NCBI GenBank assembly: GCA_017309115.1 | Contig: JAFLEF010000021.1 | Location: 1 to 64,000 of the forward strand | DNA: 64,000 bases | Source of the DNA: Verrucomicrobiota bacterium | GTDB lineage: Bacteria > Verrucomicrobiota > Verrucomicrobiia > Limisphaerales > UBA9464 | Direction: 5' to 3' | Part shown: positions 1 to 64,000 of the stretch, in pieces | Numbering within the stretch: the stretch's first letter is position 1 | How the letters are laid out: each line of letters starts with the position of its first letter | The notes under the pieces: model-generated | Seen by the model: the letters and a program-made list of their open reading frames with translations, nothing else | Databases searched by the model: none | What the model was told of the DNA's origin: nothing | Made by a program: the position numbers and the translations under genes

Positions 1-89
1 GGCGACGCAGTTGCCTTCAGCTACACGACGCCCTGTCGGCATCGTACTCAGTCTTTCACTGGTTAGTCTCATCAGTTTCACAAACGCAC

Positions 90-124
90 GGACTGCGCCA
101 GCCCTCTGGCGCTTTGGGGCGCGT
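90..124. repeat. Dispersed module A (short hairpin)
   Basis: Module beginning GGACTGCGCCAGCCCTCTGG and ending at GCGCGT. It contains a perfect 7-bp stem, GCGCCAG (95-101) with CTGGCGC (106-112), around a CCCT loop. Near-identical copies occur at about 23211-23245 and 31770-31812, each followed 30-60 bases later by module B. It is a non-coding repeat of unknown function. Confidence 0.8.
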
Positions 125-152
125 GGAGGGCGGGCGGGAATGGGAGTAACGC

Positions 153-210
153 GACGCCTCAGCAGCCGGGACGAAAAGCGGTAGCTACGCAGGCTTCGCT
201 ACCGCACTCC
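153..210. repeat. Dispersed module B (GCGGTAGC...GCTACCGC)
   Basis: A roughly 58-base module with core AGCAGCCGGGACGAAAAGCG, followed by an 8-bp perfect inverted repeat GCGGTAGC/GCTACCGC and a CACTCC tail. Further copies lie near 23275, 31845, 32855, 33080 and 38655, all between genes. Copies are 85-95% alike by eye, with changes mainly in the loop. Function unknown. Confidence 0.8.
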
Positions 211-214
211 ATAG

Positions 215-310
215 GTAGGGCGACGCTCTGCGGAGCCGTGCGTGGGTGGACTCCTGACGCGTCATTCGCCGGGACGCGAACGGCTCCGCGGAGCGTCGCC
301 CCACCGGGGG
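215..310. repeat. Dispersed module C, long palindromic element
   Basis: An approximately 95-base element. Its left arm GGCGACGCTCTGCGGAGCCG is the near-perfect inverted complement of the right arm CGGCTCCGCGGAGCGTCGCC. The 50-base centre contains TCCTGACGCGTCATTCGCC. Related elements occur at 13314-13406, about 15602-15680, 29538-29604 and as three tandem copies at 38327-38643; right-arm fragments follow module B at 23338 and 32916. Arm symmetry and the absence of coding suggest a MITE-like or BIME-like element, which is inference. Confidence 0.75.
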
Positions 311-469
311 GCGCGAAATTTCGGATCGTCGGGATAGGGGTATTCCGACGACCGATCGGGTTCGGGACGTGGGGTTTTTGGGTCGAAATCGAGTTTTCAG
401 AGTCGGATCAGGGTCGGTGAAAGCCGCGATCGGAGGAACTTGGGCTGTTGTTTTCGGAAAAAACCTCTT

Positions 470-509
470 GAGCGCGGGCCGGCGCTTCGCATTTATTCCC
501 GGCCCGCTC
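470..509. other. Imperfect hairpin upstream of tRNA-Tyr
   Basis: GAGCGCGGGCCGG (470-482) can pair with CCGGCCCGCTC (499-509), leaving a two-base bulge. It lies 24 bases before the tRNA. It could be the end of an upstream transcription unit or part of the tRNA promoter region. No T-tract follows, so an intrinsic terminator is unlikely. Confidence 0.3.
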
Positions 510-533
510 ATTGAGTCGGGTTTAGTTGGCTGT

Positions 534-618
534 GGTGGGATACCCAAGTGGCCAACGGGGGCAGACTGTAAATCTGCTGGCTATGCCTTCACTGGTTCGA
601 ATCCAGTTCCCACCACCA
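534..618 (+). tRNA. tRNA-Tyr (GTA)
   Basis: The cloverleaf can be drawn from sequence. The acceptor stem GGTGGGA (534-540) pairs perfectly with TCCCACC (608-614). The discriminator is A615 and CCA is encoded at 616-618. The anticodon stem GCAGA/TCTGC (561-565/573-577) encloses the loop with anticodon GTA at 568-570. A long variable arm follows, as expected for a class II tyrosine tRNA, and the T-loop reads GGTTCGAATCC. It inserts tyrosine at TAC/TAT codons. Confidence 0.96.
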
Positions 619-623
619 CTTTG

Positions 624-661
624 GACGCCGCGGTTCGGATCATTCCGGATCGCGGCGTTTT
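624..661 (+). terminator. Intrinsic terminator of tRNA-Tyr
   Basis: GACGCCGCG (624-632) pairs with CGCGGCGTT (651-659) to give a 9-bp stem ending in one G-U pair, followed by a short run of four T. It starts six bases after the tRNA CCA end, so the tRNA is probably monocistronic. Confidence 0.65.
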
Positions 662-691
662 CGTTGGTGGCAGGCCGGAAGTGGGGTTTCC

Positions 692-716
692 CGCGGAGTA
701 CGCGGAGTACGCGGAG
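692..716. repeat. Short tandem repeat CGCGGAGTA
   Basis: Two full 9-base units and a partial third. A one-unit relative (CGCGGAGGACGCGGAG) appears at 32730-32746, also followed by GGTAAGGGGTAAGG-like words, so the two islands share an ordered set of modules. Confidence 0.7.
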
Positions 717-933
717 GGGAAGGGTCGCCCTCGGAGGGCGCGGAGAGGAAAGGCGGGTAAGGGGCAAGCGGTAAGGGGTAAGGAAAGACTTCAGCAGGGT
801 AAGCTTCGCCGCGAACCTAAGAACCGAGAGACCAGAAGGTATCCCCGTCCTTTTCCTGTTTTCGTGTTTTCCAGATTGGCCTCTGCCGCTTTGGGCGTGT
901 GGAGGTAGACGAAGCTCAGAGTTACCATGTTTA

Positions 934-956
934 GCTGAGAGCTGAGAGCTGAGAGG
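934..956. repeat. Heptamer tandem repeat GCTGAGA (module D)
   Basis: Three units of GCTGAGA. The same heptamer array occurs near 13262, 15581, 23148, 29381, 31717 and 38310 and, inverted, at 13501-13523. It is usually followed by GCGGTAA heptamers and then a palindromic module. Microsatellite-like, non-coding. Confidence 0.75.
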
Positions 957-1116
957 TCAAGCAGCCAAGAGGTAGGTGGCGCCTCCTGCCGTCGGCGGCT
1001 ACGGCGGGAATGTTCGCGAATTTGAACAACGAAACTTGATCCGGGCTCAGACCTCCCGACACTTGGCTCGTCGTCCGTCAGGCCTTCCTGCCGGCGCCAT
1101 CAGGTTCTTCCCCTTC

Positions 1117-2103
1117 ATGAGCGAAATCTCTCCCGCCGAGGTGGGCGTGCTCCACCAACGCATCCTGGCCGAACTGCGCAAGGTCATCGTGGGTCAGGAT
1201 GACATCGTCCAACTCCTCCTGGTTTCCCTGTTCGCCCGCGGGCATTGCCTGCTGGTCGGCGTGCCCGGATTGGCCAAGACCCTCCTCGTCAAAACCCTCG
1301 CTGATTCCCTGCATCTGGGCTTCAAGCGGGTGCAGTTCACACCCGATCTGATGCCCAGCGACATCATCGGATCCGAGGTGCTTCAGGAACGGGAAGGCCG
1401 TCGTCTGGAATTCGAGTATCAGCCCGGACCGGTGTTCACGAATCTGCTTCTCGCTGACGAAATCAACCGGACGCCGCCCAAGACCCAGGCCGCGCTGTTG
1501 GAAGCGATGCAGGAGCGGCGAGTGACCGTGGCCGGCGTCTCGCGGACCTTGCCCGATCCCTTCCTGGTGGTGGCCACGCAGAATCCGATCGAACAGGAAG
1601 GCACGTATCCGCTGCCGGAAGCGCAGTTGGATCGGTTCATGTTTTCCCTTTACCTCGACTACCCGTCCAAGGACGAGGAAGTGGAGATTGTGAGGCGGAC
1701 CACGCTCCGGGAAGCAGTGGCGGTTCTGGCGACGGTCACGGCCGAAGACATTCTCCTCGTGCAACGGCTGGTCATGGCCGCGCCCGTCTCGGATCATGTG
1801 ATCCGCTACGCCGTGGATCTAGCCACCGCCACCCGCCCCAACGCCCCGGGAGCGCCGGTCGCGACCAAGGACTATGTCGAGTGGGGAGCCGGACCGCGCG
1901 CTTCTCAGTATCTCGTGCTGGGTGCCAAGGCGCGGGCGTTGCTCCACGGTCGGGTCAGCCCGGAAACCGACGACATCCGCGCGGTCGCCCTGCCGGTCCT
2001 GCAACATCGCGTGATCGCCAACTACCGGGCTACTGGCGCCGGCAAAAAGTCGCGCGACATCGTGGACGCGATTGTGAAGTCGGTGCCGGAACCCAGCTAC
2101 TAA
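1117..2103 (+). CDS. MoxR-family AAA+ ATPase
   Basis: A 328-residue MoxR ATPase. Family members act as chaperone-like ATPases for von Willebrand A (VWA) proteins and are typically encoded beside DUF58 and Bat genes, as here. Visible motifs: Walker A GVPGLAKT (48-55), Walker B LLLADE (110-115) followed by INRTPPKTQAALLEAMQE, and sensor 1 ATQNP (153-157). The ATG at 1117 is chosen because similarity to the family starts there (MSEISPAEVG...); the upstream in-frame extension to 976 has no homologous character. No clear Shine-Dalgarno sequence. First gene of an eight-gene operon; the next start is 20 bases downstream. Cytoplasmic, likely loads or remodels the VWA proteins encoded downstream. Confidence 0.93.
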   Translation: MSEISPAEVGVLHQRILAELRKVIVGQDDIVQLLLVSLFARGHCLLVGVPGLAKTLLVKTLADSLHLGFKRVQFTPDLMPSDIIGSEVLQEREGRRLEFEYQPGPVFTNLLLADEINRTPPKTQAALLEAMQERRVTVAGVSRTLPDPFLVVATQNPIEQEGTYPLPEAQLDRFMFSLYLDYPSKDEEVEIVRRTTLREAVAVLATVTAEDILLVQRLVMAAPVSDHVIRYAVDLATATRPNAPGAPVATKDYVEWGAGPRASQYLVLGAKARALLHGRVSPETDDIRAVALPVLQHRVIANYRATGAGKKSRDIVDAIVKSVPEPSY

Positions 2104-2123
2104 GGCCTCCGGGCCCCACGCCC

Positions 2124-3089
2124 ATGTCCCAGCCCCTTGCTCCGCCCCGGATTCCGGCCGTTCGTCCGCCGCCGCTGCCGACGCGGTCCCGGGGCGTCTC
2201 GGTGCTCAATCCGGCCGAGCTCGAACGGTTCCGCAATTTGTTGGTGTTCGCCCAGGCCACGGTTGAGGGCTACTTCGTGGGCAAGCACAAGTCGCCGTAC
2301 CGGGGTTCCTCGGCGGAGTTTGCCGATTACCAGGAGTATTCGCCCGGGGATGACTTGGGACATTTGGACTGGCGAGTGTACGGGCGTTCGCGCCGGTTGT
2401 TCGTCCGTCGGTTCGAGGAAGAGACCGACATGGTGGTCTACCTCGTGGTGGATCGGAGCGCCTCGATGGACTACGGCCGGGACCGACGGAGCACCAAGTT
2501 CCTGGTGGCCGCCAAAATCGCCGCGGCGCTCGCCTATCTGATGCTGGGGCAAGGGGACAAGGCGGCCCTGGCGACCTTCGCCAACCGCTTGGACACCTTC
2601 CTTCCGCCCGGTGGCACCCGACGGCATCTGCATCGAATGGTGTCGGAATTGGAGTCGATTCAACCCGCGTCCACGACCGGATTGGCCTCGGCTCTGGCGG
2701 ACTGCGTGCCGCTCTTCAAGAAGCGTGGACGTCTGGTGATCCTGTCCGACTTCCTCATGGATCGCGCGGCCCTGCTGGATGCCTTGGGACCGTTTCTGCA
2801 CCGGAAGTTCGAGATTCTCCTGCTGCAGGTGGTGGACCCGGATGAGGTCAACCTGCCGGCGGTGAGCGTGGCCAAGTTTGTGGACATGGAGACGGACGCC
2901 ACCGTGCAGGTGGAGCCGGAGGAGATTCGTGCCGCCTACCGGGAAACGGTGGAGCGGGAACAGCGGGAACTCGCCCGGGAGGCTAATGCCCGGCGCATTC
3001 AACACGCCCTGATCTCGACGGAACGACCCTACCTGGAAGCCATCGAGGCGTATCTGGGCTTCCGTCAGGGCAACCCCTGGTCCGGATGA
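2124..3089 (+). CDS. DUF58 domain protein with VWA-like fold
   Basis: A 321-residue soluble DUF58 protein. The family hallmark is visible as EFADYQEYSPGDDLGHLDWR, followed by VYGRSRRLFVRRFEEE. A metal-ion-dependent adhesion site motif DRSASM (DxSxS) starts the VWA-like half, and a C-terminal basic/acidic helix ends the protein. DUF58 proteins are usual partners of MoxR ATPases. No signal peptide or membrane segment. It lies 20 bases after moxR and overlaps the next gene by 4 bases (ATGA at 3086), which indicates translational coupling. The start at 2124 is chosen over an upstream in-frame position inside moxR. Biochemical activity unknown. Confidence 0.92.
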   Translation: MSQPLAPPRIPAVRPPPLPTRSRGVSVLNPAELERFRNLLVFAQATVEGYFVGKHKSPYRGSSAEFADYQEYSPGDDLGHLDWRVYGRSRRLFVRRFEEETDMVVYLVVDRSASMDYGRDRRSTKFLVAAKIAAALAYLMLGQGDKAALATFANRLDTFLPPGGTRRHLHRMVSELESIQPASTTGLASALADCVPLFKKRGRLVILSDFLMDRAALLDALGPFLHRKFEILLLQVVDPDEVNLPAVSVAKFVDMETDATVQVEPEEIRAAYRETVEREQRELAREANARRIQHALISTERPYLEAIEAYLGFRQGNPWSG

Positions 3090-5167
3090 ACTTCCTGCAA
3101 CCCGGACTCTGGCTAGCCTTGGCCCCACTGGTGGCGTTGCCGCTGGTGCTGCATCTGCTCAACCGGCAGTTCCCCCGCCTCTTTCGCTTCTCCTCGGTGG
3201 AGTATCTGAAGTTGACCCTGGCGCGTCGGTCCCGCTTGCAACGCTGGCGTCATCTCATCCTCCTGGCGCTTCGCACCCTGCTGTTGTTGGCGTTGTTGCT
3301 CGCGTTTCTCAAGCCCATGCGGCCGCAGTTCGGTTCCGATCCGACAGCCACGGGAGCGCGTCACGTGGTCATTGTGATCGATCACTCCCTGAGCCTGGAA
3401 CATCGCGGCGAAGGCGGGACGGCGCGGGAACGGGCGGTGCAGGAGGCGGGACGTCTGGTGGATTCCTTGGCGGCGGAGGATGGCGTCAACGTGGTGCTTT
3501 TGGAGCAGACTCCGAGTTCGGCTTTTCCCGAATTCACCCGTCAACATGGCGAAGCCAAACAGTGGCTGGAACGATTGCCTCCCGGTCGCGCTCGGGCCGA
3601 TCTGGTGCCGACCACCGCTCTGGTGGGGCGACTGTTGGAGGCCGCTCCGTCGCGTCCGGAGGTGTACTTCATTTCGGATTTCCAGCGGAAGAACTGGTCG
3701 GCAGCGGATTTCACCTCACTGCCGGCGGGTACCCGGGTGTTCTTTGTCGATGTGGCCGCCCGCCAGCGATCCAATCGTGCCATTCTGGCGGCCCGTCCGC
3801 TGGTGAACACCGTGCTGGCGGGCGATACGGTTCCGCTCGAAGTCACCATCGGCAATTTCGGCGACGAACCGTTTTCTGGTCGGGTGATGGTGACGGTGGA
3901 TCGGCAGCTGACCTTGGAAGGCGAGGCCGAAGTGAGTCCCTGGTCTGAGGGCAAGTTGATCGTGCCCCTGCCGGTGGGCGGTCCGGGAGTGCATTTGGTG
4001 GAGGCTCGGCTGCCGGTGGATGCGCTGGAGGCGGACAACACGTTTCGCCTGACGGTCCCGGTCCTGGAGAAGGAGGAAGTGTTGATTGTGACCGACGGTC
4101 CGTCCGACCCGCGAAGTGCGGTCCATTTCCTCCGGACGGCTCTGAATCCCTATGAAGATCTGCGGGGCTCTTTGCTGCCACGCGTGGTGCCTTCGGCGGA
4201 CCTGACGGCCAGCCGACTGGCTGGAGTGCGGAAGTTGATTCTCACCCAGCTCCCTCAGCTGACGTCGGAACAAGCCAAGGTGCTGGCCGGCGCGCTGTTT
4301 CAGGGAGCCGGAGTCATTTACTTTCTCGATGGCGCGGCCGATGCGGGCAATTTGGTTGAACTGGAGAAGGCCATGGCGTCCGGGTCGCTGCCGTTGAAAC
4401 TGGCTCAGCGGCATTCCGCCACCAATCTCACTTCGGGCCTGCAACAGATTGCCCGGGGCGATTTCAAGTCGCCGTACCTGAATCTATTTCGCGGCGCGTC
4501 GCGGGCCGATCTGGGGTTGCTGGAGTTTTATGATTACTGGCAGGCCAGTGCGACCGGGCAGGAGGGCGTGTTGCTGGTGTATGGCGACGAATCGCCGGCC
4601 TTGGCGGTTGCGGGACATGGCCTAGGTACCTTGCTCCTGCTGAATTTCTCCGCCGGCGAATTGTCGAGCAACCTCGCCCGGCAACGACTCTTCCCCGCCT
4701 GGGTGCAGGAATTGGTCAAGTCCGTGAGTTCCGACGAACCCCAGCCGAACAGCGTGACGTGGGGCGACGCCGTTAACACTGAGGTCTGGAAGCAGGATCT
4801 GGATCAGGCGGGTTTGGTCGATCCGGCGGGACGACCGGTCAGCGTGCGTCGCGACGCCAAGGGAGATCGGGTTGGCGTGAGTTTCGTGCCGGATCAATTC
4901 GGTTTCTATTCCCTCGGCCAACCACGCCCGCGGCTGGCCTTTGCCGTGAATGCCAGTGCCGAGGAATCAGATCTGCGGTCCGTGGATCGCGAGCTGCTGC
5001 CGACCACCACCGGCGGAGATACCGTGGGCCAGTTCGTGGAGGGCCGAACCGAATTTGACGAACTCGTCGCGGGACGTCCGATCTTCCACTGGTTCGTGCT
5101 CGCCGCGATTGGGATGCTCGTCATCGAAGGCGGAGTGCAATGGCTGCTACCCGGGAGGAAGGCATGA
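3086..5167 (+). CDS. BatA-like membrane protein with VWA domain
   Basis: A 693-residue membrane protein. The N-terminus has the BatA-type double hydrophobic hairpin: segment 5-25, the motif LHLLNRQFPRLFRFSSVEYL, then segment 56-78. A VWA region follows (VVIVIDHSLS, DxSxS at 99-103), then a long region with beta-rich, CARDB-like character (NTVLAGDTVPLEVTIGN). A C-terminal transmembrane segment lies at about 668-690. Known relatives sit in Bat aerotolerance-type operons. The architecture suggests a large domain outside the membrane anchored at both ends. It overlaps its neighbours by 4 bases on each side. Partner proteins are presumably the DUF58 and second VWA protein of the operon. Confidence 0.88.
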   Translation: MNFLQPGLWLALAPLVALPLVLHLLNRQFPRLFRFSSVEYLKLTLARRSRLQRWRHLILLALRTLLLLALLLAFLKPMRPQFGSDPTATGARHVVIVIDHSLSLEHRGEGGTARERAVQEAGRLVDSLAAEDGVNVVLLEQTPSSAFPEFTRQHGEAKQWLERLPPGRARADLVPTTALVGRLLEAAPSRPEVYFISDFQRKNWSAADFTSLPAGTRVFFVDVAARQRSNRAILAARPLVNTVLAGDTVPLEVTIGNFGDEPFSGRVMVTVDRQLTLEGEAEVSPWSEGKLIVPLPVGGPGVHLVEARLPVDALEADNTFRLTVPVLEKEEVLIVTDGPSDPRSAVHFLRTALNPYEDLRGSLLPRVVPSADLTASRLAGVRKLILTQLPQLTSEQAKVLAGALFQGAGVIYFLDGAADAGNLVELEKAMASGSLPLKLAQRHSATNLTSGLQQIARGDFKSPYLNLFRGASRADLGLLEFYDYWQASATGQEGVLLVYGDESPALAVAGHGLGTLLLLNFSAGELSSNLARQRLFPAWVQELVKSVSSDEPQPNSVTWGDAVNTEVWKQDLDQAGLVDPAGRPVSVRRDAKGDRVGVSFVPDQFGFYSLGQPRPRLAFAVNASAEESDLRSVDRELLPTTTGGDTVGQFVEGRTEFDELVAGRPIFHWFVLAAIGMLVIEGGVQWLLPGRKA

Positions 5168-7377
5168 ACTTCTGGGTGTCCGAAAGCGGTCTGGTCTTGG
5201 ATCCGGTGATTCCGCCGCTGTTGGTGCTGTTCCTGGGCCTGGGCCTTCTGGGGCTGACTGTGCTGCTGCTGCGGCGTCAGGGTGACGCTTTGAGTCGAAC
5301 TCAGCGGCTGACCCTCGCCGCGCTTCGTGTGGCCGGGGTGGCGGGAGTGCTGATCCTCTTGTTGCAGCCGTCGCGCCGCGAAGTGATTCATCCGCCGGCG
5401 GTGGATCGTCTGGTGCTGTTGGGCGTGGATACGTCCCGCAGCATGAAGCAGACGGATGCCGACCGGGCCAGTCGGTTGGATGCGGCCAAGCGGATCCTGG
5501 CCGATTCGGGAGTGGTGAACGGGGAAGGGCGGGTGGCGGATGCCCGGACGCGCCTGTTCCAGTTCAGTGAAGCCACCACCAATGTGACGGGTTCCGTTTT
5601 CGACCTGACGCCTCAGGGACCCACCACCCGGATCCATCAGACGGTCACCGAAATGTTGGCCTCGGTGGGGGCCACGGAGACGGCGTCAGCGCTGATTTTG
5701 CTGACCGACGGGCACGACTTCGAATTGGTCAGTCCGGTTCGAACCGCCGCCGCGGCCCGTACCCGGCAGACACCGATCTATGCGCTTCCGCTGGGACGCC
5801 AGGGTCGGGTTCGGGATGTGGCCGTGCGCATCCTGAGTTTTCAGCCGTACACCTACGTTAAGCAGCGGGCGCGCATCAACGCGTCCCTGCGGGTGGTGGG
5901 ATGTGACTTCGAGGACTTACAGGTGCAGTTGTTGCGACAGGGCGTTCCGGTGCAGAGCCGGGTGGTCAATGCCGACGAATCCCCGGAGCTGACGGTGGAG
6001 TTTGAGGTGACCGAACCGGAGACGGGTCAGTTCGAATACGAGGTTCGAGTGACCCCGCTGGAGGGTGAAGTGGATTCGGCCAATAACGCGGCGCTCACCT
6101 ACTTGAACGTCATTGACCAACAATTGCAGGTACTCGTGCTGGAGGGTTCGCCGTATTGGGACACCACGTTCCTGCAACGTTCCCTGATGCGGAATGACAA
6201 GTTCGAAGTGGATTCCCTGGCCAAGTACGCCAACCGGAAGGTTCGACCCATTCGCAAGCGCGTTGAGACCAACGGCCTGCCGGAACTTCAGCTGCCCAAG
6301 ACGAGTGCAGAGTTTGCCCAATACGACGTGATCGTGCTGGGACGGGGCTTGGAGACGATGCTCGATGCCGAGTCCCTTCAGGCGCTGGAGTCGGCGGTTC
6401 GGGATCGGGGTGCGGCGGTGATCTTTGCGCGCGGTCCGGCCTTTGCGGGTCCGTTGTCGACCAACGAACTGGAACCGGTGCTGTGGAGTTCCGAAAAGCG
6501 GGAGAAGGTGCGGCTGCAGATTGCGGGAGCCGCCGCAGCGACCGGACCGTTCCGGGCGCTCACGGGCGAATCCGGGGGCGTGGAATCCCTGCCGGAACTC
6601 ATCGCCGGTCGGACCCCGGGTGAGGCCAAACCTCTGACCGCCACCCTGGCAACGGCCTCCCTGGAGGGACAAGACTCGCCGGTGCCCGGAATGGTTCATC
6701 GGCGGTTCGGGGCGGGCCAGGTGGTGAGCGTGGGCGTCGAAGGTCTGTGGCGCTGGGGCTTCAACGCCAAGGTGGAGGGCCCCAACACCGCCTTCGACCG
6801 CTTCTGGGATCAGCTGCTGCTCTGGCTGCTGGCCGGACGTGATTTCCTGCCCACCAAGCAGTATTCCCTCCGTCCCAGTGCCGCCAATGTGCCCAAGGGC
6901 GAGAAGGTCTATTTCCGATTCGGCATGCGTCAGCCCGATCCGGCGGTGACCCAGATTCCCATGCGGGTGTATCAGGACGCCACGGAAGTGGGCCGGGTGA
7001 CGCTGACGTCCACCGGGACGGCGGGTCGACTTTCCGCCGAGTTTCTGCCCACCCGCACCGGACGCCATCGGGCGGTGGCCCAGTTGCCCGACGGCACCAG
7101 CCAGGAGATTCGCTTCATGGTGTTCAGTGAGAACCTGGAGGAAACCGAGGTCGCGACCGACACCGGTCTGTTGCGGCGGTTGTGTGAGGCGAGCGGCGGG
7201 CGCTTGCTGACCCCGGCGGAACTTCCGAACTTGCTGAAGCAACTCCGGGAGAATCTTCCGGAAGCCGCCCCCAAGACAAAGCTGACGAGCGTCTGGGATC
7301 GTGCTTGGGTCTTCTACGTCATTGGAGCCTTGTTGGGCTCGGAATGGTTTTTGCGCCGGCGCTGGGGACTATCATGA
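5164..7377 (+). CDS. VWA / glutamine-amidotransferase-like membrane protein
   Basis: A 737-residue protein with two N-terminal membrane segments (about 15-36 and 52-68), a VWA domain with MIDAS DTSRS (89-93), and a central region resembling a class I glutamine amidotransferase-like fold (LQVLVLEGSPYWD and YDVIVLGRG). One C-terminal membrane helix lies near the end (VFYVIGALLGSEWFL). The class I amidotransferase nucleophile cysteine is not evident, so catalysis is doubtful. The ATG at 5164 is chosen because GGGAGGAA lies at 5153-5160 and it makes the same ATGA overlap as the other junctions; an alternative in-frame start is at 5140. Relatives accompany BatA-like proteins in PVC operons. Confidence 0.87.
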   Translation: MNFWVSESGLVLDPVIPPLLVLFLGLGLLGLTVLLLRRQGDALSRTQRLTLAALRVAGVAGVLILLLQPSRREVIHPPAVDRLVLLGVDTSRSMKQTDADRASRLDAAKRILADSGVVNGEGRVADARTRLFQFSEATTNVTGSVFDLTPQGPTTRIHQTVTEMLASVGATETASALILLTDGHDFELVSPVRTAAAARTRQTPIYALPLGRQGRVRDVAVRILSFQPYTYVKQRARINASLRVVGCDFEDLQVQLLRQGVPVQSRVVNADESPELTVEFEVTEPETGQFEYEVRVTPLEGEVDSANNAALTYLNVIDQQLQVLVLEGSPYWDTTFLQRSLMRNDKFEVDSLAKYANRKVRPIRKRVETNGLPELQLPKTSAEFAQYDVIVLGRGLETMLDAESLQALESAVRDRGAAVIFARGPAFAGPLSTNELEPVLWSSEKREKVRLQIAGAAAATGPFRALTGESGGVESLPELIAGRTPGEAKPLTATLATASLEGQDSPVPGMVHRRFGAGQVVSVGVEGLWRWGFNAKVEGPNTAFDRFWDQLLLWLLAGRDFLPTKQYSLRPSAANVPKGEKVYFRFGMRQPDPAVTQIPMRVYQDATEVGRVTLTSTGTAGRLSAEFLPTRTGRHRAVAQLPDGTSQEIRFMVFSENLEETEVATDTGLLRRLCEASGGRLLTPAELPNLLKQLRENLPEAAPKTKLTSVWDRAWVFYVIGALLGSEWFLRRRWGLS

Positions 7378-10295
7378 ACACACCTCGACCCATTCTGGAA
7401 CGACTCGCGGAGGCCGACCGTCGGCATCAGCACGAAGTGGGCGGCCGCCGCGCTCTGCGGGGACTGACCGGTCTGTGGCTGGGCCTGCTGCTGCTGGGAG
7501 CGGCGGATGTCTTCCTGCACTTGGGCGCGGGTGTTCGTCTGGCGGGAATGGCGCTGTTGATTCTGGCCGCTCTGGGACTCTTCGCCTGGTCAGCCTGGCT
7601 GGCCTACTACCGGAGAAACTCGGTCGAAGCCATCGCCCGCCGCCTGGAGGAGCGCGATCCGACCCTGGGCTCCAAACTGATCAACCTGCTGCAACTGCGC
7701 GCCCAGACCACCGATCCCAAACTGCCTCCACGCACTCGGGAACTGGCGCAGCAAGCCATCGCCGGATATGACCAGCGGCTGGCTACGGTCCCGTTGGAGG
7801 AGTTGGCGCGAACCGACCTGTTGCGTCGGGAAACCTGGCGGGCGGGTTGGATCGTGCTGGCGTTCGTGGCGGTGCTCGCCCTGTTTCATCCGATCACGCG
7901 TGTGGAACTGGCCCGGTTGGCCGATCCCTTCGGCGATCATCCCCCATATTCCTTCACTCAACTGGTCATCGTGGATCCCGGACCCGACGGCACCAACATC
8001 GTGTATGGACGGGAATTCCTGGTGCAGGCCCGTTCGAGCGGACATCGGCCGAAGGATCTGTACCTGACTTATCATCCGCCGGGAATGCCGGAGCGGGCGG
8101 TGACCGTGCCGATGCTCGATAAGGGTTCGGTGGGATTCCATCAGCGCGTGGACGCCGTGCAAACCGAGTTGGAGGTGTACGTTCACACCAAGGACCGGCA
8201 CAGCGTGAGCAAGCGGGCGCGCTTGGGCGTGATTCTGGTGCCGCAACTGGAGCGAGCCTGGGTCGAGGTCACTCCTCCGGCTTACACTGGACTGAAGCCA
8301 GAGGAAAAGCCGTACACCTTCCGGAGCGTGGAGGCCCTGGTCGGCAGTCAGATCAAGTTCCGCCTGCAATCGAATCGCCCGCTGCAGGGTGGTTCTCTCC
8401 TGGTGTTCACGGAAGGCGCCACCAACCGCGTGACGTTGGCGGTGACTCGTACCAACGAAGTGATGGGCACGCTGCCCGCCGAGGCCTCGGGACGACTGCG
8501 GTTCCAAGTGGAGGATGTGGACGGCATCGCGTCCCAGAGCGCCTGGGAGGGGCCGCTGATCGTGCAGCATGACCTGCCCCCGGAGATTCGCATCGTGGAA
8601 CCGGCCCGGGATTCCTTCGTGTCGCTGGACTTCAAGGTCAACGCCCAGGTGGAAGCCAACGATGACTACGGCTTGCGGAACCTCCGCCTCCACCGCGCGC
8701 TCAACGGAGTCTACTCGGCCCCCAAGGTGGTCACCTATGACACGGTGATCCGTTCTTCGCGCGAAGGGCTCACCTTTGACTTCCGCGGACTCGGGGTCCG
8801 ACCCGGAGACGTGATTTCCTTCTTCGCCGAAGTTGTGGACACCTCGCCGGCAGCCCAGATGGCGCGGAGCCAAGTGGTGAATCTCTCGGTTATTAGCGTG
8901 GAGGACTACAACGAGTTCCTGCGGGAACGTTCCGATCTCAGCGCGTTGCAGGGCAAATACGCCGAACTGTTCGATCAACTCCACGAGTTGCTCGAGCAAC
9001 AGAAGGACCTGGCCGAAGCGGCGGCCAAGGCCCAGCAGGAACTGGCGGCGGCCGAGAAATCGGGCGACGCTGCGGCCCGCGAGGAACTTCAGCGTCGGCT
9101 GGATTCCCTGCTGGCGCGCCAGCACGAACTCAACGCCCGGTTGAATCAGCAGGCCGAGCGGATGGAGACGTTTGTTCGGGACAACCCGATGTACGATCTG
9201 GAAACGGAGTTCGGTGCCGCCTTGAAGGAACTAGCAAAGGACATTCGCCAGTCCACTGAGGCTACCGCGCAGCAAACTCGGGAGGTGGCCCAGGCCAGTT
9301 CGCCGCCAGACGGCTCGCGCAAAGTGACGCCCGAGATGTTGCAGAAGCTTCAGTCCGCCGCTTCCGAACAAGCCAAGCGGCTGGGTCAGGTCGAGGAGCA
9401 GGCCGAAGAGGAGGTGTCCGAGCCGCTGAAGGATCTGACCCGTCTGCAGGAACTCATGAAGGACTTCAATCAGTTCGAGACCTTGTTCAACACCCAGCAG
9501 TCGCTCGCGGAGCAGGCGCGCGCCTACAACCGAAAGGGGCAGTTGAGTCGGGAGGATCAGTTGGCGCTGCGGGATCTGGCGAGCACCCAACGGCAGGTTG
9601 GCGAGTTGCTGGAGTCGTTGGAAAAGAAGCTCCGGGAGGATTCCGCGGCGGCCCGGGAAGAGTTTCCCAAGGCGGCTCGCAGCGGCGAGGAGCTGGCCGA
9701 CAAGATCGGGGAGCGTCGGCTCCAGCAGTTGGCTTGGAACGCCACCCGCAGTCTGCTGGCCGGCCAGGGCGAGGAGTCGTTTCAATCGACCGACCGGCTG
9801 CGCGAGGAAATGGCCAAGCTGTTCGGGGAGTGTCAGTCGGAAGGGGGCCAACCCGGCCGACAAGAGTTGGATCAGTATTTGAAGCTTACCCGGGGCGGAC
9901 GTCCGGGAAAGTCGGGCATGCAGGCGGGCAATTCGTTTTCGCAGATGATGAAGAGCCGCAACTTCCGGAAGCCTGGTAAAAAATCCGGCCAGGGTTCCGG
10001 GCAGTCTGGTCAGGGTGAATCGGGAGAATCCGGCTACGCCATTCAGAGCCAGCAATCCCTCGACGTTCTCGGCAACGAATCCTTCGTCCAGCGCGGTCAG
10101 CAGGGCACGCAATCGGCTCGCTCCGGTGGGGCGGGATCCGGCGCCGCAGCGGCCGAGGGGGTGCAGTTCGACAAGTCGGATGTGCTCAAGAATCTCAAGC
10201 CGGTAAACCGTCAGAGTGGCGCCGTGCAATCGGAGTCATTGATCGAAGAATACAGCGAAGTCGTAGAGCGCTATTTCAAGGCGCTCACCAAGTGA
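7374..10295 (+). CDS. Large membrane-anchored coiled-coil protein (DUF4175-like)
   Basis: A 973-residue protein. Two hydrophobic segments lie in residues 28-80 and a third near 145-165. An exported beta-rich middle follows (about 190-510, with repeated WEGPL- and PPAYTGLKPEEKP-type motifs), then long alpha-helical coiled coil from about 530 to 800, rich in Q/E/A/L. A low-complexity G/S/Q tail lies near 880-920. The layout matches DUF4175-like proteins found with VWA/DUF4159 genes. It probably serves as a scaffold; no catalytic motif seen. The start ATG at 7374 overlaps the previous stop by 4 bases; the longer frame from 7305 would overlap the upstream gene by 73 bases and is rejected. Confidence 0.82.
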   Translation: MNTPRPILERLAEADRRHQHEVGGRRALRGLTGLWLGLLLLGAADVFLHLGAGVRLAGMALLILAALGLFAWSAWLAYYRRNSVEAIARRLEERDPTLGSKLINLLQLRAQTTDPKLPPRTRELAQQAIAGYDQRLATVPLEELARTDLLRRETWRAGWIVLAFVAVLALFHPITRVELARLADPFGDHPPYSFTQLVIVDPGPDGTNIVYGREFLVQARSSGHRPKDLYLTYHPPGMPERAVTVPMLDKGSVGFHQRVDAVQTELEVYVHTKDRHSVSKRARLGVILVPQLERAWVEVTPPAYTGLKPEEKPYTFRSVEALVGSQIKFRLQSNRPLQGGSLLVFTEGATNRVTLAVTRTNEVMGTLPAEASGRLRFQVEDVDGIASQSAWEGPLIVQHDLPPEIRIVEPARDSFVSLDFKVNAQVEANDDYGLRNLRLHRALNGVYSAPKVVTYDTVIRSSREGLTFDFRGLGVRPGDVISFFAEVVDTSPAAQMARSQVVNLSVISVEDYNEFLRERSDLSALQGKYAELFDQLHELLEQQKDLAEAAAKAQQELAAAEKSGDAAAREELQRRLDSLLARQHELNARLNQQAERMETFVRDNPMYDLETEFGAALKELAKDIRQSTEATAQQTREVAQASSPPDGSRKVTPEMLQKLQSAASEQAKRLGQVEEQAEEEVSEPLKDLTRLQELMKDFNQFETLFNTQQSLAEQARAYNRKGQLSREDQLALRDLASTQRQVGELLESLEKKLREDSAAAREEFPKAARSGEELADKIGERRLQQLAWNATRSLLAGQGEESFQSTDRLREEMAKLFGECQSEGGQPGRQELDQYLKLTRGGRPGKSGMQAGNSFSQMMKSRNFRKPGKKSGQGSGQSGQGESGESGYAIQSQQSLDVLGNESFVQRGQQGTQSARSGGAGSGAAAAEGVQFDKSDVLKNLKPVNRQSGAVQSESLIEEYSEVVERYFKALTK

Positions 10296-10311
10296 ACCGA
10301 GGGAATTCACC

Positions 10312-11055
10312 ATGAAACGAAATCAATACCGCCGGTTGATCCAAGGCCGATTCGGAATTCTGGGGTGGCTCCTGCTGCTGGGGGTCTGTTGGGCGGGTTC
10401 GGTCGCCGCCGACAATTTCAAGGAGGTGAAGAAGAAGTCGCCGCCGCCCAAGGTCACCAGCGGTCCAGTGGATCTGACCCTCCTGCAGTGCGGCAATCTC
10501 ATCTACGCCGACAACCAGAGTTCGGTTTGCTTTGCCGATAGTTTTCTCGGACGAACCGCCCAGGAAACCCAGCTCAAGGTCGCCCGGACCTTCTGCCTGG
10601 TGAAGCTGAATTCGGAGGCGGTGTTCGACTATCCGTTTTGCGTGATGAGCGGCAACGAGACGTTCGCCCTCACCGCGGCGGAACGGGAGAATCTGAAGCG
10701 GTATCTGCAGCACGGCGGTTTCATTCTCGCGAGCCCGGGTTGTTCCGATGAGGTCTGGGACAAGGCCTTTCGGAAGGAACTGAAGCTGTGTTTCCCGGAT
10801 CTGACCCTGGCGAAGATTCCCTCCAATCACGCCATCTTTTCCACGGTTCATTCCATTCCGCGTCTGACTGAAAAGCATGGCAAGGCGGTCTACCTCGAGG
10901 GACTCGAACTCAATGGTCGGTTGGTGTTGGTGTATTCCAAGGAGGGGTTGAACGACGTGGCCAATGCCAAGGGCTGCTGTTGCTGCGGCGGGAACGAGAT
11001 TGCCGATCCCGCAAAGGTCAATGTGAACATCTTCACCTATGCGGTGCTGTATTGA
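10312..11055 (+). CDS. Exported DUF4159 protein with CCCC cluster
   Basis: A 247-residue protein with a signal peptide (RR near 7-8, hydrophobic 15-31, cleavage after VAA about residue 33). The body fits DUF4159: LLQCGNLIYADNQ, then VMSGNETFALTAAERENLKR, then YLQHGGFILA. DUF4159 proteins are regular members of MoxR/VWA operons. Unusual are four consecutive cysteines at 222-225 (KGCCCCGGNEI) near the C-terminus, with further cysteines at 60, 73, 95, 110, 144 and 160. This could be a metal or disulfide site, which fits the cytochrome and thioredoxin encoded next, but is inference. GAGGGA lies at 10299-10304, seven bases before the start. Confidence 0.87.
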   Translation: MKRNQYRRLIQGRFGILGWLLLLGVCWAGSVAADNFKEVKKKSPPPKVTSGPVDLTLLQCGNLIYADNQSSVCFADSFLGRTAQETQLKVARTFCLVKLNSEAVFDYPFCVMSGNETFALTAAERENLKRYLQHGGFILASPGCSDEVWDKAFRKELKLCFPDLTLAKIPSNHAIFSTVHSIPRLTEKHGKAVYLEGLELNGRLVLVYSKEGLNDVANAKGCCCCGGNEIADPAKVNVNIFTYAVLY

Positions 11056-12445
11056 GGGAGCGCGACGCCGTTGGATGGGGTGGGGCTGGGTCCTGCTGAT
11101 ACTGCTGTTCGGGGTGGGCTGTGACGCACCGCCCAAGACTCCGGCCGCACTGGATCTGCCGGTATACTTCACGGCCGACATCAATGGACGGTTGGTTCCC
11201 TGCGGTTGTTTCTCGGGTCAGCACGGCGGCATGACCCGACTGCGGACGGTGTTGGAGGCGGAAGCGAATGCCGCCGGGTTGCGCGTCGATGTGGGAGATG
11301 CGTTGTCGGGAACGGCCGACTTCGAAGTGATCCAGTATCGCTACCAGCTGCAGGCCTTCGGTGACCTTCACTACGACGCGTTGAACCTCGGTCATCGTGA
11401 GGCCGGTTTGTCCGCGGCTCAACTTCGGGAGCTGGCCGGAAAATCCCCGGTGCCGTTGGTGTCAGCCAATCTGCTCGATGCCGCCACCCGCCAGCCGGTG
11501 GTGGCGCCGTATCGGATCGTGGAGCGGGGCGGGTTCAAGATTGCCGTGATCGGCGTCCTCGATGCCGTCGGCTTGGAGGATCGGCTGGGGTCGGGGTTGG
11601 TGGTGGAACCGATGGAATCCGCGCTGGGAGTGTTGTTGCCCAAGGTTCGGCCGCAGGTGGATCTGATCGTGTTGCTGGCCTTCACCGATGAACCAGGCAT
11701 GGCCCGACTCGCCCAGCAGTTCTACGAGTTGAATGTCATTCTGGGCGGACGAGTGCGTCAGCCGGCCCAAGAATTGAAGCGCGAAAACCGCAGCGTGATT
11801 TATTTCACGACCAATGAATCCCGGGCTCTGGGTTTTCTCGGACTGCTGCTGAAGGGTCCGTCGGACTTCAGCGTTCAGGGGAATGAAATCCGTCTGCTGC
11901 ACGATCGCATCCCGGAAGCCGCGGCGGTGGTGGCGTTGGCCAAAGCCTATCGGGCGGAGGTGCGCACCGCCCGGCTGGCTCTGGACGATCCGGAGCGGCT
12001 GCAGGCCGATCAGGTTCCCGGTGTGCGCACCGCTGCCAGTTACGTCGGCAGCGAATCCTGCCTGACCTGCCATCCCGAAGCGGCCGCGAAATGGAAAGAC
12101 TCCGGACATGCGCATGCGTTTGAGACATTGGCCCGCGTCGATGCGGATGCCGACCCGCGCTGTCTGTCCTGCCACACGGTGGGATTCGGAACTCCGAGCG
12201 GTTACCGCCGGGAGTTGGGTGCGGCGCGGCTGACGCAGGTCGGGTGTGAGAGCTGCCATGGACCGGGAAGTCTTCACGTTCGGCAGTATCAGGGAGACAC
12301 TTCGGTCTCCTTCAAGGTTCGTCCCCTTGGCGAAGGCGACTGCCGCAAGTGCCATTACGGCGAGTTCAGTCGGCCCTTCGACTGGGCGACTTTCTGGCCG
12401 AAGGTGGCTCACGGCACCAAGGCTGTTCCACCCGCTCAACCCTGA
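11039..12445 (+). CDS. Metallophosphatase-like lipoprotein with four haem c sites
   Basis: A 468-residue lipoprotein: basic RRR at 9-11, hydrophobic core, lipobox LFGVGC with Cys28. Residues 40-310 resemble 5'-nucleotidase-type metallophosphatases (FTADINGRLVPCGC, then GGMTRLRTV). Some expected metal ligands are not obvious, so phosphatase activity is uncertain. The C-terminal third carries four c-type haem motifs: CLTCH (341-345), CLSCH (375-379), CESCH (403-407) and CRKCH (435-439), in a cytochrome c554-like arrangement. It overlaps the DUF4159 gene by 17 bases. A start at 11075 is possible, but only the 11039 start supplies a positive n-region. Probable periplasmic electron carrier or redox sensor. 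Confidence 0.85.
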   Translation: MRCCIEGARRRWMGWGWVLLILLFGVGCDAPPKTPAALDLPVYFTADINGRLVPCGCFSGQHGGMTRLRTVLEAEANAAGLRVDVGDALSGTADFEVIQYRYQLQAFGDLHYDALNLGHREAGLSAAQLRELAGKSPVPLVSANLLDAATRQPVVAPYRIVERGGFKIAVIGVLDAVGLEDRLGSGLVVEPMESALGVLLPKVRPQVDLIVLLAFTDEPGMARLAQQFYELNVILGGRVRQPAQELKRENRSVIYFTTNESRALGFLGLLLKGPSDFSVQGNEIRLLHDRIPEAAAVVALAKAYRAEVRTARLALDDPERLQADQVPGVRTAASYVGSESCLTCHPEAAAKWKDSGHAHAFETLARVDADADPRCLSCHTVGFGTPSGYRRELGAARLTQVGCESCHGPGSLHVRQYQGDTSVSFKVRPLGEGDCRKCHYGEFSRPFDWATFWPKVAHGTKAVPPAQP

Positions 12446-12451
12446 CCCACT

Positions 12452-13246
12452 ATGAATCGACTTTGGCCTTCATTCGGAACGTTTCGCGGCTCCTGGTGGT
12501 GCGGGGTGTTCCTTTTGCTCCAGGCCCTCGGTTGGTGGGGACTGGGCGCGGCGATTCCTTCTGGATGGCAGACGAATCTGACTGAGGCGCGACGGGTGGC
12601 GGAGGTCACCAATCGGCCCGTTCTTTTGTACTTCACGGCGGATTGGTGCGGACCGTGTCGGCAGCTGGCGGGAACGACGTTGAAGGATCCGTCGGTGCAG
12701 ACGCAGTTGGAGGAGTTCGTTCCGGTGGCGCTGGATTTGGATGCTCACAGTGAATTGGCCGGGCAACGACAGGTCAGCGCGATCCCGACATTTTTGGTGT
12801 TGCTGGCCGACGGGACGGAAGTCTCCCGGGTGACGGGGTATCTCGATGCCGACCGTTTTCTGCGGTTTCTGACCGGTGCGTTGGTGGCGTCGGATGTGGC
12901 GAAGGATCGTCAGGAGGAATTCGTCCGTCAGCGGGAGCAGATTGGATCGGCGCTCAAGAGCGGTCGGGTGGAGGAGATCAAGCGGGCGGTACCCGTGCTA
13001 CTGAAGCTGTGCGCCGAACGGGATGTGGGGCGTCAGGAGTTCGCCCGCAAGCAACTGGAGGCGCTCGCGACCGCGGCACCCCGGGAGCTCATAATTGGCC
13101 TGGAGCATGAGCTCCTGGCGGTTCGCTTGGCCGTGGCCAATGCCCTGCGGGAAGTGCCGGGAGCCCGCTTCGAATTCGATCCCTGGGCGCCCGAAGCCGA
13201 ACGTCGGGAAGCCGTGGCTCAGTGGCGGCGAAGTCAGGGGCGGTGA
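12452..13246 (+). CDS. Exported thioredoxin-fold protein
   Basis: A 264-residue protein with an N-terminal hydrophobic signal or anchor (17-34) and a thioredoxin domain. The active site is WCGPC (65-69), preceded by VLLYFTAD, and the cis-proline loop is SAIPT (109-113). Residues 150-260 form a helical extension with HEAT-like character, not seen in plain thioredoxins. It is the last gene of the MoxR operon, six bases after the cytochrome. Likely reduces or isomerises disulfides, or keeps CxxCH cysteines reduced for haem attachment, outside the cytoplasm. That role is inferred from context. Confidence 0.88.
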   Translation: MNRLWPSFGTFRGSWWCGVFLLLQALGWWGLGAAIPSGWQTNLTEARRVAEVTNRPVLLYFTADWCGPCRQLAGTTLKDPSVQTQLEEFVPVALDLDAHSELAGQRQVSAIPTFLVLLADGTEVSRVTGYLDADRFLRFLTGALVASDVAKDRQEEFVRQREQIGSALKSGRVEEIKRAVPVLLKLCAERDVGRQEFARKQLEALATAAPRELIIGLEHELLAVRLAVANALREVPGARFEFDPWAPEAERREAVAQWRRSQGR

Positions 13247-13584
13247 GGGGGAAAGATGAGAGCTGAGAGCTGAGAGGTCGGAAGGGAAGGCGGTAAGCGG
13301 TAAGCGGTAAGCGGTGGGGCGACGCTCCGCGGAGCCGTGCGTTCGTGGCCTCCCCACGCATCACCCGCCGAGACGCGAACGGCTCGGTGGAAACCTCGGC
13401 CCACCGTAGGTATGGAACCCACGAATGGGCGCAAAGACGCACGAATCGAGACGTGGAGGTTTTCCTGCGCCCTTACCTCTTACCCCTTACCCGCCTTTTT
13501 CTCTCAGCTCTCAGCTCTCAGCCAATTCCGCCCCGCGGAATTCTCAGCCTGTAACCGGTTTGTCACACAACGGTCACTCCCGCC
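13247..13584. other. Intergenic repeat island
   Basis: 338 bases without a gene. In order: GCTGAGA heptamers (13262-13277), GCGGTAA heptamers (13290-13314), module C (13314-13406, right arm diverged), module E (CACGAATGGGCGCAAAGACGCACGAAT, in 13419-13446), then TTACCCC and TCTCAGC words which are the inverted complement of the starting heptamers (13471-13523). The island is therefore roughly an inverted arrangement around modules C and E. Only 13524-13584 is left for the promoter of the next gene. Confidence 0.7.
13314..13406. repeat. Module C copy with diverged right arm
   Basis: Left arm GGCGACGCTCCGCGGAGCCG is intact. The centre reads GTTCGTGGCCTCCCCACGCATC, and the right arm has changed to GGCTCGGTGGAAACCTCGGC, losing pairing. 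It shows that the two arms can evolve separately. Confidence 0.65.
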
Positions 13585-15570
13585 ATGAAGCGATGTCTGG
13601 CCGGAGCGGCCTTGTTGTGCCTAGCGGGATCCGTTGGGGCAGCCGAACTCCCCAAAACCGCGGCTGACCTGTTCCGTTTAACGAACATCTGGTCGGCCCG
13701 GCTCACCTTTACCGCCGAAAATTGGAAAGAACTTCAGCCGGAGGAAACCGGTGGCGGTTTTCCGTTCGGACCTCCCGGAGGCGGACGCGGCGGATTCGGA
13801 CCGGGCACCTTTCTGGCCATGCCGCTCATGATCAAGGTGGATGCCGATAAGGACGGCCAGGTGAGCCAGACGGAGTTCGTGCAGGGATTCGGGACCTTTT
13901 TTCAGAATTGGGATGCGTCCAAGCAGGGCTTCCTCACTGAGGCCGAGATTCGCAGCGGTCTCAACAAGGACCTGACGATGCCGTTCGGGCCGCCGGGAGG
14001 CGGACCGGGCGGACCGCCGGCGGGGCCAGGGGGAGGCGCTCCGGGAGCGGGACCTGGGGCTGGCCCGGGAGGACGTCCCGGCGGCGGTGGGTTCAGCCTG
14101 CAAGGGGCGCAGGGCAGTCGCAACGGGCTCAGCGCAGCTCAGGGAATTGTCTTTGATTACGTGCCGGCGGATCTGGAGTTTTCTTCGGTCGCGTTTCCCA
14201 AGGTTGCCGTTCGCTACAAGGGTAACGGCACCTTCATGGAGGCCCGCCAATCCGACAAAAAGTCCTTCAAGGTGGATCTGAACGAGTACGTCAAAGGCCA
14301 GAAGGTCGCCGGCGTCTCCAAGCTGAATTTTCACAACAACATCACCGATGCGGGCTTGATGAACGAGCCGCTGGCCTACGCGCTGTATCGCGAAGCCGGT
14401 GTGCCGGCACCCCGATCCACCTACGCCCGTCTGTCCGTCGATGCCGCGGGAATCCACACCAATCGCTATCTGGGTCTCTACTCGATCGTGGAGAATCCGG
14501 ACAACAACTGGGCGGAAGATCATTTCGGCTCCAAGAAAGGGCTGATTCTCAAGCCCGTCACCCGCGAGCCATTCAAGTTTCAGGGGGAAGATTGGAGCAA
14601 GTACCAACAGGCGTATGATCCCAAGACCGACCCGACCGTGTCCCAGATGCAGCGGTTCTATGCATTCGCCCGGTTGGTCACCGAGGCCGATGACGCCGAG
14701 CTTGCGAAGCGCCTGCCGGAGTTTCTCGATGTGGATGAATTCGCCCGGTTCATGGCGGTGACCGTGTGGTTGAGCGCTACCGACTCGATCCTGATGGTGG
14801 GCCAGAACTATGTGGTCTATCTGCATCCCAAGACGGACAAATTCCTGTTCCTGCCGTGGGATCTCGACCGGGCGTTCGGTAACTTCTTCACGCCGTCTCC
14901 CACCGAAATGAGCATCAAGGCGGCCTGGGCGCCGGACAATCGGTTCCTGCAACGGGTGATGAAGGTGCCGGCGGTGAATGAGGCGTATTTGGCGCGAATG
15001 AAGGAGTTCCAGGACACCTTGTTCCGGCCGGAACGGTTGTCGGCTCAAGTGGATCAATTGGCGACTCTGCTGCGTCCGGCGGTCGAAGCGGAGAAGGATC
15101 CGGAGAAGTTGGCTCGGTTTGATCAGGTCGTGGCGGGTCAGGCCCCGACGCAGCGCGGCTTCGGCTTCCAGACGGGCCAGACGATCAAGAGCTTTGTGAA
15201 GGCGCGCCATCAGTCGGTCGCCGACCAATTGGCGGGCAAGTCAGAGGGAACCGAGCTTGCGGGCTTTGGTGGTCCGGGCGGCCGTGGCGGTGGAATGGGC
15301 GGAGGTCGAGGGATGCGCGGTCCTGGGGGACCCGGTGGACCGGGCGGGCCGGGCGGGGGATTCCCGGGACCTGGGGAATTCTGGACGGCCATTGTGGTCA
15401 AAGAGTCTGATGCCAATCGGGACGGAAAAGTGCAGTCGGCCGAATTCCAGCAGCTGGCGCAGAAGTGGTATCAGGCCTGGCTGAAGGAAGGTCAGAATTC
15501 CCTGAAGCAGGAGGATCTCGCGGCCGGCTTGAACAAGCTCATGCCGGACTTCCGTCCCCCGGGAAGGTGA
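13585..15570 (+). CDS. Exported CotH-family protein with EF-hands
   Basis: A 661-residue protein with a signal peptide (cleavage after GAA, residue 20). EF-hand-type calcium loops lie at DADKDGQVSQTE (86-97) and DASKQGFLTEAE (110-121). A Gly/Pro-rich linker follows, then a CotH domain (about 190-520) with KLNFHNNITDAGLMNEPLAY, GLYSIVENPDNNW and FLPWDLDRAFG. A second Gly-rich linker and a third loop, DANRDGKVQSAE, lie near 610-621. CotH proteins are atypical kinases, first known from Bacillus spore coats; here the protein is exported, and PVC members are predicted surface proteins. Calcium-binding ends with flexible linkers suggest a surface or polysaccharide-associated role. Activity not proven. 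Confidence 0.88.
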   Translation: MKRCLAGAALLCLAGSVGAAELPKTAADLFRLTNIWSARLTFTAENWKELQPEETGGGFPFGPPGGGRGGFGPGTFLAMPLMIKVDADKDGQVSQTEFVQGFGTFFQNWDASKQGFLTEAEIRSGLNKDLTMPFGPPGGGPGGPPAGPGGGAPGAGPGAGPGGRPGGGGFSLQGAQGSRNGLSAAQGIVFDYVPADLEFSSVAFPKVAVRYKGNGTFMEARQSDKKSFKVDLNEYVKGQKVAGVSKLNFHNNITDAGLMNEPLAYALYREAGVPAPRSTYARLSVDAAGIHTNRYLGLYSIVENPDNNWAEDHFGSKKGLILKPVTREPFKFQGEDWSKYQQAYDPKTDPTVSQMQRFYAFARLVTEADDAELAKRLPEFLDVDEFARFMAVTVWLSATDSILMVGQNYVVYLHPKTDKFLFLPWDLDRAFGNFFTPSPTEMSIKAAWAPDNRFLQRVMKVPAVNEAYLARMKEFQDTLFRPERLSAQVDQLATLLRPAVEAEKDPEKLARFDQVVAGQAPTQRGFGFQTGQTIKSFVKARHQSVADQLAGKSEGTELAGFGGPGGRGGGMGGGRGMRGPGGPGGPGGPGGGFPGPGEFWTAIVVKESDANRDGKVQSAEFQQLAQKWYQAWLKEGQNSLKQEDLAAGLNKLMPDFRPPGR

Positions 15571-16013
15571 CCTCGGAGGAGCTGAGAGCTGAGAGCTGAG
15601 AGGTAGGGCGACGCTCTGCGGAGCCGTTCGCTCGTGGAGTCGTGGCGTGAGATTTCGCCGTGACGCTTCCAGCCTAGCGAAACCATGCGGCCTGCCGGGG
15701 AACCGCGGGAAAGATGACCACGAATGGGCGCAAAGAAGCACGAATGGAACAGGAGCAATCCAAGCGGCGTCCCGCTGGAACGTCTCGGAGAAGTGTCGGC
15801 TTCATTCGTGGTTTTTGAGTGATTCGTGGCATCGTTCCCATTCGTGCTTTCGGTTAAAATCCGTGGTCCCAAAACCGCCCGGGACAAGCGATCGGCAATC
15901 GTTCGAAAGGCTGTTTCTCCAACTCGCCATAGATGACTGTTTACAACATTAATCAAAAGCGGTACCAAAAACCATCCGATAGTTGCCCAGTCGGAGATTC
16001 AGGCACACGCATT
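15571..16013. other. Intergenic repeat island
   Basis: 443 bases without a convincing gene. It holds GCTGAGA heptamers (15581-15603), a module C left arm (15602-15626), and module E words (CACGAATGGGCGCAAAGAAG at 15719, and diverged inverted forms with CATTCGTGG and CATTCGTGCTTT at 15784-15850). The final 100 bases are less GC-rich and may carry the promoter of the PEP-CTERM gene. Confidence 0.6.
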
Positions 16014-16658
16014 ATGAATACTCAGTCCGCTCTCCTCCTTGGCTTGTTTTCTTCAATTACGACGTTGGCCGAACTACCCCTGATCGATGCCACCCTCCGG
16101 AACGGCAGTTTTGAGTCCGGAGTCTCGGCGCCGTGGTTAGGAGACGTCGTGGCGACTCAAGATTCCTCCTTTGCCAGCCAGGGAAGTTGGTACGGAACGC
16201 TCCAGAGTTCACCGCCGGGCTCAGCTCGCGCGATCGCATTCCAGTTTCTGACGGCTAGTCCCACTGAAGGTCGCAGCTTCCTGGCTACGTTTGATGCCAG
16301 GGTAGCCGGGATCGGCTTCGATTCACTGTCGGTAGACTTCTTTTCAAGAAGCAGTGAGGGCGTCATTACGAGTGCGAGCGAAGTGCCGCTGGTATTTCCA
16401 GCTCTCTCAAGTTCCGAATGGAGGACGTATCAGGTGGGGTATCAGCTACCCGAAAGCTGGAGTGGCAGTGGGGAAATTTCGTTGCAGATACTCTTCTCCA
16501 AGAGTGACGCGTTCAGTGGAGTAACCTACGTGGGTTATCTTGATAACGTCACGCTGACGCAGATTCCGGAACCTTCTACCAAGACTCTCCTGGGATTCGC
16601 TGGCCTGGTCGCGCTCGGTGGATTGAGTTTTCGCAAGCGCTGGCCTCACTCGGATTAG
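16014..16658 (+). CDS. PEP-CTERM sorting-signal protein
   Basis: A 214-residue exported protein. The N-terminal signal reads LLLGLFSSITTLA. The body (LRNGSFESGVSAPWLGD...) resembles beta-sandwich carbohydrate-binding-like modules found in PEP-CTERM proteins. The C-terminus has the tripartite sorting signal: IPEPSTKT, hydrophobic helix LLGFAGLVALGGLSF, then RKR. Such proteins are thought to be processed by an exosortase and attached to extracellular polysaccharide. No exosortase gene is in the window. The start ATG at 16014 is chosen because the signal peptide begins there; the frame stays open to 15933. Codon use is less GC-rich than in the operons on either side. Confidence 0.87.
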   Translation: MNTQSALLLGLFSSITTLAELPLIDATLRNGSFESGVSAPWLGDVVATQDSSFASQGSWYGTLQSSPPGSARAIAFQFLTASPTEGRSFLATFDARVAGIGFDSLSVDFFSRSSEGVITSASEVPLVFPALSSSEWRTYQVGYQLPESWSGSGEISLQILFSKSDAFSGVTYVGYLDNVTLTQIPEPSTKTLLGFAGLVALGGLSFRKRWPHSD

Positions 16659-16767
16659 AAATCCCGCCTCAACCCTGACCTCGCCGTGCGGTGGGTTCAC
16701 AAACGGTTGAGTTTTGGACCCCGGAGACCACCCTCCCCTAGCTTGTGCAATGGATCGGACGCTTACG

Positions 16768-17304
16768 ATGACGCGATTCCTCCCAGTACTTCTATGCGTT
16801 GTGACGGTGGTGGGACTGGCCGGATGTGACGACGCCAAGACGTTTGTGAAGGAGTCAAAGGACGGCTATCGGGAATTGGAAGAGGTAGCCGGGAAGCTCG
16901 GCCAGATCGCAGCGGCGATAAAGACCAACGACTTCGCGCAAGCAAAAGAGTTCGCGGGGAAGGTTGAGCCCTTTTTGAAGACCCGAGTGCTTTCTTGGAC
17001 CGTGCAGATTCTGGCGGTTGAAGAGAAGGAAGGGGTCGCGGCCGCGAGGTCAGCCCTTGAGCGACTCAAGCTCACGGAAGGCATCACCGCTGGTGAGCGC
17101 GTAGCGCTGGACAAGATGGAGGCATTCTATCGCGACAAGACCGGTCGCACGGGTGATCTGCTCGTTCTAATTGGTGCTATCGCCGTGGAAGAAAAGTACG
17201 GAGGGCATTACGCGGGCGCGGTTTTCACTCAGATCTGCCAGCAGCTTCGGATAAGTCCTGCCACCAACACTGTGAATCTGACAAACACCTTGAAGACGCC
17301 ATGA
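16768..17304 (+). CDS. Small predicted lipoprotein, function unknown
   Basis: A 178-residue protein with a lipoprotein signal: MTRFLPVLLC..., lipobox LAGC with Cys20 as the predicted lipidated residue. The mature part is mostly helical and charged (EELEEVAGKLGQIAAAIKTN-like). I do not recognise a family. Starts at 16750 and 16714 are in frame, but only 16768 places the basic residue and hydrophobic core correctly. It stands alone, 109 bases after the PEP-CTERM gene. Confidence 0.7.
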   Translation: MTRFLPVLLCVVTVVGLAGCDDAKTFVKESKDGYRELEEVAGKLGQIAAAIKTNDFAQAKEFAGKVEPFLKTRVLSWTVQILAVEEKEGVAAARSALERLKLTEGITAGERVALDKMEAFYRDKTGRTGDLLVLIGAIAVEEKYGGHYAGAVFTQICQQLRISPATNTVNLTNTLKTP

Positions 17305-17465
17305 CCATGCTTCTTGTCGTCTCGAGTTTGGAGGCATCAGTCTTTTGGACGCGAAATTCACCTCCGGCGTCTGGGGCCGGGGGCGGTCGATAAGCTCTGG
17401 CATGGGCTGAAGACGAAGCTTGATACACCAGCGTCGTCGGGCTGATACGTCCCGGTCGGAGAATC

Positions 17466-17930
17466 ATGGGCTTCAAATTGACTTACGAACTTCAGGGCGC
17501 CGGTTGGGCGTTGGCACGAATCCGCGACAAGGACGAGCACCTTGACGTCGCTGTGTCCTATCTTCGCGACTCGCTGCGGGAGTTGGCGGAAGCAGCCCGG
17601 GCCTTGGCGGCGGGAGCAGAGTTTGCGCGCGTGGTCTTCATGGATGAGCCCGGTGAAATTCAATTGCTCCTGAACCGGACCGACAACGGGCTGAGTTATG
17701 AGGCGAGAAGGTTCGATGACTGGAATAGTTGGGGGATGGGCGCGCCGGACCGATTCGAAGTCGTTTTCTCCGGAGTGACCACGGTCCAGCGTTTTGTGGG
17801 TGAAGTGACGAGTCAGTTGGAGTCGTTGATGCAGCAGTATGGGGCATCAGGTTACCAAGAGAGATGGGTCAATCGCGACTTTCCGGAGGACCTATTGGCC
17901 CAGTTGCGGGCGTTGGGAAAGGCAGACTGA
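17466..17930 (+). CDS. Hypothetical cytoplasmic protein
   Basis: A 154-residue acidic protein with no signal peptide or membrane segment. Alternating hydrophobic pattern (LTYELQGAGWALARIRD, then FARVVFMDEPGEIQLLLN) suggests an alpha/beta fold, and the length resembles contact-dependent immunity-type proteins, but I cannot assign a family. The preceding 160 bases show no obvious gene. GGAGAATC lies just before the start (17458-17465) and could serve as a weak ribosome site. Confidence 0.6.
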   Translation: MGFKLTYELQGAGWALARIRDKDEHLDVAVSYLRDSLRELAEAARALAAGAEFARVVFMDEPGEIQLLLNRTDNGLSYEARRFDDWNSWGMGAPDRFEVVFSGVTTVQRFVGEVTSQLESLMQQYGASGYQERWVNRDFPEDLLAQLRALGKAD

Positions 17931-18171
17931 CGCCAAGCCATCCTCGCGAGGTGATTTCGGAACGATGGACTCGGTCATTTCCGTTGAAGAATAGGGAGGT
18001 TTTAACCGCAGATTTGGCGCAGATTAACGCAGATTCTTTCCTGGGTCTCAGAGTGAGGCCGAACGGCCGAACGACTCTGGCGACGTTCCCGTTTACACCG
18101 TTTGGCCGCATTGGTACGAATAATCGTCCGAAAGATCCCTTGTCGGTGAATCAACTGTTGGGCGAAGAAGC
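17931..18171. other. Intergenic stretch with CGCAGATT array
   Basis: No gene seen. Three imperfect units of CGCAGATT (18007-18035, spaced 11 and 10 bases) match a repeat type that recurs near 18524, 18655 and 49283-49352. Confidence 0.55.
18007..18035. repeat. CGCAGATT array
   Basis: Reads CCGCAGATTTGGCGCAGATT followed by AACGCAGATT. The same words in various orders occur in other gaps of the window, always outside genes. Confidence 0.7.
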
Positions 18172-18462
18172 ATGCTCTTTTCGCGTGATCCAGAATTGAA
18201 GCGTAGGATCGAGCTCGCTACGAAGAGTCAGCGCCAACCAAGCGCCTCGTTCGCACTGTTGCACGACCCGATCGAAGATGGTGAGGCCACAGCGCAGATC
18301 ATTAAAGCCGCCCAAGCAAAAGCAGACGCCGAGATGGATTCGAAGGTGAGGATGGGCCGTTGCCATGGCATCTGGAAGCGCATGAAAATCATCCTGAAAG
18401 AGGAGCATGGGGTTGTTTGGTATTCTCCCGGCGAGATGAATCCCGGAGTAAAGTTCGATTGA
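18172..18462 (+). CDS. Small hypothetical protein
   Basis: A 96-residue protein, charged, with no signal peptide. The C-terminal half (GRCHGIWKRMKIILKEEHG then VVWYSPGEMNPGVKFD) looks like a real folded sequence rather than random translation. No family recognised. It lies between two repeat-bearing gaps, and the preceding gene has the same orientation. Confidence 0.5.
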   Translation: MLFSRDPELKRRIELATKSQRQPSASFALLHDPIEDGEATAQIIKAAQAKADAEMDSKVRMGRCHGIWKRMKIILKEEHGVVWYSPGEMNPGVKFD

Positions 18463-18523
18463 AATGAAAGGCCCGACCAGATGAAAAAATTACCATCGGC
18501 TGCGCCGATCCAGTAAGGAGGAT

Positions 18524-18693
18524 CCGCAGATTGACGCCGATTTGCACAGATTTCAGGAATCAGGATGGGTGGGTTGAGGCGGTGAAGACGGAGCTCTGAG
18601 CGAAACGAGTCGGGAGTTCGAGCGTGAGGTTCGAGGAGGTGCTGATTCTCCCCATAATCTGCGAGAATCGGTGTCAATCTGCGGTTGTAACCT
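18524..18693. repeat. Inverted CGCAGATT repeats bracketing about 110 bases
   Basis: CCGCAGATTGACGCCGATTT (18524-18543) is followed by inverted counterparts AATCTGCGAGAATCGGTGTC and AATCTGCGGTT (18656-18685). The enclosed sequence has no recognisable gene. The arrangement resembles a decayed small non-autonomous element. Function unknown. Confidence 0.5.
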
Positions 18694-18736
18694 GCCTTTT
18701 TCCGTGCCATCTAGGCACGCGAAGGATCCGATCTTT

Positions 18737-18943
18737 ATGAAAACCACGATTCGACTTGGTGTCTTCGCTGCGGTGGCGGTCTTCATCTATACCTCGGCAT
18801 CGTTACTGTCGCGGAGGATGGACAAGACAACTGTGCCTTCCGATTCCATGAGGAGGACCTACGCCACTGTGAATTTCGTGGCTTCGCCGACGCTGGCCAT
18901 GTCGTTGCCGGAAGCGCCTCCTGCGGTGCGCCAAAGACGGTGA
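18737..18943 (+). CDS. Possible small membrane peptide
   Basis: A 68-residue frame starting with a typical export or anchor segment (KTTIRLGVFAAVAVFIYTSA) followed by a polar tail. No family recognised. It begins just after an inverted repeat and could equally be a fragment. Expression is not evident from the sequence. Confidence 0.35.
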   Translation: MKTTIRLGVFAAVAVFIYTSASLLSRRMDKTTVPSDSMRRTYATVNFVASPTLAMSLPEAPPAVRQRR

Positions 18944-19236
18944 TTCCTTCAAGACTGAAGAGGGGATGCGTGCCGCTGGAGCATCAGTCGCCAGTGGGCT
19001 GGGAGATCAATAAAGACTGATCATTTCCGGATTGGGTACCTAACCTCACGCGGTAGTCGCTGACGGGAGGAGGCGCCATCTCGATTCCTCTCCCCCGGCG
19101 TGACGGCGATCTCATGCGTAAGGTGTTTCCGGAAGGTCAGCGCCTCGTTCCCTCGGCGGCTACGGGCTATCAAGTAGCCAGGCTGCGCTGGCCAACCGGG
19201 GACGGCCCGGCGGTCCATCCCTACCATGTTTACCCC
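18944..19236. other. Intergenic gap with dispersed module F
   Basis: No gene seen. Bases 19186-19228 (from GCGCTGGCCAACCGGGGACG onward) form an inverted copy of the sequence at 32612-32658. Upstream words (GGCGGCTACGG at 19156) also occur at 995. The gap separates the + strand cluster from the end of the - strand DUF1501 gene. Confidence 0.55.
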
Positions 19237-20685
19237 TCAGGCGAGGAGGGATTTCACCACTTGGCCGTGGACGTCGGTGAGACGGAAGTCGCGGCCCTGG
19301 AAGCGGAAGGTGAGTTGTTCGTGGTTGATGCCGAGCAGATGCAGGATGGTGGCGTGCAGGTCGTGCACATGAACGCGATCCTGAACCGCGTTGAACCCGA
19401 GTTCGTCGGTTTCGCCCACGATGTGTCCGGCCGGAACGCCGCCGCCGGCGAGCCACATGGTGAACGCGTCGATGTGATGATTGCGGCCGGTCTTCTCCCG
19501 ATTCTCACCCATCGGGGTCCGACCGAATTCGCCGCCCCAGATCACGAGCGTGTCGTCGAGCAATCCCCGGGAACGTAGGTCCTTCACCAACGCGGCGCTG
19601 CCCTGATCCACCTGCCGACACACCTTCTCGAAGTCGTCTTCCAGATTCTCGCCCGGGCCTCCGTGGCTGTCCCAATTGGTGTGATAGAGCTGAATGAAGC
19701 GCACGCCTCGTTCGACGAGTCGGCGGGCCAGCAGACAGTTTCGCGCGAAGGACGGTCGGTCGGGTTCCACTCCGTACAGGCGCAGCGTGGCGGCGGATTC
19801 GCCGGTGAGGTCCATGGCTTCGGGGGCGCTGGTTTGCATCCGATAGGCCATTTCGTAGGCGGCAATTCGGGTGGTGATCTCGGGATCCCCGGTCGCCACG
19901 AGATGTTGCAGATTGAGGTCCCGAATCGCTTCGACTGCGCGGCGTTGGCGGGTGTCGCCGAGTTCGGTCGGTGTGGTGAGATTGAGGATCGGTTCGCCCT
20001 GACTGCGCAGGGGCACGCCCTGATATGACGTGGGCAGGAACCCGCTGCCCCAGTTCACGGCGCCGCCCCGGGGTCCGCGTGGTCCGCTCTGCAACACCAC
20101 GAATCCGGGAAGATTATCCGCTTCGCTGCCCAACCCGTAGGTCACCCAGGAGCCGAGACTGGGTCGGCCGAACTGGGAGGAACCCGTGTTCATGAACAGC
20201 TTGGCCGGCGCGTGATTGAACACGTTGGTGGCGCAGGAGCGAACGAACGTGACGTCATCCACAATGCCGGCGGTATGCGGGAAGAGTTCACTCACCCACA
20301 TGCCGGATTGGCCGTGCTGACGGAACTGACGGCGCGTGCCGAGCAGGGTGGACCGGTTCTTGAAGGAACTGTCCATGAAGGCGAATCGTTTGCCTTCGAG
20401 ATAGGAGTCGGGAATGGGCTGACCGTTGAGTTGGCCCAGGCGCGGTTTGTAGTCGAACAGCTCCAGTTGGGACGGACCGCCCGCCATGAAGAGGTAGATG
20501 ACGTTGCGCGCGCGGGCTGGAAACGGAGCGGGCTTCGGGGCGAGGGGATGACTGGCAGGCGCCGGACCGGAAGCCGCTTGGGACGGCCCCAGCAACGAGG
20601 CGAGGGCGACGGAACCCAGTCCGAGCGAGCATCGGCTGAAGAAGTGTCGACGGGTCAGATCCCGCAAGGGTTCGGAGGGATTCAT
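19237..20685 (-). CDS. DUF1501 protein with Tat-type signal
   Basis: A 482-residue protein of the DUF1501 family, related to alkaline-phosphatase/sulfatase-like folds and common in PVC bacteria. The N-terminus has a twin-arginine-like signal (RRHFFSRCSLGLGSVALASLL), followed by the family start NVIYLFMAGGPSQLELFDYK. Near the end are WGGEFGRTPMGE and GRNHHIDAFTMWLAGGG, the metal-site-like region. Its start overlaps the stop of the DUF1549/DUF1553 gene by 4 bases (20682-20685), so the two are translationally coupled. The frame extends further upstream to 21348 but overlaps its partner gene there and is rejected. The substrate is unknown; export by Tat suggests a folded metalloprotein. Confidence 0.9.
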   Translation of the reverse strand: MNPSEPLRDLTRRHFFSRCSLGLGSVALASLLGPSQAASGPAPASHPLAPKPAPFPARARNVIYLFMAGGPSQLELFDYKPRLGQLNGQPIPDSYLEGKRFAFMDSSFKNRSTLLGTRRQFRQHGQSGMWVSELFPHTAGIVDDVTFVRSCATNVFNHAPAKLFMNTGSSQFGRPSLGSWVTYGLGSEADNLPGFVVLQSGPRGPRGGAVNWGSGFLPTSYQGVPLRSQGEPILNLTTPTELGDTRQRRAVEAIRDLNLQHLVATGDPEITTRIAAYEMAYRMQTSAPEAMDLTGESAATLRLYGVEPDRPSFARNCLLARRLVERGVRFIQLYHTNWDSHGGPGENLEDDFEKVCRQVDQGSAALVKDLRSRGLLDDTLVIWGGEFGRTPMGENREKTGRNHHIDAFTMWLAGGGVPAGHIVGETDELGFNAVQDRVHVHDLHATILHLLGINHEQLTFRFQGRDFRLTDVHGQVVKSLLA

Positions 20686-23099
20686 TCGCGGGTAATGGTT
20701 TCGTCGAGGTTCAGTAGGACGCGGGCAACGGTCATCCAGGCGGCCGCGTCGCCGACTTCCCGGCTTTCTTCCTGCCACAACGTGCGCAAGCGCTCGCGTT
20801 CCTGTGCGGTGGGCCGGCGGGCCAGACATAGGCGAACGGCGTAATCGAGTCGGTCGGCTTCCGGAGCCTCGCGTTGGATGCGCTCGGCGAGTTGGCGGGC
20901 GAGTTCCACAAACGCCGCGTCGTTCAGGAGGGTGAGGGCCTGCAAGGGTGTGTTGGATCGAAGGCGTCGGGTGCAGGTGCTGAAGCCGTCCGGCGCGTCG
21001 AACACCGCCAAGGCGGGATGCGGGGTGGCGCGCCAGAAGAAAGTGTACATCCCGCGTCGATACTGGTCGCCGCCGGTGCTGACCGTCCAGGAACGGCGGC
21101 TTTGTCCGAGGTTCATAACGCCGTCGGGTTGCGGGGGGAAGACTCCGGGGCCGCCGATGCGCGGATTGAACGTCCCGCTCGCCACCAGCGCGACGTCCCG
21201 CACGAGCTCGGCATCGAGTCGCAGTCGGTTTTGTCGGGAGAGCCACCGGTTGTTCGCATCCTTCTCCTGCGTTTCCGGCCGTACCCGGGACGATTGCCGG
21301 TAGGTCGCGGAGGTGACGATCAGCCGGTGCAGGGATTTTAGAGACCAAGCCGGGCCGGCAGAGACCGTGGGTTCCATGAATTCACAGGCCAACCAGTCGA
21401 GCAGCGCGGGATGCGAAGGCGGGCTGCCCTGGGTGCCGAAATCATTCTCCGTCTCCACCAGGCCTTTGCCGAAATACTGCTGCCAAACGCGGTTCACCAG
21501 CACCCGCGCGGTCAGCGGGTTTTGCGGGTCCATCAGCCACTGGGCGAGGTCGAGGCGGTTGGCCGGACGATCCGCAACGGGGAGCGGAGGCAGCACTGCG
21601 GGCGTGCCGGGTTGCACCGGATCACCCGGCCGGGTGAAGTCGCCCTTGATGAACACCACGGACGCCCGGGGTTCCGTTCGTTCCTTGAGTGCCAGCGTGG
21701 TGGGAATCTTCGGAGCACCGGAGCGAACCTTTTGGAGGCGTTGTTCGATGGCCCGGTATTCGGCATCGGTTTGGAAATAGCCGCGCAAGGCCACTTTGCG
21801 CTGGGCGTCATTGCGCTGCTCGGGGCGAAGTCCGAGAACGTTCCGAACTTCCAGGGGCAAGGCGTCCCGTTGTGCGGGAGTCAGCGCGGCTTCCCACTCC
21901 GCGAACCGGGGTTCGAGAGCTTTTCCTCGAGCGTCGAGTTCCTGCTGCACCGGCTGCGTGGCCCGTTCCACGGCGGTCCGGGCGGCACGATCGGCAGCAC
22001 TGGCGGCTTCGAGGGTGACGTCATCCTGAGTGTTGAAGAAGGCGTAGAGCTGGAAGTACTCGCGCTGCGAAATGGGATCGAACTTGTGGTCGTGACACTG
22101 GGCGCAACCGATGGTCAGTCCCAGCAGAGCAGTGCCGGTGGTGTTCACCCGGTCCAAGACGGCCTCGATGCGGAATTGCTCCGGGTCGATGCCGCCTTCC
22201 TCATTGATCTGGGTGTTGCGATGGAATCCGGTCGCGAGGCGCTGGCGCAGGTGCGTGTCGTCTGGGCTGTCGGCGGGAGCGAGGAGATCACCGGCCAACT
22301 GCTCGATGACAAAGCGATCGAAGGGTTGATCGGAATTCAGCGCCTGAATGACCCAGTCGCGCCAGGGCCAGATCGAACGCGGGGCATCAATGCTGTAGCC
22401 ATTGGAATCGGCGTAACGGGCGAGATCCAGCCAGACCCGGCCCCAGCGTTCGCCATAATGAGGTGACGCCAGCAACCGATCCACGGCCCGCTCGTAGGCG
22501 TCCGGACGGGAGTCGGCGGTGAATTGATCCACGTCTGCGGGACTCGGAGGCAGACCGGTCAGGTCCAGGCTCACCCGTCGGAGCAGGGTGACGCGATCGG
22601 CTTCCGGCGACGCCGTGAGACCTTCTTTGTCGAGGTGTTGGCGGATGAAGGCGTCGATGGGATGGCTGGAATCGTCGCGAACCGGAACGGCTGGGCGCTT
22701 GGGAGGCACGAAGGACCAGTGGATCTTCCGGCTTGGGAGTTCGTTCTCGGGCGCGGGGGCCCCGGCGGCGAGCCAGAGGCGGATCTGCTCGCGTTCCGAG
22801 GGGGACAGCGCGGGTTTTTTGTAGGGCATCGCCGGCAATTCGGCGTGGGTGCCGGTGATCACTTGCCAGAGCAGGCTGGCTTCGGCGGGTCCCGCTGTGA
22901 TCGCCGGTCCGTGTCGGCCGCCGGTTCGGGCCCCGGCGGCGGTATCGAGACGCAGATCCGACTTGGGGTGATCGGCGCCATGGCAGCTCACGCAATGCTC
23001 GATGAGGATCGGCTTGATGTCCGCCAAGTAGTCCACCGCCGACACCCATTCCGCGAGGGAAAGGGTTAGCGCCCAGAGGCACCAGCGGGGAATCAACAT
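20682..23099 (-). CDS. Planctomycete-type cytochrome / DUF1549 / DUF1553 protein
   Basis: An 805-residue exported protein: signal peptide (cleavage near residue 21), then a planctomycete cytochrome C domain with haem motif CVSCH (36-40) and the downstream PAMPYKKPALSPSE segment. DUF1549 (about 145-355; ERWGRVWLDLARYADSNGY) and DUF1553 (about 500-770; LARVLVNRVWQQYFGKGLV-like) follow. The family is one of the most expanded in PVC genomes and is encoded with DUF1501 proteins, as here. Predicted to be periplasmic and haem-containing; substrate unknown, often inferred to be polysaccharide breakdown. First gene of a two-gene - strand operon. Confidence 0.92.
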   Translation of the reverse strand: MLIPRWCLWALTLSLAEWVSAVDYLADIKPILIEHCVSCHGADHPKSDLRLDTAAGARTGGRHGPAITAGPAEASLLWQVITGTHAELPAMPYKKPALSPSEREQIRLWLAAGAPAPENELPSRKIHWSFVPPKRPAVPVRDDSSHPIDAFIRQHLDKEGLTASPEADRVTLLRRVSLDLTGLPPSPADVDQFTADSRPDAYERAVDRLLASPHYGERWGRVWLDLARYADSNGYSIDAPRSIWPWRDWVIQALNSDQPFDRFVIEQLAGDLLAPADSPDDTHLRQRLATGFHRNTQINEEGGIDPEQFRIEAVLDRVNTTGTALLGLTIGCAQCHDHKFDPISQREYFQLYAFFNTQDDVTLEAASAADRAARTAVERATQPVQQELDARGKALEPRFAEWEAALTPAQRDALPLEVRNVLGLRPEQRNDAQRKVALRGYFQTDAEYRAIEQRLQKVRSGAPKIPTTLALKERTEPRASVVFIKGDFTRPGDPVQPGTPAVLPPLPVADRPANRLDLAQWLMDPQNPLTARVLVNRVWQQYFGKGLVETENDFGTQGSPPSHPALLDWLACEFMEPTVSAGPAWSLKSLHRLIVTSATYRQSSRVRPETQEKDANNRWLSRQNRLRLDAELVRDVALVASGTFNPRIGGPGVFPPQPDGVMNLGQSRRSWTVSTGGDQYRRGMYTFFWRATPHPALAVFDAPDGFSTCTRRLRSNTPLQALTLLNDAAFVELARQLAERIQREAPEADRLDYAVRLCLARRPTAQERERLRTLWQEESREVGDAAAWMTVARVLLNLDETITRE

Positions 23100-23365
23100 G
23101 ACGTGGGAAAACTACTGAAACTGGGGGCGGAGGGAAGTGGGGAAGCTGAGAGCTGAGAGGCAAAGCGGTAAGCGGTAAGCGGTAAGCGGGTAGGGAGGCG
23201 CGAAGCGTTTGGACTGCGCCAGCCCTCTGGCGCTTTGGGGCGCGTCGGGGCAAGTGGGGGTTGTGGGTGCCTCGACGCGTCAGCAGCCGGGATGAAAAGT
23301 GGTAGCTACGCAGGCTTCGCTACCGCACTCCAAAAGGCTCCGCGGAGCGTCGCCCCACCGGGACG
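23100..23365. other. Intergenic repeat island between two DUF1501 operons
   Basis: Contains, in order, GCTGAGA heptamers (23148-23160), GCGGTAA heptamers (23165-23190), module A (23211-23245), module B (23275-23332) and the right arm of module C (23335-23362). The order A, B, C matches 90-310. Confidence 0.75.
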
Positions 23366-24799
23366 CTAGGCGTGCGTGCCGGTGATCTTTTGGTAGGCGT
23401 CGCCTTCGTTCAGTGTGGGGCGCTCGGGTCGGCCCTTGTGTTTGTACACGAGGTCCATGTTGTCCAGGCCCAGCAGCCACAGGATGGTCGCGTGCAAGTC
23501 ATGCACGTGCAGTCGGTCTTCGACGGCGTGCAATCCGACCTCGTCGGTCGTGCCGATGACCTGTCCGCCCTGAACTCCGCCGCCGGCCATCCACATCGTG
23601 AACCCGGTGGGATTGTGATCCCGGCCGGTACCCTTTTCCGACATCGGGGTGCGGCCAAACTCGCCGCCCCAGACCACCAGGGTGTCTTCCAGCAGACCGC
23701 GGGATTTCAGATCCCGCAGCAGTCCGGCAATCGGCTGGTCGGTCTGGCGAAAGAGCGAACCGTGGTTCTTTTCGAGATTCTCGTGGGCATCCCAACGGCT
23801 GCCGGCGCCGCTGTACAACTGGACGAAGCGTACTCCGCGTTCGACCAGTCGGCGGGCTTGCAGGCACATCCGGCCAAACGTGGAGGTTTCGGCGTTATCC
23901 AATCCGTAGAGTCGCCGCGTGGCCGCCGTTTCCCGGGACAGATCGACCGCATCAGGCGCCTCCGCTTGCATGCGAAAGGCGAGTTCGTAGCTGGCGATGC
24001 GGGCTTCCAGTTCGGATTGCTCCGGATGCGCACCGGCAAACTTCCGATTGAGCTGGTTTAAGAAAGAGACTTTGCCGTCCTGCTGCCGTTCGGTGATGCC
24101 CTCGGGCGTGTTGAGATGCGGAATGGGTTCGGAACCGCCCTGCATGCGCACCCCCTGATAGACCGCAGGAAGGAAACCGGAGCCCCAGTTGCGCGGGCCA
24201 TTGATGACCTGGGCGGGCGTGTCCTGAAGCACGACGAACGCCGGAAGATTCTCGTTCTCCGTGCCGAGACCGTAGGTCACCCAACTGCCCAGAGATGGTC
24301 GGCCGGCGAGAATGGAACCGGTGTTCATCTGGCAGACGCCGGTGGAATGGTTGATGCCATCGGCCCAACACGAACGGATCACCGCGAGGTCATCGGCGCA
24401 GCCCGCCACGTGGGGCAGCCAGTCGGAAATCCAGAGGCCGGACTGGCCGTGCTGTTTCCAGCTGCGTTGCGAGGCGAGGATGGGCGACTTGAATTCGCCC
24501 ATGGCCGTAATGACCTGACCGAAGCTGTCGGGAATCGGCTGACCGGCGAGCTTCTCGAGCGCGGGCTTCGGATCGAAGGTGTCCAGATGACTCGGGCCGC
24601 CCTCCATGAACAGGAAGATGACGCTCTTGGCTCGCGGGCGCAGATGCGGTCGGCGGGCGGCGAGGGGTCCGGTGGCTTCGGCGCGAACCGGGTTTTCCGA
24701 CGCCAAAAGATGCGTCAGCGCCAAGGCGCCAAATCCGCCGCCGGACTGGCAGAGGAACTCGCGGCGGGACCGCGCGGGCCGAAGGTGGTCGGAGTTCAT
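23366..24799 (-). CDS. DUF1501 protein with Tat-type signal (second copy)
   Basis: A 477-residue paralogue of the protein at 19237-20685. It has a Tat-type signal (SRREFLCQSGGGFGALAL) followed by SVIFLFMEGGPSHLDTFDPK and the late motifs WGGEFGRTPMSE and GRDHNPTGFTMWMAGGG. The overall order of conserved blocks is the same as in the first copy, but similarity is moderate, so the pairs probably diverged long ago. It lies 66 bases downstream of the large cytochrome gene at 24866-28126, forming a second two-gene unit. Substrate unknown. Confidence 0.9.
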   Translation of the reverse strand: MNSDHLRPARSRREFLCQSGGGFGALALTHLLASENPVRAEATGPLAARRPHLRPRAKSVIFLFMEGGPSHLDTFDPKPALEKLAGQPIPDSFGQVITAMGEFKSPILASQRSWKQHGQSGLWISDWLPHVAGCADDLAVIRSCWADGINHSTGVCQMNTGSILAGRPSLGSWVTYGLGTENENLPAFVVLQDTPAQVINGPRNWGSGFLPAVYQGVRMQGGSEPIPHLNTPEGITERQQDGKVSFLNQLNRKFAGAHPEQSELEARIASYELAFRMQAEAPDAVDLSRETAATRRLYGLDNAETSTFGRMCLQARRLVERGVRFVQLYSGAGSRWDAHENLEKNHGSLFRQTDQPIAGLLRDLKSRGLLEDTLVVWGGEFGRTPMSEKGTGRDHNPTGFTMWMAGGGVQGGQVIGTTDEVGLHAVEDRLHVHDLHATILWLLGLDNMDLVYKHKGRPERPTLNEGDAYQKITGTHA

Positions 24800-24865
24800 G
24801 GAAGGTGGGTCGCCGGGAAGCCGCCGGGGTTTTCGGTGCCGCGCTCCGGAGTTCCCGATTCGAAG

Positions 24866-27800
24866 TTACTCCACATAGAGAAACTCATTCGCGTTGAGAA
24901 GGACCTGGCACAAATCGGCCAGCGCCAGGATGCGGGCGTCCAGATTCGGGGCGTCGGTGGGTTTGGTGGGCCGGAGATCGCGACCCTGACCCGAGGCGTC
25001 CCGGAAGTAGCTCGGTTTGGCTTCGAATTCCCAAAGGCCCACCGTCGAGTCCAGGGCACCCGGGCGATTCAATTGGAGGTCGGCCGGACCCAGAGCGCCG
25101 GCGCTGAGGCGGACGTCGTCGATCAAACCGTCCCAAAGATTCTTGCCGCCGGGCCGTCCGCCCAGGGTGAGGGTGGGCTGTTGCGGACTCGCTTGGAGGA
25201 CTCCGGTGCGGGACCGGGTCACGAGCAGCGGTTCCTCGTCGTTGGAAAGATCCTTCACGTAGAAGGTCACCTGCGGACCGCTCTCGCCCTGGAACCGCAC
25301 CGCCGCCGCGACGAAATACGGTTTGTCCATTTGCAGGACCAGATCGGAGCTCAACTCGTCCGAGACCGCCGCGCCGCTGCTGGACCGACCACTCAATTGC
25401 AAAGCGAGTGTCTGAGGGTGCGGAGATTTGCGCCCGGAAACACCCAGCATCCAGCCCGCTTCGACATCAGTTCCGCCCCGGAGCGCGACGATGGCGCGAA
25501 GCGACGCGTCTTCCGGCAGCGTGCGCAGGTACACGAATGACTCCACGGTGAAGTCGTCGTTCAGAAGGGCACCGGGCCACTGAGCGGTCAGGACTTCCTG
25601 CGGTGACCGCGGGGCCATCAGGGCGGCGCGGCCGTCGCGGAAGGGAATTCGGTCCGACTGGAATCCCGCGGACGCCGAGAGCGCGAGTTCGGGGTCGACG
25701 ACGCAGAGTTGAGCGGCGAGAAATTCAGCAGCGGCTTTGGCTTCGGCGGGAGCGGGGCGCCGGCCGAAGGTCGAGAGATACGCGAGTTCCACGGCTTTGT
25801 TCATCTGGCCGCCGGATTCGGTTTGCAACGCCTGCGCCATCGACCGGGAGCGTTGGAGCAATTGCGGGCTGTTGATCAGCAACAGGGATTGAACCGGCGT
25901 GGTGGTGGTGTCGCGGGACGGCGTGCTGGAGAACTGCTGGGGCACGTCGAAGACCTCCAGCAAGGGGTCACGAGTGTTGCGCAGGACCTTCGTGTAAATG
26001 GACCGGCGAAACTGCGAGGGATCGGCCGCCGGCCCGGTGGGTTCGGTTTTCAGTTCCCGAGTGGCGGTGAGCAGGGCGTCCCGAATCTGTTCCGCATCCA
26101 ACCGCCGAGTCTGGCCCCGCCACCACTTCCGATTCTCCGGATCGAGCGTCTGATTTCGTTCCCAGTGTTGGGCCAGGGTGCGTTCGCGGCGGGCGCGGCT
26201 GCGGGACGACGTCTCGGCGACGGTTCCCGGTGAGGAGGCCTGACGATAGACCGCGCTGGTGACGAGCAGGCGGTGCAGCTTCTTCAAGCTCCAGCCTTCG
26301 GCGACAAAGCGTCGGGTCAGCCAATCGAGCAACTCGGGATGCGTCGGGGCATCTCCCAAATGCCCGAAGTCGCTGCTGGTGCCGACCAAGCCCCGGCCAA
26401 AGTGGTACTGCCAAACCCGGTTCACCATCACGCGGGCGGTCAGCGGATGATCCGGCTGGGTGAGCCAATCCGCGAGGGCCGCTCGGCGTCCGGTCGACTC
26501 CGGAGCCTGAGGTCGGGCCGCAATGAGGGCTGGCGCGTCCTGCAGCACGGTGGGGAATCCAGGCTCAATGGGTTCGCCGGAGCGCTTGGGAATTCGGGTG
26601 GGCGGAGCGACTGGGCCGACGTCCCGAACGGTAAGCGTCACGGGAAGCGGCGCCGGTCGGTCGCCGTCAAAGGCGGCGAGTTCCTTGCGCAACTTGGCCA
26701 GGGCTTCCTTGTCCTCGGGCTTCAATCCCGAGGACATGCGGTCGTGTTCGTAAGTGATCTGCCGATAGGCCAGGGATCCGACCTGACGTTCCCAGGGCGA
26801 CCGATCCGCCTCGGGTTTGCGCAGGATGGTTTGAATCTCCGGGGGAAATTTGCTGATGGCACTTTCCGCCAACTTGGTTCGGTACGGCGTTTCGAGGGCG
26901 TCAATCTGGGCGCGCAGGCTGGCGGTCTTTTCTTCCCAGACGGCCAGCTGCCGGGCGTATTCCGTCCGCTCGGCGGCGGTGGCGGCGGGCAGTTGATCGT
27001 GCCACTGGATGCCGGCGAAGAAGGCCTGCAGGCGGAAGTAATCTTTCTGCAGCAAGGGATCGAACTTGTGGTCGTGACACCGCGCGCACTGGAATCCCAA
27101 GCCGAGGAAGACATCCCCGGTGGTGTCCGTGATGTCGGTCAGTACGGTGTTCCATTGGCCGGCGGCGTCCCGGTTGTTGTACTCGTAGATGCCGAGGCGC
27201 AGGTAACCGGTGGCCATCTGGGCGTCGGGTTCGTCGGGATACAGTTCGTCGCCGGCCAACTGCTCCCGGACGAACTGGTCGTAGGGCTTGTCGGCGTTGA
27301 GCGAGCGGATCACGTAATCCCGGTAGCGCCAGGCGGTGGGGCGGAGGTCGTCGGACTTGTACCCATCGGAATCGGCGTAGCGAACCAGATCCAGCCAATG
27401 GCGCGCCCACCGTTCGCCGTAGCGGGGACTGGCGAGCAAGCGATCCACCAGCCGTTCGTACGCATCGGAACGGCGGTCCGCGACAAACGCGTCGATGTCC
27501 GCCGCCGACGGAGGCAGGCCCCACAAGTCGAAGTAGAGCCGACGGATCAGCACGGTGCGGTTGGCTTCCGGCGAAGGCGTGAGTGAAGCCTGGTTGAGTC
27601 CATCCAGGATGAACCGGTCGACGTCGGTGCGGACCCAGTTGCCGTCGCGGACTCGGGGAACCGGGACGGTGCGAGCCGGTTGAAAAGCCCACCAAGTTCG
27701 ATCGTCCTCGGTGATCTGACCGCGGGGACGGGCTTTCAGTTTCTCGGCGTCCAGTCCCGGAGCGCCCTGAGCGACCCAATCCGTCAGGAGCTTCTGTTCT

Positions 27801-28126
27801 TCGGCCGAAAGACGGGGGCCTTTGGGCGGCATCCGTTCCTGGGGATCGGTGGAATTGATCCGCCGGAGCAGGGCGCTTTGACCCGGTTCACCCGGAACAA
27901 CGAGCGCTTCACCGGATTCCCCGCCGTGGCGAAGTCCGGAAGCGGAATCCAGGACCAGACCACCCTTCAGTTTCTCGGCCGAATGGCTGTGGCACCGAAA
28001 GCAGTTCTCGGCCAGAACGGGTCGAATCTTCTCCTCGAAGGTGGCCTCGCCCAGCCCGAACACCGGCAGTACCGCGCAGCCCAGACTCCACGCCAAAGCG
28101 CGGTTCCAAAAGGTGCGGGGCGTCAT
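24866..28126 (-). CDS. Cytochrome / DUF1549 / DUF1553 protein with LamG domain
   Basis: A 1086-residue exported protein. Signal peptide to about residue 26; cytochrome domain with CFRCH (42-46) and [14 protein letters not shown]1549 (about 150-370; [19 protein letters not shown]); DUF1553 (about 540-800; [20 protein letters not shown]). Then a C-terminal LamG/concanavalin-type module (about 870-1050; [17 protein letters not shown], then [17 protein letters not shown]). The LamG module is absent in the paralogue at 20682-23099 and probably binds a carbohydrate or protein ligand. Coupled with a DUF1501 gene downstream. Confidence 0.92.
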
Positions 28127-28395
28127 GCGGAGAAACGTACTTCAGGCGCGAAGCATTCCGCAATGCCGGAGGCGGGCTGAATCAGCGGCACCGGCCACTT
28201 ACGTGCGAAACCACGCAGACCAACCGCGAATGAACGCGAATGAACGCCAATCGGGAATAGGGAGAAGCGGTCGAAACGAGTGGCTTTGAAGGAACACCCT
28301 TTGGTGTGTGTAGTACGGCCTCCCTGAATTCGATTCTGGCCCCACTCATTCGCGTGAATTCGCGTCCATTCGCGGTTCCAACTGCATGGTTATGG
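28127..28395. other. Intergenic gap with CGCGAATGAA repeats
   Basis: No gene. CCGCGAATGAACGCGAATGA (28219-28238) is a 10-base tandem repeat, and a partly inverted counterpart (ATTCGCGTGAATTCGCG then TCCATTCGCGGTT) lies at 28348-28377. The gap separates the DUF1549/1553 operon from the glycosyltransferase; both are transcribed leftwards. Confidence 0.55.
28219..28244. repeat. Decamer tandem repeat CGCGAATGAA
   Basis: Two and a half units of CGCGAATGAA, the last altered to CGCCAAT. A three-unit version is at 49208-49234. Confidence 0.7.
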
Positions 28396-29247
28396 CTAAG
28401 TGCGAAACCACTTCAGCAGGGTTCGCCCCAACTCGTTGCGGGTTTCCCGACGCAAGGTTTCAGCCGAGGGAACCGACTGGCTGCCGCGTTGCAAATCCCA
28501 GTAATGGCAGGCGACGAGCAACTGGTAGGTGGCCTGCAACAGACTCCAGACGAGGCCGTGCATGCCATGACGCCAGGCTTGCTGACCGAGATACCGGCCC
28601 AGGAACTCCGAGGCCGGCCGGCGAATCAGGTAGGGCCAGAGGGCGGGCTTGACCGTGGCGGCCTGCCGCTCGGCATCGAGGCGGCTGTAGTGGACAAACT
28701 TTTGGATGAACCGGCTGAGGGAAGCGCCGTAGCCGGGATGTTCCAGAGCCCAGGCCGGATTCGCCTCCAGATTGATCTGCTGACCGTCCACCTTGGGGGG
28801 TTCGTGGACCAGGGTGGGCCAGTTAATCTGTTTGCGACGAACGAACCGTACCTGGTGGTCGGGCCAGAACCCGTGTTCCAGCCATTCGCCGAGGAAGAAA
28901 TTCTTGCGAGGCAGCCCGATGGCGCTGGCCGGGGAGGTCTTCGCCAGGGTGCGCAGGTGTTCGGCCAGGGAGGCGGGGACCCGTTCGTCGGCGTCCACAA
29001 TCAGCACCCAGTCGTGGGTGCATTGGGAGAGGGCGAGATTGCGGACGGGTTCGACGACTGGATGCAGGGGCATGTCGATAATGCGCGCTCCGAAGCGGGT
29101 GGCGATTTCCCGGGTGTCGTCGGTGCTGGTCATGTCGGCCACGATCAATTCGTCGGCCCAATTCAGCGTTTCCAGGCAGCCGGCCAGCCACGCCGACTCG
29201 TTGCGGGTGTGGACCAGGGCAGTGATTTTGGGCAGGGCGGAATTCAT
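28396..29247 (-). CDS. Family 2 glycosyltransferase (WaaE-like)
   Basis: A 283-residue cytoplasmic glycosyltransferase of the GT-A fold. It opens with KITALVHTRNESAWLAGCLE, has TSTDDTREIA for nucleotide-sugar binding and a metal-binding DAD (85-87, in VLIVDADER). The downstream region GRKNFFLGEWLEHGFWPD-like and the length match the WaaE/KdtX-like group that adds sugars to lipopolysaccharide core. The C-terminus contains a hydrophobic amphipathic stretch (YLGQQAWRHGMHGLVWSLLQ) that may touch the membrane. It stands alone; the sugar and acceptor are unknown. Confidence 0.87.
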   Translation of the reverse strand: MNSALPKITALVHTRNESAWLAGCLETLNWADELIVADMTSTDDTREIATRFGARIIDMPLHPVVEPVRNLALSQCTHDWVLIVDADERVPASLAEHLRTLAKTSPASAIGLPRKNFFLGEWLEHGFWPDHQVRFVRRKQINWPTLVHEPPKVDGQQINLEANPAWALEHPGYGASLSRFIQKFVHYSRLDAERQAATVKPALWPYLIRRPASEFLGRYLGQQAWRHGMHGLVWSLLQATYQLLVACHYWDLQRGSQSVPSAETLRRETRNELGRTLLKWFRT

Positions 29248-29603
29248 GCGCAGCGATCAGCCGATGATGGAGCGGGGCGGAATGGGTCAGTTTCCAAGCA
29301 CCGGCGGAAGAGTGACTTCCCGGCGAACCGGTGGGACACCATAGGAAGCACTGGCCCTTCGCGACAAGGGCGAAGCGGGAAGCTGAGAGCTGAGAGGTAA
29401 AGCAGCGAAGCGGTAAGGGGTAAGGGCGGAGGGTGTTCTCCAGGTCTTCATTCGTGCTTCTTGCGCGCCTATTCGTGGTTCCATTCCCGGGGTTGTGTGG
29501 CTGAGGGAGCACTGGGGCGAGGCGCGAGACGAACTGGTGTTCCTCCACGCGCGGACGGTTCCGCAGAGCGGCGCCCTATCAGAACACGCTCCAGAGCGTC
29601 GCC
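29248..29603. other. Intergenic repeat island
   Basis: 356 bases without a gene. It holds GCTGAGA and GCGGTAA-like words (29381-29430), an inverted module E (CATTCGTGCTTCTTGCGCGC at 29450) and a diverged module C with altered arms (29538-29604; CGGTTCCGCAGAGCGGCGCC). Confidence 0.6.
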
Positions 29604-30257
29604 CTACTGGGGTTGCGGTCGGGTCCAGCGGTAGAGGGGCAGGGCCAACACGGCACCCAGAATCGGGGCGGTCAGATAGATCCACAGATGTTCCAGATGA
29701 CCGCTGACCACGGCCGGGGCCAGCGAACGAATGGGATTCATCGAGGCGCCGCAGATCGGTCCGGCAAACATCGCTTCCAGACCAATGACCGAGCCTACCG
29801 CGATTCCCGCGGTAATGCCCTTCTCCTTCGCGCCGGTGGAAACGTTGAGAATGGTGAGCATGAGGATGGCGGTCAGGATCACTTCCAGCACGAAGCTCTG
29901 TCCGGCCGTTCCCGCTGGGAGGGTGGCGCCGAGCCTGGCATCGGTGGGGAACAGCAGCCTCAGGACAATGCTAGCCAGGAACGCGCCCACGGCTTGGGCT
30001 GCCAGATAGCCCGGAACCTCCCGCCAGGGGAAACGACCGCCGGTCGCGAAGGCGATGGTGACGGCCGGATTGAAATGAGCTCCGGAGACATCGCCCCAGG
30101 TGTAGATCAACGCCAGCACCACCAGACCAAACGTCAGGGCGATTCCAACATGACCCAAGGTGCCCCCGCTAACGCCGTTGATCACGATTGCTCCGGTGCC
30201 GGCGAACAGCAGGGTGAACGTGCCGAGCGCTTCGGCGAGCAGTCGGTTTAGCGGCAT
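29604..30257 (-). CDS. Aquaporin / MIP-family channel in an arsenic operon
   Basis: A 217-residue membrane protein of the major intrinsic protein family with six hydrophobic segments. The first pore motif is NPA (63-65, in GAHFNPAVTIAF). The second is NPI followed by Arg (174-177, ASMNPIRSLAP), so its third residue differs from the standard NPA. The N-terminus (LAEALGTFTLLFAGTGAI) is typical of the family. Known relatives in arsenic operons, such as AqpS of Sinorhizobium, carry trivalent arsenic out of the cell; here the genes upstream are an ArsM-type methyltransferase and a sigma factor. Methylated arsenic or arsenite is a plausible substrate by context. ATG 30257 overlaps the sigma gene end; a GTG at 30266 is an alternative. 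Confidence 0.85.
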   Translation of the reverse strand: MPLNRLLAEALGTFTLLFAGTGAIVINGVSGGTLGHVGIALTFGLVVLALIYTWGDVSGAHFNPAVTIAFATGGRFPWREVPGYLAAQAVGAFLASIVLRLLFPTDARLGATLPAGTAGQSFVLEVILTAILMLTILNVSTGAKEKGITAGIAVGSVIGLEAMFAGPICGASMNPIRSLAPAVVSGHLEHLWIYLTAPILGAVLALPLYRWTRPQPQ

Positions 30258-30868
30258 GACGTGCACGAGGTCGAGGCCGGATGCGGAACGGCTTCAATCA
30301 CCCGTCCCCGCCGGTCGAATTCAAAGCGGCAGCATTGGTCCAGAAGTCGTCCCAGGCGAGCCCGGGCGCGTTGAACCCGCGATTTGGCTCCGGAAAGCGA
30401 CACTCCCAGGTGTTCGGCGAGTTGCTTTTGCGTGAGACCTTCGTACTCGGTCAGGCGAAGGGCCTCACGATCCTCGGCTGGCAATTGATCGAGGAATCGC
30501 AGAATGGCCGGCCGCAGATCCGGCAAATCGGGCTCGGGGGTGTCCGTTGCGAGGTTGTCGGGAAGTTCCTCGGATGGTCGGGAACGGCGGGCGTGATCGA
30601 TCAGCGTGTTCCGGGCGATGCGATAGAGCCAGGATTCCAATTTGCCGCTGTCGCGCAGGGTGGGCAGGCGTTCGTGGACCTTGAGCCAGATCTCCTGGGT
30701 GAGATCCTCAGCCAGACTGGGATTCGAAATTCGCTGGCGCACGAATCCCAGCAGGGCGGAGCCAAATTGGTCGAAGAGAGCTTCCAGGGAAGGTGGCGTT
30801 CCCGCCGCCGTAGATTCGGAAACTGCTACTGACGGCCGGTCGGCAGGAATGAGGGCGATCTCCTTCAT
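30248..30868 (-). CDS. ECF-type sigma factor, SigZ-like
   Basis: A 206-residue sigma-70 family factor. Region 2 (QFGSALLGFVRQRISNPSLA, then EDLTQEIWLKVHERLPTL, then LYRIARNTLIDHARR) and region 4 (EYEGLTQKQLAEHLGVSLS, then GAKSRVQRARARL) are clear. The C-terminus carries CC (179-180) and a terminal CTSC (202-205) after a FEFDRRGRVIE strand, a layout I associate with SigZ-type factors found near arsenic genes. The cysteines could sense arsenite or another thiol-reactive ligand, which is inference. Translationally coupled to the arsM-like gene (ATGA at 30865-30868) and overlaps the aquaporin start. No anti-sigma factor is adjacent. Confidence 0.87.
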   Translation of the reverse strand: MKEIALIPADRPSVAVSESTAAGTPPSLEALFDQFGSALLGFVRQRISNPSLAEDLTQEIWLKVHERLPTLRDSGKLESWLYRIARNTLIDHARRSRPSEELPDNLATDTPEPDLPDLRPAILRFLDQLPAEDREALRLTEYEGLTQKQLAEHLGVSLSGAKSRVQRARARLGRLLDQCCRFEFDRRGRVIEAVPHPASTSCTSCR

Positions 30869-31659
30869 GGAATCGGTTTGACCGCTTCCAGCGTGGCGGA
30901 CACGACGAATTCTTCAACGCGGGATCCCGGGGCCCATTCCCGGATGAATTCCCGACTCTCGTCTTTGGGCCGGATGCGGACGTCCACAAATCCCGCGGCG
31001 TGAAACCAGGCTTCCCATTCGGCGATCGAAGCGGCTCCCGAAGCGCAGGCGCAATAGAGCGAGGGGTCGTTGGCGATTTCCGGGGGAAGATCTGCGGTGC
31101 GCACCGGATCGGACACGGCGACGCGCCCGCCGGGACGGAGGACACGGAAGGCTTCGGTCAACACCCGGAGCTTTTCGGGGGAAAGATTCAGCACGCAGTT
31201 GGAGATTACGACATCGACTGAGTTGTCGGCGACCGGCAGGGCTTCGATTTCTCCCAGGCGGAATTCTACCTGGGTGTAACCGCCGCGCCGGGCGTTATCG
31301 CGGGCGCGTTGCAGCATCTCGTGGGTCATGTCGACGCCAATCACCCGCCCGGTGGGACCCACCGCCCGAGCGGCCAGGAAGCAGTCGAATCCGGCTCCGC
31401 TGCCTAGATCCAGGACGGTTTGTCCCGGCTTCAGGGAGGCGATGGCCAGCGGATTGCCGCAGCCGAGACCGAGGTTGGCGCCGGTGGGAACACTGGTGTC
31501 GTCGGTGTCGGCGTAGCCCAGTTTGGCGGCCTCGGTCGGGGTACAGCAGCCGCCGGCGGAACTGGTGCTCCGGTCGCGTTCCAAGGCGATCTTACCGTAG
31601 CGGCTGCGGACGGTGTTGCGGATCAGGTCCGCGGAGGAAATCGTGATGGATTCGTTCAT
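30865..31659 (-). CDS. Arsenite S-adenosylmethionine methyltransferase
   Basis: A 264-residue ArsM-type methyltransferase that would methylate trivalent arsenic using S-adenosylmethionine in the cytoplasm. Visible: the N-terminal helix (ISSADLIRNTVRSRYGKIAL), Cys pair 38-39, GLGCGNP with Cys67, SAM-binding motif VLDLGSGAGFDC (82-93), ISNCVLNLSPEK with Cys155, and Cys203/Cys205 in CACASGA. The arsenic-binding cysteines of known ArsM proteins correspond to Cys67, Cys155 and Cys205. The start ATG at 31659 follows family alignment (MNESITISSADL); an in-frame extension to 31686 is possible. First gene of arsM - sigma - aquaporin. Confidence 0.93.
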   Translation of the reverse strand: MNESITISSADLIRNTVRSRYGKIALERDRSTSSAGGCCTPTEAAKLGYADTDDTSVPTGANLGLGCGNPLAIASLKPGQTVLDLGSGAGFDCFLAARAVGPTGRVIGVDMTHEMLQRARDNARRGGYTQVEFRLGEIEALPVADNSVDVVISNCVLNLSPEKLRVLTEAFRVLRPGGRVAVSDPVRTADLPPEIANDPSLYCACASGAASIAEWEAWFHAAGFVDVRIRPKDESREFIREWAPGSRVEEFVVSATLEAVKPIP

Positions 31660-32178
31660 CACCTGGGATGACGACAGCGTTCGCAAAAGGACGCAGGAAA
31701 AATTTCTGACGCGGGAAAGCTGAGAGGTAAGCGGGAAGCGTTAAGCGGTAAGGAATGCGCGAAGTGGTTGGAGTGCGCCAGCCCTCTAGCCCTCTGGCGC
31801 TTTGGGGCGCGTGGAAGGCAGGTGAGGGTTTGTGGATGCTCTGAGGCGTCAGCAGCCGTGACGAAAAGCGGTAGCTCCGCTGCGCTGCGCGACCGCAGTC
31901 CAAGACGCTTCGCGTGGGTCACGCCGGCGAGGAAACGAACCTCCAGTGATTCGTTGGAGGTGTCGATTTGGGGACTAGACGGGCATGGTTGAATGATTGG
32001 GTTCAAGTCTAGTGGCCGGTAGTCGTTACTTGGTGCACTTCGAACAACCCAAATCGTCGAAACTACTCGCCCGCTCCAAAACCCTCGTTTTCCTGTCGAC
32101 CGGAGATCGCTCCACCACTGGGAACTCAGAGCCACGTTTCGGAACGGACCGAGGCGCCCACTCCTAACAATCCCCAAA
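31660..32178. other. Intergenic repeat island
   Basis: 519 bases without a gene. GCTGAGA and AAGCGG-type words (31717-31752), module A (31770-31812, with a small internal duplication AGCCCTCT) and module B (31845-31902) lie in the usual order. The 32000-32178 portion matches no module and contains nothing I recognise. The promoter of the arsM operon must lie in 31660-31715 if it is conventional. Confidence 0.6.
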
Positions 32179-32586
32179 ATGGACTCGATTCAGGAAGACT
32201 TGGAGAAATACCGGGCACGATTGCCGTGGCGCCGGTGCTCGTGTGGAGGGGTCTTGATTCCGTGCCAAGTGCGTCGCAAGTATCTCCTCGTTTGGAGCGT
32301 CGGCGGAATGGCGGTTTATGAGTGTCCGCTGTGTCCCCTTAAAATCGAGTTGGAGAGCTGGGGGGATCATGTCGCCCAGTTCGTCGGAATGGGTTTGTTT
32401 CTGTGGCTCGCGTCCTTGTTCCTGCTGCCTTGGGAATTCAAGCAGGGGGCACCGAACGGCATGGCGAGTTGGGTCATCGGAGGTTTTCTCTTCCTCGGGG
32501 GAATTGGTTCGGGTCTAACGGCCGTTTTTCAGATTCAGGACCGGTTTCGCCACCCAAGGATTCCGCGATCCACTGAGTCACGCTGA
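32179..32586 (+). CDS. Small membrane protein with zinc-ribbon-like cysteines
   Basis: A 135-residue protein. The N-terminal half has CSCGGVLIPC and CPLC, a four-to-five-cysteine arrangement like a small zinc ribbon. Two hydrophobic segments follow (GMGLFLWLASLFLLPW and SWVIGGFLFLGGIGSGLTAV), so the protein is probably anchored with the cysteines in the cytoplasm. No family recognised. It is flanked by repeat islands on both sides and has no operon partner. Confidence 0.6.
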   Translation: MDSIQEDLEKYRARLPWRRCSCGGVLIPCQVRRKYLLVWSVGGMAVYECPLCPLKIELESWGDHVAQFVGMGLFLWLASLFLLPWEFKQGAPNGMASWVIGGFLFLGGIGSGLTAVFQIQDRFRHPRIPRSTESR

Positions 32587-33168
32587 TTCCACCAGACGTC
32601 GCGCCACCTGGGTAGGGATGGACCGATGGGCCGTCCCCGGTTGGCCGGCGAAGCCTGGCCGACTGGCATTTGCTGGTCAGCGTTGGCTGAACCGGGTGCG
32701 ACTCCGTCTCCGCACGGGGCAATGGTTTCCCGCGGAGGACGCGGAGGGGAAAAGGCGGGTAAGGGGTAAGGGCGGAGGAAATTCTTCACTGCCCCATTCG
32801 TGCTTTCCTTACCGTGATTCCAGCGCGGTTGGAGGTTGTGAGTGATTCGACGCGTCATCAGCCGGGACGGAAAGCGGTAGCTACGCAGGCTTCGCTACCG
32901 CACTCCAAAAGGCTCGGCGGAGCGTCGCCCCACCTGGGAGCGCCGGCGTCTCGCCGGCCAGTGTCCGAAGATCGGGGGAGGCAGAGGGAAACGCCGGCGA
33001 GACGCCAGCGCTCCCAGTCAACCGAGCCTCGCTCTTCCTTCGCCCTTAGCCCGGGGCGGGTGGGGGGTGTGGGTGATTCGACGCGTCAGCAGCCGGGACG
33101 GAAAGCGGTAGTTCCGCAGACTGCGCTACCGCACTCCAAAGCGCTTCGCGGAGCGCCGCCTTACCGAT
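32587..33168. other. Large intergenic repeat island
   Basis: 582 bases without a gene and the most densely packed island. Contents in order: module F (32612-32692), CGCGGAGGA unit and GGTAAGGGGTAAGG words (32729-32775), module B (32853-32910), module C right-arm fragment (32912-32935), an 84-base inverted repeat (32936-33020), module B again (33080-33137), then the convergent end of the giant fusion gene. Confidence 0.7.
32936..33020. repeat. Inverted repeat with GGGAGCGCCGGCGTCTCGCC arms
   Basis: The left arm GGGAGCGCCGGCGTCTCGCC pairs with the right arm GGCGAGACGCCAGCGCTCCC (one mismatch), separated by about 35 bases. It lies between two copies of module B. Long arms and no coding content suggest a small mobile or structural element; function unknown. 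Confidence 0.75.
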
Positions 33169-36100
33169 TCAACGGGCCGGGGACTTCAGGTAGCGGATGA
33201 GGTCGGCGAGGTCGGAGGGTTGGAGGCCGGCTTCGAGGCCTTCGGGCATGAGGGAGGTGTTGGCGCTGGTGAGGGTGGTGAGCTCGGGACGGAGCAGGGT
33301 GCGGCTGCGTCCGTCGGCTTGGCGGAACACCAGACTGTTGCCCGTCTCGGCCGTGATGAGTCCGTAGAGTTCCTCGCCGTTGGCCAGGGTTCCCGTGTAC
33401 GCGGTGAAGCCCGGCTCAATCGTGGCGTTCGGGTCCAGGATGGAAACCAACAGGCGTTCCGGCGCGTGGTCGACGACGGATTGCAGATTCGGCCCCAGGT
33501 CGGTGCCCACGTCGCCCAGCCGATGACACGAAGCGCAGAGCCTCCCAAACAGCGCGGCGCCCTTGGTGGAATCGCCGGGAAGAGTCAGCGCCGGGCGGAA
33601 GGCGGCCACGACCTCGGTGCGCGTTCCCGGAACGTCGGCATTTAGGATCGCGGCGGCTTCGCGAACCCGGGCGGAGCTGTGGCGCAGGAGACGATTGCGG
33701 TGCGCAGCGTCGAGCGTGTTGGGCGTGATCGGACCGGTCTTCAGGCGTTGGGCGAGTTCCCAGGCCCAAGGCTCGCGGCTGAGGCACTGGTCCAAGGCCA
33801 GTTGGCGCAGGGAGGGACTCAGGTACGGCCAGGCTTGTTCCAAGAGCGCGGGAACACGGGCGTCCCCGGTTTGGCCCAGCAAGCGCAGGGCGGTTTGCTG
33901 GACGTCGGACGCGTTTCGCGGGTTCAGCCACCCGACCAACTGAGGAACCACCTCGGCGGAACGTTCGGGCAGGCGGGCGAGCACTCCGGCGGCGGCGAGT
34001 CGGTCCGGCAACGGGTCGGCTTCGTTGGCCACCGTCTTTTGGGCGAAGGCTTCCAGGGTCTTGGAGCGGCCCAGCACCTGACTCAGGGCGTCGTCCTCAG
34101 CGGTCCATTGGGCGAGGGTTTGCTGACGGCGGGACAGCAAATCCAGCAGACGGCTGAAGGCGTGCAGTTGCGCGGCGGAGAAGCGGCCGTCGGAATCGGT
34201 CAGAACGGGTTGCAGGAGACGGGCGGCGGCGGCGCGTTGGGGTTGGCCGAGGGTGAGTTCGAGCAGAGGCGCGGACCAGGTGGTAAGGGCCGGTTCGCCC
34301 GCCTGAACCACGGCGTCCACCAAGGCTGGGGCGTGGGGAACTGCTGAGCTCAGGAGGGCGGCGGTCAAATAGGGATCTGCGGGTTGGGCCAGCGCCAGAC
34401 GCCCGAGAGCGATGCCCGCTTCCGGGCTTTTCCATTCGCCCAGGGTGCAGGCCAGTTGCAGCCGAACTTTCAAATCCGGATCAGTCACCAAGGCGACGGT
34501 GGCTCGGACCACCTCCGGACGTTCCTGTCGTTCAGCCAGGCGCACGGACCAAGCGCGAACTCCGGGATGGGCATCGGCCAACCCCAGGAGCAGTTCCCGG
34601 TCGGTGAGGGCGTCGAGTCCGTCGAGGACAGCGAGGGCGTGCAGGCGGGCTAGGGGTGTCGGCGGTTGGGCGACCAGATTGCGGAGGAGCGGCACGGCGG
34701 CTGAGTCCTGACGCCAGAGCAGGATCATCTGGGCCTGATCGCGCAGCCAGCCGTTGGGCGAACCCAGGGTGGCGACCAGGTCGGCGAGCGGCAAACGGGC
34801 GGGCGGCGTCCAGCGGCGCGGCGGGCGATCCTGGGCAGACACCCGATAGATCCGGCCCCGTTCCTCGCCGAGTCGGTAATGGGGTAGCAAATCCGCCTGA
34901 CCTTCCGGGGGCAGCCATTCCGGGTGTTCGATCATGTACCGGTACATGTCCACCACCCAGAGCGCGCCATCGGGTCCGGCGCGGGTCATCACTGGGCGGC
35001 ACCAGCGATCCTCGCTCGCGAAGAAGTCGGGCGCGTTCCCGGGTTCGGCGCGGCGGGCGGCGAAGCTCACGCCGTCGTCGGTCATCTGGAAGTGTTGAAC
35101 GAGATTGTGAAACGGTTCGCAGGTGAAGGCGTGGGTTTCGGGCGTGGCGCCGAAGAGCAGGTCATCGCGGTAGATCATCGCGGCGCAGGCGGACGTGAAG
35201 TGACCGGCTTCGTTGAAGCTGTGGAAGCGCTTCTCCGGGGCGCTCACGGCATACACCGGCGGATTGCGACCGCCCATCAGCTGACGCACCGGATCAGGCG
35301 CGGCGACATACGGATTGCGGCGCAGATACGGATCGGCCAGCACGTAGTGCCACAGCGGCCAGGAGTTCTGGACGCCGAACCAGTGTCCCCAGTTGTCCGG
35401 ATTCCGGCCGAACTGGGACGGGCCGCTTTGCGGATCCAGTTCGCCGGTGTCGGGTCGAAAGCGGAAGTCGCGGCTGCCGATGGCGTACTCCTTCCCGGCG
35501 CGATGGGATTTGATTTTGGTGGCCGCGCCGTAGCCCCCGTGGTGGGAGCCGCTGGCGCAATACACCCAGTTGTCCAGGCCCCAGCGCAGACCATTCACGC
35601 GGAGTTGCTGATTGCCTTCGAGGAACCCCGAGAACAGGACTTCCCGGACATCGGCGCGACCATCGCCGGTGGTGTCGCGAAGGAACAAAATCTCGGGCGC
35701 GGCGGTTACCAGCACGCCGTCCCGCCAACTCAGAATGCCGGTGGGATACCGCAGTCCCTCGGCAAAGACGGTGGAACGATCGTAGCGACCATCGCCGTCG
35801 GAGTCTTCCAAGAGTCGGATGCGTCCGCCGGGTTGGCCGCGTCCGTCGAGTCCCAACGGATAGTCGATCATCTCCACCACCCAGAGCCTTCCCTGGGCAT
35901 CCCAATCCAGCGCGACGGGCGACTGCACGATCGGTTCGGCGACGGCGAGATCCACGGTGAATCCAGCGGGCACATGAATGCGGCGCAGCGAGTCCTCCGG
36001 CGAGAGCGGCGTTGTGGCGGGTGGGCGGGGCGCGGCGGCTTGAGCCCGATTCGGCAATTCGCTGCGGCGAACGTGGTCGGCCACTTCGGTGGCGGTCAGC

Positions 36101-38244
36101 ACGCGATCGTAAACGGCGAGTTCATCCAGCCGACCTTCGAACGGCGCGAAGCGATCATTGCGGCCGCCGAAGAACACGGTTTGGGTTCCGGCGGGCCAAG
36201 TGAGATCGGCTTCCCCACTGATCTCGGGCGTGGGCTGTCCGTTGAGATAAACCGTGACCCGGCGCTCGTCGCGAATCAGCACGACATGATTCCAAGTGAG
36301 CCAGGGAATTTCGGTCCGACCAACGAGCAGGGTGTTTCGTTCGTTGCCGTTGAAAAAGAACAGGCGACCGGGGAGATCGGCCCGATACGTGCCGCCCAAG
36401 CCCAGATGATCGCCGGCCGCTTGGGGATCGCCGTCGGCGCCCCGGGAGAACAGATATCCGGTCACCGGTCTGAGCTGCGGGTTCAATCCGTTCCAGAACC
36501 AGAACTCAACCGAGTAGGTCCGGCCCAGGGCAGGCAGAGCGGAAACGGTGCGGCCACCGGCGTAGTGCGCGGAACGATTGATGACGTCGCGGGTGAAGGC
36601 GTTGGGGACGTCGGGAGCGGGCGGCTGGAATCCGACGGTCCGGCTGGCGCCCGGCAGGAACAGCGCCACGCCGGGTTCGTGCTGGGCGTCCCGCTGATTC
36701 CCAGAGGCATCTTGGACCTGCGGGAAGACGGGATCCTCAAGGCGCCAATAGGCCAAAGGACGCGACGTCAGCACGGCTTCGGGATACGCTCCCACCGGCG
36801 TGGGGAAGGGGCGGCGAGGTTGTCCGGAAATTTCCTCCAGAAGGCTGAGCAACGTGTCGACGATCTTGGGCTCTGCCCCGACTTCGAGTCCGGCGGTGCG
36901 AGCGGGCCAGGTGGTGTAGCCGCCGAGCACGTGTTGTTCGGGCGGCGGGATGTAGCCTTCGGCGCCGTTGGCGAGTTCGATGTTGAAGGTGGTGGGAAAC
37001 GGACTCTGGGCTTTGAGCTTCAGTCCGGTCAGTGCGTACACTTCATTCGGCAGGGCGGTGATGCCCAGATCGCCGATGCGCAGCGCCTGGAGTTTCAGTT
37101 CGGTTCGGGGTCGTTCGTGCAGGTAGATCGCTTCCAGGGCGTAGATTTCCGGAAGCGTGGCGGGGAGGCGTCCGGCGACGGTCGATGCCACCTTGCGCGC
37201 CCAAGCCAGGCGCGATGGATCGGGCGTGCGGTAGTTGAGTTCCAGTTTGCGTTCCGCGATGCCGAGCGGGACGTCGGAGCGGAACTGCAAACGCTGCCAG
37301 ACCTTCGCGACGGATTCGGCCATCTCTCGGGCGTAGGTGTCGTAGCCGATGTCCCGGGCCGGGGCGCTGTAGTCCATCCACATCAGGTCGCCACTGGTGC
37401 CCTGCGACATGATGGCGACAAAGGGACTCTGCGCGGAGGCGTTGGGGGCGAGTTGAGTCGCCAGGTACTTGGCGAAGCGACCGTAGTAGTCTGAGGACAG
37501 CAGCGGGGAGCCGTAGTAGTGCTGCGAGTAGTTGGCGAGGATGGCGAGGGGTTGTCCGTCGAGCGTCTGCACGCCCAGAACGGACAGCCCGGGATCTACG
37601 GGACCGGAGGGGCCGACGGCGTCCGGGCTTTCGTGCCCGGGATGCATGTGGGCCTTCACCGTGGGTTCGCCAAAAGGGTCGGTGATGAGTTTGTCGGGCC
37701 GGCGAATCCAGCGGCGGTTGAAGGTGTGGGTCCAATCGTCCACGGAGCCCCAGCCGACGCGGGCGGGAACGGTTCGTTGAGCGGCGCCGATGATGGCTTC
37801 CGCAATCCAGGGTTCGAGGAACGCCGCGTAATTGGTGTCCATTCGCGATCCCAAGCAACCCATGGCGGACGGGGCGGAGTGCGTGTGGGTCGCGGAGACA
37901 AGCAGATGCTCGGTCGGAATTCCGGTGGCGCGACTGGCCTGTTCCTTGGCGCGATCGATGAGGTCTCGGGCGATCATGCAGGTGTCCACCACGGCCAGGA
38001 CAATTCGCTGATTCCCATTCTCGAGCGCCAAGGCGCGAACGGTCAGCGGATCCACCGTGTTGGTGGCGGTTCGCTCGGTGAACATGGCGTTTACCAGGAC
38101 CGGATACTGGGTCGGCGTGATGTCCACGACGTGGACCCCAGCGCGAAGTCCGGAGGTCTGAGCGAGTAGTGGGGCGGCGGCGGGAACGACGCAGATCAGC
38201 CAGAGTCCGATCCAGCGGAGCATGAGGGGAAACGGGAGCAGCAT
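33169..38244 (-). CDS. Giant exported ceramidase-LamG-propeller-HEAT-cytochrome fusion
   Basis: A 1691-residue protein. Signal peptide (1-28). Residues about 30-450 resemble the neutral/alkaline ceramidase N-terminal domain (SATHTHSAPSAMG, then QHYYGSPLLSSDYYG). LamG module about 465-710 (LAYWRLEDPVFPQVQDASGN). PVC-type propeller about 755-1140 (WDAQGRLWVVEMIDYPLG). HEAT-like repeats about 1150-1500. C-terminal PVC haem-binding domain with CASCH (in LCASCHRLGDVGTDLGPNL), ending in a DLIRYLKS tail. PVC propeller plus haem modules are common as one protein, but fusion to a ceramidase-like hydrolase is unusual. ATG 38244 is chosen because AAGGAG-like sequence lies 10 bases before it and it starts the signal peptide. 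Confidence 0.88.
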   Translation of the reverse strand: MLLPFPLMLRWIGLWLICVVPAAAPLLAQTSGLRAGVHVVDITPTQYPVLVNAMFTERTATNTVDPLTVRALALENGNQRIVLAVVDTCMIARDLIDRAKEQASRATGIPTEHLLVSATHTHSAPSAMGCLGSRMDTNYAAFLEPWIAEAIIGAAQRTVPARVGWGSVDDWTHTFNRRWIRRPDKLITDPFGEPTVKAHMHPGHESPDAVGPSGPVDPGLSVLGVQTLDGQPLAILANYSQHYYGSPLLSSDYYGRFAKYLATQLAPNASAQSPFVAIMSQGTSGDLMWMDYSAPARDIGYDTYAREMAESVAKVWQRLQFRSDVPLGIAERKLELNYRTPDPSRLAWARKVASTVAGRLPATLPEIYALEAIYLHERPRTELKLQALRIGDLGITALPNEVYALTGLKLKAQSPFPTTFNIELANGAEGYIPPPEQHVLGGYTTWPARTAGLEVGAEPKIVDTLLSLLEEISGQPRRPFPTPVGAYPEAVLTSRPLAYWRLEDPVFPQVQDASGNQRDAQHEPGVALFLPGASRTVGFQPPAPDVPNAFTRDVINRSAHYAGGRTVSALPALGRTYSVEFWFWNGLNPQLRPVTGYLFSRGADGDPQAAGDHLGLGGTYRADLPGRLFFFNGNERNTLLVGRTEIPWLTWNHVVLIRDERRVTVYLNGQPTPEISGEADLTWPAGTQTVFFGGRNDRFAPFEGRLDELAVYDRVLTATEVADHVRRSELPNRAQAAAPRPPATTPLSPEDSLRRIHVPAGFTVDLAVAEPIVQSPVALDWDAQGRLWVVEMIDYPLGLDGRGQPGGRIRLLEDSDGDGRYDRSTVFAEGLRYPTGILSWRDGVLVTAAPEILFLRDTTGDGRADVREVLFSGFLEGNQQLRVNGLRWGLDNWVYCASGSHHGGYGAATKIKSHRAGKEYAIGSRDFRFRPDTGELDPQSGPSQFGRNPDNWGHWFGVQNSWPLWHYVLADPYLRRNPYVAAPDPVRQLMGGRNPPVYAVSAPEKRFHSFNEAGHFTSACAAMIYRDDLLFGATPETHAFTCEPFHNLVQHFQMTDDGVSFAARRAEPGNAPDFFASEDRWCRPVMTRAGPDGALWVVDMYRYMIEHPEWLPPEGQADLLPHYRLGEERGRIYRVSAQDRPPRRWTPPARLPLADLVATLGSPNGWLRDQAQMILLWRQDSAAVPLLRNLVAQPPTPLARLHALAVLDGLDALTDRELLLGLADAHPGVRAWSVRLAERQERPEVVRATVALVTDPDLKVRLQLACTLGEWKSPEAGIALGRLALAQPADPYLTAALLSSAVPHAPALVDAVVQAGEPALTTWSAPLLELTLGQPQRAAAARLLQPVLTDSDGRFSAAQLHAFSRLLDLLSRRQQTLAQWTAEDDALSQVLGRSKTLEAFAQKTVANEADPLPDRLAAAGVLARLPERSAEVVPQLVGWLNPRNASDVQQTALRLLGQTGDARVPALLEQAWPYLSPSLRQLALDQCLSREPWAWELAQRLKTGPITPNTLDAAHRNRLLRHSSARVREAAAILNADVPGTRTEVVAAFRPALTLPGDSTKGAALFGRLCASCHRLGDVGTDLGPNLQSVVDHAPERLLVSILDPNATIEPGFTAYTGTLANGEELYGLITAETGNSLVFRQADGRSRTLLRPELTTLTSANTSLMPEGLEAGLQPSDLADLIRYLKSPAR

Positions 38245-38771
38245 GAAGGTGGCACTCCTTTCCGCTGCCTGGACTTGGGAGGCAAGCGGCAAAGTGGGGA
38301 AAGGGGACAGCTGAAAGCTGAGAGGGTAGGGCGAGGTTACACCGAGCCGTTCGTGTCTCGGCGAAAGACGCGTCAGGAGTCCACGCCGGAACGGCTCCGC
38401 GGAGCGTCGCCCCACCGGAGGGCGGGTGGGGGTAGGGCGAGGTTACACCGAGCCGTTCGTGTCTCGGCGAAAAACGTGTCAGGAGTCCACGCTGGAACGG
38501 CTCCGCGGAGCGTCGCCCCACCGGGGGCGGGTGGGGGTAGGGCGAGGTTACACCGAGCCGTTCGTGTCTCGGCGAATGACGCGTCAGGAGTCCACGCCGG
38601 AACGGCTCCGCGGAGCGTCGCCCCACCGGAGGACGGGTGGGGGATGGAGACACTCAATGCGTCAGCAGCCGGGACGAAAAGCGGTAGCTACGCAGGCTTC
38701 GCTACCGCACTCCAAAGGGCTTGGCGGGACATTTACCTGGGATTTACAAATTCGGGGGAAATCCGCACACG
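38245..38771. other. Intergenic island with tandem module C
   Basis: No gene. It contains GCTGAAA/GCTGAGA words (38310-38326), three tandem module C copies (38327-38643), module B (38655-38712), and then a short unique stretch before the leader of the EF-hand gene. ORFs crossing it are repeat translations. Confidence 0.65.
38327..38643. repeat. Three tandem copies of module C, about 105 bases each
   Basis: Copies start at 38327, 38433 and 38538, each beginning TAGGGCGAGGTTACACCGAG and ending in the intact right arm CGGCTCCGCGGAGCGTCGCC plus a CCACCGGRGGGCGGGTGGGGG-like tail. The three differ at only a few positions (for example AAAGACGCG, AAAAACGTG, ATGACGCG). In all three the left arm has changed the same way, so the array arose by local amplification of one already-diverged element. 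Confidence 0.85.
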
Positions 38772-38861
38772 GGCTTAATGGGACGGGCGTCTCTTGTGGG
38801 TGAAGCGCGACGACTTCGGTCGCCGCCAACGAAAACAAAAAACAAAAAACACAATTCTCCC
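38772..38861 (+). promoter_or_regulatory. Candidate structured leader RNA 1
   Basis: Leader of the first EF-hand gene. CGGGCGTCTCTTG and GGTGAAGCGCGACG are shared exactly with the leader at 39874-39968. It ends in a hairpin: CGAC (38811-38814), a TTCG tetraloop and GTCG (38819-38822), extended by GCG/CGC (38807-38809/38824-38826) across one mismatch, then an A-rich stretch up to the start. It could be a cis-regulatory RNA or merely a duplicated promoter/UTR. Confidence 0.55.
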
Positions 38862-39176
38862 ATGAAACGCATCATTGCTTCCCTGGTCGTTACGGTCCTG
38901 ACCGTCAGCAGCCTTAACCTCGTCGCCCAAGACTCCCAACGTCCGGCCGGACGTCGGGGCGGACCGCCGGTCGTCAGCGCTCTGGATTCCAACAAGGACG
39001 GCACTTTGGATGCCACCGAAATTGCCAATGCGTCGGCCGCTTTGTTGACGCTCGACAAGAACGGCGACGGCCAATTGACCTCGGACGAACTGATGCCGGC
39101 TCGGCCGGAAGGTCAGGGCGGCCCCGGCGGACCTGGCGGCAAACGCGGTGGACGTCCGGCGCCCCCGACGGAGTAA
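38862..39176 (+). CDS. Small exported EF-hand protein, copy 1
   Basis: A 104-residue protein. Signal peptide KRIIASLVVTVLTVSSLNLV with cleavage after residue 22, then an Arg/Gly-rich spacer. Two adjacent EF-hand loops, DSNKDGTLDATE and DKNGDGQLTSDE, keep all usual calcium-ligand positions. A Gly-rich tail follows (GQGGPGGPGGKRGGRPAP). Predicted to be a secreted calcium-binding protein. The CotH protein at 13585 uses the same type of loops and Gly-rich linkers. A paralogue with a shared leader lies at 39969-40277. The start ATG at 38862 is fixed by the signal peptide. Confidence 0.88.
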   Translation: MKRIIASLVVTVLTVSSLNLVAQDSQRPAGRRGGPPVVSALDSNKDGTLDATEIANASAALLTLDKNGDGQLTSDELMPARPEGQGGPGGPGGKRGGRPAPPTE

Positions 39177-39205
39177 GTGAGTGGCTGAGATAACGGAGTG
39201 AAAAC

Positions 39206-39245
39206 GAAAGCCCGGAGCGAACGGCTCCGGGCTTTCTGCGTTTTT
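39206..39245 (+). terminator. Intrinsic terminator after EF-hand gene 1
   Basis: A perfect 13-bp stem, GAAAGCCCGGAGC (39206-39218) with GCTCCGGGCTTTC (39224-39236), five-base loop, followed by TGCGTTTTT. Confidence 0.93.
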
Positions 39246-39873
39246 GGGGAACCCTCGAGGGCGGGCGCCCTCGCGATTCTACAAAGGTTCCCGAGAGGCA
39301 CCGGTTTCGTTGCGGTGCCCGGCCGGTCGGATGATTCACCGCCGGCGTTACGCCCCCACCCTGGTTACTGACATTGGGCGCAACGAGGGCGGCTCACCAA
39401 GCGATGGGATTGGGGCGACTCAGAAATCTTCACTGGGACAAGGACCGGCTCCACCAAGCCGACCCAACCCAGGGCGTTGAGCCAATGACGGACGGCGGGC
39501 GGCACCGGGGAAGGCGCGGGCCGGGGCCGGGGATGAAAAGGCCCGGATGGAAATCCGTACCGGGCCAAACGAAACTCCAGGCGGGACAAAAGGTTTAGGA
39601 ATTTCATGAGTTCAATGGTCGAGGATGAAACGAAGCGGTTCGTGATGGAATGACGGGGACGTTTCGGGGGACTCAGTGCTGGTGCGAAATCAATGTGCGT
39701 GAAGTCGAGGGAGCGGCCGTACTCGGTGCGTTTCTCTTCGGGCTTCGGAACCAAGCTGACGCAAAAATTACAGGCGTCAACTTGGGGGTTGTTGCGGCGG
39801 CCACAATTTTGATCGGCACGGAGATTCTGAAGTTTTACCGCTGCTTTACAGAAAACTCACGGCGGCGCACGAA
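39246..39873. other. Gap between the two EF-hand units
   Basis: 628 bases. No repeat module of the A-F type is seen. A leftward frame at 39365-39607 (80 residues from MKFLNLLSRLEF, Pro-rich middle, ending PRCAQCQ) is open but has no recognisable family; I would not call it a gene without homologues. A palindrome CCCTCGAGGG (39251-39260) and a nearby GGGCGCCC lie in the first 20 bases. Confidence 0.45.
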
Positions 39874-39968
39874 GGCTTAACAGAGCGGGCGTCTCTTGAT
39901 GGTGAAGCGCGACGGTGACGTTCACCGGCGCCACCGAAACGAAACAAAACATCAAAAGAATCCCAGTT
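39874..39968 (+). promoter_or_regulatory. Candidate structured leader RNA 2
   Basis: It shares CGGGCGTCTCTTG and GGTGAAGCGCGACG with the leader at 38772. The hairpin here is different in sequence but alike in design: CGGTGA (39913-39918), CGT loop, TCACCG (39922-39927), extended by GCG/CGC (39909-39911/39929-39931) across one mismatched position. An A-rich stretch leads to the ATG. Stem sequences differ yet pairing is kept, which supports a real structure. Confidence 0.55.
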
Positions 39969-40277
39969 ATGAAAACTCTTCGAACCTCTCTTTGCGTCGC
40001 CCTGCTCAGCTTGATTCCGGTGACGCTCACCGCCCAGGATTCGTCCACGGGACGGCCGCCGGGTCGTCCGGCTCCTCCGATCATGGCCGCTCTGGACGCC
40101 AATCAGGACGGCGTGGTGGATGGCACTGAGATCGCCAATGCCGCCAATGCGCTCCTGACGCTGGATCAGAATGGCGACGTACAATTGACCCAGGACGAGC
40201 TACGCCCGGCGGGTGGTCACGGTGGACCTGGAAAGGGTGGTAAACGTGGGCCTCGTCCGGCTCCTGACGCCGAGTGA
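39969..40277 (+). CDS. Small exported EF-hand protein, copy 2
   Basis: A 102-residue paralogue of the protein at 38862. Signal peptide KTLRTSLCVALLSLIPVTLT, Pro/Arg-rich spacer, EF-hand loop 1 DANQDGVVDGTE intact and loop 2 DQNGDVQLTQDE with Val in place of the conserved Gly at position 6. Gly-rich, basic tail (GKGGKRGPRPAPDAE). The pair share the IANAxxALLTLDxNGD segment. Probably calcium-binding and secreted. It has its own leader and terminator, so the duplication covered an entire transcription unit. The type I secretion-like operon begins about 330 bases downstream. Confidence 0.87.
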   Translation: MKTLRTSLCVALLSLIPVTLTAQDSSTGRPPGRPAPPIMAALDANQDGVVDGTEIANAANALLTLDQNGDVQLTQDELRPAGGHGGPGKGGKRGPRPAPDAE

Positions 40278-40306
40278 GTCTTTCTTACTTTGGGCGTGGA
40301 AATGCA

Positions 40307-40343
40307 AAGGCCCGGAGCCCTCGGCTCCGGGCCTTAATCTTTT
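40307..40343 (+). terminator. Intrinsic terminator after EF-hand gene 2
   Basis: A perfect 13-bp stem AAGGCCCGGAGCC (40307-40319) / GGCTCCGGGCCTT (40323-40335), three-base loop, followed by AATCTTTTC. The core CCCGGAGC/GCTCCGGG is shared with the terminator of copy 1. Confidence 0.93.
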
Positions 40344-40609
40344 CTCAGTAAAGGCGTCGTCTGGATTGGCTTGTGCGAAGGGCGGGCAGGGTCCGGTCGA
40401 CCGATATCAAGTCGCTGGCGGAAGCCTTGGAAGCCTTGGAGTGCTGGTCAAAGGACCCTAATGAGGAGAATTATCCTGGGCGGGTGATTTTGGGAGCTGG
40501 CTTTGATTTGCATTTTGGGCGATCCGGGCTAACGAAAAGCGGTTATGTCAACGAGTCACCATCCAATCCAGGTTCGATCACCCTTTGGGGCGATGACGGC
40601 ATATTGCGC
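40344..40609. other. Gap before the ABC operon
   Basis: 266 bases. The ABC frame is open from 40373, but its first 79 codons translate to sequence without membrane or family character. The region more likely holds the promoter; TTGATTTGCATTTTGGGCG near 40504 is AT-richer than its surroundings. No repeat modules seen. Confidence 0.45.
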
Positions 40610-42340
40610 ATGACTGCTGACACGGGCTCTTCAGGCCATTCCGGGGGCGGAGGACATCCGGAACCACATCACCGCTTTTTCGAGCTGCTCCGACCCGAGC
40701 GAGCGGATGTCGTGGTGATTATTCTTTTTTCGATCATTAGCGGCGTCTTGCTGCTGGCCACGCCGTTGGCGGTAGACGCGGTGGTGAATAACATCGCCTT
40801 CGGAGGGCAGGAACGAGTCTACGTACAGGCGTTGGTGGTACTCTCGATCGCGTTGTTTGCGTTTCTGGCCCTGTTGGCGGCTCTCCGCGCTGCCCAACAC
40901 TACGTGATGGAGATTATCCAGCGCCGAATCTTCCTCCGATTTACTGCGGATTTGGCCTATCGGCTTCCCCGGACGGAAACGGTCGCTTTGGAACGGACGT
41001 TGGGACCGGAGTTGGTGAATCGTTTTTTTGAAGTGATTACCGTGCAGAAGGGGAGTTCGCACCTTTTGCTGGAGGGCATTAACGTTATTTTGGCGGCGTT
41101 TATCGGTCTTCTGGTTCTCGGGTTTTACCATCCGTTCCTGTTGGCGTTTGATTTGGTTCTGATCGTCGCCTTGGCGTTTGTGATCTTTGTGATGGGACGG
41201 GGCGCAGTCCGGACCAGCATTCGGGAATCGTACGCCAAGCACGCTGTGGCGGGTTGGTTGGAGCAAATCGTCCTTTTTCCCCTCCTGTTCAAAAACCAGG
41301 GGGCGGCGGAATTGGCACTCCGTCGCGCCGACCTCCTCGGTCGCGAGTATCTTGACGCGCGCCGTGCGCATTTCCGGGTGTTGCTGCCGCAAATTTGCGG
41401 CTTGCTGACGCTGCAAGCACTAGCGAGTGCCTCCTTGCTGACCATTGGCGGCGCATTGGTATTGAGGGGGGAGCTAACCCTCGGGCAATTGGTCGCCAGC
41501 GAACTGATTGTCGGGGCGACTTTGGCGTCGGTCGCGAAGTTCGGGAAGCATTTGGAGAGTTGGTACGATGCCATGGCGGCGGTCGACAAACTGGGCTATC
41601 TGGCTGATTTACCCATCGAACGGGAACACGGTGAGCTGCCCACCAATAAGTCCGGTCCGGTTGAGGTGGAACTCCGAGATTTATCCTTTGGCTACTATCC
41701 CAACCGTCCGTTGATCCAGGGTCTTTCGCTGAAGTTTCGTCCGGGGGGGCGCGTCGCGGTTGTCGCTGCCGCGGGGTCGGGGGCCAGCACCTTGCTGGAC
41801 ATCCTATACGGCTTGCGGTTGCCACAGCAGGGCATGGTGTTGATCGATGGACTTGATGTCCGCCACTGGGATCTGAACGCCCTCCGTCAGCAGGTTTCCC
41901 TGGTACGCGGGGTCGACATCGTCGATGGGACGATCGCGGAGAATGTTCGATTGGGGCGGGAGGACGTCAGTTTCGACGATGTTCGTCGCGCTTTGGAGTG
42001 TGTTGGACTGATCGAGGCGGTGTCCAAGTTTCCGGACGGTTTGGACACCCGGCTTCGGCCTGGCGGCAGGCCTCTTTCCAGCACTCAGCGAATCCGGTTG
42101 GTGTTGGCGCGGGCGATCATTGGGAAGCCTCGGCTGTTGTTGTTGGACGAGCTTTTGGAGGGGCTCGATCCGCAGACGGTTTTGGAATTGGAGCACTACC
42201 TATTCGAACCTTCGAATCCATGGACCCTGGTGTTGGTCACCCGCGACCCTGAACTGGTCAAACACTGCGACGAAGTCGTCACGTTGACCGCTCTCCAATC
42301 CAGTCAAACCCCGGGCAACAACTCCTCCGCCGAGTTATGA
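40610..42340 (+). CDS. ABC transporter (exporter type) with degenerate ATPase domain
   Basis: A 576-residue half-transporter: polar N-terminus, six-helix exporter-type membrane domain (about 30-320; FSIISGVLLLATPLAVDAVV), and an ATPase domain (about 345-560). The ATPase is altered at most catalytic sites: Walker A reads AAAGSGAST (Ala codon 41783-41785 where Lys is expected), the Q-loop Gln is replaced (SLVRGVDIVDGT), the signature is LSSTQ rather than LSGGQ, and the H-loop His is Arg (VLVTRDPEL). Walker B with the adjacent Glu is kept (LLLLDELLEGLD). It overlaps the HlyD gene by 4 bases. Organisation is that of a type I secretion system, but ATP hydrolysis by this protein is doubtful. ATG 40610 is preferred. 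Confidence 0.85.
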   Translation: MTADTGSSGHSGGGGHPEPHHRFFELLRPERADVVVIILFSIISGVLLLATPLAVDAVVNNIAFGGQERVYVQALVVLSIALFAFLALLAALRAAQHYVMEIIQRRIFLRFTADLAYRLPRTETVALERTLGPELVNRFFEVITVQKGSSHLLLEGINVILAAFIGLLVLGFYHPFLLAFDLVLIVALAFVIFVMGRGAVRTSIRESYAKHAVAGWLEQIVLFPLLFKNQGAAELALRRADLLGREYLDARRAHFRVLLPQICGLLTLQALASASLLTIGGALVLRGELTLGQLVASELIVGATLASVAKFGKHLESWYDAMAAVDKLGYLADLPIEREHGELPTNKSGPVEVELRDLSFGYYPNRPLIQGLSLKFRPGGRVAVVAAAGSGASTLLDILYGLRLPQQGMVLIDGLDVRHWDLNALRQQVSLVRGVDIVDGTIAENVRLGREDVSFDDVRRALECVGLIEAVSKFPDGLDTRLRPGGRPLSSTQRIRLVLARAIIGKPRLLLLDELLEGLDPQTVLELEHYLFEPSNPWTLVLVTRDPELVKHCDEVVTLTALQSSQTPGNNSSAEL

Positions 42341-43683
42341 ATCCTGCCACGACTACCTCGCACCACTCGGGACACACGGTGGCCTCGGCAATGCCGATGC
42401 TTGATCAGCGTGCCCATTTGCCGGTGCTGGAGATGACCAAATGCCCGAACCGCTTGCGCTGGTTCAGTCGCCTGTTGTTTGGGGCTTTCCTGGGTCTGAT
42501 ACTGGGTCTGGTCTTCCTGCCTTGGCAGCAGTTCGTGCAGGGCGCCGGCAGTGTCGTCGCATACGATCCTTTGGACCGCAGCATCACCGTCGAAGCACCG
42601 CTTCCCGGTCGGGTCCGGCGGGCGTACGTCGTGGAAGGGCAAGCAGTGAAGAAAGGCGAAGTGCTTTTTGAGCTGGCCGATAACGATCCAAATTTGCTGG
42701 CCAATCTGCAGATCCAGCGCGAGGCCGCCAATTCGCGGCGGGATGCGGCCAACCAGCGGGTTGGTTCCTTGGCGGCCCAGTTGACCGAATTGGAACGAGC
42801 ACTTCCACTTGCCGTTGAGGCGGCACAAACGCGACTGGACGCGGCCAAATTTGCTTCGACTACCGCCCAATTGCACTACGAGCGAATCAAATCGTTGTTC
42901 GAAAACGAGCGCGGATTGGCGTCGCAGCGTGATTTCGAACTGGCGACGCTGGAGCGGGATCGCGCCTCCGCCGAGTTGGTTCGAGCTGAAGCCGAGTTGA
43001 AGCGGGCGTCGGTTGATATGCGAACCATGCTCAATGGCGTGCTCGCGCAGCGCGATTCGGCCAAAGCCGACGTGGCCGCTGCTGAGCAGTCTTTGACCAC
43101 GATGGATATTCAGATCAGCCAGAATCAGATGCAGCGCGTGACAGCTCCGCGAGATGGAATCGTTTTCCGAGTTCAGGCAACTGAAGGAACCTATCTGCGT
43201 GCTGGTTCGCCTCTTTGCACGGTGATACCCGAGACGGACAATCGTATGGTGGAACTTCTGCTCGATGGCAACGACATGCCTTTGGTGCAGGCGAGGGAAA
43301 TGGATGAGCAGGGGAAGGTGACCCAGCCGGGCAGCCCGGTCCGTTTACAGTTTGAGGGATGGCCTGCCATTCAGTTCATCGGATGGCCGAGCGCGGCGAT
43401 CGGCACGTTTGGGGGCGAAGTGGTGTTGGTCGATCCGACCGATAACGGCAAAGGCAAATTTCGGGTTCTCGTGGCGGAGAAGCCGGATGTGATTGGAAGG
43501 GGCACGGGTGAACCGCGCGTGATCAACTGGCCCAGCTCGCGCTGGTTGCGCCAGGGCGTGCGAGCCAATGGCTGGGTGCTGCTCCAGCGGGTGCCGTTGT
43601 GGTATGAAGTTTGGCGTCAGTTGAACGGCTTCCCGCCTGCTCTGACCGACGAAGCGCTCGGCGAAACGGGAGCCAAAAAGTGA
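42337..43683 (+). CDS. HlyD-type periplasmic adaptor
   Basis: A 448-residue membrane-fusion protein. One membrane segment (about 43-63; LLFGAFLGLILGLVFLPW), then a lipoyl-like half-motif (SITVEAPLPGRVRRAYVVEG), a long coiled-coil hairpin (about 125-260, rich in A/E/R/Q), the return lipoyl half (RVTAPRDGIVFRVQATEG), and a beta-barrel with DNRMVELLLDGNDMPLV. It would bridge the ABC protein encoded upstream and the TolC-like protein downstream. Start overlaps the ABC stop (ATGA at 42337). Its own sequence shows no sign of decay, in contrast with the ATPase. Confidence 0.92.
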   Translation: MNPATTTSHHSGHTVASAMPMLDQRAHLPVLEMTKCPNRLRWFSRLLFGAFLGLILGLVFLPWQQFVQGAGSVVAYDPLDRSITVEAPLPGRVRRAYVVEGQAVKKGEVLFELADNDPNLLANLQIQREAANSRRDAANQRVGSLAAQLTELERALPLAVEAAQTRLDAAKFASTTAQLHYERIKSLFENERGLASQRDFELATLERDRASAELVRAEAELKRASVDMRTMLNGVLAQRDSAKADVAAAEQSLTTMDIQISQNQMQRVTAPRDGIVFRVQATEGTYLRAGSPLCTVIPETDNRMVELLLDGNDMPLVQAREMDEQGKVTQPGSPVRLQFEGWPAIQFIGWPSAAIGTFGGEVVLVDPTDNGKGKFRVLVAEKPDVIGRGTGEPRVINWPSSRWLRQGVRANGWVLLQRVPLWYEVWRQLNGFPPALTDEALGETGAKK

Positions 43684-43690
43684 GGTGGCT

Positions 43691-45166
43691 ATGATCTGTC
43701 CTCTCCTTAGGTCATTCGGGCGGCATGCTCGCGGATTGTTCCTGACGTACCTGTTGATCGGGTCCCTCCGCGCCGAAACCAACGAGTTTCCTCGCTCGAC
43801 GCTCCAGCTGGGTCAGGTGTTGTCGTCGATCACGAATCAGTATCCACCGCTTCTGGCCGCGCTGATTGAGCGGGACATTGCGGCGGGTCGGTTACGGAGC
43901 GCCGAAGGTACCTTTGACTTCAATGTGTTTGCCCGCCTGTTTGGCACACCGGCAGGCTATTATCAGAGCGGAACCGTAGACACCGGCTTTGAGCAATTCA
44001 CGGGCATCTGGGGCAGCACGGTTTTTGGCGGTTACCGGCTCACGCGCGGCGACGTGTTGCCAGATTACTACAACAATCGGACCGAAGGCGGTGGTGAGAT
44101 TCGCTTTGGGTTGCGCGTCCCCTTGCTCCGGGACGGGGCCATCGACCGCCGCCGCGCGGCAGTGCTCAAGGCGCGGTTGGACAAGGAACTGGCGGATCCC
44201 TTTATTCAACGCCAGCAACTCGACTTCATTCGCGCGGGTACGGTGGCTTATTACAACTGGCAAGCGGCGGGGGAACGTCTGCGGGTGATCGAAGGCTTGT
44301 TCCGCATCGCCAATGAACGCACCAGCGCCCTCACCAATCAGGTGAGCTCCGGCTTGTTGCCGCGCATCGTGCTGACCGACAACCAACGTCTCGTCGTCGC
44401 CCGACAACTGGGGGTGGTGCAGGCTCGGCGGCGCTTTGAAGCAGCTTCCCTGGCCCTTTCGCTGTTCTACCGGACGCCCGATGACGAGCCGGTTGTGGCT
44501 CAGCGCGATCAGTTACCCCCGGAGTTCCCCGAGGTCAGTGGCTCGGTTGAGCCGAAAATCGATATTGCCCTGGAACTGGCGGTTCAGAATCGTCCCGAGA
44601 TCGTTCGTCTCGAACTCGCGTCCAAGAAGCTCGCCGTGGACCGTCGTCTGGCTAAGAACCAATTGCGTCCCAACCTGGATGCCGGTGCTGTGGCAAGTCA
44701 GGACTTCGGGGAGAACATTTATCCCGACAAAGAACCGTTTGAACTTCAGGCCGGCCTGGAGTTTCGCATGCCCCTCCAGCGAAACGAGGCGAAGGGGCGA
44801 TTGGCCGAAATCGAAGGGCAGATCGAACAGTTGTCCAACGAACAGCGAATGGCCCAGGACCGAATTCGCAACGAGACGCGCGATGCCTATTCTGCTTTGA
44901 CGGCCGCGCACGAACAGACCCAACAAGCGAAGCTGAACGTCGAACTCGCCCGGGAACTTCAAGCCGGTGAAGAGGAACGATTCCGCCGCGGGGCCTCGGA
45001 TCTGTTGGCCCTGCAATTGCGGGAGCAGGCCTTGTTCGACGCCCAGATTATGGAGGTGGACGCTTACACCGAGTATTTCCGTGCATTGGCCGATTATCGC
45101 GCGGCCACGGCTGCTGATCTCGCGTCCATCGCTCTCCCGACGGCGATGAACGTGAGTGGACGCTGA
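43691..45166 (+). CDS. TolC-family outer-membrane protein
   Basis: A 491-residue outer-membrane efflux protein. Signal-like N-terminus (LFLTYLLIGSLRA), then two similar halves rich in long amphipathic helices: EGGGEIRFGLRVPLLRDGAI with RTSALTNQVSSGLLPRIVL, and AGLEFRMPLQRNEAKGRLAE with RIRNETRDAYSALTAAHEQT. These are features of TolC-type channels. Third gene of the secretion-like operon, 7 bases after hlyD. GAGG (43682-43685) precedes ATG 43691 by 5 bases, so this start is preferred over GTG 43685. Confidence 0.9.
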   Translation: MICPLLRSFGRHARGLFLTYLLIGSLRAETNEFPRSTLQLGQVLSSITNQYPPLLAALIERDIAAGRLRSAEGTFDFNVFARLFGTPAGYYQSGTVDTGFEQFTGIWGSTVFGGYRLTRGDVLPDYYNNRTEGGGEIRFGLRVPLLRDGAIDRRRAAVLKARLDKELADPFIQRQQLDFIRAGTVAYYNWQAAGERLRVIEGLFRIANERTSALTNQVSSGLLPRIVLTDNQRLVVARQLGVVQARRRFEAASLALSLFYRTPDDEPVVAQRDQLPPEFPEVSGSVEPKIDIALELAVQNRPEIVRLELASKKLAVDRRLAKNQLRPNLDAGAVASQDFGENIYPDKEPFELQAGLEFRMPLQRNEAKGRLAEIEGQIEQLSNEQRMAQDRIRNETRDAYSALTAAHEQTQQAKLNVELARELQAGEEERFRRGASDLLALQLREQALFDAQIMEVDAYTEYFRALADYRAATAADLASIALPTAMNVSGR

Positions 45167-45293
45167 GGCAGACTCGACTCCTCCGGGGAGCTTCGGCCCC
45201 CTTGGTTGACCGTCTCCGGGACTCTATGCCCGCGCTGGAGCCTAAACAGGTGCTTGAGCCAACGACTGGGATGTTCTCATGATTTCGCGGTTA

Positions 45294-45883
45294 TGGGTGA
45301 TTACATTGATCGGACGCTGGCGGTGCTGAAGTCCAAGAAGGCCCCAACGGTCAAGTGGCAGGCTCTTCTGAAGGTCTGCCGCACGAGCAAAAAGAGTGAA
45401 CTCTGGGAGAGTCTTCCGGAGGCGAAGCTCGAGACGGACATCCGGGCCGCCCACCAATAGTTGGTGGCGGAACTGGGCCGGATGCCCCGGGCCAACGCGA
45501 TTTGCCTGGGATTGGACACGCTCAACATGGTGGGCCGGGGAGCCTTCAACGTGGGGATCAGTGGCGGAACGAAGGCGGAGTTATCCGAGGACGATCTGGG
45601 TTGGGCGTACTCCTGCACCAAGCGCGGGAAGCCTCATTTGATCAAGGGCCTCGCGGCTCTTCGCAGAGTTTATGCCGCTCGGCGATGGGAAGAGGTGACC
45701 GAACACGCCGACTATCTGGTACCGTTGGCCTACTCTGGACTGGTTCTCTCGGAAGCTGCCGCGATGGTGGTCCGGCCGAAGCCCCTCATGATGGCCTGGG
45801 GCTTTCATGATGGTGACCTGTTCTTGCTGGGCACGATGGCGGACGGTGTGTTCGTGCGGAAGTTCACCGTGCCGGAGGCGTGA
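45294..45883 (+). pseudogene. Hypothetical gene interrupted by in-frame TAG
   Basis: A reading frame from ATG 45294 runs without shift to 45883 except for one TAG at 45458-45460 (after RAAHQ, before LVAELGRMPRANAI). Both sides look like one continuous cytoplasmic protein of about 196 residues, with sequence character typical of a folded enzyme or immunity-type protein (GLDTLNMVGRGAFNVGISGG). No family recognised. A single C-to-T change (CAG to TAG) would explain it. Alternatives: two separate proteins with the second starting at TTG 45461, or a sequencing error. Confidence 0.6.
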
Positions 45884-46002
45884 TGGTTTGCATCACCGCC
45901 ATTCACTACAATCGCCAGGAAGTCTTCACGCTGCAGTTCCTGACCCACGCGGATTACGACAAGGACACCTGGAAAAACACGCTAAGAAACTCCATCGGCT
46001 GA
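45883..46002 (+). CDS. Possible 39-residue ORF or gene fragment
   Basis: ATG 45883 overlaps the preceding TGA by one base and opens a frame of 39 codons (MVCITAIHYNRQ, then EVFTLQFLTHADYDKDTWKN). The composition is like a real protein C-terminus; I do not recognise it. It may be the remains of a longer partner of the interrupted gene upstream. Below the size most gene finders report. Confidence 0.45.
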   Translation: MVCITAIHYNRQEVFTLQFLTHADYDKDTWKNTLRNSIG

Positions 46003-46034
46003 CCGATCTCCCTTCTCCCCTGAAATCCGCCGAC

Positions 46035-46052
46035 GAACTACGGCTGATGCGC
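46035..46052. repeat. 18-bp direct repeat, left copy
   Basis: GAACTACGGCTGATGCGC, identical to 47754-47771. It covers the last codons and stop of nadR. The two copies enclose nadR and pnuC. Confidence 0.85.
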
Positions 46053-47045
46053 TGGTTTAAGCAAGGCGATGGGCCAGCGGGATTCAATTTCGGCGATGGC
46101 CGCGTTCAAGCGGGCTTGCGGGGAACCGCGGAGCAGTTTCCAGGGGACCGTTCCTGATTTCAGCGCATCCTCGAACCAGCCATGCATGCGATGACGGAGG
46201 TGTTCGCCATCGCGAAGACCGTCCTGGACGAACGGGATTTCATCGCCGGTGAGCAGGTACAGATCAGTCCGTCCGCGGTGCGCCACGCCGGCCACCGCCG
46301 GGGAGTCGAATCCCAGGTAACGCCGATGCCATAGCGTCGTCGCAAACGCATTGGTATCGCCGATGACCAGTCGGCTAGCCGCGCGGGCAGCGAAGTTCTC
46401 TCGCCGCTGTTGTTCCTCGGCGATGTGGACAAACTCTTCCGTGGTCCAGTGGGTGTCGCCTTGAGCCTGTTTTCGTGCTGAGTATGCCCGACCGTATTCG
46501 GGGACCCAGACGGTTTGGTAGTGTCGGGCCAGGGCTTCGGAAAGCGTGGTGGTGCCAGTGGATTCCGCGCCCACAACCACGATCCGGAGCGCGTACCAGG
46601 CCCGTACGGGTGGGGACAGGAATTCCCAGTTTCGCCAGGGACTCGCGCGGATGGCGGTCCCTGAGCACGGGACAGCCTGTCGGGCGGGATCGACGCGGAT
46701 GTGGCGGCAGCCCAGACAGGTGGCGTACCGGTCTCCGTAGTCTTCGGACGTGAACACGGCATCCGGCGCCCGACCCAGCCACTGACGCGTGAGGTCGGCC
46801 CAGAGCTGCGAGTCGTCCGAGGGGTAGATGTCGTCAATCAGCCGCACCTCGACGGTGGGGAAAAGTTCCTGGAGCCACGCGCGCCGGAGTTGGCCATCGG
46901 GAGCTTCACCCGCGCGACCGCAGACGATGACCACCACCTGAGAGCAGTGGCGAAGCGCGGTCTGAATGACCGACTCGTGGCCGCGGTGGGGTGGGTAAAA
47001 CTTCCCGATTACGAGGCCGAGGGAGAGTTGAGGGAGCGGTTCCAT
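46038..47045 (-). CDS. NadR-like NMN adenylyltransferase / ribosylnicotinamide kinase
   Basis: A 335-residue protein that would convert nicotinamide riboside to NMN and NAD. The N-terminal nucleotidyltransferase has GKFYPPHRGH (14-23) and the late loop CSGTAIRASPW. The C-terminal kinase half begins with a P-loop-like GAESTGTTT (159-167), in which the usual Lys is Thr165. I believe this variant is a natural subtype of the family but cannot verify it. No DNA-binding domain as in enterobacterial NadR. Located directly after the pnuC transporter gene, which it overlaps by 37 bases; together they form an NAD salvage unit. ATG 47045 is chosen for its family start. Confidence 0.88.
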   Translation of the reverse strand: MEPLPQLSLGLVIGKFYPPHRGHESVIQTALRHCSQVVVIVCGRAGEAPDGQLRRAWLQELFPTVEVRLIDDIYPSDDSQLWADLTRQWLGRAPDAVFTSEDYGDRYATCLGCRHIRVDPARQAVPCSGTAIRASPWRNWEFLSPPVRAWYALRIVVVGAESTGTTTLSEALARHYQTVWVPEYGRAYSARKQAQGDTHWTTEEFVHIAEEQQRRENFAARAASRLVIGDTNAFATTLWHRRYLGFDSPAVAGVAHRGRTDLYLLTGDEIPFVQDGLRDGEHLRHRMHGWFEDALKSGTVPWKLLRGSPQARLNAAIAEIESRWPIALLKPAHQP

Positions 47046-47686
47046 TGAGTTCGCCACGAGCGGTAGCCGATCACGCACATCAGGAGAAACACGCCGTAGA
47101 GCAGAGCGGTGAGGGGAAGTTGGCGACTTAGATATAGCGGTATGTAGATCAGGTCGGCCAGGATCCAGAAGAACCAATTCTCCAGGCGTTTCTGGCAGAG
47201 CAAATACTGGGCACCGAGGCTCAGCGCGGTGGTGATGGCGTCACCCCACGGCGCGGCTCCATTCACCGCGAGGAGCACGGTGCGCAGCAGCCAGGTCACG
47301 GAGGGAATCAGGATCAGCAGCGCCAGCCATTCGGACGGTGTCGTTCGGCTGATCGTGAGTCGGGATTGCTCCGGGCCGCCCCGGAGCCAGCGCCACCAAC
47401 CCCAGACGCCCAAGCCGAAGTAAATCACCTGGAGTCCCATGTCGGCGTAAAGCCGGCTTTGCCAGAACAACACCCCGAACACGACGTTGTTGGCGAGGCC
47501 GACCGGCCAGTTGGCGAGATGTTCGCGGACCACCAGCCAGACACAGACTCCGCCCGAGACAAACCCCAGGGATTCGGTGAGTGAGATGGACCAAACGCGG
47601 GTCAGCGACGCCCCCAGCAGTAGCACCGATACAGCGAACATCAGCGCCCATTCGCGCGGGGCGACTGGCGAAGGCGGCGAAGACAT
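47009..47686 (-). CDS. PnuC-type nicotinamide riboside transporter
   Basis: A 225-residue membrane protein with about seven hydrophobic segments. Motifs typical of PnuC: LANWPVGLANNVVFGVLFWQ, YADMGLQVIYFGLGVWGWWRW, and late LENWFFWILADLIYIPLYL. It imports nicotinamide riboside by facilitated diffusion, with NadR trapping the substrate by phosphorylation, consistent with the adjacent nadR-like gene. The overlap with nadR of 37 bases supports co-transcription. No NAD-responsive riboswitch was recognised upstream, though the spacer is only 67 bases. Confidence 0.93.
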   Translation of the reverse strand: MSSPPSPVAPREWALMFAVSVLLLGASLTRVWSISLTESLGFVSGGVCVWLVVREHLANWPVGLANNVVFGVLFWQSRLYADMGLQVIYFGLGVWGWWRWLRGGPEQSRLTISRTTPSEWLALLILIPSVTWLLRTVLLAVNGAAPWGDAITTALSLGAQYLLCQKRLENWFFWILADLIYIPLYLSRQLPLTALLYGVFLLMCVIGYRSWRTQWNRSLNSPSAS

Positions 47687-47753
47687 CCGAGTCAGTTTGA
47701 GCGGGTCGTTCGAAGGGTGTCGAACGGAGATTCCGAGCGGATCCAGAACGAGT

Positions 47754-47771
47754 GAACTACGGCTGATGCGC
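47754..47771. repeat. 18-bp direct repeat, right copy
   Basis: Identical to 46035-46052. It covers the last codons and stop of the DUF4301 gene. Bases adjacent to the two copies differ. Confidence 0.85.
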
Positions 47772-49073
47772 CGCCTTCAGCAGGTCGACCACTGTCTTGA
47801 CCGGGTTGAAGGTCTCCAAGGGCACCTCGACGAAGACGGTCTTCCAGTGGGCCATGGCGCCGTTCCAGAGGCCGGGCAGTTCCAGCGCTTGCAAGGGTCG
47901 GCCGTTAAAGCTCTTTTGTGACAGGAAGACCGCCTTGGGATCGCGGAACTCGGCGAGGTCAAACGGTCGGTCTTGGGCGTCGGTGAGACGACAGGCGAGG
48001 TCCACCGGATTGAAGTGGGTGCTGGCGTTGAAGAGGGCTTTTTGGCTCGGGTCCTTCAGGTTCACCTGCGCGCTTTCGACAATCTGTAACCGGCCATCCA
48101 CCCAGAAGGGGCCGCCGCCCGGTTCGCCGGTGTTGGGGACCACGCCAGCGACGCGGACGGGACAATCCTGCGGGCCGAGTTCGTGTAGCAGACCGAGCAG
48201 GATGCGCTTCCACCGCAGGGCGACGGGCCACATTCGGGGATGGGCGATGTTGTCGATGTTCTTGAGGATGACGTGTCCGTGTCCGCCCTGGACCAGCGCT
48301 TGCAAATTGTGCAGTAGCGCGCCGTGTCCGCCGGGACGGAACACCAGTCGACCGTGGGTGTCGCGGAAGGGCGAACCATCGGCTTCAGCGGCCAGCGTGT
48401 CCGTGCTCGGGGACTGTTCGCTCAGGCTCGTCGGCAAAGGCAGGCCAAGCGCCGCCAACTGGGTTTCAAAGCCGGAGCGATGTTCCGTGGAAACCGTGAA
48501 GTGCGCGTGGCGGGTGCCCAGTTCGAGGCCTTCGCGCAGCTGTTCCTCGAGCGAGGTGCGCACCTGACCGTCGATGCGGTGAAACGCCAGCAGGGCTTTG
48601 GGCAGACTGGCGTAGTTGAGTCCAGGGGCGTGGAGCAGGGCGGTGAGCGCGTTCCGCCACTGATCCGAATTCAGCAGCGCGGCAAAGGCTTCGTTGGAAG
48701 CGACGCCGGCGGCCTTTTTCCAGGCCTCGTAGAAGGCGAAGTGCTCGGCTCGGGTCAGGGTCTCTGCCACCGCACCTTCCGGCCGGCCGCTGGAGCCCGA
48801 CTGGGCCGCCAGCAGATCCTTGAACATGCGCGTCGCGGCACCGGAAGCCGGGACCATTTTGGTGACCTTGCCCTGATCCAGCAGGGACCGACCGAGTTGT
48901 TCGTACTTGGACTGGTCGGCGTCGCTGAGGCGCAGGATGCCATCGCCCACGAGGGCCGGTCGATCCAACCGGGCCGGAGCGGGGGGCTCTCGGAACAATC
49001 CGAGTTGGCGCTCGGCTTCGGATGGGGTGATCCCGCGGAGGTTGAGGTCTTGGAGGTCTTGGGCGGTCAGCAT
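47757..49073 (-). CDS. DUF4301 family protein
   Basis: A 438-residue cytoplasmic protein of the DUF4301 family. Recognisable segments: MLTAQDLQDLNLRGI at the start, KMVPASGAATRMFKDLLA, VVPNTGEPGGGPFWVDG and ASTHFNPVDLACRL. Relatives occur in Bacteroidetes and Verrucomicrobia; the PASGAATRMFK loop resembles a nucleotide-binding turn of sugar nucleotidyltransferases. Activity unknown. It ends in the same four residues (AHQP) as the NadR-like protein because of the shared direct repeat. Confidence 0.85.
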   Translation of the reverse strand: MLTAQDLQDLNLRGITPSEAERQLGLFREPPAPARLDRPALVGDGILRLSDADQSKYEQLGRSLLDQGKVTKMVPASGAATRMFKDLLAAQSGSSGRPEGAVAETLTRAEHFAFYEAWKKAAGVASNEAFAALLNSDQWRNALTALLHAPGLNYASLPKALLAFHRIDGQVRTSLEEQLREGLELGTRHAHFTVSTEHRSGFETQLAALGLPLPTSLSEQSPSTDTLAAEADGSPFRDTHGRLVFRPGGHGALLHNLQALVQGGHGHVILKNIDNIAHPRMWPVALRWKRILLGLLHELGPQDCPVRVAGVVPNTGEPGGGPFWVDGRLQIVESAQVNLKDPSQKALFNASTHFNPVDLACRLTDAQDRPFDLAEFRDPKAVFLSQKSFNGRPLQALELPGLWNGAMAHWKTVFVEVPLETFNPVKTVVDLLKAAHQP

Positions 49074-49438
49074 GATCGTGTCGGGAGCTTGGGAAGTTCG
49101 TTCGAGGCAGGGTCGTGCCAGTGGTTAGACGAGGGCAAGAGACGGCCCCGAGGCAAGGTTGATTATCAAAGGAGCCCCCCGTCGGAGACTTTGCGAAGCA
49201 GACGAACCGCGAATGAACGCGAATGAACGCGAATCGAGACTGGAGTTTGCCCCGAAAAAAAATCGGCGTTCATCGGTGCTTAATCTGCGGTTAACCCCTC
49301 CCCGGCCCGACGGCAGTTGGGAACCGCAGATTAAGCGGATTAAGCGCAGATTCTGGTTTCGTTTGCAGAGCCGAAAAAGCGGACCAAGCCCAGCACTCAA
49401 CAACGCTCAGCCCAAAAGCCGAGGTGTTTCTGGTTGCG
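49074..49438. other. Intergenic gap with decamer and CGCAGATT repeats
   Basis: No gene. CGCGAATGAA occurs in three units (49208-49234). Inverted and direct CGCAGATT words (TTAATCTGCGGTT at 49280 and AACCGCAGATTAAGCGG near 49322-49352) bracket about 30 bases. These match repeats at 18007 and 28219. Confidence 0.6.
49208..49234. repeat. Decamer tandem repeat CGCGAATGAA, three units
   Basis: CGCGAATGAA twice and CGCGAAT, exact 10-base period. Confidence 0.8.
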
Positions 49439-53341
<3,903 letters not shown>

Positions 53342-53380
53342 GCCGCGAGGCTAACGAACACACCAAACGGCTCAAGTTTC

Positions 53381-53408
53381 AAATCAACGCATCGGGATGT
53401 TTTGATTT
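53381..53408. promoter_or_regulatory. Inverted repeat between metH and the DUF772 gene
   Basis: AAATCAACGCAT (53381-53392) pairs with ATGTTTTGATTT (53397-53408), leaving a CGGG loop, with one mismatch and one possible G-T pair. It is AT-rich against a GC-rich background and sits between divergent genes. TTTCAAATC occurs at both flanks as a direct repeat (53378, 53406). An operator for metH, the neighbour, or both is possible. Confidence 0.45.
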
Positions 53409-53490
53409 CAAATCTTCCTTTCCGGGAAATGGCCGCGAGAAGTCACTCGAGCGTCATGAGTCTGTAACGTGCCAAGCGTTGGATGATCCC

Positions 53491-53964
53491 ATGGGAACGG
53501 GATCCTTCAACCAAGCGGCAAAGAACGCGGCCATTCCGGCGGATTTGGCGGAGTGGCTCGGAGCGGTTCGACTGACCCATTTCGCGCTCGAAGCGGTGCA
53601 GGGGGTCGATGCTCCTTTGACGGAGTTCCGATTGGCGCCGGATCGGCCCGGGCACGGATTTCGGATGCTCCTGACCCTGCTGACGTATGCCTATGCGCGG
53701 GGAGCGGCGGGTTCGGAGGAGATTCAGGAACGGTGCCGGACTGATTTGGACTTCCGATATTTGTCGACGGCGGAGTTTCCGGATACAGCAACCTTGCGGC
53801 GATTTCGGCAGCGGGAGTGGGCGCGGCTGCAGGTATCCTTGGCTGGGTTGCTCCGATTGGCAGTCAGCGGTCCCGGGGAAGAAACGGACTTTGATGCGGA
53901 GTTGGAGGCGGCCCGGCGTTTGGAAGCGGCCGCGGCGGCGGACAGCTTGGCGTTGGATTGCTGA
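53491..53964 (+). CDS. Orphan DUF772 (transposase N-terminal domain) protein
   Basis: A 157-residue protein consisting of the DUF772 N-terminal domain of IS5/IS1182-type transposases: GHGFRMLLTLLTYAYARGAA, then EEIQERCRTDLDFRYL and FPDTATLRRFRQREWARLQ. The DDE catalytic domain that follows in full transposases (usually 400-500 residues) is missing; a short acidic tail ends the frame at a stop (EAAAAADSLALDC). No terminal inverted repeats or target duplication seen. It is either an insertion remnant or a domesticated DNA-binding protein. ATG 53491 fits the family start; the frame is open to 53308. Confidence 0.75.
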   Translation: MGTGSFNQAAKNAAIPADLAEWLGAVRLTHFALEAVQGVDAPLTEFRLAPDRPGHGFRMLLTLLTYAYARGAAGSEEIQERCRTDLDFRYLSTAEFPDTATLRRFRQREWARLQVSLAGLLRLAVSGPGEETDFDAELEAARRLEAAAAADSLALDC

Positions 53965-54187
53965 AAGCAAACCAAGCCGGGGGACAGGTACGCATTGCGT
54001 CCTCAAACCTGTCTGCACTTCTACCGAGTTGGATTCCTTGGTTTTTCTCTCAACCCTCAACTTTCAACTCTCAACTGGTTTGTGGGTAGGCCGGAGTGGG
54101 GTGAATTTTGGGGAGAGTCACCCAAACGCTCCGATTCTCCGACAAACGCTTGCCGCTCTCGGCCGCGATTTCTAGTTTGCGCTCGCG
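53965..54187. other. Intergenic gap with ACAGGT inverted repeat
   Basis: No gene. GACAGGT (53983-53989) and ACCTGTC (54007-54013) form a 7-bp inverted repeat around another palindrome, ACGCATTGCGT (53990-54000). This resembles REP-type sequences that accompany transposase genes. CTCAACCCTCAACTTTCAAC (54047-54066) is a low-complexity array like, but not identical to, the heptamer repeats elsewhere. Confidence 0.5.
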
Positions 54188-54799
54188 ATGAAGCGACGTG
54201 TTGCGGTGGTCTCGGGTCTGTGTCTGGCGCTGTGGTGGCCGCTCCAGGGGCAGGTGGATGTCGAGGATGTCCGGCGGTTAAACGGCACAGTGGAGGCCTT
54301 GACCGAAGGGCAGGAAAGCATGCGCCGTCAACTTCAGGAGTTGCGGGAGGCAGTTGTCCAATTGCGCCAGGAAAACACCCAACTAAAGCAGCAGCTTCTG
54401 AATAGCGGGGAATTTGTCACCCGGGACCAACTCAAGGAACTGGTGAAGTCGATCCAGTTGGTCGACGAAAAGCGAGCCGCCGATGCCGACTTTGTGCGAC
54501 GTCAGCTCGAGGATATCGCCCGGGACATCAACAAAACCTTGGCGGCCCCGCCGCCGGAGAAGGCCAAGCCGGCACCCCGTACTCCCACGGTTCCTCCAGA
54601 GGCCGTTGCCAACCTCCCGGACAAGCAATACGTCCACAAAGTGGGATCGGGCGAGACCTTGGGCGCCATCATAGCCGCCTACAACAAGGAGTACGGCCTG
54701 AAGGTCAAAGTGTCCGATGTCCTGGCCGCCAATCCCACCCTGAAGGATCCCAAGCGCATCCGGGTGGGGCAGGAACTCAATATTCCCGCGGTGAAATAA
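54188..54799 (+). CDS. Coiled-coil LysM-domain protein
   Basis: A 203-residue exported protein. Short signal sequence (ATG then KRRVAVVSGLCLALWWPL), coiled coil about 22-110 (VEALTEGQESMRRQLQELRE, and LRQENTQLKQQLL), Ala/Pro-rich linker (about 115-140), and a C-terminal LysM domain (about 150-203; YVHKVGSGETLGAIIAAYNK, then NPTLKDPKRIRVGQELNIP). LysM domains bind peptidoglycan, so it probably attaches to the cell wall and presents the coiled coil. No neighbour suggests a partner. It converges with the RDD gene. Confidence 0.87.
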   Translation: MKRRVAVVSGLCLALWWPLQGQVDVEDVRRLNGTVEALTEGQESMRRQLQELREAVVQLRQENTQLKQQLLNSGEFVTRDQLKELVKSIQLVDEKRAADADFVRRQLEDIARDINKTLAAPPPEKAKPAPRTPTVPPEAVANLPDKQYVHKVGSGETLGAIIAAYNKEYGLKVKVSDVLAANPTLKDPKRIRVGQELNIPAVK

Positions 54800-54826
54800 C
54801 GGACGGCGATCCCGCCGACGATTCGG

Positions 54827-55549
54827 TCAGAACATTCGCCGTTGGAGCACCCGGGTGCCGGCAATGAGATCGTGTAGGGCTCGCTTTTCAGGGTGAAAGG
54901 CGATCATCACGTAGCCAGCTCCAAAAGTGAGTAGCGTGACCAGTTCCGCCAGATAGCGGGCAGCCGCCTGACCGTATCCAAGCTTTGTTCCATCTTCCCG
55001 GACAACCCTCAGACCCAACAGCTGTTTGCCCGGGGTCGCTCCGCGGCGTCCGAGAAAAAAAGTGTTATACGCCAAAGCTAGAGGAAGACTGATAGCAAGG
55101 GAGATGAGGAAGAACCGCGCGAGCAGATCGTAGTCCGGCGAGGGCGACTGAAGTTCCGTCCGGGCCGCTTCCTGCAGCTTTCCCAGGGGTTCGGTCCACG
55201 GAAGGGTCAGCAGGGTCAAGAGGGCCTGAAGAATCACCCAATCGAGAATGTAGGCCCCCAACCGGATCCAGAAGCCCGCGGGGGCCGTGTCAGCGTTGGG
55301 GGCTGGGTTCGAAGCGGGGACGGTATCAGAGCGCAGTGGCGGTGGGGCAGGCGGGGCCGGCGTGAAGGTCGGCAAATCCCACTTGAGTTCGTCCCAGCCG
55401 CCCGCGGGCTGCCAGCGCTGTTCATCGCTGCGCCAGACTGGGGTGCCGGCGGCGACGCGGCCATCTTCACACCATTGCCTGATTTCCTCCAAAGTTACGG
55501 GTCCGTATTCCCGTCCATCTCCGCCGATGATTTTGTATTCCGACGCCAT
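54827..55549 (-). CDS. GYF_2 / RDD-family membrane protein
   Basis: A 240-residue protein. Residues 1-60 form a GYF_2-type (DUF4339) module (YKIIGGDGREYGPVTLEEIR, then GTPVWRSDEQRWQPAGGW). A Pro/Ala-rich linker leads to an RDD domain (about 105-240) with three hydrophobic segments and the signature FFLGRRGATPGKQLLGLRVV. RDD proteins include sodium-proton exchangers, but most are uncharacterised. GYF_2-RDD fusions are frequent in this phylum. ATG 55549 is chosen because the GYF module begins there. Confidence 0.87.
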   Translation of the reverse strand: MASEYKIIGGDGREYGPVTLEEIRQWCEDGRVAAGTPVWRSDEQRWQPAGGWDELKWDLPTFTPAPPAPPPLRSDTVPASNPAPNADTAPAGFWIRLGAYILDWVILQALLTLLTLPWTEPLGKLQEAARTELQSPSPDYDLLARFFLISLAISLPLALAYNTFFLGRRGATPGKQLLGLRVVREDGTKLGYGQAAARYLAELVTLLTFGAGYVMIAFHPEKRALHDLIAGTRVLQRRMF

Positions 55550-55641
55550 GAAGCGCGGGTGCATAGGCTCGAATGCCGACAATCGCAAACCAAAATCCCC
55601 TTGTCTTGAATCCTCCCGTTGCTAGCGTCCCCGCTCATTTT

Positions 55642-55938
55642 ATGAAGGCAGACACGCATCCGAAGAGCTATCGACCGATGATTTTCCGTGACTCGGCATC
55701 CGGCCAGTCGTTCTTGACCAAGTCCTGCGCCAGCACCCCGCTGACGGCCACTTGGGAAGACGGTAAGGAATATCCCCTGTACCTGATGGGCATTAGCGGG
55801 TTCACCCATCCGTTCTACACCGGTCAACAAAAGTTCGTCGATACTGCCGGTCGCGTCGACAAGTTCCAGCAACGCCAGGCCCGCACCGCCGAAATGCAGG
55901 CGGCCAAGGCGGCCACCAGCAAGAAGAAGAAGGCCTAG
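55642..55938 (+). CDS. rpmE2: 50S ribosomal protein L31, type B
   Basis: A 98-residue type B L31. MKADTHPKSYRPMIFRDSAS and FLTKSCASTPL are characteristic; the zinc-binding CxxC of type A is absent. It has a longer Lys/Ala-rich C-terminal tail than usual. It follows a 92-base divergent gap shared with the RDD gene and is followed by a strong terminator, so it forms its own transcription unit. L31 bridges ribosomal subunits. Confidence 0.95.
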   Translation: MKADTHPKSYRPMIFRDSASGQSFLTKSCASTPLTATWEDGKEYPLYLMGISGFTHPFYTGQQKFVDTAGRVDKFQQRQARTAEMQAAKAATSKKKKA

Positions 55939-55950
55939 TTCGATTTCCCA

Positions 55951-55997
55951 AAACCGCCCGCCACCCGGATTTCCCGGTCGGCGGGCGGTTTGTTTTT
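55951..55997 (+). terminator. Intrinsic terminator after rpmE2
   Basis: AAACCGCCCGCC (55951-55962) pairs perfectly with GGCGGGCGGTTT (55980-55991), 12 bp, followed by GTTTTT. Confidence 0.92.
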
Positions 55998-56034
55998 GGT
56001 CTGGTCCCCCCTGCAGCTTCGCCCCCCGTCCGCC

Positions 56035-57114
56035 ATGAATCTCCATCCGTTCATCCAACGTTTTCGCCAGCGCTTTGGCGAGGTGGAGTCGTTGCTCAGT
56101 TCGCCAGATGCCTTTGCTCAGCCTCAGCGCGGACAGGAGCTGACCCGGGAACACTCCCGGTTGCGCGAGTTGGTGGCCGCGGGGGAACGCTATCTGAAGG
56201 CCGAATCAGAACTGGCCGAGAATCAGGAACTGCTGAAGGCCGAGCCAGCGGGATCGGAAATGGCGGTGATGGCCAGCGAAGAGATCCAGCGGTTGAACGG
56301 GGAATTGAGCCGCCTGACGGATCAGCTGCGCGCGGGAATCCTGCCCCCTAACCCGACGGATTCCCGCAACTCCATTCTGGAACTGCGCGCGGCGGCGGGC
56401 GGAGCCGAGAGCGCCCTGTTCGCTGCCGATCTGCTGCGGATGTACCAGCGGTACGCGGAAACCCAGGGGTGGAAGTTTGAAGTGATGGATGCGAGTCCGT
56501 CGGATCTGGGTGGGTACAAGGAAGCCATTGTCAGTGTGACCGGACCCGATGTCTTCAAGCGTTTGAAGTACGAATCCGGAGTGCACCGGGTTCAGCGCGT
56601 GCCGGCCACCGAGGCACAGGGGCGGATTCACACCAGCACCATCACGGTCGCCGTCATGCCGGAAGCAGAGGAAGTGGACGTAGTGATCAAGCCGGAGGAT
56701 CTGGAGATCAATGTTTGCCGGGCGGGCGGGCACGGCGGTCAGGGCGTCAACACCACGGACTCCGCCGTTCGAATCTTTCACAAGCCTTCAGGACTGGAAG
56801 TGCGGTGTCAGGACGGTCGTTCCCAGCAGAAAAACAAGGCCCAGGCCATGACCGTTCTGCGTTCCCGGTTACTGGAACGAAAGGTGGCGGAGGAGAACGC
56901 CAAATATGCCGCGGCGCGCAAGGAGCAGGTGGGAACTGGGGAGCGTAGTGAGAAGAGTCGAACGTACAATTTTCCGCAGAACCGGGTGACCGATCACCGG
57001 ATCAATCTGACACTCTACAATCTGGCTGCGGTGTTGGAGGGCGACTTGGATCCGCTGGTGCAACCGCTGATGACCGATGACGTGGAGCGGCGGTTAGCGG
57101 AATTGAATCAGTAA
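56035..57114 (+). CDS. prfA: Peptide chain release factor 1
   Basis: A 359-residue release factor recognising UAA and UAG. The stop-codon tripeptide PAT is at 190-192 (RVPATEAQG) and the catalytic GGQ at 234-236 in GGHGGQGVNTTDSAVR. Length and order match RF1. The usual partner prmC, which methylates the GGQ glutamine, is not adjacent; a BioF-like gene follows instead. ATG 56035 is fixed by the family start MNLHPFIQRF. Confidence 0.96.
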   Translation: MNLHPFIQRFRQRFGEVESLLSSPDAFAQPQRGQELTREHSRLRELVAAGERYLKAESELAENQELLKAEPAGSEMAVMASEEIQRLNGELSRLTDQLRAGILPPNPTDSRNSILELRAAAGGAESALFAADLLRMYQRYAETQGWKFEVMDASPSDLGGYKEAIVSVTGPDVFKRLKYESGVHRVQRVPATEAQGRIHTSTITVAVMPEAEEVDVVIKPEDLEINVCRAGGHGGQGVNTTDSAVRIFHKPSGLEVRCQDGRSQQKNKAQAMTVLRSRLLERKVAEENAKYAAARKEQVGTGERSEKSRTYNFPQNRVTDHRINLTLYNLAAVLEGDLDPLVQPLMTDDVERRLAELNQ

Positions 57115-57195
57115 CCCAGGGCCGAGTTAATTCGCTCCCAGGGGTGAGTTTCCTTTGGCGGTCTCGATCGGAGAATGGTTCGCTGGTGGCGGATC

Positions 57196-58308
57196 ATGCC
57201 CACGGACCCCAACCTCGTTGAACTCGTTCAGGTCGATCCCACGACCGTCGAGTTTCAGGGCCGTCGGCTGGTCTACTTCGGCGGCAGTGATTATCTGCGG
57301 CTGGGCTGGCATCCGGAAGTCCGCCGGGCGGTGCAGCGGGGATTGCGTCGCTGGGGACTGAATGTGGCCGCGGGCCGGACCACCACCGGGAATCATCCGG
57401 TTTACGGTGAACTGGAACGAATCCTTGCCCAAGCCTTCCGTTTTCCGGCGGCGGTTCTGACTTCGGCCGGATACCTCGCTCCGCTGGTGGCGGCTCAAGG
57501 ATTGGCGGGTCAGGTAACCCAGGTGTTTCTGGCCGACACGGCTCACGGCTGTTTGCGCGATGCGGCGCGCCTCCTGTCGGTTCCGATTCGGGAGTTTGGC
57601 GGTCGTTCCGGAGCCACCCTGCGGTTGGAACTGGGGAGCCTTCCACCGGGCGCGCGTCCACTCGTGATGGTGAACGGTCTTTCGCCCCTGGATGGCACCT
57701 TGTCGCCGGTGAAGGAATTGCTGGCGGAATTGCCGGAATCCGGCTGGTTGCTGGTGGATGATGCCCACGGGGTAGGGACGTTGGGGGGACGGGGCGGAGG
57801 AGTCTTGGAACTCGCCGGGGTGCGCGATCCTCGGGTGATTCTGACTGGGACGCTGAGCAAGGCGCTGGGGGCGTATGGGGGATTCGTGCTGGGTTCACGG
57901 GCGCTGCGGAACGCGATCGTCGATGGGAGTCGGGTGTTTCAGGGCAACACTCCGTTGCCGCCGCCGTGGGCGTTGGCGGCGGTCCGGTCGCTGGAATTGC
58001 TGGAAGTCCACGGAGCCGCCTGGCGGGCGCAACTGGACAAGAGCATTCGCTACGTCCGCGAAGCGTTTAAGCCGACCGATCCTCGGCGAGTGGCGGTAGG
58101 ACCAGCCTTCACCCTGTCACCGAAACAGCCGCGCGAGGTGGCCCGTCTGACCCGTCGGTTCCTGGAGGTCGGCATCTATCCGTCCCGCATTCGTTATGCG
58201 CAGGGACCAGCCGATCAGTTCTTCCGATTTGCGATTTCCCGACGGCATCGGCGGGGGGAACTGTACCGGTTGCGGGCCGTGGTGGCGGAGTTTGCTGAGG
58301 TTGCGTGA
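57196..58308 (+). CDS. BioF-like PLP-dependent acyltransferase
   Basis: A 370-residue alpha-oxoamine synthase-type enzyme (8-amino-7-oxononanoate synthase family). Motifs: FGGSDYLRLGWHPEV at the start, GLNVAAGRTTTGNHPVY, the cofactor region DDAHGVG (188-194) and the Schiff-base Lys222 in TLSKALGAYGG. Relatives condense an acyl thioester with an amino acid (Ala in biotin, Gly or Ser in other pathways). No other biotin gene is near, so the substrate is open. ATG 57196 is preferred to 57175. Next to prfA, which is unusual. Confidence 0.83.
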   Translation: MPTDPNLVELVQVDPTTVEFQGRRLVYFGGSDYLRLGWHPEVRRAVQRGLRRWGLNVAAGRTTTGNHPVYGELERILAQAFRFPAAVLTSAGYLAPLVAAQGLAGQVTQVFLADTAHGCLRDAARLLSVPIREFGGRSGATLRLELGSLPPGARPLVMVNGLSPLDGTLSPVKELLAELPESGWLLVDDAHGVGTLGGRGGGVLELAGVRDPRVILTGTLSKALGAYGGFVLGSRALRNAIVDGSRVFQGNTPLPPPWALAAVRSLELLEVHGAAWRAQLDKSIRYVREAFKPTDPRRVAVGPAFTLSPKQPREVARLTRRFLEVGIYPSRIRYAQGPADQFFRFAISRRHRRGELYRLRAVVAEFAEVA

Positions 58309-58376
58309 GCTGTTTGCCGGGGGTTTTGGCCGGTTTTGCTTGGTGGTACGGGGTGGCATTGCTAACAAACCGGGCG

Positions 58377-59189
58377 ATGTCGAATCCGAGCATCGGTTTC
58401 CTGGGAGCAGGCAAGATGGCGACGGCCCTGGCGCAGGGGTTTCTTCGGGCCAATCTGGTCCAGGTGGACCATTTGTACGCCAGCGATGTGGTGCCGGCGG
58501 CGGCGGAAGCCTTTGCCCGCGCGACGGGAGGACGGGTCCTGGCTGGCAATACTGAGGTGGCGGCGGCGGCGGACATCCTGTTTCTCGCGGTTAAGCCCGA
58601 TCAGGTAGCGGGCGTGCTCAAGGGCTGCCAGTCGTTTCTGGAACCGCAGCGACATGTTCTGATTTCCATTGCCGCGGGGGTACCGTTAGCCGCGTTGGAA
58701 GCGGCCGCCCCGGGTCAGCGCTTCATCCGCGTTATGCCCAATACACCCGCCTTGGTGGGGGCGTCGGCTTCGGCCTTCGCCCTGGGATCCGCCGCCCGGC
58801 CGGCGGATGCCTCCCTGGCTTATCGACTCTTGGGCAGTGTGGGATTGGCGCTGGAAGTGAAGGAACGGTTGCTGGATGCGGTGACGGGACTGAGCGGGAG
58901 TGGACCGGCGTACGTGTTTCTGATGATTGAAGCGCTGGCGGATGGCGGGGTGGCGGCGGGCTTGCCCCGGGATATCGCCCAGAAGCTGGCGGCTCAGACC
59001 CTTCTGGGAGCAGCCCGAATGGTTCTGGAAACGGGGCAACATCCAGGCGCGTTGAAGGATGCTGTGTGCAGTCCGGGAGGAACGACCATCGAAGCCATGC
59101 ACGAACTCGAAAAGGGCGGAGTGCGGGCCGCCCTGATCTCGGCGGTGCGAGCTTCGGCGGATAAATCCCGACGGTTGGGTCAATCCTGA
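58377..59189 (+). CDS. proC: Pyrroline-5-carboxylate reductase
   Basis: A 270-residue reductase for the last step of proline synthesis. NAD(P)-binding GFLGAGKMATAL is at residues 7-18, RVMPNTPALVGASA in the middle, and the active-site and dimer helix GLSGSGPAYVFLMIEALADG near the C-terminal domain, followed by SPGGTTIEAMHELE. Full length. ATG 58377 is fixed by the nucleotide-binding start; the frame is open to 58305, overlapping the previous gene by 4 bases. Its expression may depend on the upstream gene. Confidence 0.95.
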   Translation: MSNPSIGFLGAGKMATALAQGFLRANLVQVDHLYASDVVPAAAEAFARATGGRVLAGNTEVAAAADILFLAVKPDQVAGVLKGCQSFLEPQRHVLISIAAGVPLAALEAAAPGQRFIRVMPNTPALVGASASAFALGSAARPADASLAYRLLGSVGLALEVKERLLDAVTGLSGSGPAYVFLMIEALADGGVAAGLPRDIAQKLAAQTLLGAARMVLETGQHPGALKDAVCSPGGTTIEAMHELEKGGVRAALISAVRASADKSRRLGQS

Positions 59190-59197
59190 GACTGCGT

Positions 59198-60526
59198 ATG
59201 GACTTTCCCCCGCCCTCTGAACGTCAGGCCCGGATTATCTGGACGTCCCTGACCAGCCTGTCGCTGGTGCTTGGACTGGCCTTGATTGGAGTGGTCTTCT
59301 GGGGACTCGGTCTTCTGATCCAACTGCTCTCGCCGGTGCTGTGGCCTTTGGCAGTGGCCGTCGTGCTGGCGTACTTGTTGTCCCCGGTCGTGAATTGGTT
59401 GGAGACCCGGGGAATTTCTCGGGTCCGGGCGTTGTCGATGGTGTTTGTCGGCGCCGGATTAATCTTGCTCGGAGCGCTGGGGAGTATCGTTCCCCAGGCC
59501 ATTTTCCAGGCGCGCGATTTGGCGAGTCAGGTCCCGACCTTTGTTTCGAAGCTTCAGACCAAGGTCCAATCGTGGCTGGATCATCCGCCGGCTCCTCTCC
59601 GGAGCCTTTTGCCGAGTGATTTTCAGAAACGGCTGGACGATTTTCAGGATCGGCGGGGGCCAGGGCGCACCAATGCCCAGGTGGACCTCACCAACGCGGT
59701 GCTGATTTCCCAACCGTTGGTGCTGACCAATGCGGAGCCTGTGCTCACCAACCTCTTCGGCGGCACCAACGCTGCGGATCCGGCGGCGCCTTGGTGGGTC
59801 AAGGCGGTCAATCCCAACTCGCTCCGGTCCGTGGGAACCTGGTTCGCCGCCGTGACCCCGGATGTGCTTCGCTGGGCGCTGGGGCAGGTGGGGCGGGTGG
59901 CATCCTGGTTCGGCTTGCTGGCAGGACTGTTCCTGATTCCGGTCTACGCCTTCTTCCTGCTGCTCGAGGAGAAGAGTATTGCCCGCACCTGGACGGACTA
60001 TCTGCCGGTGGCGGATGAGCAGATCAAGAAAGAGGCGGTGTTTGTGCTCCGGAGCATCAATGACGCCCTGATTGTCTTCTTTCGTGGGCAGGTGTTGGTC
60101 GCGATGTGCGACGGGGTCATGTATGCGGTGGGGTTTTTGCTGATCGGACTTCCGTACGCGCTGCTGATCGGTCTGCTGGCCTGTTTCGTGACCATTATCC
60201 CGTTCCTGGGAGCGGCGGTGACCTGCGGTCTGGCGCTGATCATTGCCATTGTCCAGTTTGGCGACTGGCAACATCCGCTCCTCGTGCTGGTCGTGTTTGG
60301 CGTGGTGCAGTTCATTGAGGGATTCGTGCTCCAGCCCAAGATTGTGGGTGATCGGGTGGGGTTGCATCCGTTGATGGTGATCATCGCCCTGATGGTGGGA
60401 ACGACCCTGCTGGGGGGCATTTTGGGAGGCATCCTAGCGATTCCTCTGACCGCTGCCTTGAAGGTTTTGATGGCCCATTATGTGTGGAAAACGGGATCAA
60501 TCAGCCCGGTCGATTCGAAGACTTGA
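59198..60526 (+). CDS. AI-2E family transporter
   Basis: A 442-residue membrane protein of the AI-2E/PerM family with about eight hydrophobic segments (LVLGLALIGVVFWGLGLLIQ, LWPLAVAVVLAYLLSPVV) and the C-terminal block LLIGLLACFVTIIPFLGAAV. The periplasmic loop between segments 3 and 4 is long and unusually rich in TN pairs (LTNAVLISQPLVLTNAEPVL). Relatives include proteins exporting autoinducer-2 and sodium-proton antiporters; the substrate cannot be told from sequence. 8 bases after proC. Confidence 0.88.
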   Translation: MDFPPPSERQARIIWTSLTSLSLVLGLALIGVVFWGLGLLIQLLSPVLWPLAVAVVLAYLLSPVVNWLETRGISRVRALSMVFVGAGLILLGALGSIVPQAIFQARDLASQVPTFVSKLQTKVQSWLDHPPAPLRSLLPSDFQKRLDDFQDRRGPGRTNAQVDLTNAVLISQPLVLTNAEPVLTNLFGGTNAADPAAPWWVKAVNPNSLRSVGTWFAAVTPDVLRWALGQVGRVASWFGLLAGLFLIPVYAFFLLLEEKSIARTWTDYLPVADEQIKKEAVFVLRSINDALIVFFRGQVLVAMCDGVMYAVGFLLIGLPYALLIGLLACFVTIIPFLGAAVTCGLALIIAIVQFGDWQHPLLVLVVFGVVQFIEGFVLQPKIVGDRVGLHPLMVIIALMVGTTLLGGILGGILAIPLTAALKVLMAHYVWKTGSISPVDSKT

Positions 60527-60674
60527 ACGGGTGGGATCGGGTTCGGTCCTACTGGGCGCCGGTCCGACGCGAGCCTTTAGACCCCAGTTTGGGACGTTCC
60601 GGCCGAATAAAATCGATGCTGCGATCCTTACTTCCCCGCTGGCGTCCTAGCCCAAGCCGTCCATATTTCCGCCA

Positions 60675-63260
60675 ATGAAGCTGCGCCTTCTTACCCTGAT
60701 CGCCCTAATTCCCCTTTGGCTGCGTGCGGCGGACCCGGCGCCAAACACGCCTCCTCCGGCCCGAACCGAGGCGCGCTCGGAGAACTCGCTGGTGTTGTCC
60801 GCCAAGTACACCAATGCCCTCACGCTGGAGCCCAAAGAGGAATACGGTCAGGTCGCCAAGACCTTTGGTTGGGCACTGCAGCGCAGCCACTATTCCCGCA
60901 GCAAGTTTAACGACGAGATCTCAGGCAAGTTTTTTGACCGTTACTTGGAGGTGTTGGATCCCCAGAAGGTCTTTTTCCTGCAGTCGGATTACGACGAGTT
61001 CGCCCCTCTGCGTCTGGAGTTGGATGAGTTGACCATGCGCCACGGAAATACCCAGCCGGCCTATGATATCTTCAATCGCTTTCTGAAGCGCTTCGACCAG
61101 CAGTACGCCTACGTCACCGAGTTCCTTCAGACCAATCAGTTCGTTTTCGAGACGGACGAGAAGTTCCAGTTGGATCGCAAGGAAGCGAATCGGCCCAAGG
61201 ATTTGGAGGAAGCCCGCAAGCTCTGGCGGGATCGGGTGCGATCGGAGTACCTGGCGGAGAAGCTCACGGTGGGTGACCGCGAAGAGTTGCTCGGAAAATT
61301 CCGGACCATCGGGAAATTCCAGTTCCAGACCAATCAGCCGGCGGATAACTGGGATCAATTGACCCGGTTCCTGACCAACAAGTTCAGCGCGGAGAAGGCG
61401 GCAGAATTGACCCAGTTTGCCCGGACGGAACTGGAAGGCGCCCAAGCCAAGAACAGTGATACCAAGGTGGACGCGTTGGTGGACGGCGTTGTGGCCAAGG
61501 TGGACGCCCGGTTGGCTACCGATACCCACGGGGAAATCGTGAAGAAGTTGACCCGGCGTTACAACCGGACCATGCGGAACCTCAAGCAGTTTGAGTCCGA
61601 CGAAGTCCTGCAGTTTTGGCTAAGTGCGTTGGGGCATGCCTACGACCCGCACACCGATTACTTCGGCAAGCGCGAGTTGGATTCCTTCTCGATCAACATG
61701 AACCTGTCGCTCTTCGGCATCGGAGCGACCCTGCAAAGTGATGACGGCTATACGGTGATTCGTTCCCTGGTGGCCGGGGCTCCGGCCGAAGTGAGTAAGC
61801 AGGTTAAGGTGGGCGACCGGATCATTGCGGTGGCCCAGGGCGATGGTGAATTTGTGGACGTTCAGGATGAAAAGCTGTCCAAAGTCGTGGACCAGATTCG
61901 CGGCCCCAAGGGCTCAAAGGTTCGCTTGGAGATCATTCCGGCGGGAGCCGATCTGTCGGTGCGAAAGATTGTCTCGCTCGTTCGGGATGAAGTGAAGCTG
62001 GAGGACTCTGAAGCCAAGGCGAAGTTGATCGAGTTTTCCCAGGATGGCCGGACGAATCGGATTGGGGTCATCGATTTGCCGTCGTTCTACGCCAATTTCC
62101 CGGTAGCCGGCCGCCGTGGTTCTGGCAAGACCACCACGGGTGACGTTTCGAAGCTGCTCAAGAAACTGCTGGAGGAAGGAGCCGAAGGCATCGTGCTCGA
62201 CCTGCGTCGAAACGGGGGCGGCTCGCTTGAGGAGGCCATCAACCTGACCGGACTCTTCATCAAGTCGGGTCCGGTGGTGCAGGTGCGGAATCCGGATGGT
62301 CGGGTGAATGTGGATACTTCCCCGGAGGAGAACCCCGCCTACGAGGGGCCGTTGGTGGTCCTCACCTCGCGGTTCAGTGCTAGTGCCAGTGAGATCTTGG
62401 CGGGCGCCTTGCAGGACCATGACCGCGCGGTGATCGTGGGCGACAATTCCACGCACGGCAAAGGCACCGTACAGACCGTTCAAGAGTTGGGGTCATTCCT
62501 GGCCGATCAGCGGGATGTCGGCGCGGCCAAGGTAACGATTCGCAAGTTCTACCGGCCAAGCGGGTCGAGCACCCAACTCAAAGGGGTGGTTCCCGACATC
62601 ATTTTGCCCAGTGTTGAGAACTACATGGATGTCGGTGAGTCCTCCCTCGAGAACGCCCTGCCGTGGGACACGATTGATTCCTCAAAGTACAGCAAGGATG
62701 GCGAGATCAGCCGCCTGGTGGCCGATCTAAACCGGCGCTCAAGCGACCGGATCGCGAAAGACCCGGATTTTGATTATGTCCGGGAGGACGTCGAGCGGTA
62801 CCGCAAGGCCAAGGCCGACAAGACCGTGTCCCTTAACGAAACGGCTCGACGGACGGAGATTGCAGAAAACAAGGCGCGCATGGAGGCCCGCAAGAAGGAG
62901 CAACTGGCCCGTAAGGATACCCAGCCCACCACGTGGGAGATCACCCTGAAATTGGTGGATCAACCTGGCCTTCCTCCTGCCATGACGAATCTGTGGGCGA
63001 ACTCGGTTCAGGTTCCGCTGATTTCCGCTTCGGTCCCGACCAATGGAGTTTCGGTCAACGTGAACGCGGCCCCTCCGGTCAATTCCACCGCAGGGACCGA
63101 CCCGGTTGCGGATCCGCATGGGCTGGATGCCGATGACGAGTTTGGCGACGAAGGTCCCGCCCGGCCGCCGCGTGACCCGCATCTGCGCGAAGCCGAGCGC
63201 ATCTTGCTCGATCTACTTCGCCTGAATCCCCGTAAAGGGATGTCGGCAAGTCGCGAATAG
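60675..63260 (+). CDS. prc: C-terminal processing protease (Prc/Tsp)
   Basis: An 861-residue exported S41 protease with a signal peptide (cleavage after LRA, residue 17). A long helical N-terminal half leads to a PDZ domain (about 340-430; GIGATLQSDDGYTVIRSLV), then the catalytic region with SRFSASASEI (565-574, serine in 568-572) and Lys596 in THGKGTVQ, matching the Ser-Lys dyad. A DUF3340-like C-terminus follows, then a polar tail. It degrades or trims envelope proteins from the C-terminus. Monocistronic, preceded by a 148-base gap with no repeats. Confidence 0.94.
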   Translation: MKLRLLTLIALIPLWLRAADPAPNTPPPARTEARSENSLVLSAKYTNALTLEPKEEYGQVAKTFGWALQRSHYSRSKFNDEISGKFFDRYLEVLDPQKVFFLQSDYDEFAPLRLELDELTMRHGNTQPAYDIFNRFLKRFDQQYAYVTEFLQTNQFVFETDEKFQLDRKEANRPKDLEEARKLWRDRVRSEYLAEKLTVGDREELLGKFRTIGKFQFQTNQPADNWDQLTRFLTNKFSAEKAAELTQFARTELEGAQAKNSDTKVDALVDGVVAKVDARLATDTHGEIVKKLTRRYNRTMRNLKQFESDEVLQFWLSALGHAYDPHTDYFGKRELDSFSINMNLSLFGIGATLQSDDGYTVIRSLVAGAPAEVSKQVKVGDRIIAVAQGDGEFVDVQDEKLSKVVDQIRGPKGSKVRLEIIPAGADLSVRKIVSLVRDEVKLEDSEAKAKLIEFSQDGRTNRIGVIDLPSFYANFPVAGRRGSGKTTTGDVSKLLKKLLEEGAEGIVLDLRRNGGGSLEEAINLTGLFIKSGPVVQVRNPDGRVNVDTSPEENPAYEGPLVVLTSRFSASASEILAGALQDHDRAVIVGDNSTHGKGTVQTVQELGSFLADQRDVGAAKVTIRKFYRPSGSSTQLKGVVPDIILPSVENYMDVGESSLENALPWDTIDSSKYSKDGEISRLVADLNRRSSDRIAKDPDFDYVREDVERYRKAKADKTVSLNETARRTEIAENKARMEARKKEQLARKDTQPTTWEITLKLVDQPGLPPAMTNLWANSVQVPLISASVPTNGVSVNVNAAPPVNSTAGTDPVADPHGLDADDEFGDEGPARPPRDPHLREAERILLDLLRLNPRKGMSASRE

Positions 63261-63271
63261 GTCGGGGAAGC

Positions 63272-64000
63272 TCAGCGGGGTGCTAGCCATCGTCGAAACC
63301 CGGGAGAGAGGGTTTCTTCGACCACTGATCCGGGCTGACGCAGGACGAAGACATCCGCGTCATAGTGGCGGGCGAGGTCGATTCCGGCGTCGGGTCCGAG
63401 CACGCTAATCACCTTCGACAAGGCATCGGCTATCATCCCGGTAGGAGCGACTACCGTGACGAGGCTGTGGTCGGTGAGCCCCAGTCCGGTTTGAGGATTC
63501 ACAATGTGGGAGTAGCGAACGCCGCCGATTTCAGCCCTTTGGAAGGTGTCGCCGGAAGTGGCCAGGCCCACATTGCGCAGCGAGAGGAAGCGGGGCGCCG
63601 GAGCGTTGGGAGCATCGAAGACCCCGGCCTGAATTCGCCAACCGTCCTGGCCGGGAGGCGGATCGCCCACGACGAGATCACCGCCACCGCTCACTAGGAA
63701 ACGGGAGATCTGATGTTGGCGAAACACCTCCGCCGCTTCGTCGAGCGCATAGCCTTTGGCGATGCCGCCCAGATCGAGCCGCATGAGAGGTTGGAACAGG
63801 CGGGCCTCCCAGCCGGAGCTCGAACGGCGTAGTTCCAAATGAGTCCAGCCGGTGGCCTGTCGGGCGGCGGCGAGGGCTTCAGGAGCAGGAAGTTCCCGTT
63901 GGCGCCGGGCGCGACGCCAAAGGAGTACTTCGGGTCCCACGGTGACATCAAAGGAGCCCTGGCTACGCCGGGAAACGTCCTGGGCAGTGACCAAGACAGC
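63272..64000 (-). CDS. apbE: FAD:protein FMN transferase, N-terminus outside window
   Basis: A partial gene of at least 240 residues that runs off the end of the window; the frame stays open at 64000. ApbE attaches FMN covalently to threonine residues of NqrB/NqrC/RnfG-type proteins in the periplasm. Recognisable: SQGSFDVTVGPEVLLW, LDLGGIAKGYALDEAAEVF, ISRFLVSGGGDLVVGD, and the Mg-binding region HIVNPQTGLG then GMIADALSKVISVLG. The signal peptide and first strand are missing. It converges with prc, 11 bases apart. Confidence 0.9.
   Translation of the reverse strand, partial: AVLVTAQDVSRRSQGSFDVTVGPEVLLWRRARRQRELPAPEALAAARQATGWTHLELRRSSSGWEARLFQPLMRLDLGGIAKGYALDEAAEVFRQHQISRFLVSGGGDLVVGDPPPGQDGWRIQAGVFDAPNAPAPRFLSLRNVGLATSGDTFQRAEIGGVRYSHIVNPQTGLGLTDHSLVTVVAPTGMIADALSKVISVLGPDAGIDLARHYDADVFVLRQPGSVVEETLSPGFRRWLAPR

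What the first reader, a model, noticed from the sequence alone, without database searches (positions are those of the whole stretch)
40610..42340. Type I secretion-like ABC protein with a nearly dead ATPase
Seen directly: Walker A AAAGSGAST lacks the Lys, the Q-loop Gln and H-loop His are replaced, and the signature is LSSTQ, while the transmembrane domain, Walker B with Glu, HlyD and TolC remain in good order. If the gene were decaying, stop codons or frame shifts would be expected. Inference: a transport-like trans-envelope assembly powered by something else, a heterodimer with another ATPase, or a gated channel.
Basis: partly seen in the sequence, partly recalled or inferred. Interest (0 to 1): 0.8.

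Follow-up and report, generated by a model that had tools for sequence, protein, structure and literature searches.

The report
Conserved secretion pump with dead motor
A three-gene set that looks like a bacterial secretion pump has kept its channel parts but lost its ATP-burning motor, and many related bacteria keep the same motorless version, so it is probably a working machine that runs on something else.

Summary
The ABC protein at 40610-42340 has an HlyB-like membrane domain and an ATPase domain without Walker A Lys, Q-loop Gln, LSGGQ or H-loop His; Walker B DE is kept, and HlyD and TolC genes follow. It is not one decaying copy. Relatives occur in 42 of 321 genomes of its order, elsewhere in its class, and in one genome of another class. 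Of 49 family rows, 46 lack the Lys, none has LSGGQ/E and none keeps more than 2 of 5 ATPase hallmarks; nine ordinary exporters keep 4 or 5. Close pairs show dN/dS near 0.07-0.08 in both domains. The membrane domain is the better conserved half, unlike in a control exporter. One relative (L083) has no ATPase domain at all but keeps the membrane domain, HlyD and TolC. Best reading: a pseudo-ATPase exporter family forming an HlyB/HlyD/TolC-like conduit not powered by its own ATPase; proton motive force or passive gating is inferred. The main rival is a mixed complex with an intact exporter encoded elsewhere. Nothing was tested at the bench.

The parts
40610..42340 (+). pseudo-ABC exporter: helical membrane domain (about residues 20-335) plus degenerate ATPase domain (about 340-560); 576 aa
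   Evidence: the frame itself opens at 40373
41765..41791 (+). degenerate Walker A, AAAGSGAST (no Lys)
41894..41914 (+). degenerate Q-loop, VSLVRGV (Gln replaced)
42074..42088 (+). degenerate signature motif, LSSTQ
42134..42151 (+). Walker B, LLLLDE, kept
42233..42250 (+). degenerate H-loop, LVTRDP (His to Arg)
42337..43683 (+). HlyD-type membrane fusion protein, 448 aa, start overlaps the ABC stop codon
43685..45166 (+). TolC-type outer membrane channel (OEP), 493 aa

Best explanation
The three genes encode a type I secretion-like trans-envelope conduit (inner-membrane HlyB-type protein, HlyD, TolC) whose inner-membrane protein belongs to an old, conserved clade of pseudo-ATPases. Shown by sequence: the clade, the loss of ATPase motifs throughout it, the nearly constant three-gene order, purifying selection in close pairs, the shift of constraint from the ATPase domain to the membrane domain, and one relative in which the ATPase domain is missing while the rest is kept. 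Inferred: the protein acts as a homo-oligomer with its own HlyD and TolC; where the folded but non-hydrolysing domain remains it serves as a docking, recognition or gating part; movement of the cargo is driven by the proton motive force (which already contributes to HlyA secretion) or is passive and gated. Rough step confidence: conserved pseudo-ATPase family 0.9; assembles with HlyD and TolC 0.8; no ABC partner needed 0.6; proton-motive rather than passive 0.5 given the rest.
For: Family: 42 of 321 genomes of the order, 32 of them in the window's own bacterial family, and 7 genomes beside the window's own in an even sample of 387 from the phylum. Clade support 100/100 on a long stem, 44 family and 9 outgroup rows. 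Hallmarks intact of 5 in 49 family rows: 0 in 14, 1 in 32, 2 in 3; in 9 ordinary exporters: 5 in 7, 4 in 2. dN/dS median 0.074 (membrane domain 0.070, ATPase domain 0.080) over 31 close pairs (pairs). ATPase/membrane-domain identity ratio 0.70-0.87 in the family at 30-80% identity against 1.4-1.9 in one control exporter family at 40-70%. L083 (G153): the frame ends just after the membrane domain, HlyD follows at once, no ATPase remnant of its 64%-identical sister L081 was found in the 10 kb held, Pfam sees no ABC_tran, and all 14 invariant polar residues and Glu298 are kept. ABC-HlyD-TolC in order in 33 of 35 loci. Long members carry an N-terminal domain with the C39-like fold of HlyB. The window protein's first Foldseek match is HlyB/D 8dck. 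Fourteen polar or charged membrane-domain residues are invariant in 48 rows; Glu298 is Glu in 46 of 48, and Gln, Tyr or Arg in nine ordinary exporters. H662A in the HlyB ATPase domain leaves under 0.1% activity (PMC9751043, passages). HlyA secretion uses both ATP hydrolysis and proton motive force (PMC3034196, passage).
Against: No substrate or activity is known. Walker B DE is kept in 32 of 49 rows and the signature Ser/Thr in 44 of the 46 rows counted, which would suit a role in a shared ATP site. Within the ATPase domain, nucleotide contacts (7 of 14 retained) are not lost more than other outgroup-conserved columns (20 of 45 retained), so the loss is not selectively catalytic. One deep member (L085) has a full Walker A. 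L083 is one metagenome bin of 900 contigs with 7% contamination, so misassembly is possible; L081-L083 are too far apart for a good dN/dS (pN/pS 0.33). 19 of 51 genomes of the bacterial family gave no family match, and two carry broken copies, so the operon is dispensable. Free ABC ATPase genes lie near 4 of 41 operons, in L033 right after TolC. By sequence profile P-glycoprotein chains rank above HlyB in the PDB list. Glu298 as a proton site is a guess from conservation.
Confidence: 0.5

Rival explanations
1. Mixed complex: the pseudo-ABC subunit pairs with an intact ABC exporter or free ATPase encoded elsewhere, either as a heterodimer or by filling non-catalytic positions in an HlyB-like assembly of three dimers on six HlyD.
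For: Degenerate halves of heterodimers are common, and yeast Pdr5 has Cys for the Walker A Lys in one half (PMC7756269, passages). The HlyB/HlyD complex holds three HlyB dimers (PMC11026475 and PMC9751043, passages), so not every dimer need be catalytic. The window genome has at least 8 other exporter-type ABC genes on other contigs. Signature Ser/Thr and Walker B Asp are kept in nearly all rows. In L033, sister of the window copy, a free ABC ATPase gene with intact motifs follows TolC directly.
Against: No second exporter-type ABC gene was seen in the flanks held of 41 loci; 4 of 41 have a free-standing ABC ATPase, which look to be of different kinds, and the window has none within 10.6 kb upstream and 12.7 kb downstream. 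None of three exporters followed tracks the operon: C17 (E 1e-90) in 11 of 28 genomes with it and 5 of 6 without, C57 (57% identity or more) in 13 of 32 and 11 of 19, C56 (71% or more) in 4 of 32 and 0 of 19. At least five others were not followed. L083 lacks the ATPase domain.
Confidence: 0.27
2. The ATPase domain still binds and slowly hydrolyses ATP by an altered site.
For: Walker B DE is kept in 32 of 49 rows; the loop keeps its second and third Gly and a Ser/Thr in most rows; one member has GPGSGKS. The domain is predicted folded at pLDDT 74-89 in blocks of ten from residue 351 to 560.
Against: Lys, Gln, both signature Gly and His are all missing in the window and most relatives. The replacing residues differ by lineage, three deep members have lost the glycine-rich loop (L081, L082, L084), and L083 has no ATPase domain.
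Confidence: 0.08
3. A non-transporting regulator or sensor, in the manner of SUR-type ABC proteins (recalled), that opens or closes a HlyD-TolC channel.
For: Many invariant residues lie in the stretches around the predicted coupling helices rather than in the hydrophobic segments, and there is no obvious cargo; PF00353 finds no RTX repeat in the window genome.
Against: No channel or kinase partner was recognised beside it, and HlyD and TolC on their own need an inner-membrane component (established knowledge).
Confidence: 0.1
4. Ordinary gene decay or a local pseudogene.
For: G001 has frame changes in all three genes, G033 has two stops in the ABC gene and a shortened HlyD-TolC, and 19 of 51 genomes of the bacterial family gave no family match.
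Against: The frame is open in the window; dN/dS is near 0.07-0.08 in close pairs of relatives; losses are shared across families, orders and a second class.
Confidence: 0.03

Closest known systems
Type I secretion system of the HlyB-HlyD-TolC (LssB) kind
   Same: Same three components in one operon; first Foldseek match HlyB/D 8dck, best NCBIfam match TIGR03375; 16 of 49 rows have 173-337 further codons in front, and the modelled part has the HlyB C39-like fold
   Different: ATPase motifs lost across the clade and the whole domain in L083; TIGR03375 score 197 against a cut-off of 693; window copy lacks the C39-like domain; no RTX repeats found in the window genome by PF00353
Heterodimeric ABC exporters with one degenerate site, and yeast Pdr5
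   Same: Conserved loss of ATPase residues in one subunit or half; Lys replaced by Cys in Pdr5 (PMC7756269, passages)
   Different: In the cases in those passages a canonical site remains in the same complex; here no second exporter-type ABC gene was seen beside the operon and all five motifs except Walker B are lost in the window
Secondary SecA_DEAD loci with HlyD, Peptidase_M50 and OEP proteins in Planctomycetes, Verrucomicrobia and others (PMC4452313; parts 1, 2 and 4 of 7 and passages read)
   Same: HlyD/TolC-type parts without a normal ABC ATPase; another ATPase proposed as the motor
   Different: Its authors could not identify an ABC homologue in those loci; the window genome has a single SecA_DEAD match, and 8 of 20 operon-bearing genomes have two

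Membership tests
Type I secretion system (HlyB/HlyD/TolC) | ABC exporter with membrane domain then ATPase domain | tested here: met
   ABC_membrane 25.5 bits is below Pfam's cut-off of 28 for the window copy but above it in 7 of 8 long relatives; L083 lacks the ATPase domain
Type I secretion system (HlyB/HlyD/TolC) | intact ATPase motifs that power secretion | tested here: not met
   window keeps 1 of 5; 0 of 49 rows keep more than 2 of 5
Type I secretion system (HlyB/HlyD/TolC) | membrane fusion protein and TolC-like channel encoded alongside | tested here: met
   33 of 35 loci in order
Type I secretion system (HlyB/HlyD/TolC) | N-terminal C39 or C39-like domain (RTX-type systems) | tested here: inconclusive
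   absent in the window copy; fold present in a model of the long relatives' front part, while Pfam C39 matched 1 of 10 pieces at E 0.032 and one search listed no C39 chain
Type I secretion system (HlyB/HlyD/TolC) | secretes a substrate in one step | not testable with these tools
   no substrate identified; RTX repeats in 8 of 17 genomes with the operon, 2 of 11 without, none in the window genome
Heterodimeric ABC exporter with a degenerate site | a second, canonical ABC subunit encoded as a pair | tested here: not met
   no exporter-type ABC in the flanks held of 41 loci; free ATPase genes in 4 of 41
Heterodimeric ABC exporter with a degenerate site | one canonical composite ATP site in the complex | not testable with these tools
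   needs the partner; co-occurrence of three candidates negative
Secondary SecA_DEAD secretion locus | second SecA_DEAD protein | tested here: not met
   window genome has one SecA_DEAD match; 8 of 20 operon-bearing genomes have two

The most novel reading that the evidence does not exclude
A type I-like secretion or efflux machine of Verrucomicrobiota that moves cargo across both membranes without any ATPase of its own, driven by the proton motive force through a conserved set of charged membrane-domain residues (among them Glu298), with the former ATPase domain reused as a recognition or gate part and in one lineage (L083) discarded altogether.
Probability: 0.28. Interest if true: 0.9.

Novelty: new variant of a known kind. 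Interest (0 to 1): 0.73.

Why it matters
ABC exporters are defined by ATP-driven transport. A clade that has kept the membrane channel and its two envelope partners but let the catalytic site go, and is still under selection, asks whether the HlyB fold can work without its own ATP hydrolysis. It would test directly how much of type I secretion depends on the ATPase and how much on the proton motive force, or it may reveal pseudo-subunits in a multi-dimer complex like that of HlyB/HlyD.

Tried and rejected
Second SecA as the motor: rejected for the window genome, which has one SecA_DEAD match; 8 of 20 operon-bearing genomes have two. RTX cargo: not tied to the operon. A conserved fourth gene: clustering of the neighbours of 24 loci (sequences read) showed genus-level neighbours (an RsuA-like gene upstream in genus g3, name recalled) and prepilin-like proteins (name recalled) in several genera at varying places; the neighbours of L081-L097 were not clustered. 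Frame calling was crude (longest open frames, many antisense), so a small extra gene could be missed. C39 by sequence alone: weak, supported by the fold of the front piece (the fourth hit there is the protease AvrPphB, so the match is to the wider fold too). dN/dS on distant pairs: saturated, so the window itself is judged only by pN/pS (0.23 against L005); distant GC-rich pairs give ratios of 0.4-0.7 because dS is underestimated, and one (L008-L015, ATPase domain 0.67) is among the 31 pairs. Those 31 pairs are not independent (mostly genus g3, some rows identical); L017 was left out of them. Rows left out of the 49-row motif count: L083 (no ATPase domain), L023/L051 (frame changes), L025, L026, L028 (same genes as L005, L006, L009), and the copy of G068 that is split over contigs. 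Two row pairs in the 49 are identical, and two rows stop before Walker B. Mirror-tree correlations (0.81-0.87) are not corrected for shared descent. The control for domain conservation is one exporter family of 16 sequences. Literature: seven searches of an open-access library; among the rows listed none describes an all-degenerate type I exporter; several listings were capped, and subscription papers and preprints are not held.

Full report
What is there. The ABC gene runs from 40610 (ATG; the frame opens at 40373) to 42340 on the + strand. HlyD (42337-43683) begins inside its stop codon and TolC (43685-45166) follows at once. Pfam finds ABC_tran (66.5 bits), a sub-threshold ABC_membrane (25.5 bits, cut-off 28), HlyD domains and OEP. 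The best NCBIfam match is the type I secretion family TIGR03375 at 197 bits, far under its cut-off of 693. Walker A is AAAGSGAST, the signature LSSTQ, the H-loop TRDP and Walker B LLLLDE. Aligned with ordinary exporters, the Q-loop Gln falls on a Gly next to an Arg.

It is a family, not one bad copy. A search of 59 relatives gave 21 genomes at E 1e-40 or better, the window's own included. In the own bacterial family 32 of 51 genomes carry it (counted; broken and split copies included), with a gap in the listing between members (48% identity or more) and ordinary exporters (35% or less). In the order it is 42 of 321 genomes, ten of them outside the own family. In an even sample of 387 genomes of the phylum 17 match: the window, 7 family members at 39-54% identity (six in the same class, one, G555, in another) and 9 ordinary exporters at 25-30%. 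In the class of G555 only that genome had it, 1 of 197. Record titles and the tool's kinship place the group in Verrucomicrobiota; one copy, L024, is in a bin titled Deltaproteobacteria. The scan of the public genome collection used close-relative patterns only, so the limits outside the phylum are unknown.

Motifs across the family. Of 49 family rows: Walker A Lys 3, full Walker A 1 (L085), Q-loop Gln 2, LSGGQ/E 0, Walker B DE 32, H-loop His 3. Of nine ordinary exporters from the same phylum: 9, 9, 9, 7, 9, 9. Hallmarks intact of five in the family: none in 14, one in 32, two in 3; in the ordinary exporters: five in 7, four in 2. The three rows with Lys are deep branches (L082, L084, L085); two of them have no glycine-rich loop. 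The tree (44 family rows, 9 outgroup rows) gives the family 100/100 support on a long stem; the deep branches are long and their order is unsure.

A relative without the domain. In L083 (G153) the frame ends about a dozen residues after the last membrane-domain match, its stop overlaps the frame of HlyD, which follows at once, and TolC comes next. Its sister L081, 64% identical over the membrane domain, keeps a much eroded ATPase domain (ABC_tran 28.9 bits, no Walker A); no remnant of that domain was found in the 10 kb held of L083, and Pfam finds only ABC_membrane, below its cut-off. All 14 invariant polar residues and Glu298 are kept. pN/pS against L081 is 0.33 for the membrane domain and 0.25 for HlyD, at near-saturated synonymous sites. 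The bin has 900 contigs and 7% contamination, so a misassembly cannot be excluded; the clean overlap with HlyD speaks against it.

Selection. Thirty-one close pairs give a median dN/dS of 0.074 overall, 0.070 in the membrane domain and 0.080 in the ATPase domain (pairs). They are mostly from one genus and not independent. The window's nearest relative is saturated at synonymous sites; its pN/pS is 0.20 in the membrane domain and 0.27 in the ATPase domain. Identity between family members is lower in the ATPase domain than in the membrane domain (ratio 0.70-0.87 at 30-80% identity, 0.94 above), whereas in a control exporter family from the same genomes it is higher (1.91 in 85 pairs at 40-50%, 1.63 in 30 pairs at 50-60%, 1.38 in 3 pairs at 60-70%, 1.18 in one pair at 70-80%). 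Fourteen polar or charged membrane-domain residues are invariant in 48 rows, and Glu298 is Glu in 46 of 48 where nine ordinary exporters have Gln, Tyr or Arg; for most of the others the outgroup rows do not reach that part. Against a purely catalytic loss: columns that touch nucleotide were retained in 7 of 14 cases and other conserved columns in 20 of 45, so the whole domain has drifted.

Operon. ABC, HlyD and TolC stand in that order in 33 of 35 loci given. L081 ends before TolC would come, and in L085 no TolC was found at E 1e-6. Left out were L029, L041 and L049, which end within the operon, L045 and L051 with broken copies, and L042, which is complete. Pairwise distances of the three proteins correlate at 0.81-0.87 over 32 loci, without correction for shared descent. 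Two relatives have broken copies: G001 has frame changes in all three genes while its two upstream neighbours are intact, still with low dN/dS, so recent loss or assembly error; G033 has stops and a shortened HlyD-TolC. The operon is therefore dispensable.

Fold and origin. AlphaFold2 with 18 family sequences gives mean pLDDT 77 and pTM 0.55, with a folded ATPase domain. The first Foldseek match is HlyB/HlyD 8dck (E 1.8e-27, TM-score about 0.5), closely followed by TmrAB and PCAT1; by sequence profile P-glycoprotein chains come first and HlyB lower. Sixteen of 49 rows have 173-337 further codons in frame in front. A model of that part from ten of them (pLDDT 90.5) matches the C39-like domain 3zua, HlyB and the PCAT1 peptidase domain at E 2e-4 to 3e-4. 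The family thus most likely derives from C39-bearing type I exporters; the window copy lacks that part.

Power source. No exporter-type ABC gene was seen in the flanks held of 41 loci. Free-standing ABC ATPase genes with Walker A lie near four: L033 (directly after TolC), L046, L048 and L085; they look to be of different kinds (judged by eye), and the window has none within 10.6 kb upstream and 12.7 kb downstream. The window genome has eight other matches to TIGR03375 at E 1e-70 or better, and weaker exporters may exist. Seven of the eight showed a standard Walker A in the scan, the eighth locus printed no matching frame, and none had relatives of the window's HlyD or TolC in the 8-13 kb fetched. 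Three of them were followed and none tracks the operon: C17 in 11 of 28 genomes with and 5 of 6 without; C56 in 4 of 32 and 0 of 19; C57 in 13 of 32 and 11 of 19, at the cut-offs given under the rival. A TIGR03375 match that includes the profile's N-terminal part occurs in 1 of 17 genomes with the operon and 4 of 11 without. A second SecA, proposed as motor for a different HlyD-bearing locus in these phyla (PMC4452313), was not found in the window genome, and 8 of 20 operon-bearing genomes have two matches. RTX repeats occur in 8 of 17 genomes with the operon and 2 of 11 without, none found in the window genome. In the HlyB ATPase domain H662A alone leaves under 0.1% activity (PMC9751043, passages seen), and HlyA secretion draws on both ATP and the proton motive force (PMC3034196, passage seen). 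The likeliest reading is therefore a conduit whose movement does not rest on its own ATP hydrolysis; that the proton motive force replaces it is inference. The HlyB/HlyD complex holds three HlyB dimers on six HlyD (PMC11026475 and PMC9751043, passages seen), which keeps a mixed complex open.

Known or new. Exporters with one degenerate site are well known, up to Pdr5 with Cys for Lys (PMC7756269, passages seen), there with a canonical site in the same complex. In seven literature searches no listed paper describes a type I secretion operon whose only ABC protein is degenerate throughout a clade; the library is open-access and several listings were capped. It is filed as a new variant of a known kind: it has the parts and probable descent of a type I system but fails the defining test of an intact ATPase.

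Noticed in passing
L083:3452-4582 (minus strand): Relative of the ABC protein that ends after the membrane domain, with HlyD and TolC following: a natural version without an ATPase domain, in one metagenome bin.
   Followed up: partly
window 38324-38643: Three copies of a 106-base tandem repeat, 95% matches, at the 5' end of the long minus-strand reading frame 33169-38415.
   Followed up: no
window 38721-39176 and 39915-40277: Two related small proteins with EF-hand motifs (the second below Pfam's cut-off) and what looks by eye like a signal peptide, side by side upstream of the ABC gene.
   Followed up: partly
L024 (VGTK01000049.1): A copy of the whole operon, ABC protein 69% identical, in a bin titled Deltaproteobacteria, nested among Verrucomicrobiota copies: gene transfer or wrong binning.
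   Followed up: partly
L051 (G001) and L045 (G033): Operon copies with frame changes or stops: loss under way or assembly errors.
   Followed up: partly
L085:7522-9192: The one relative with a full Walker A (GGPGSGKS) but without signature, catalytic Glu, Gln or His; it may still bind nucleotide.
   Followed up: no
L033, oriented 4311-5480: A free-standing ABC ATPase gene with intact motifs directly after TolC in the closest relative of the window copy.
   Followed up: partly
L111 (G004:C204): A long ABC protein with a cyclic-nucleotide-binding-like front part and a C39 domain with Cys (both by eye, recalled patterns) and intact ATPase motifs, with a weak HlyD relative beside it, in a genome that also has the pseudo-ABC operon.
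   Followed up: no
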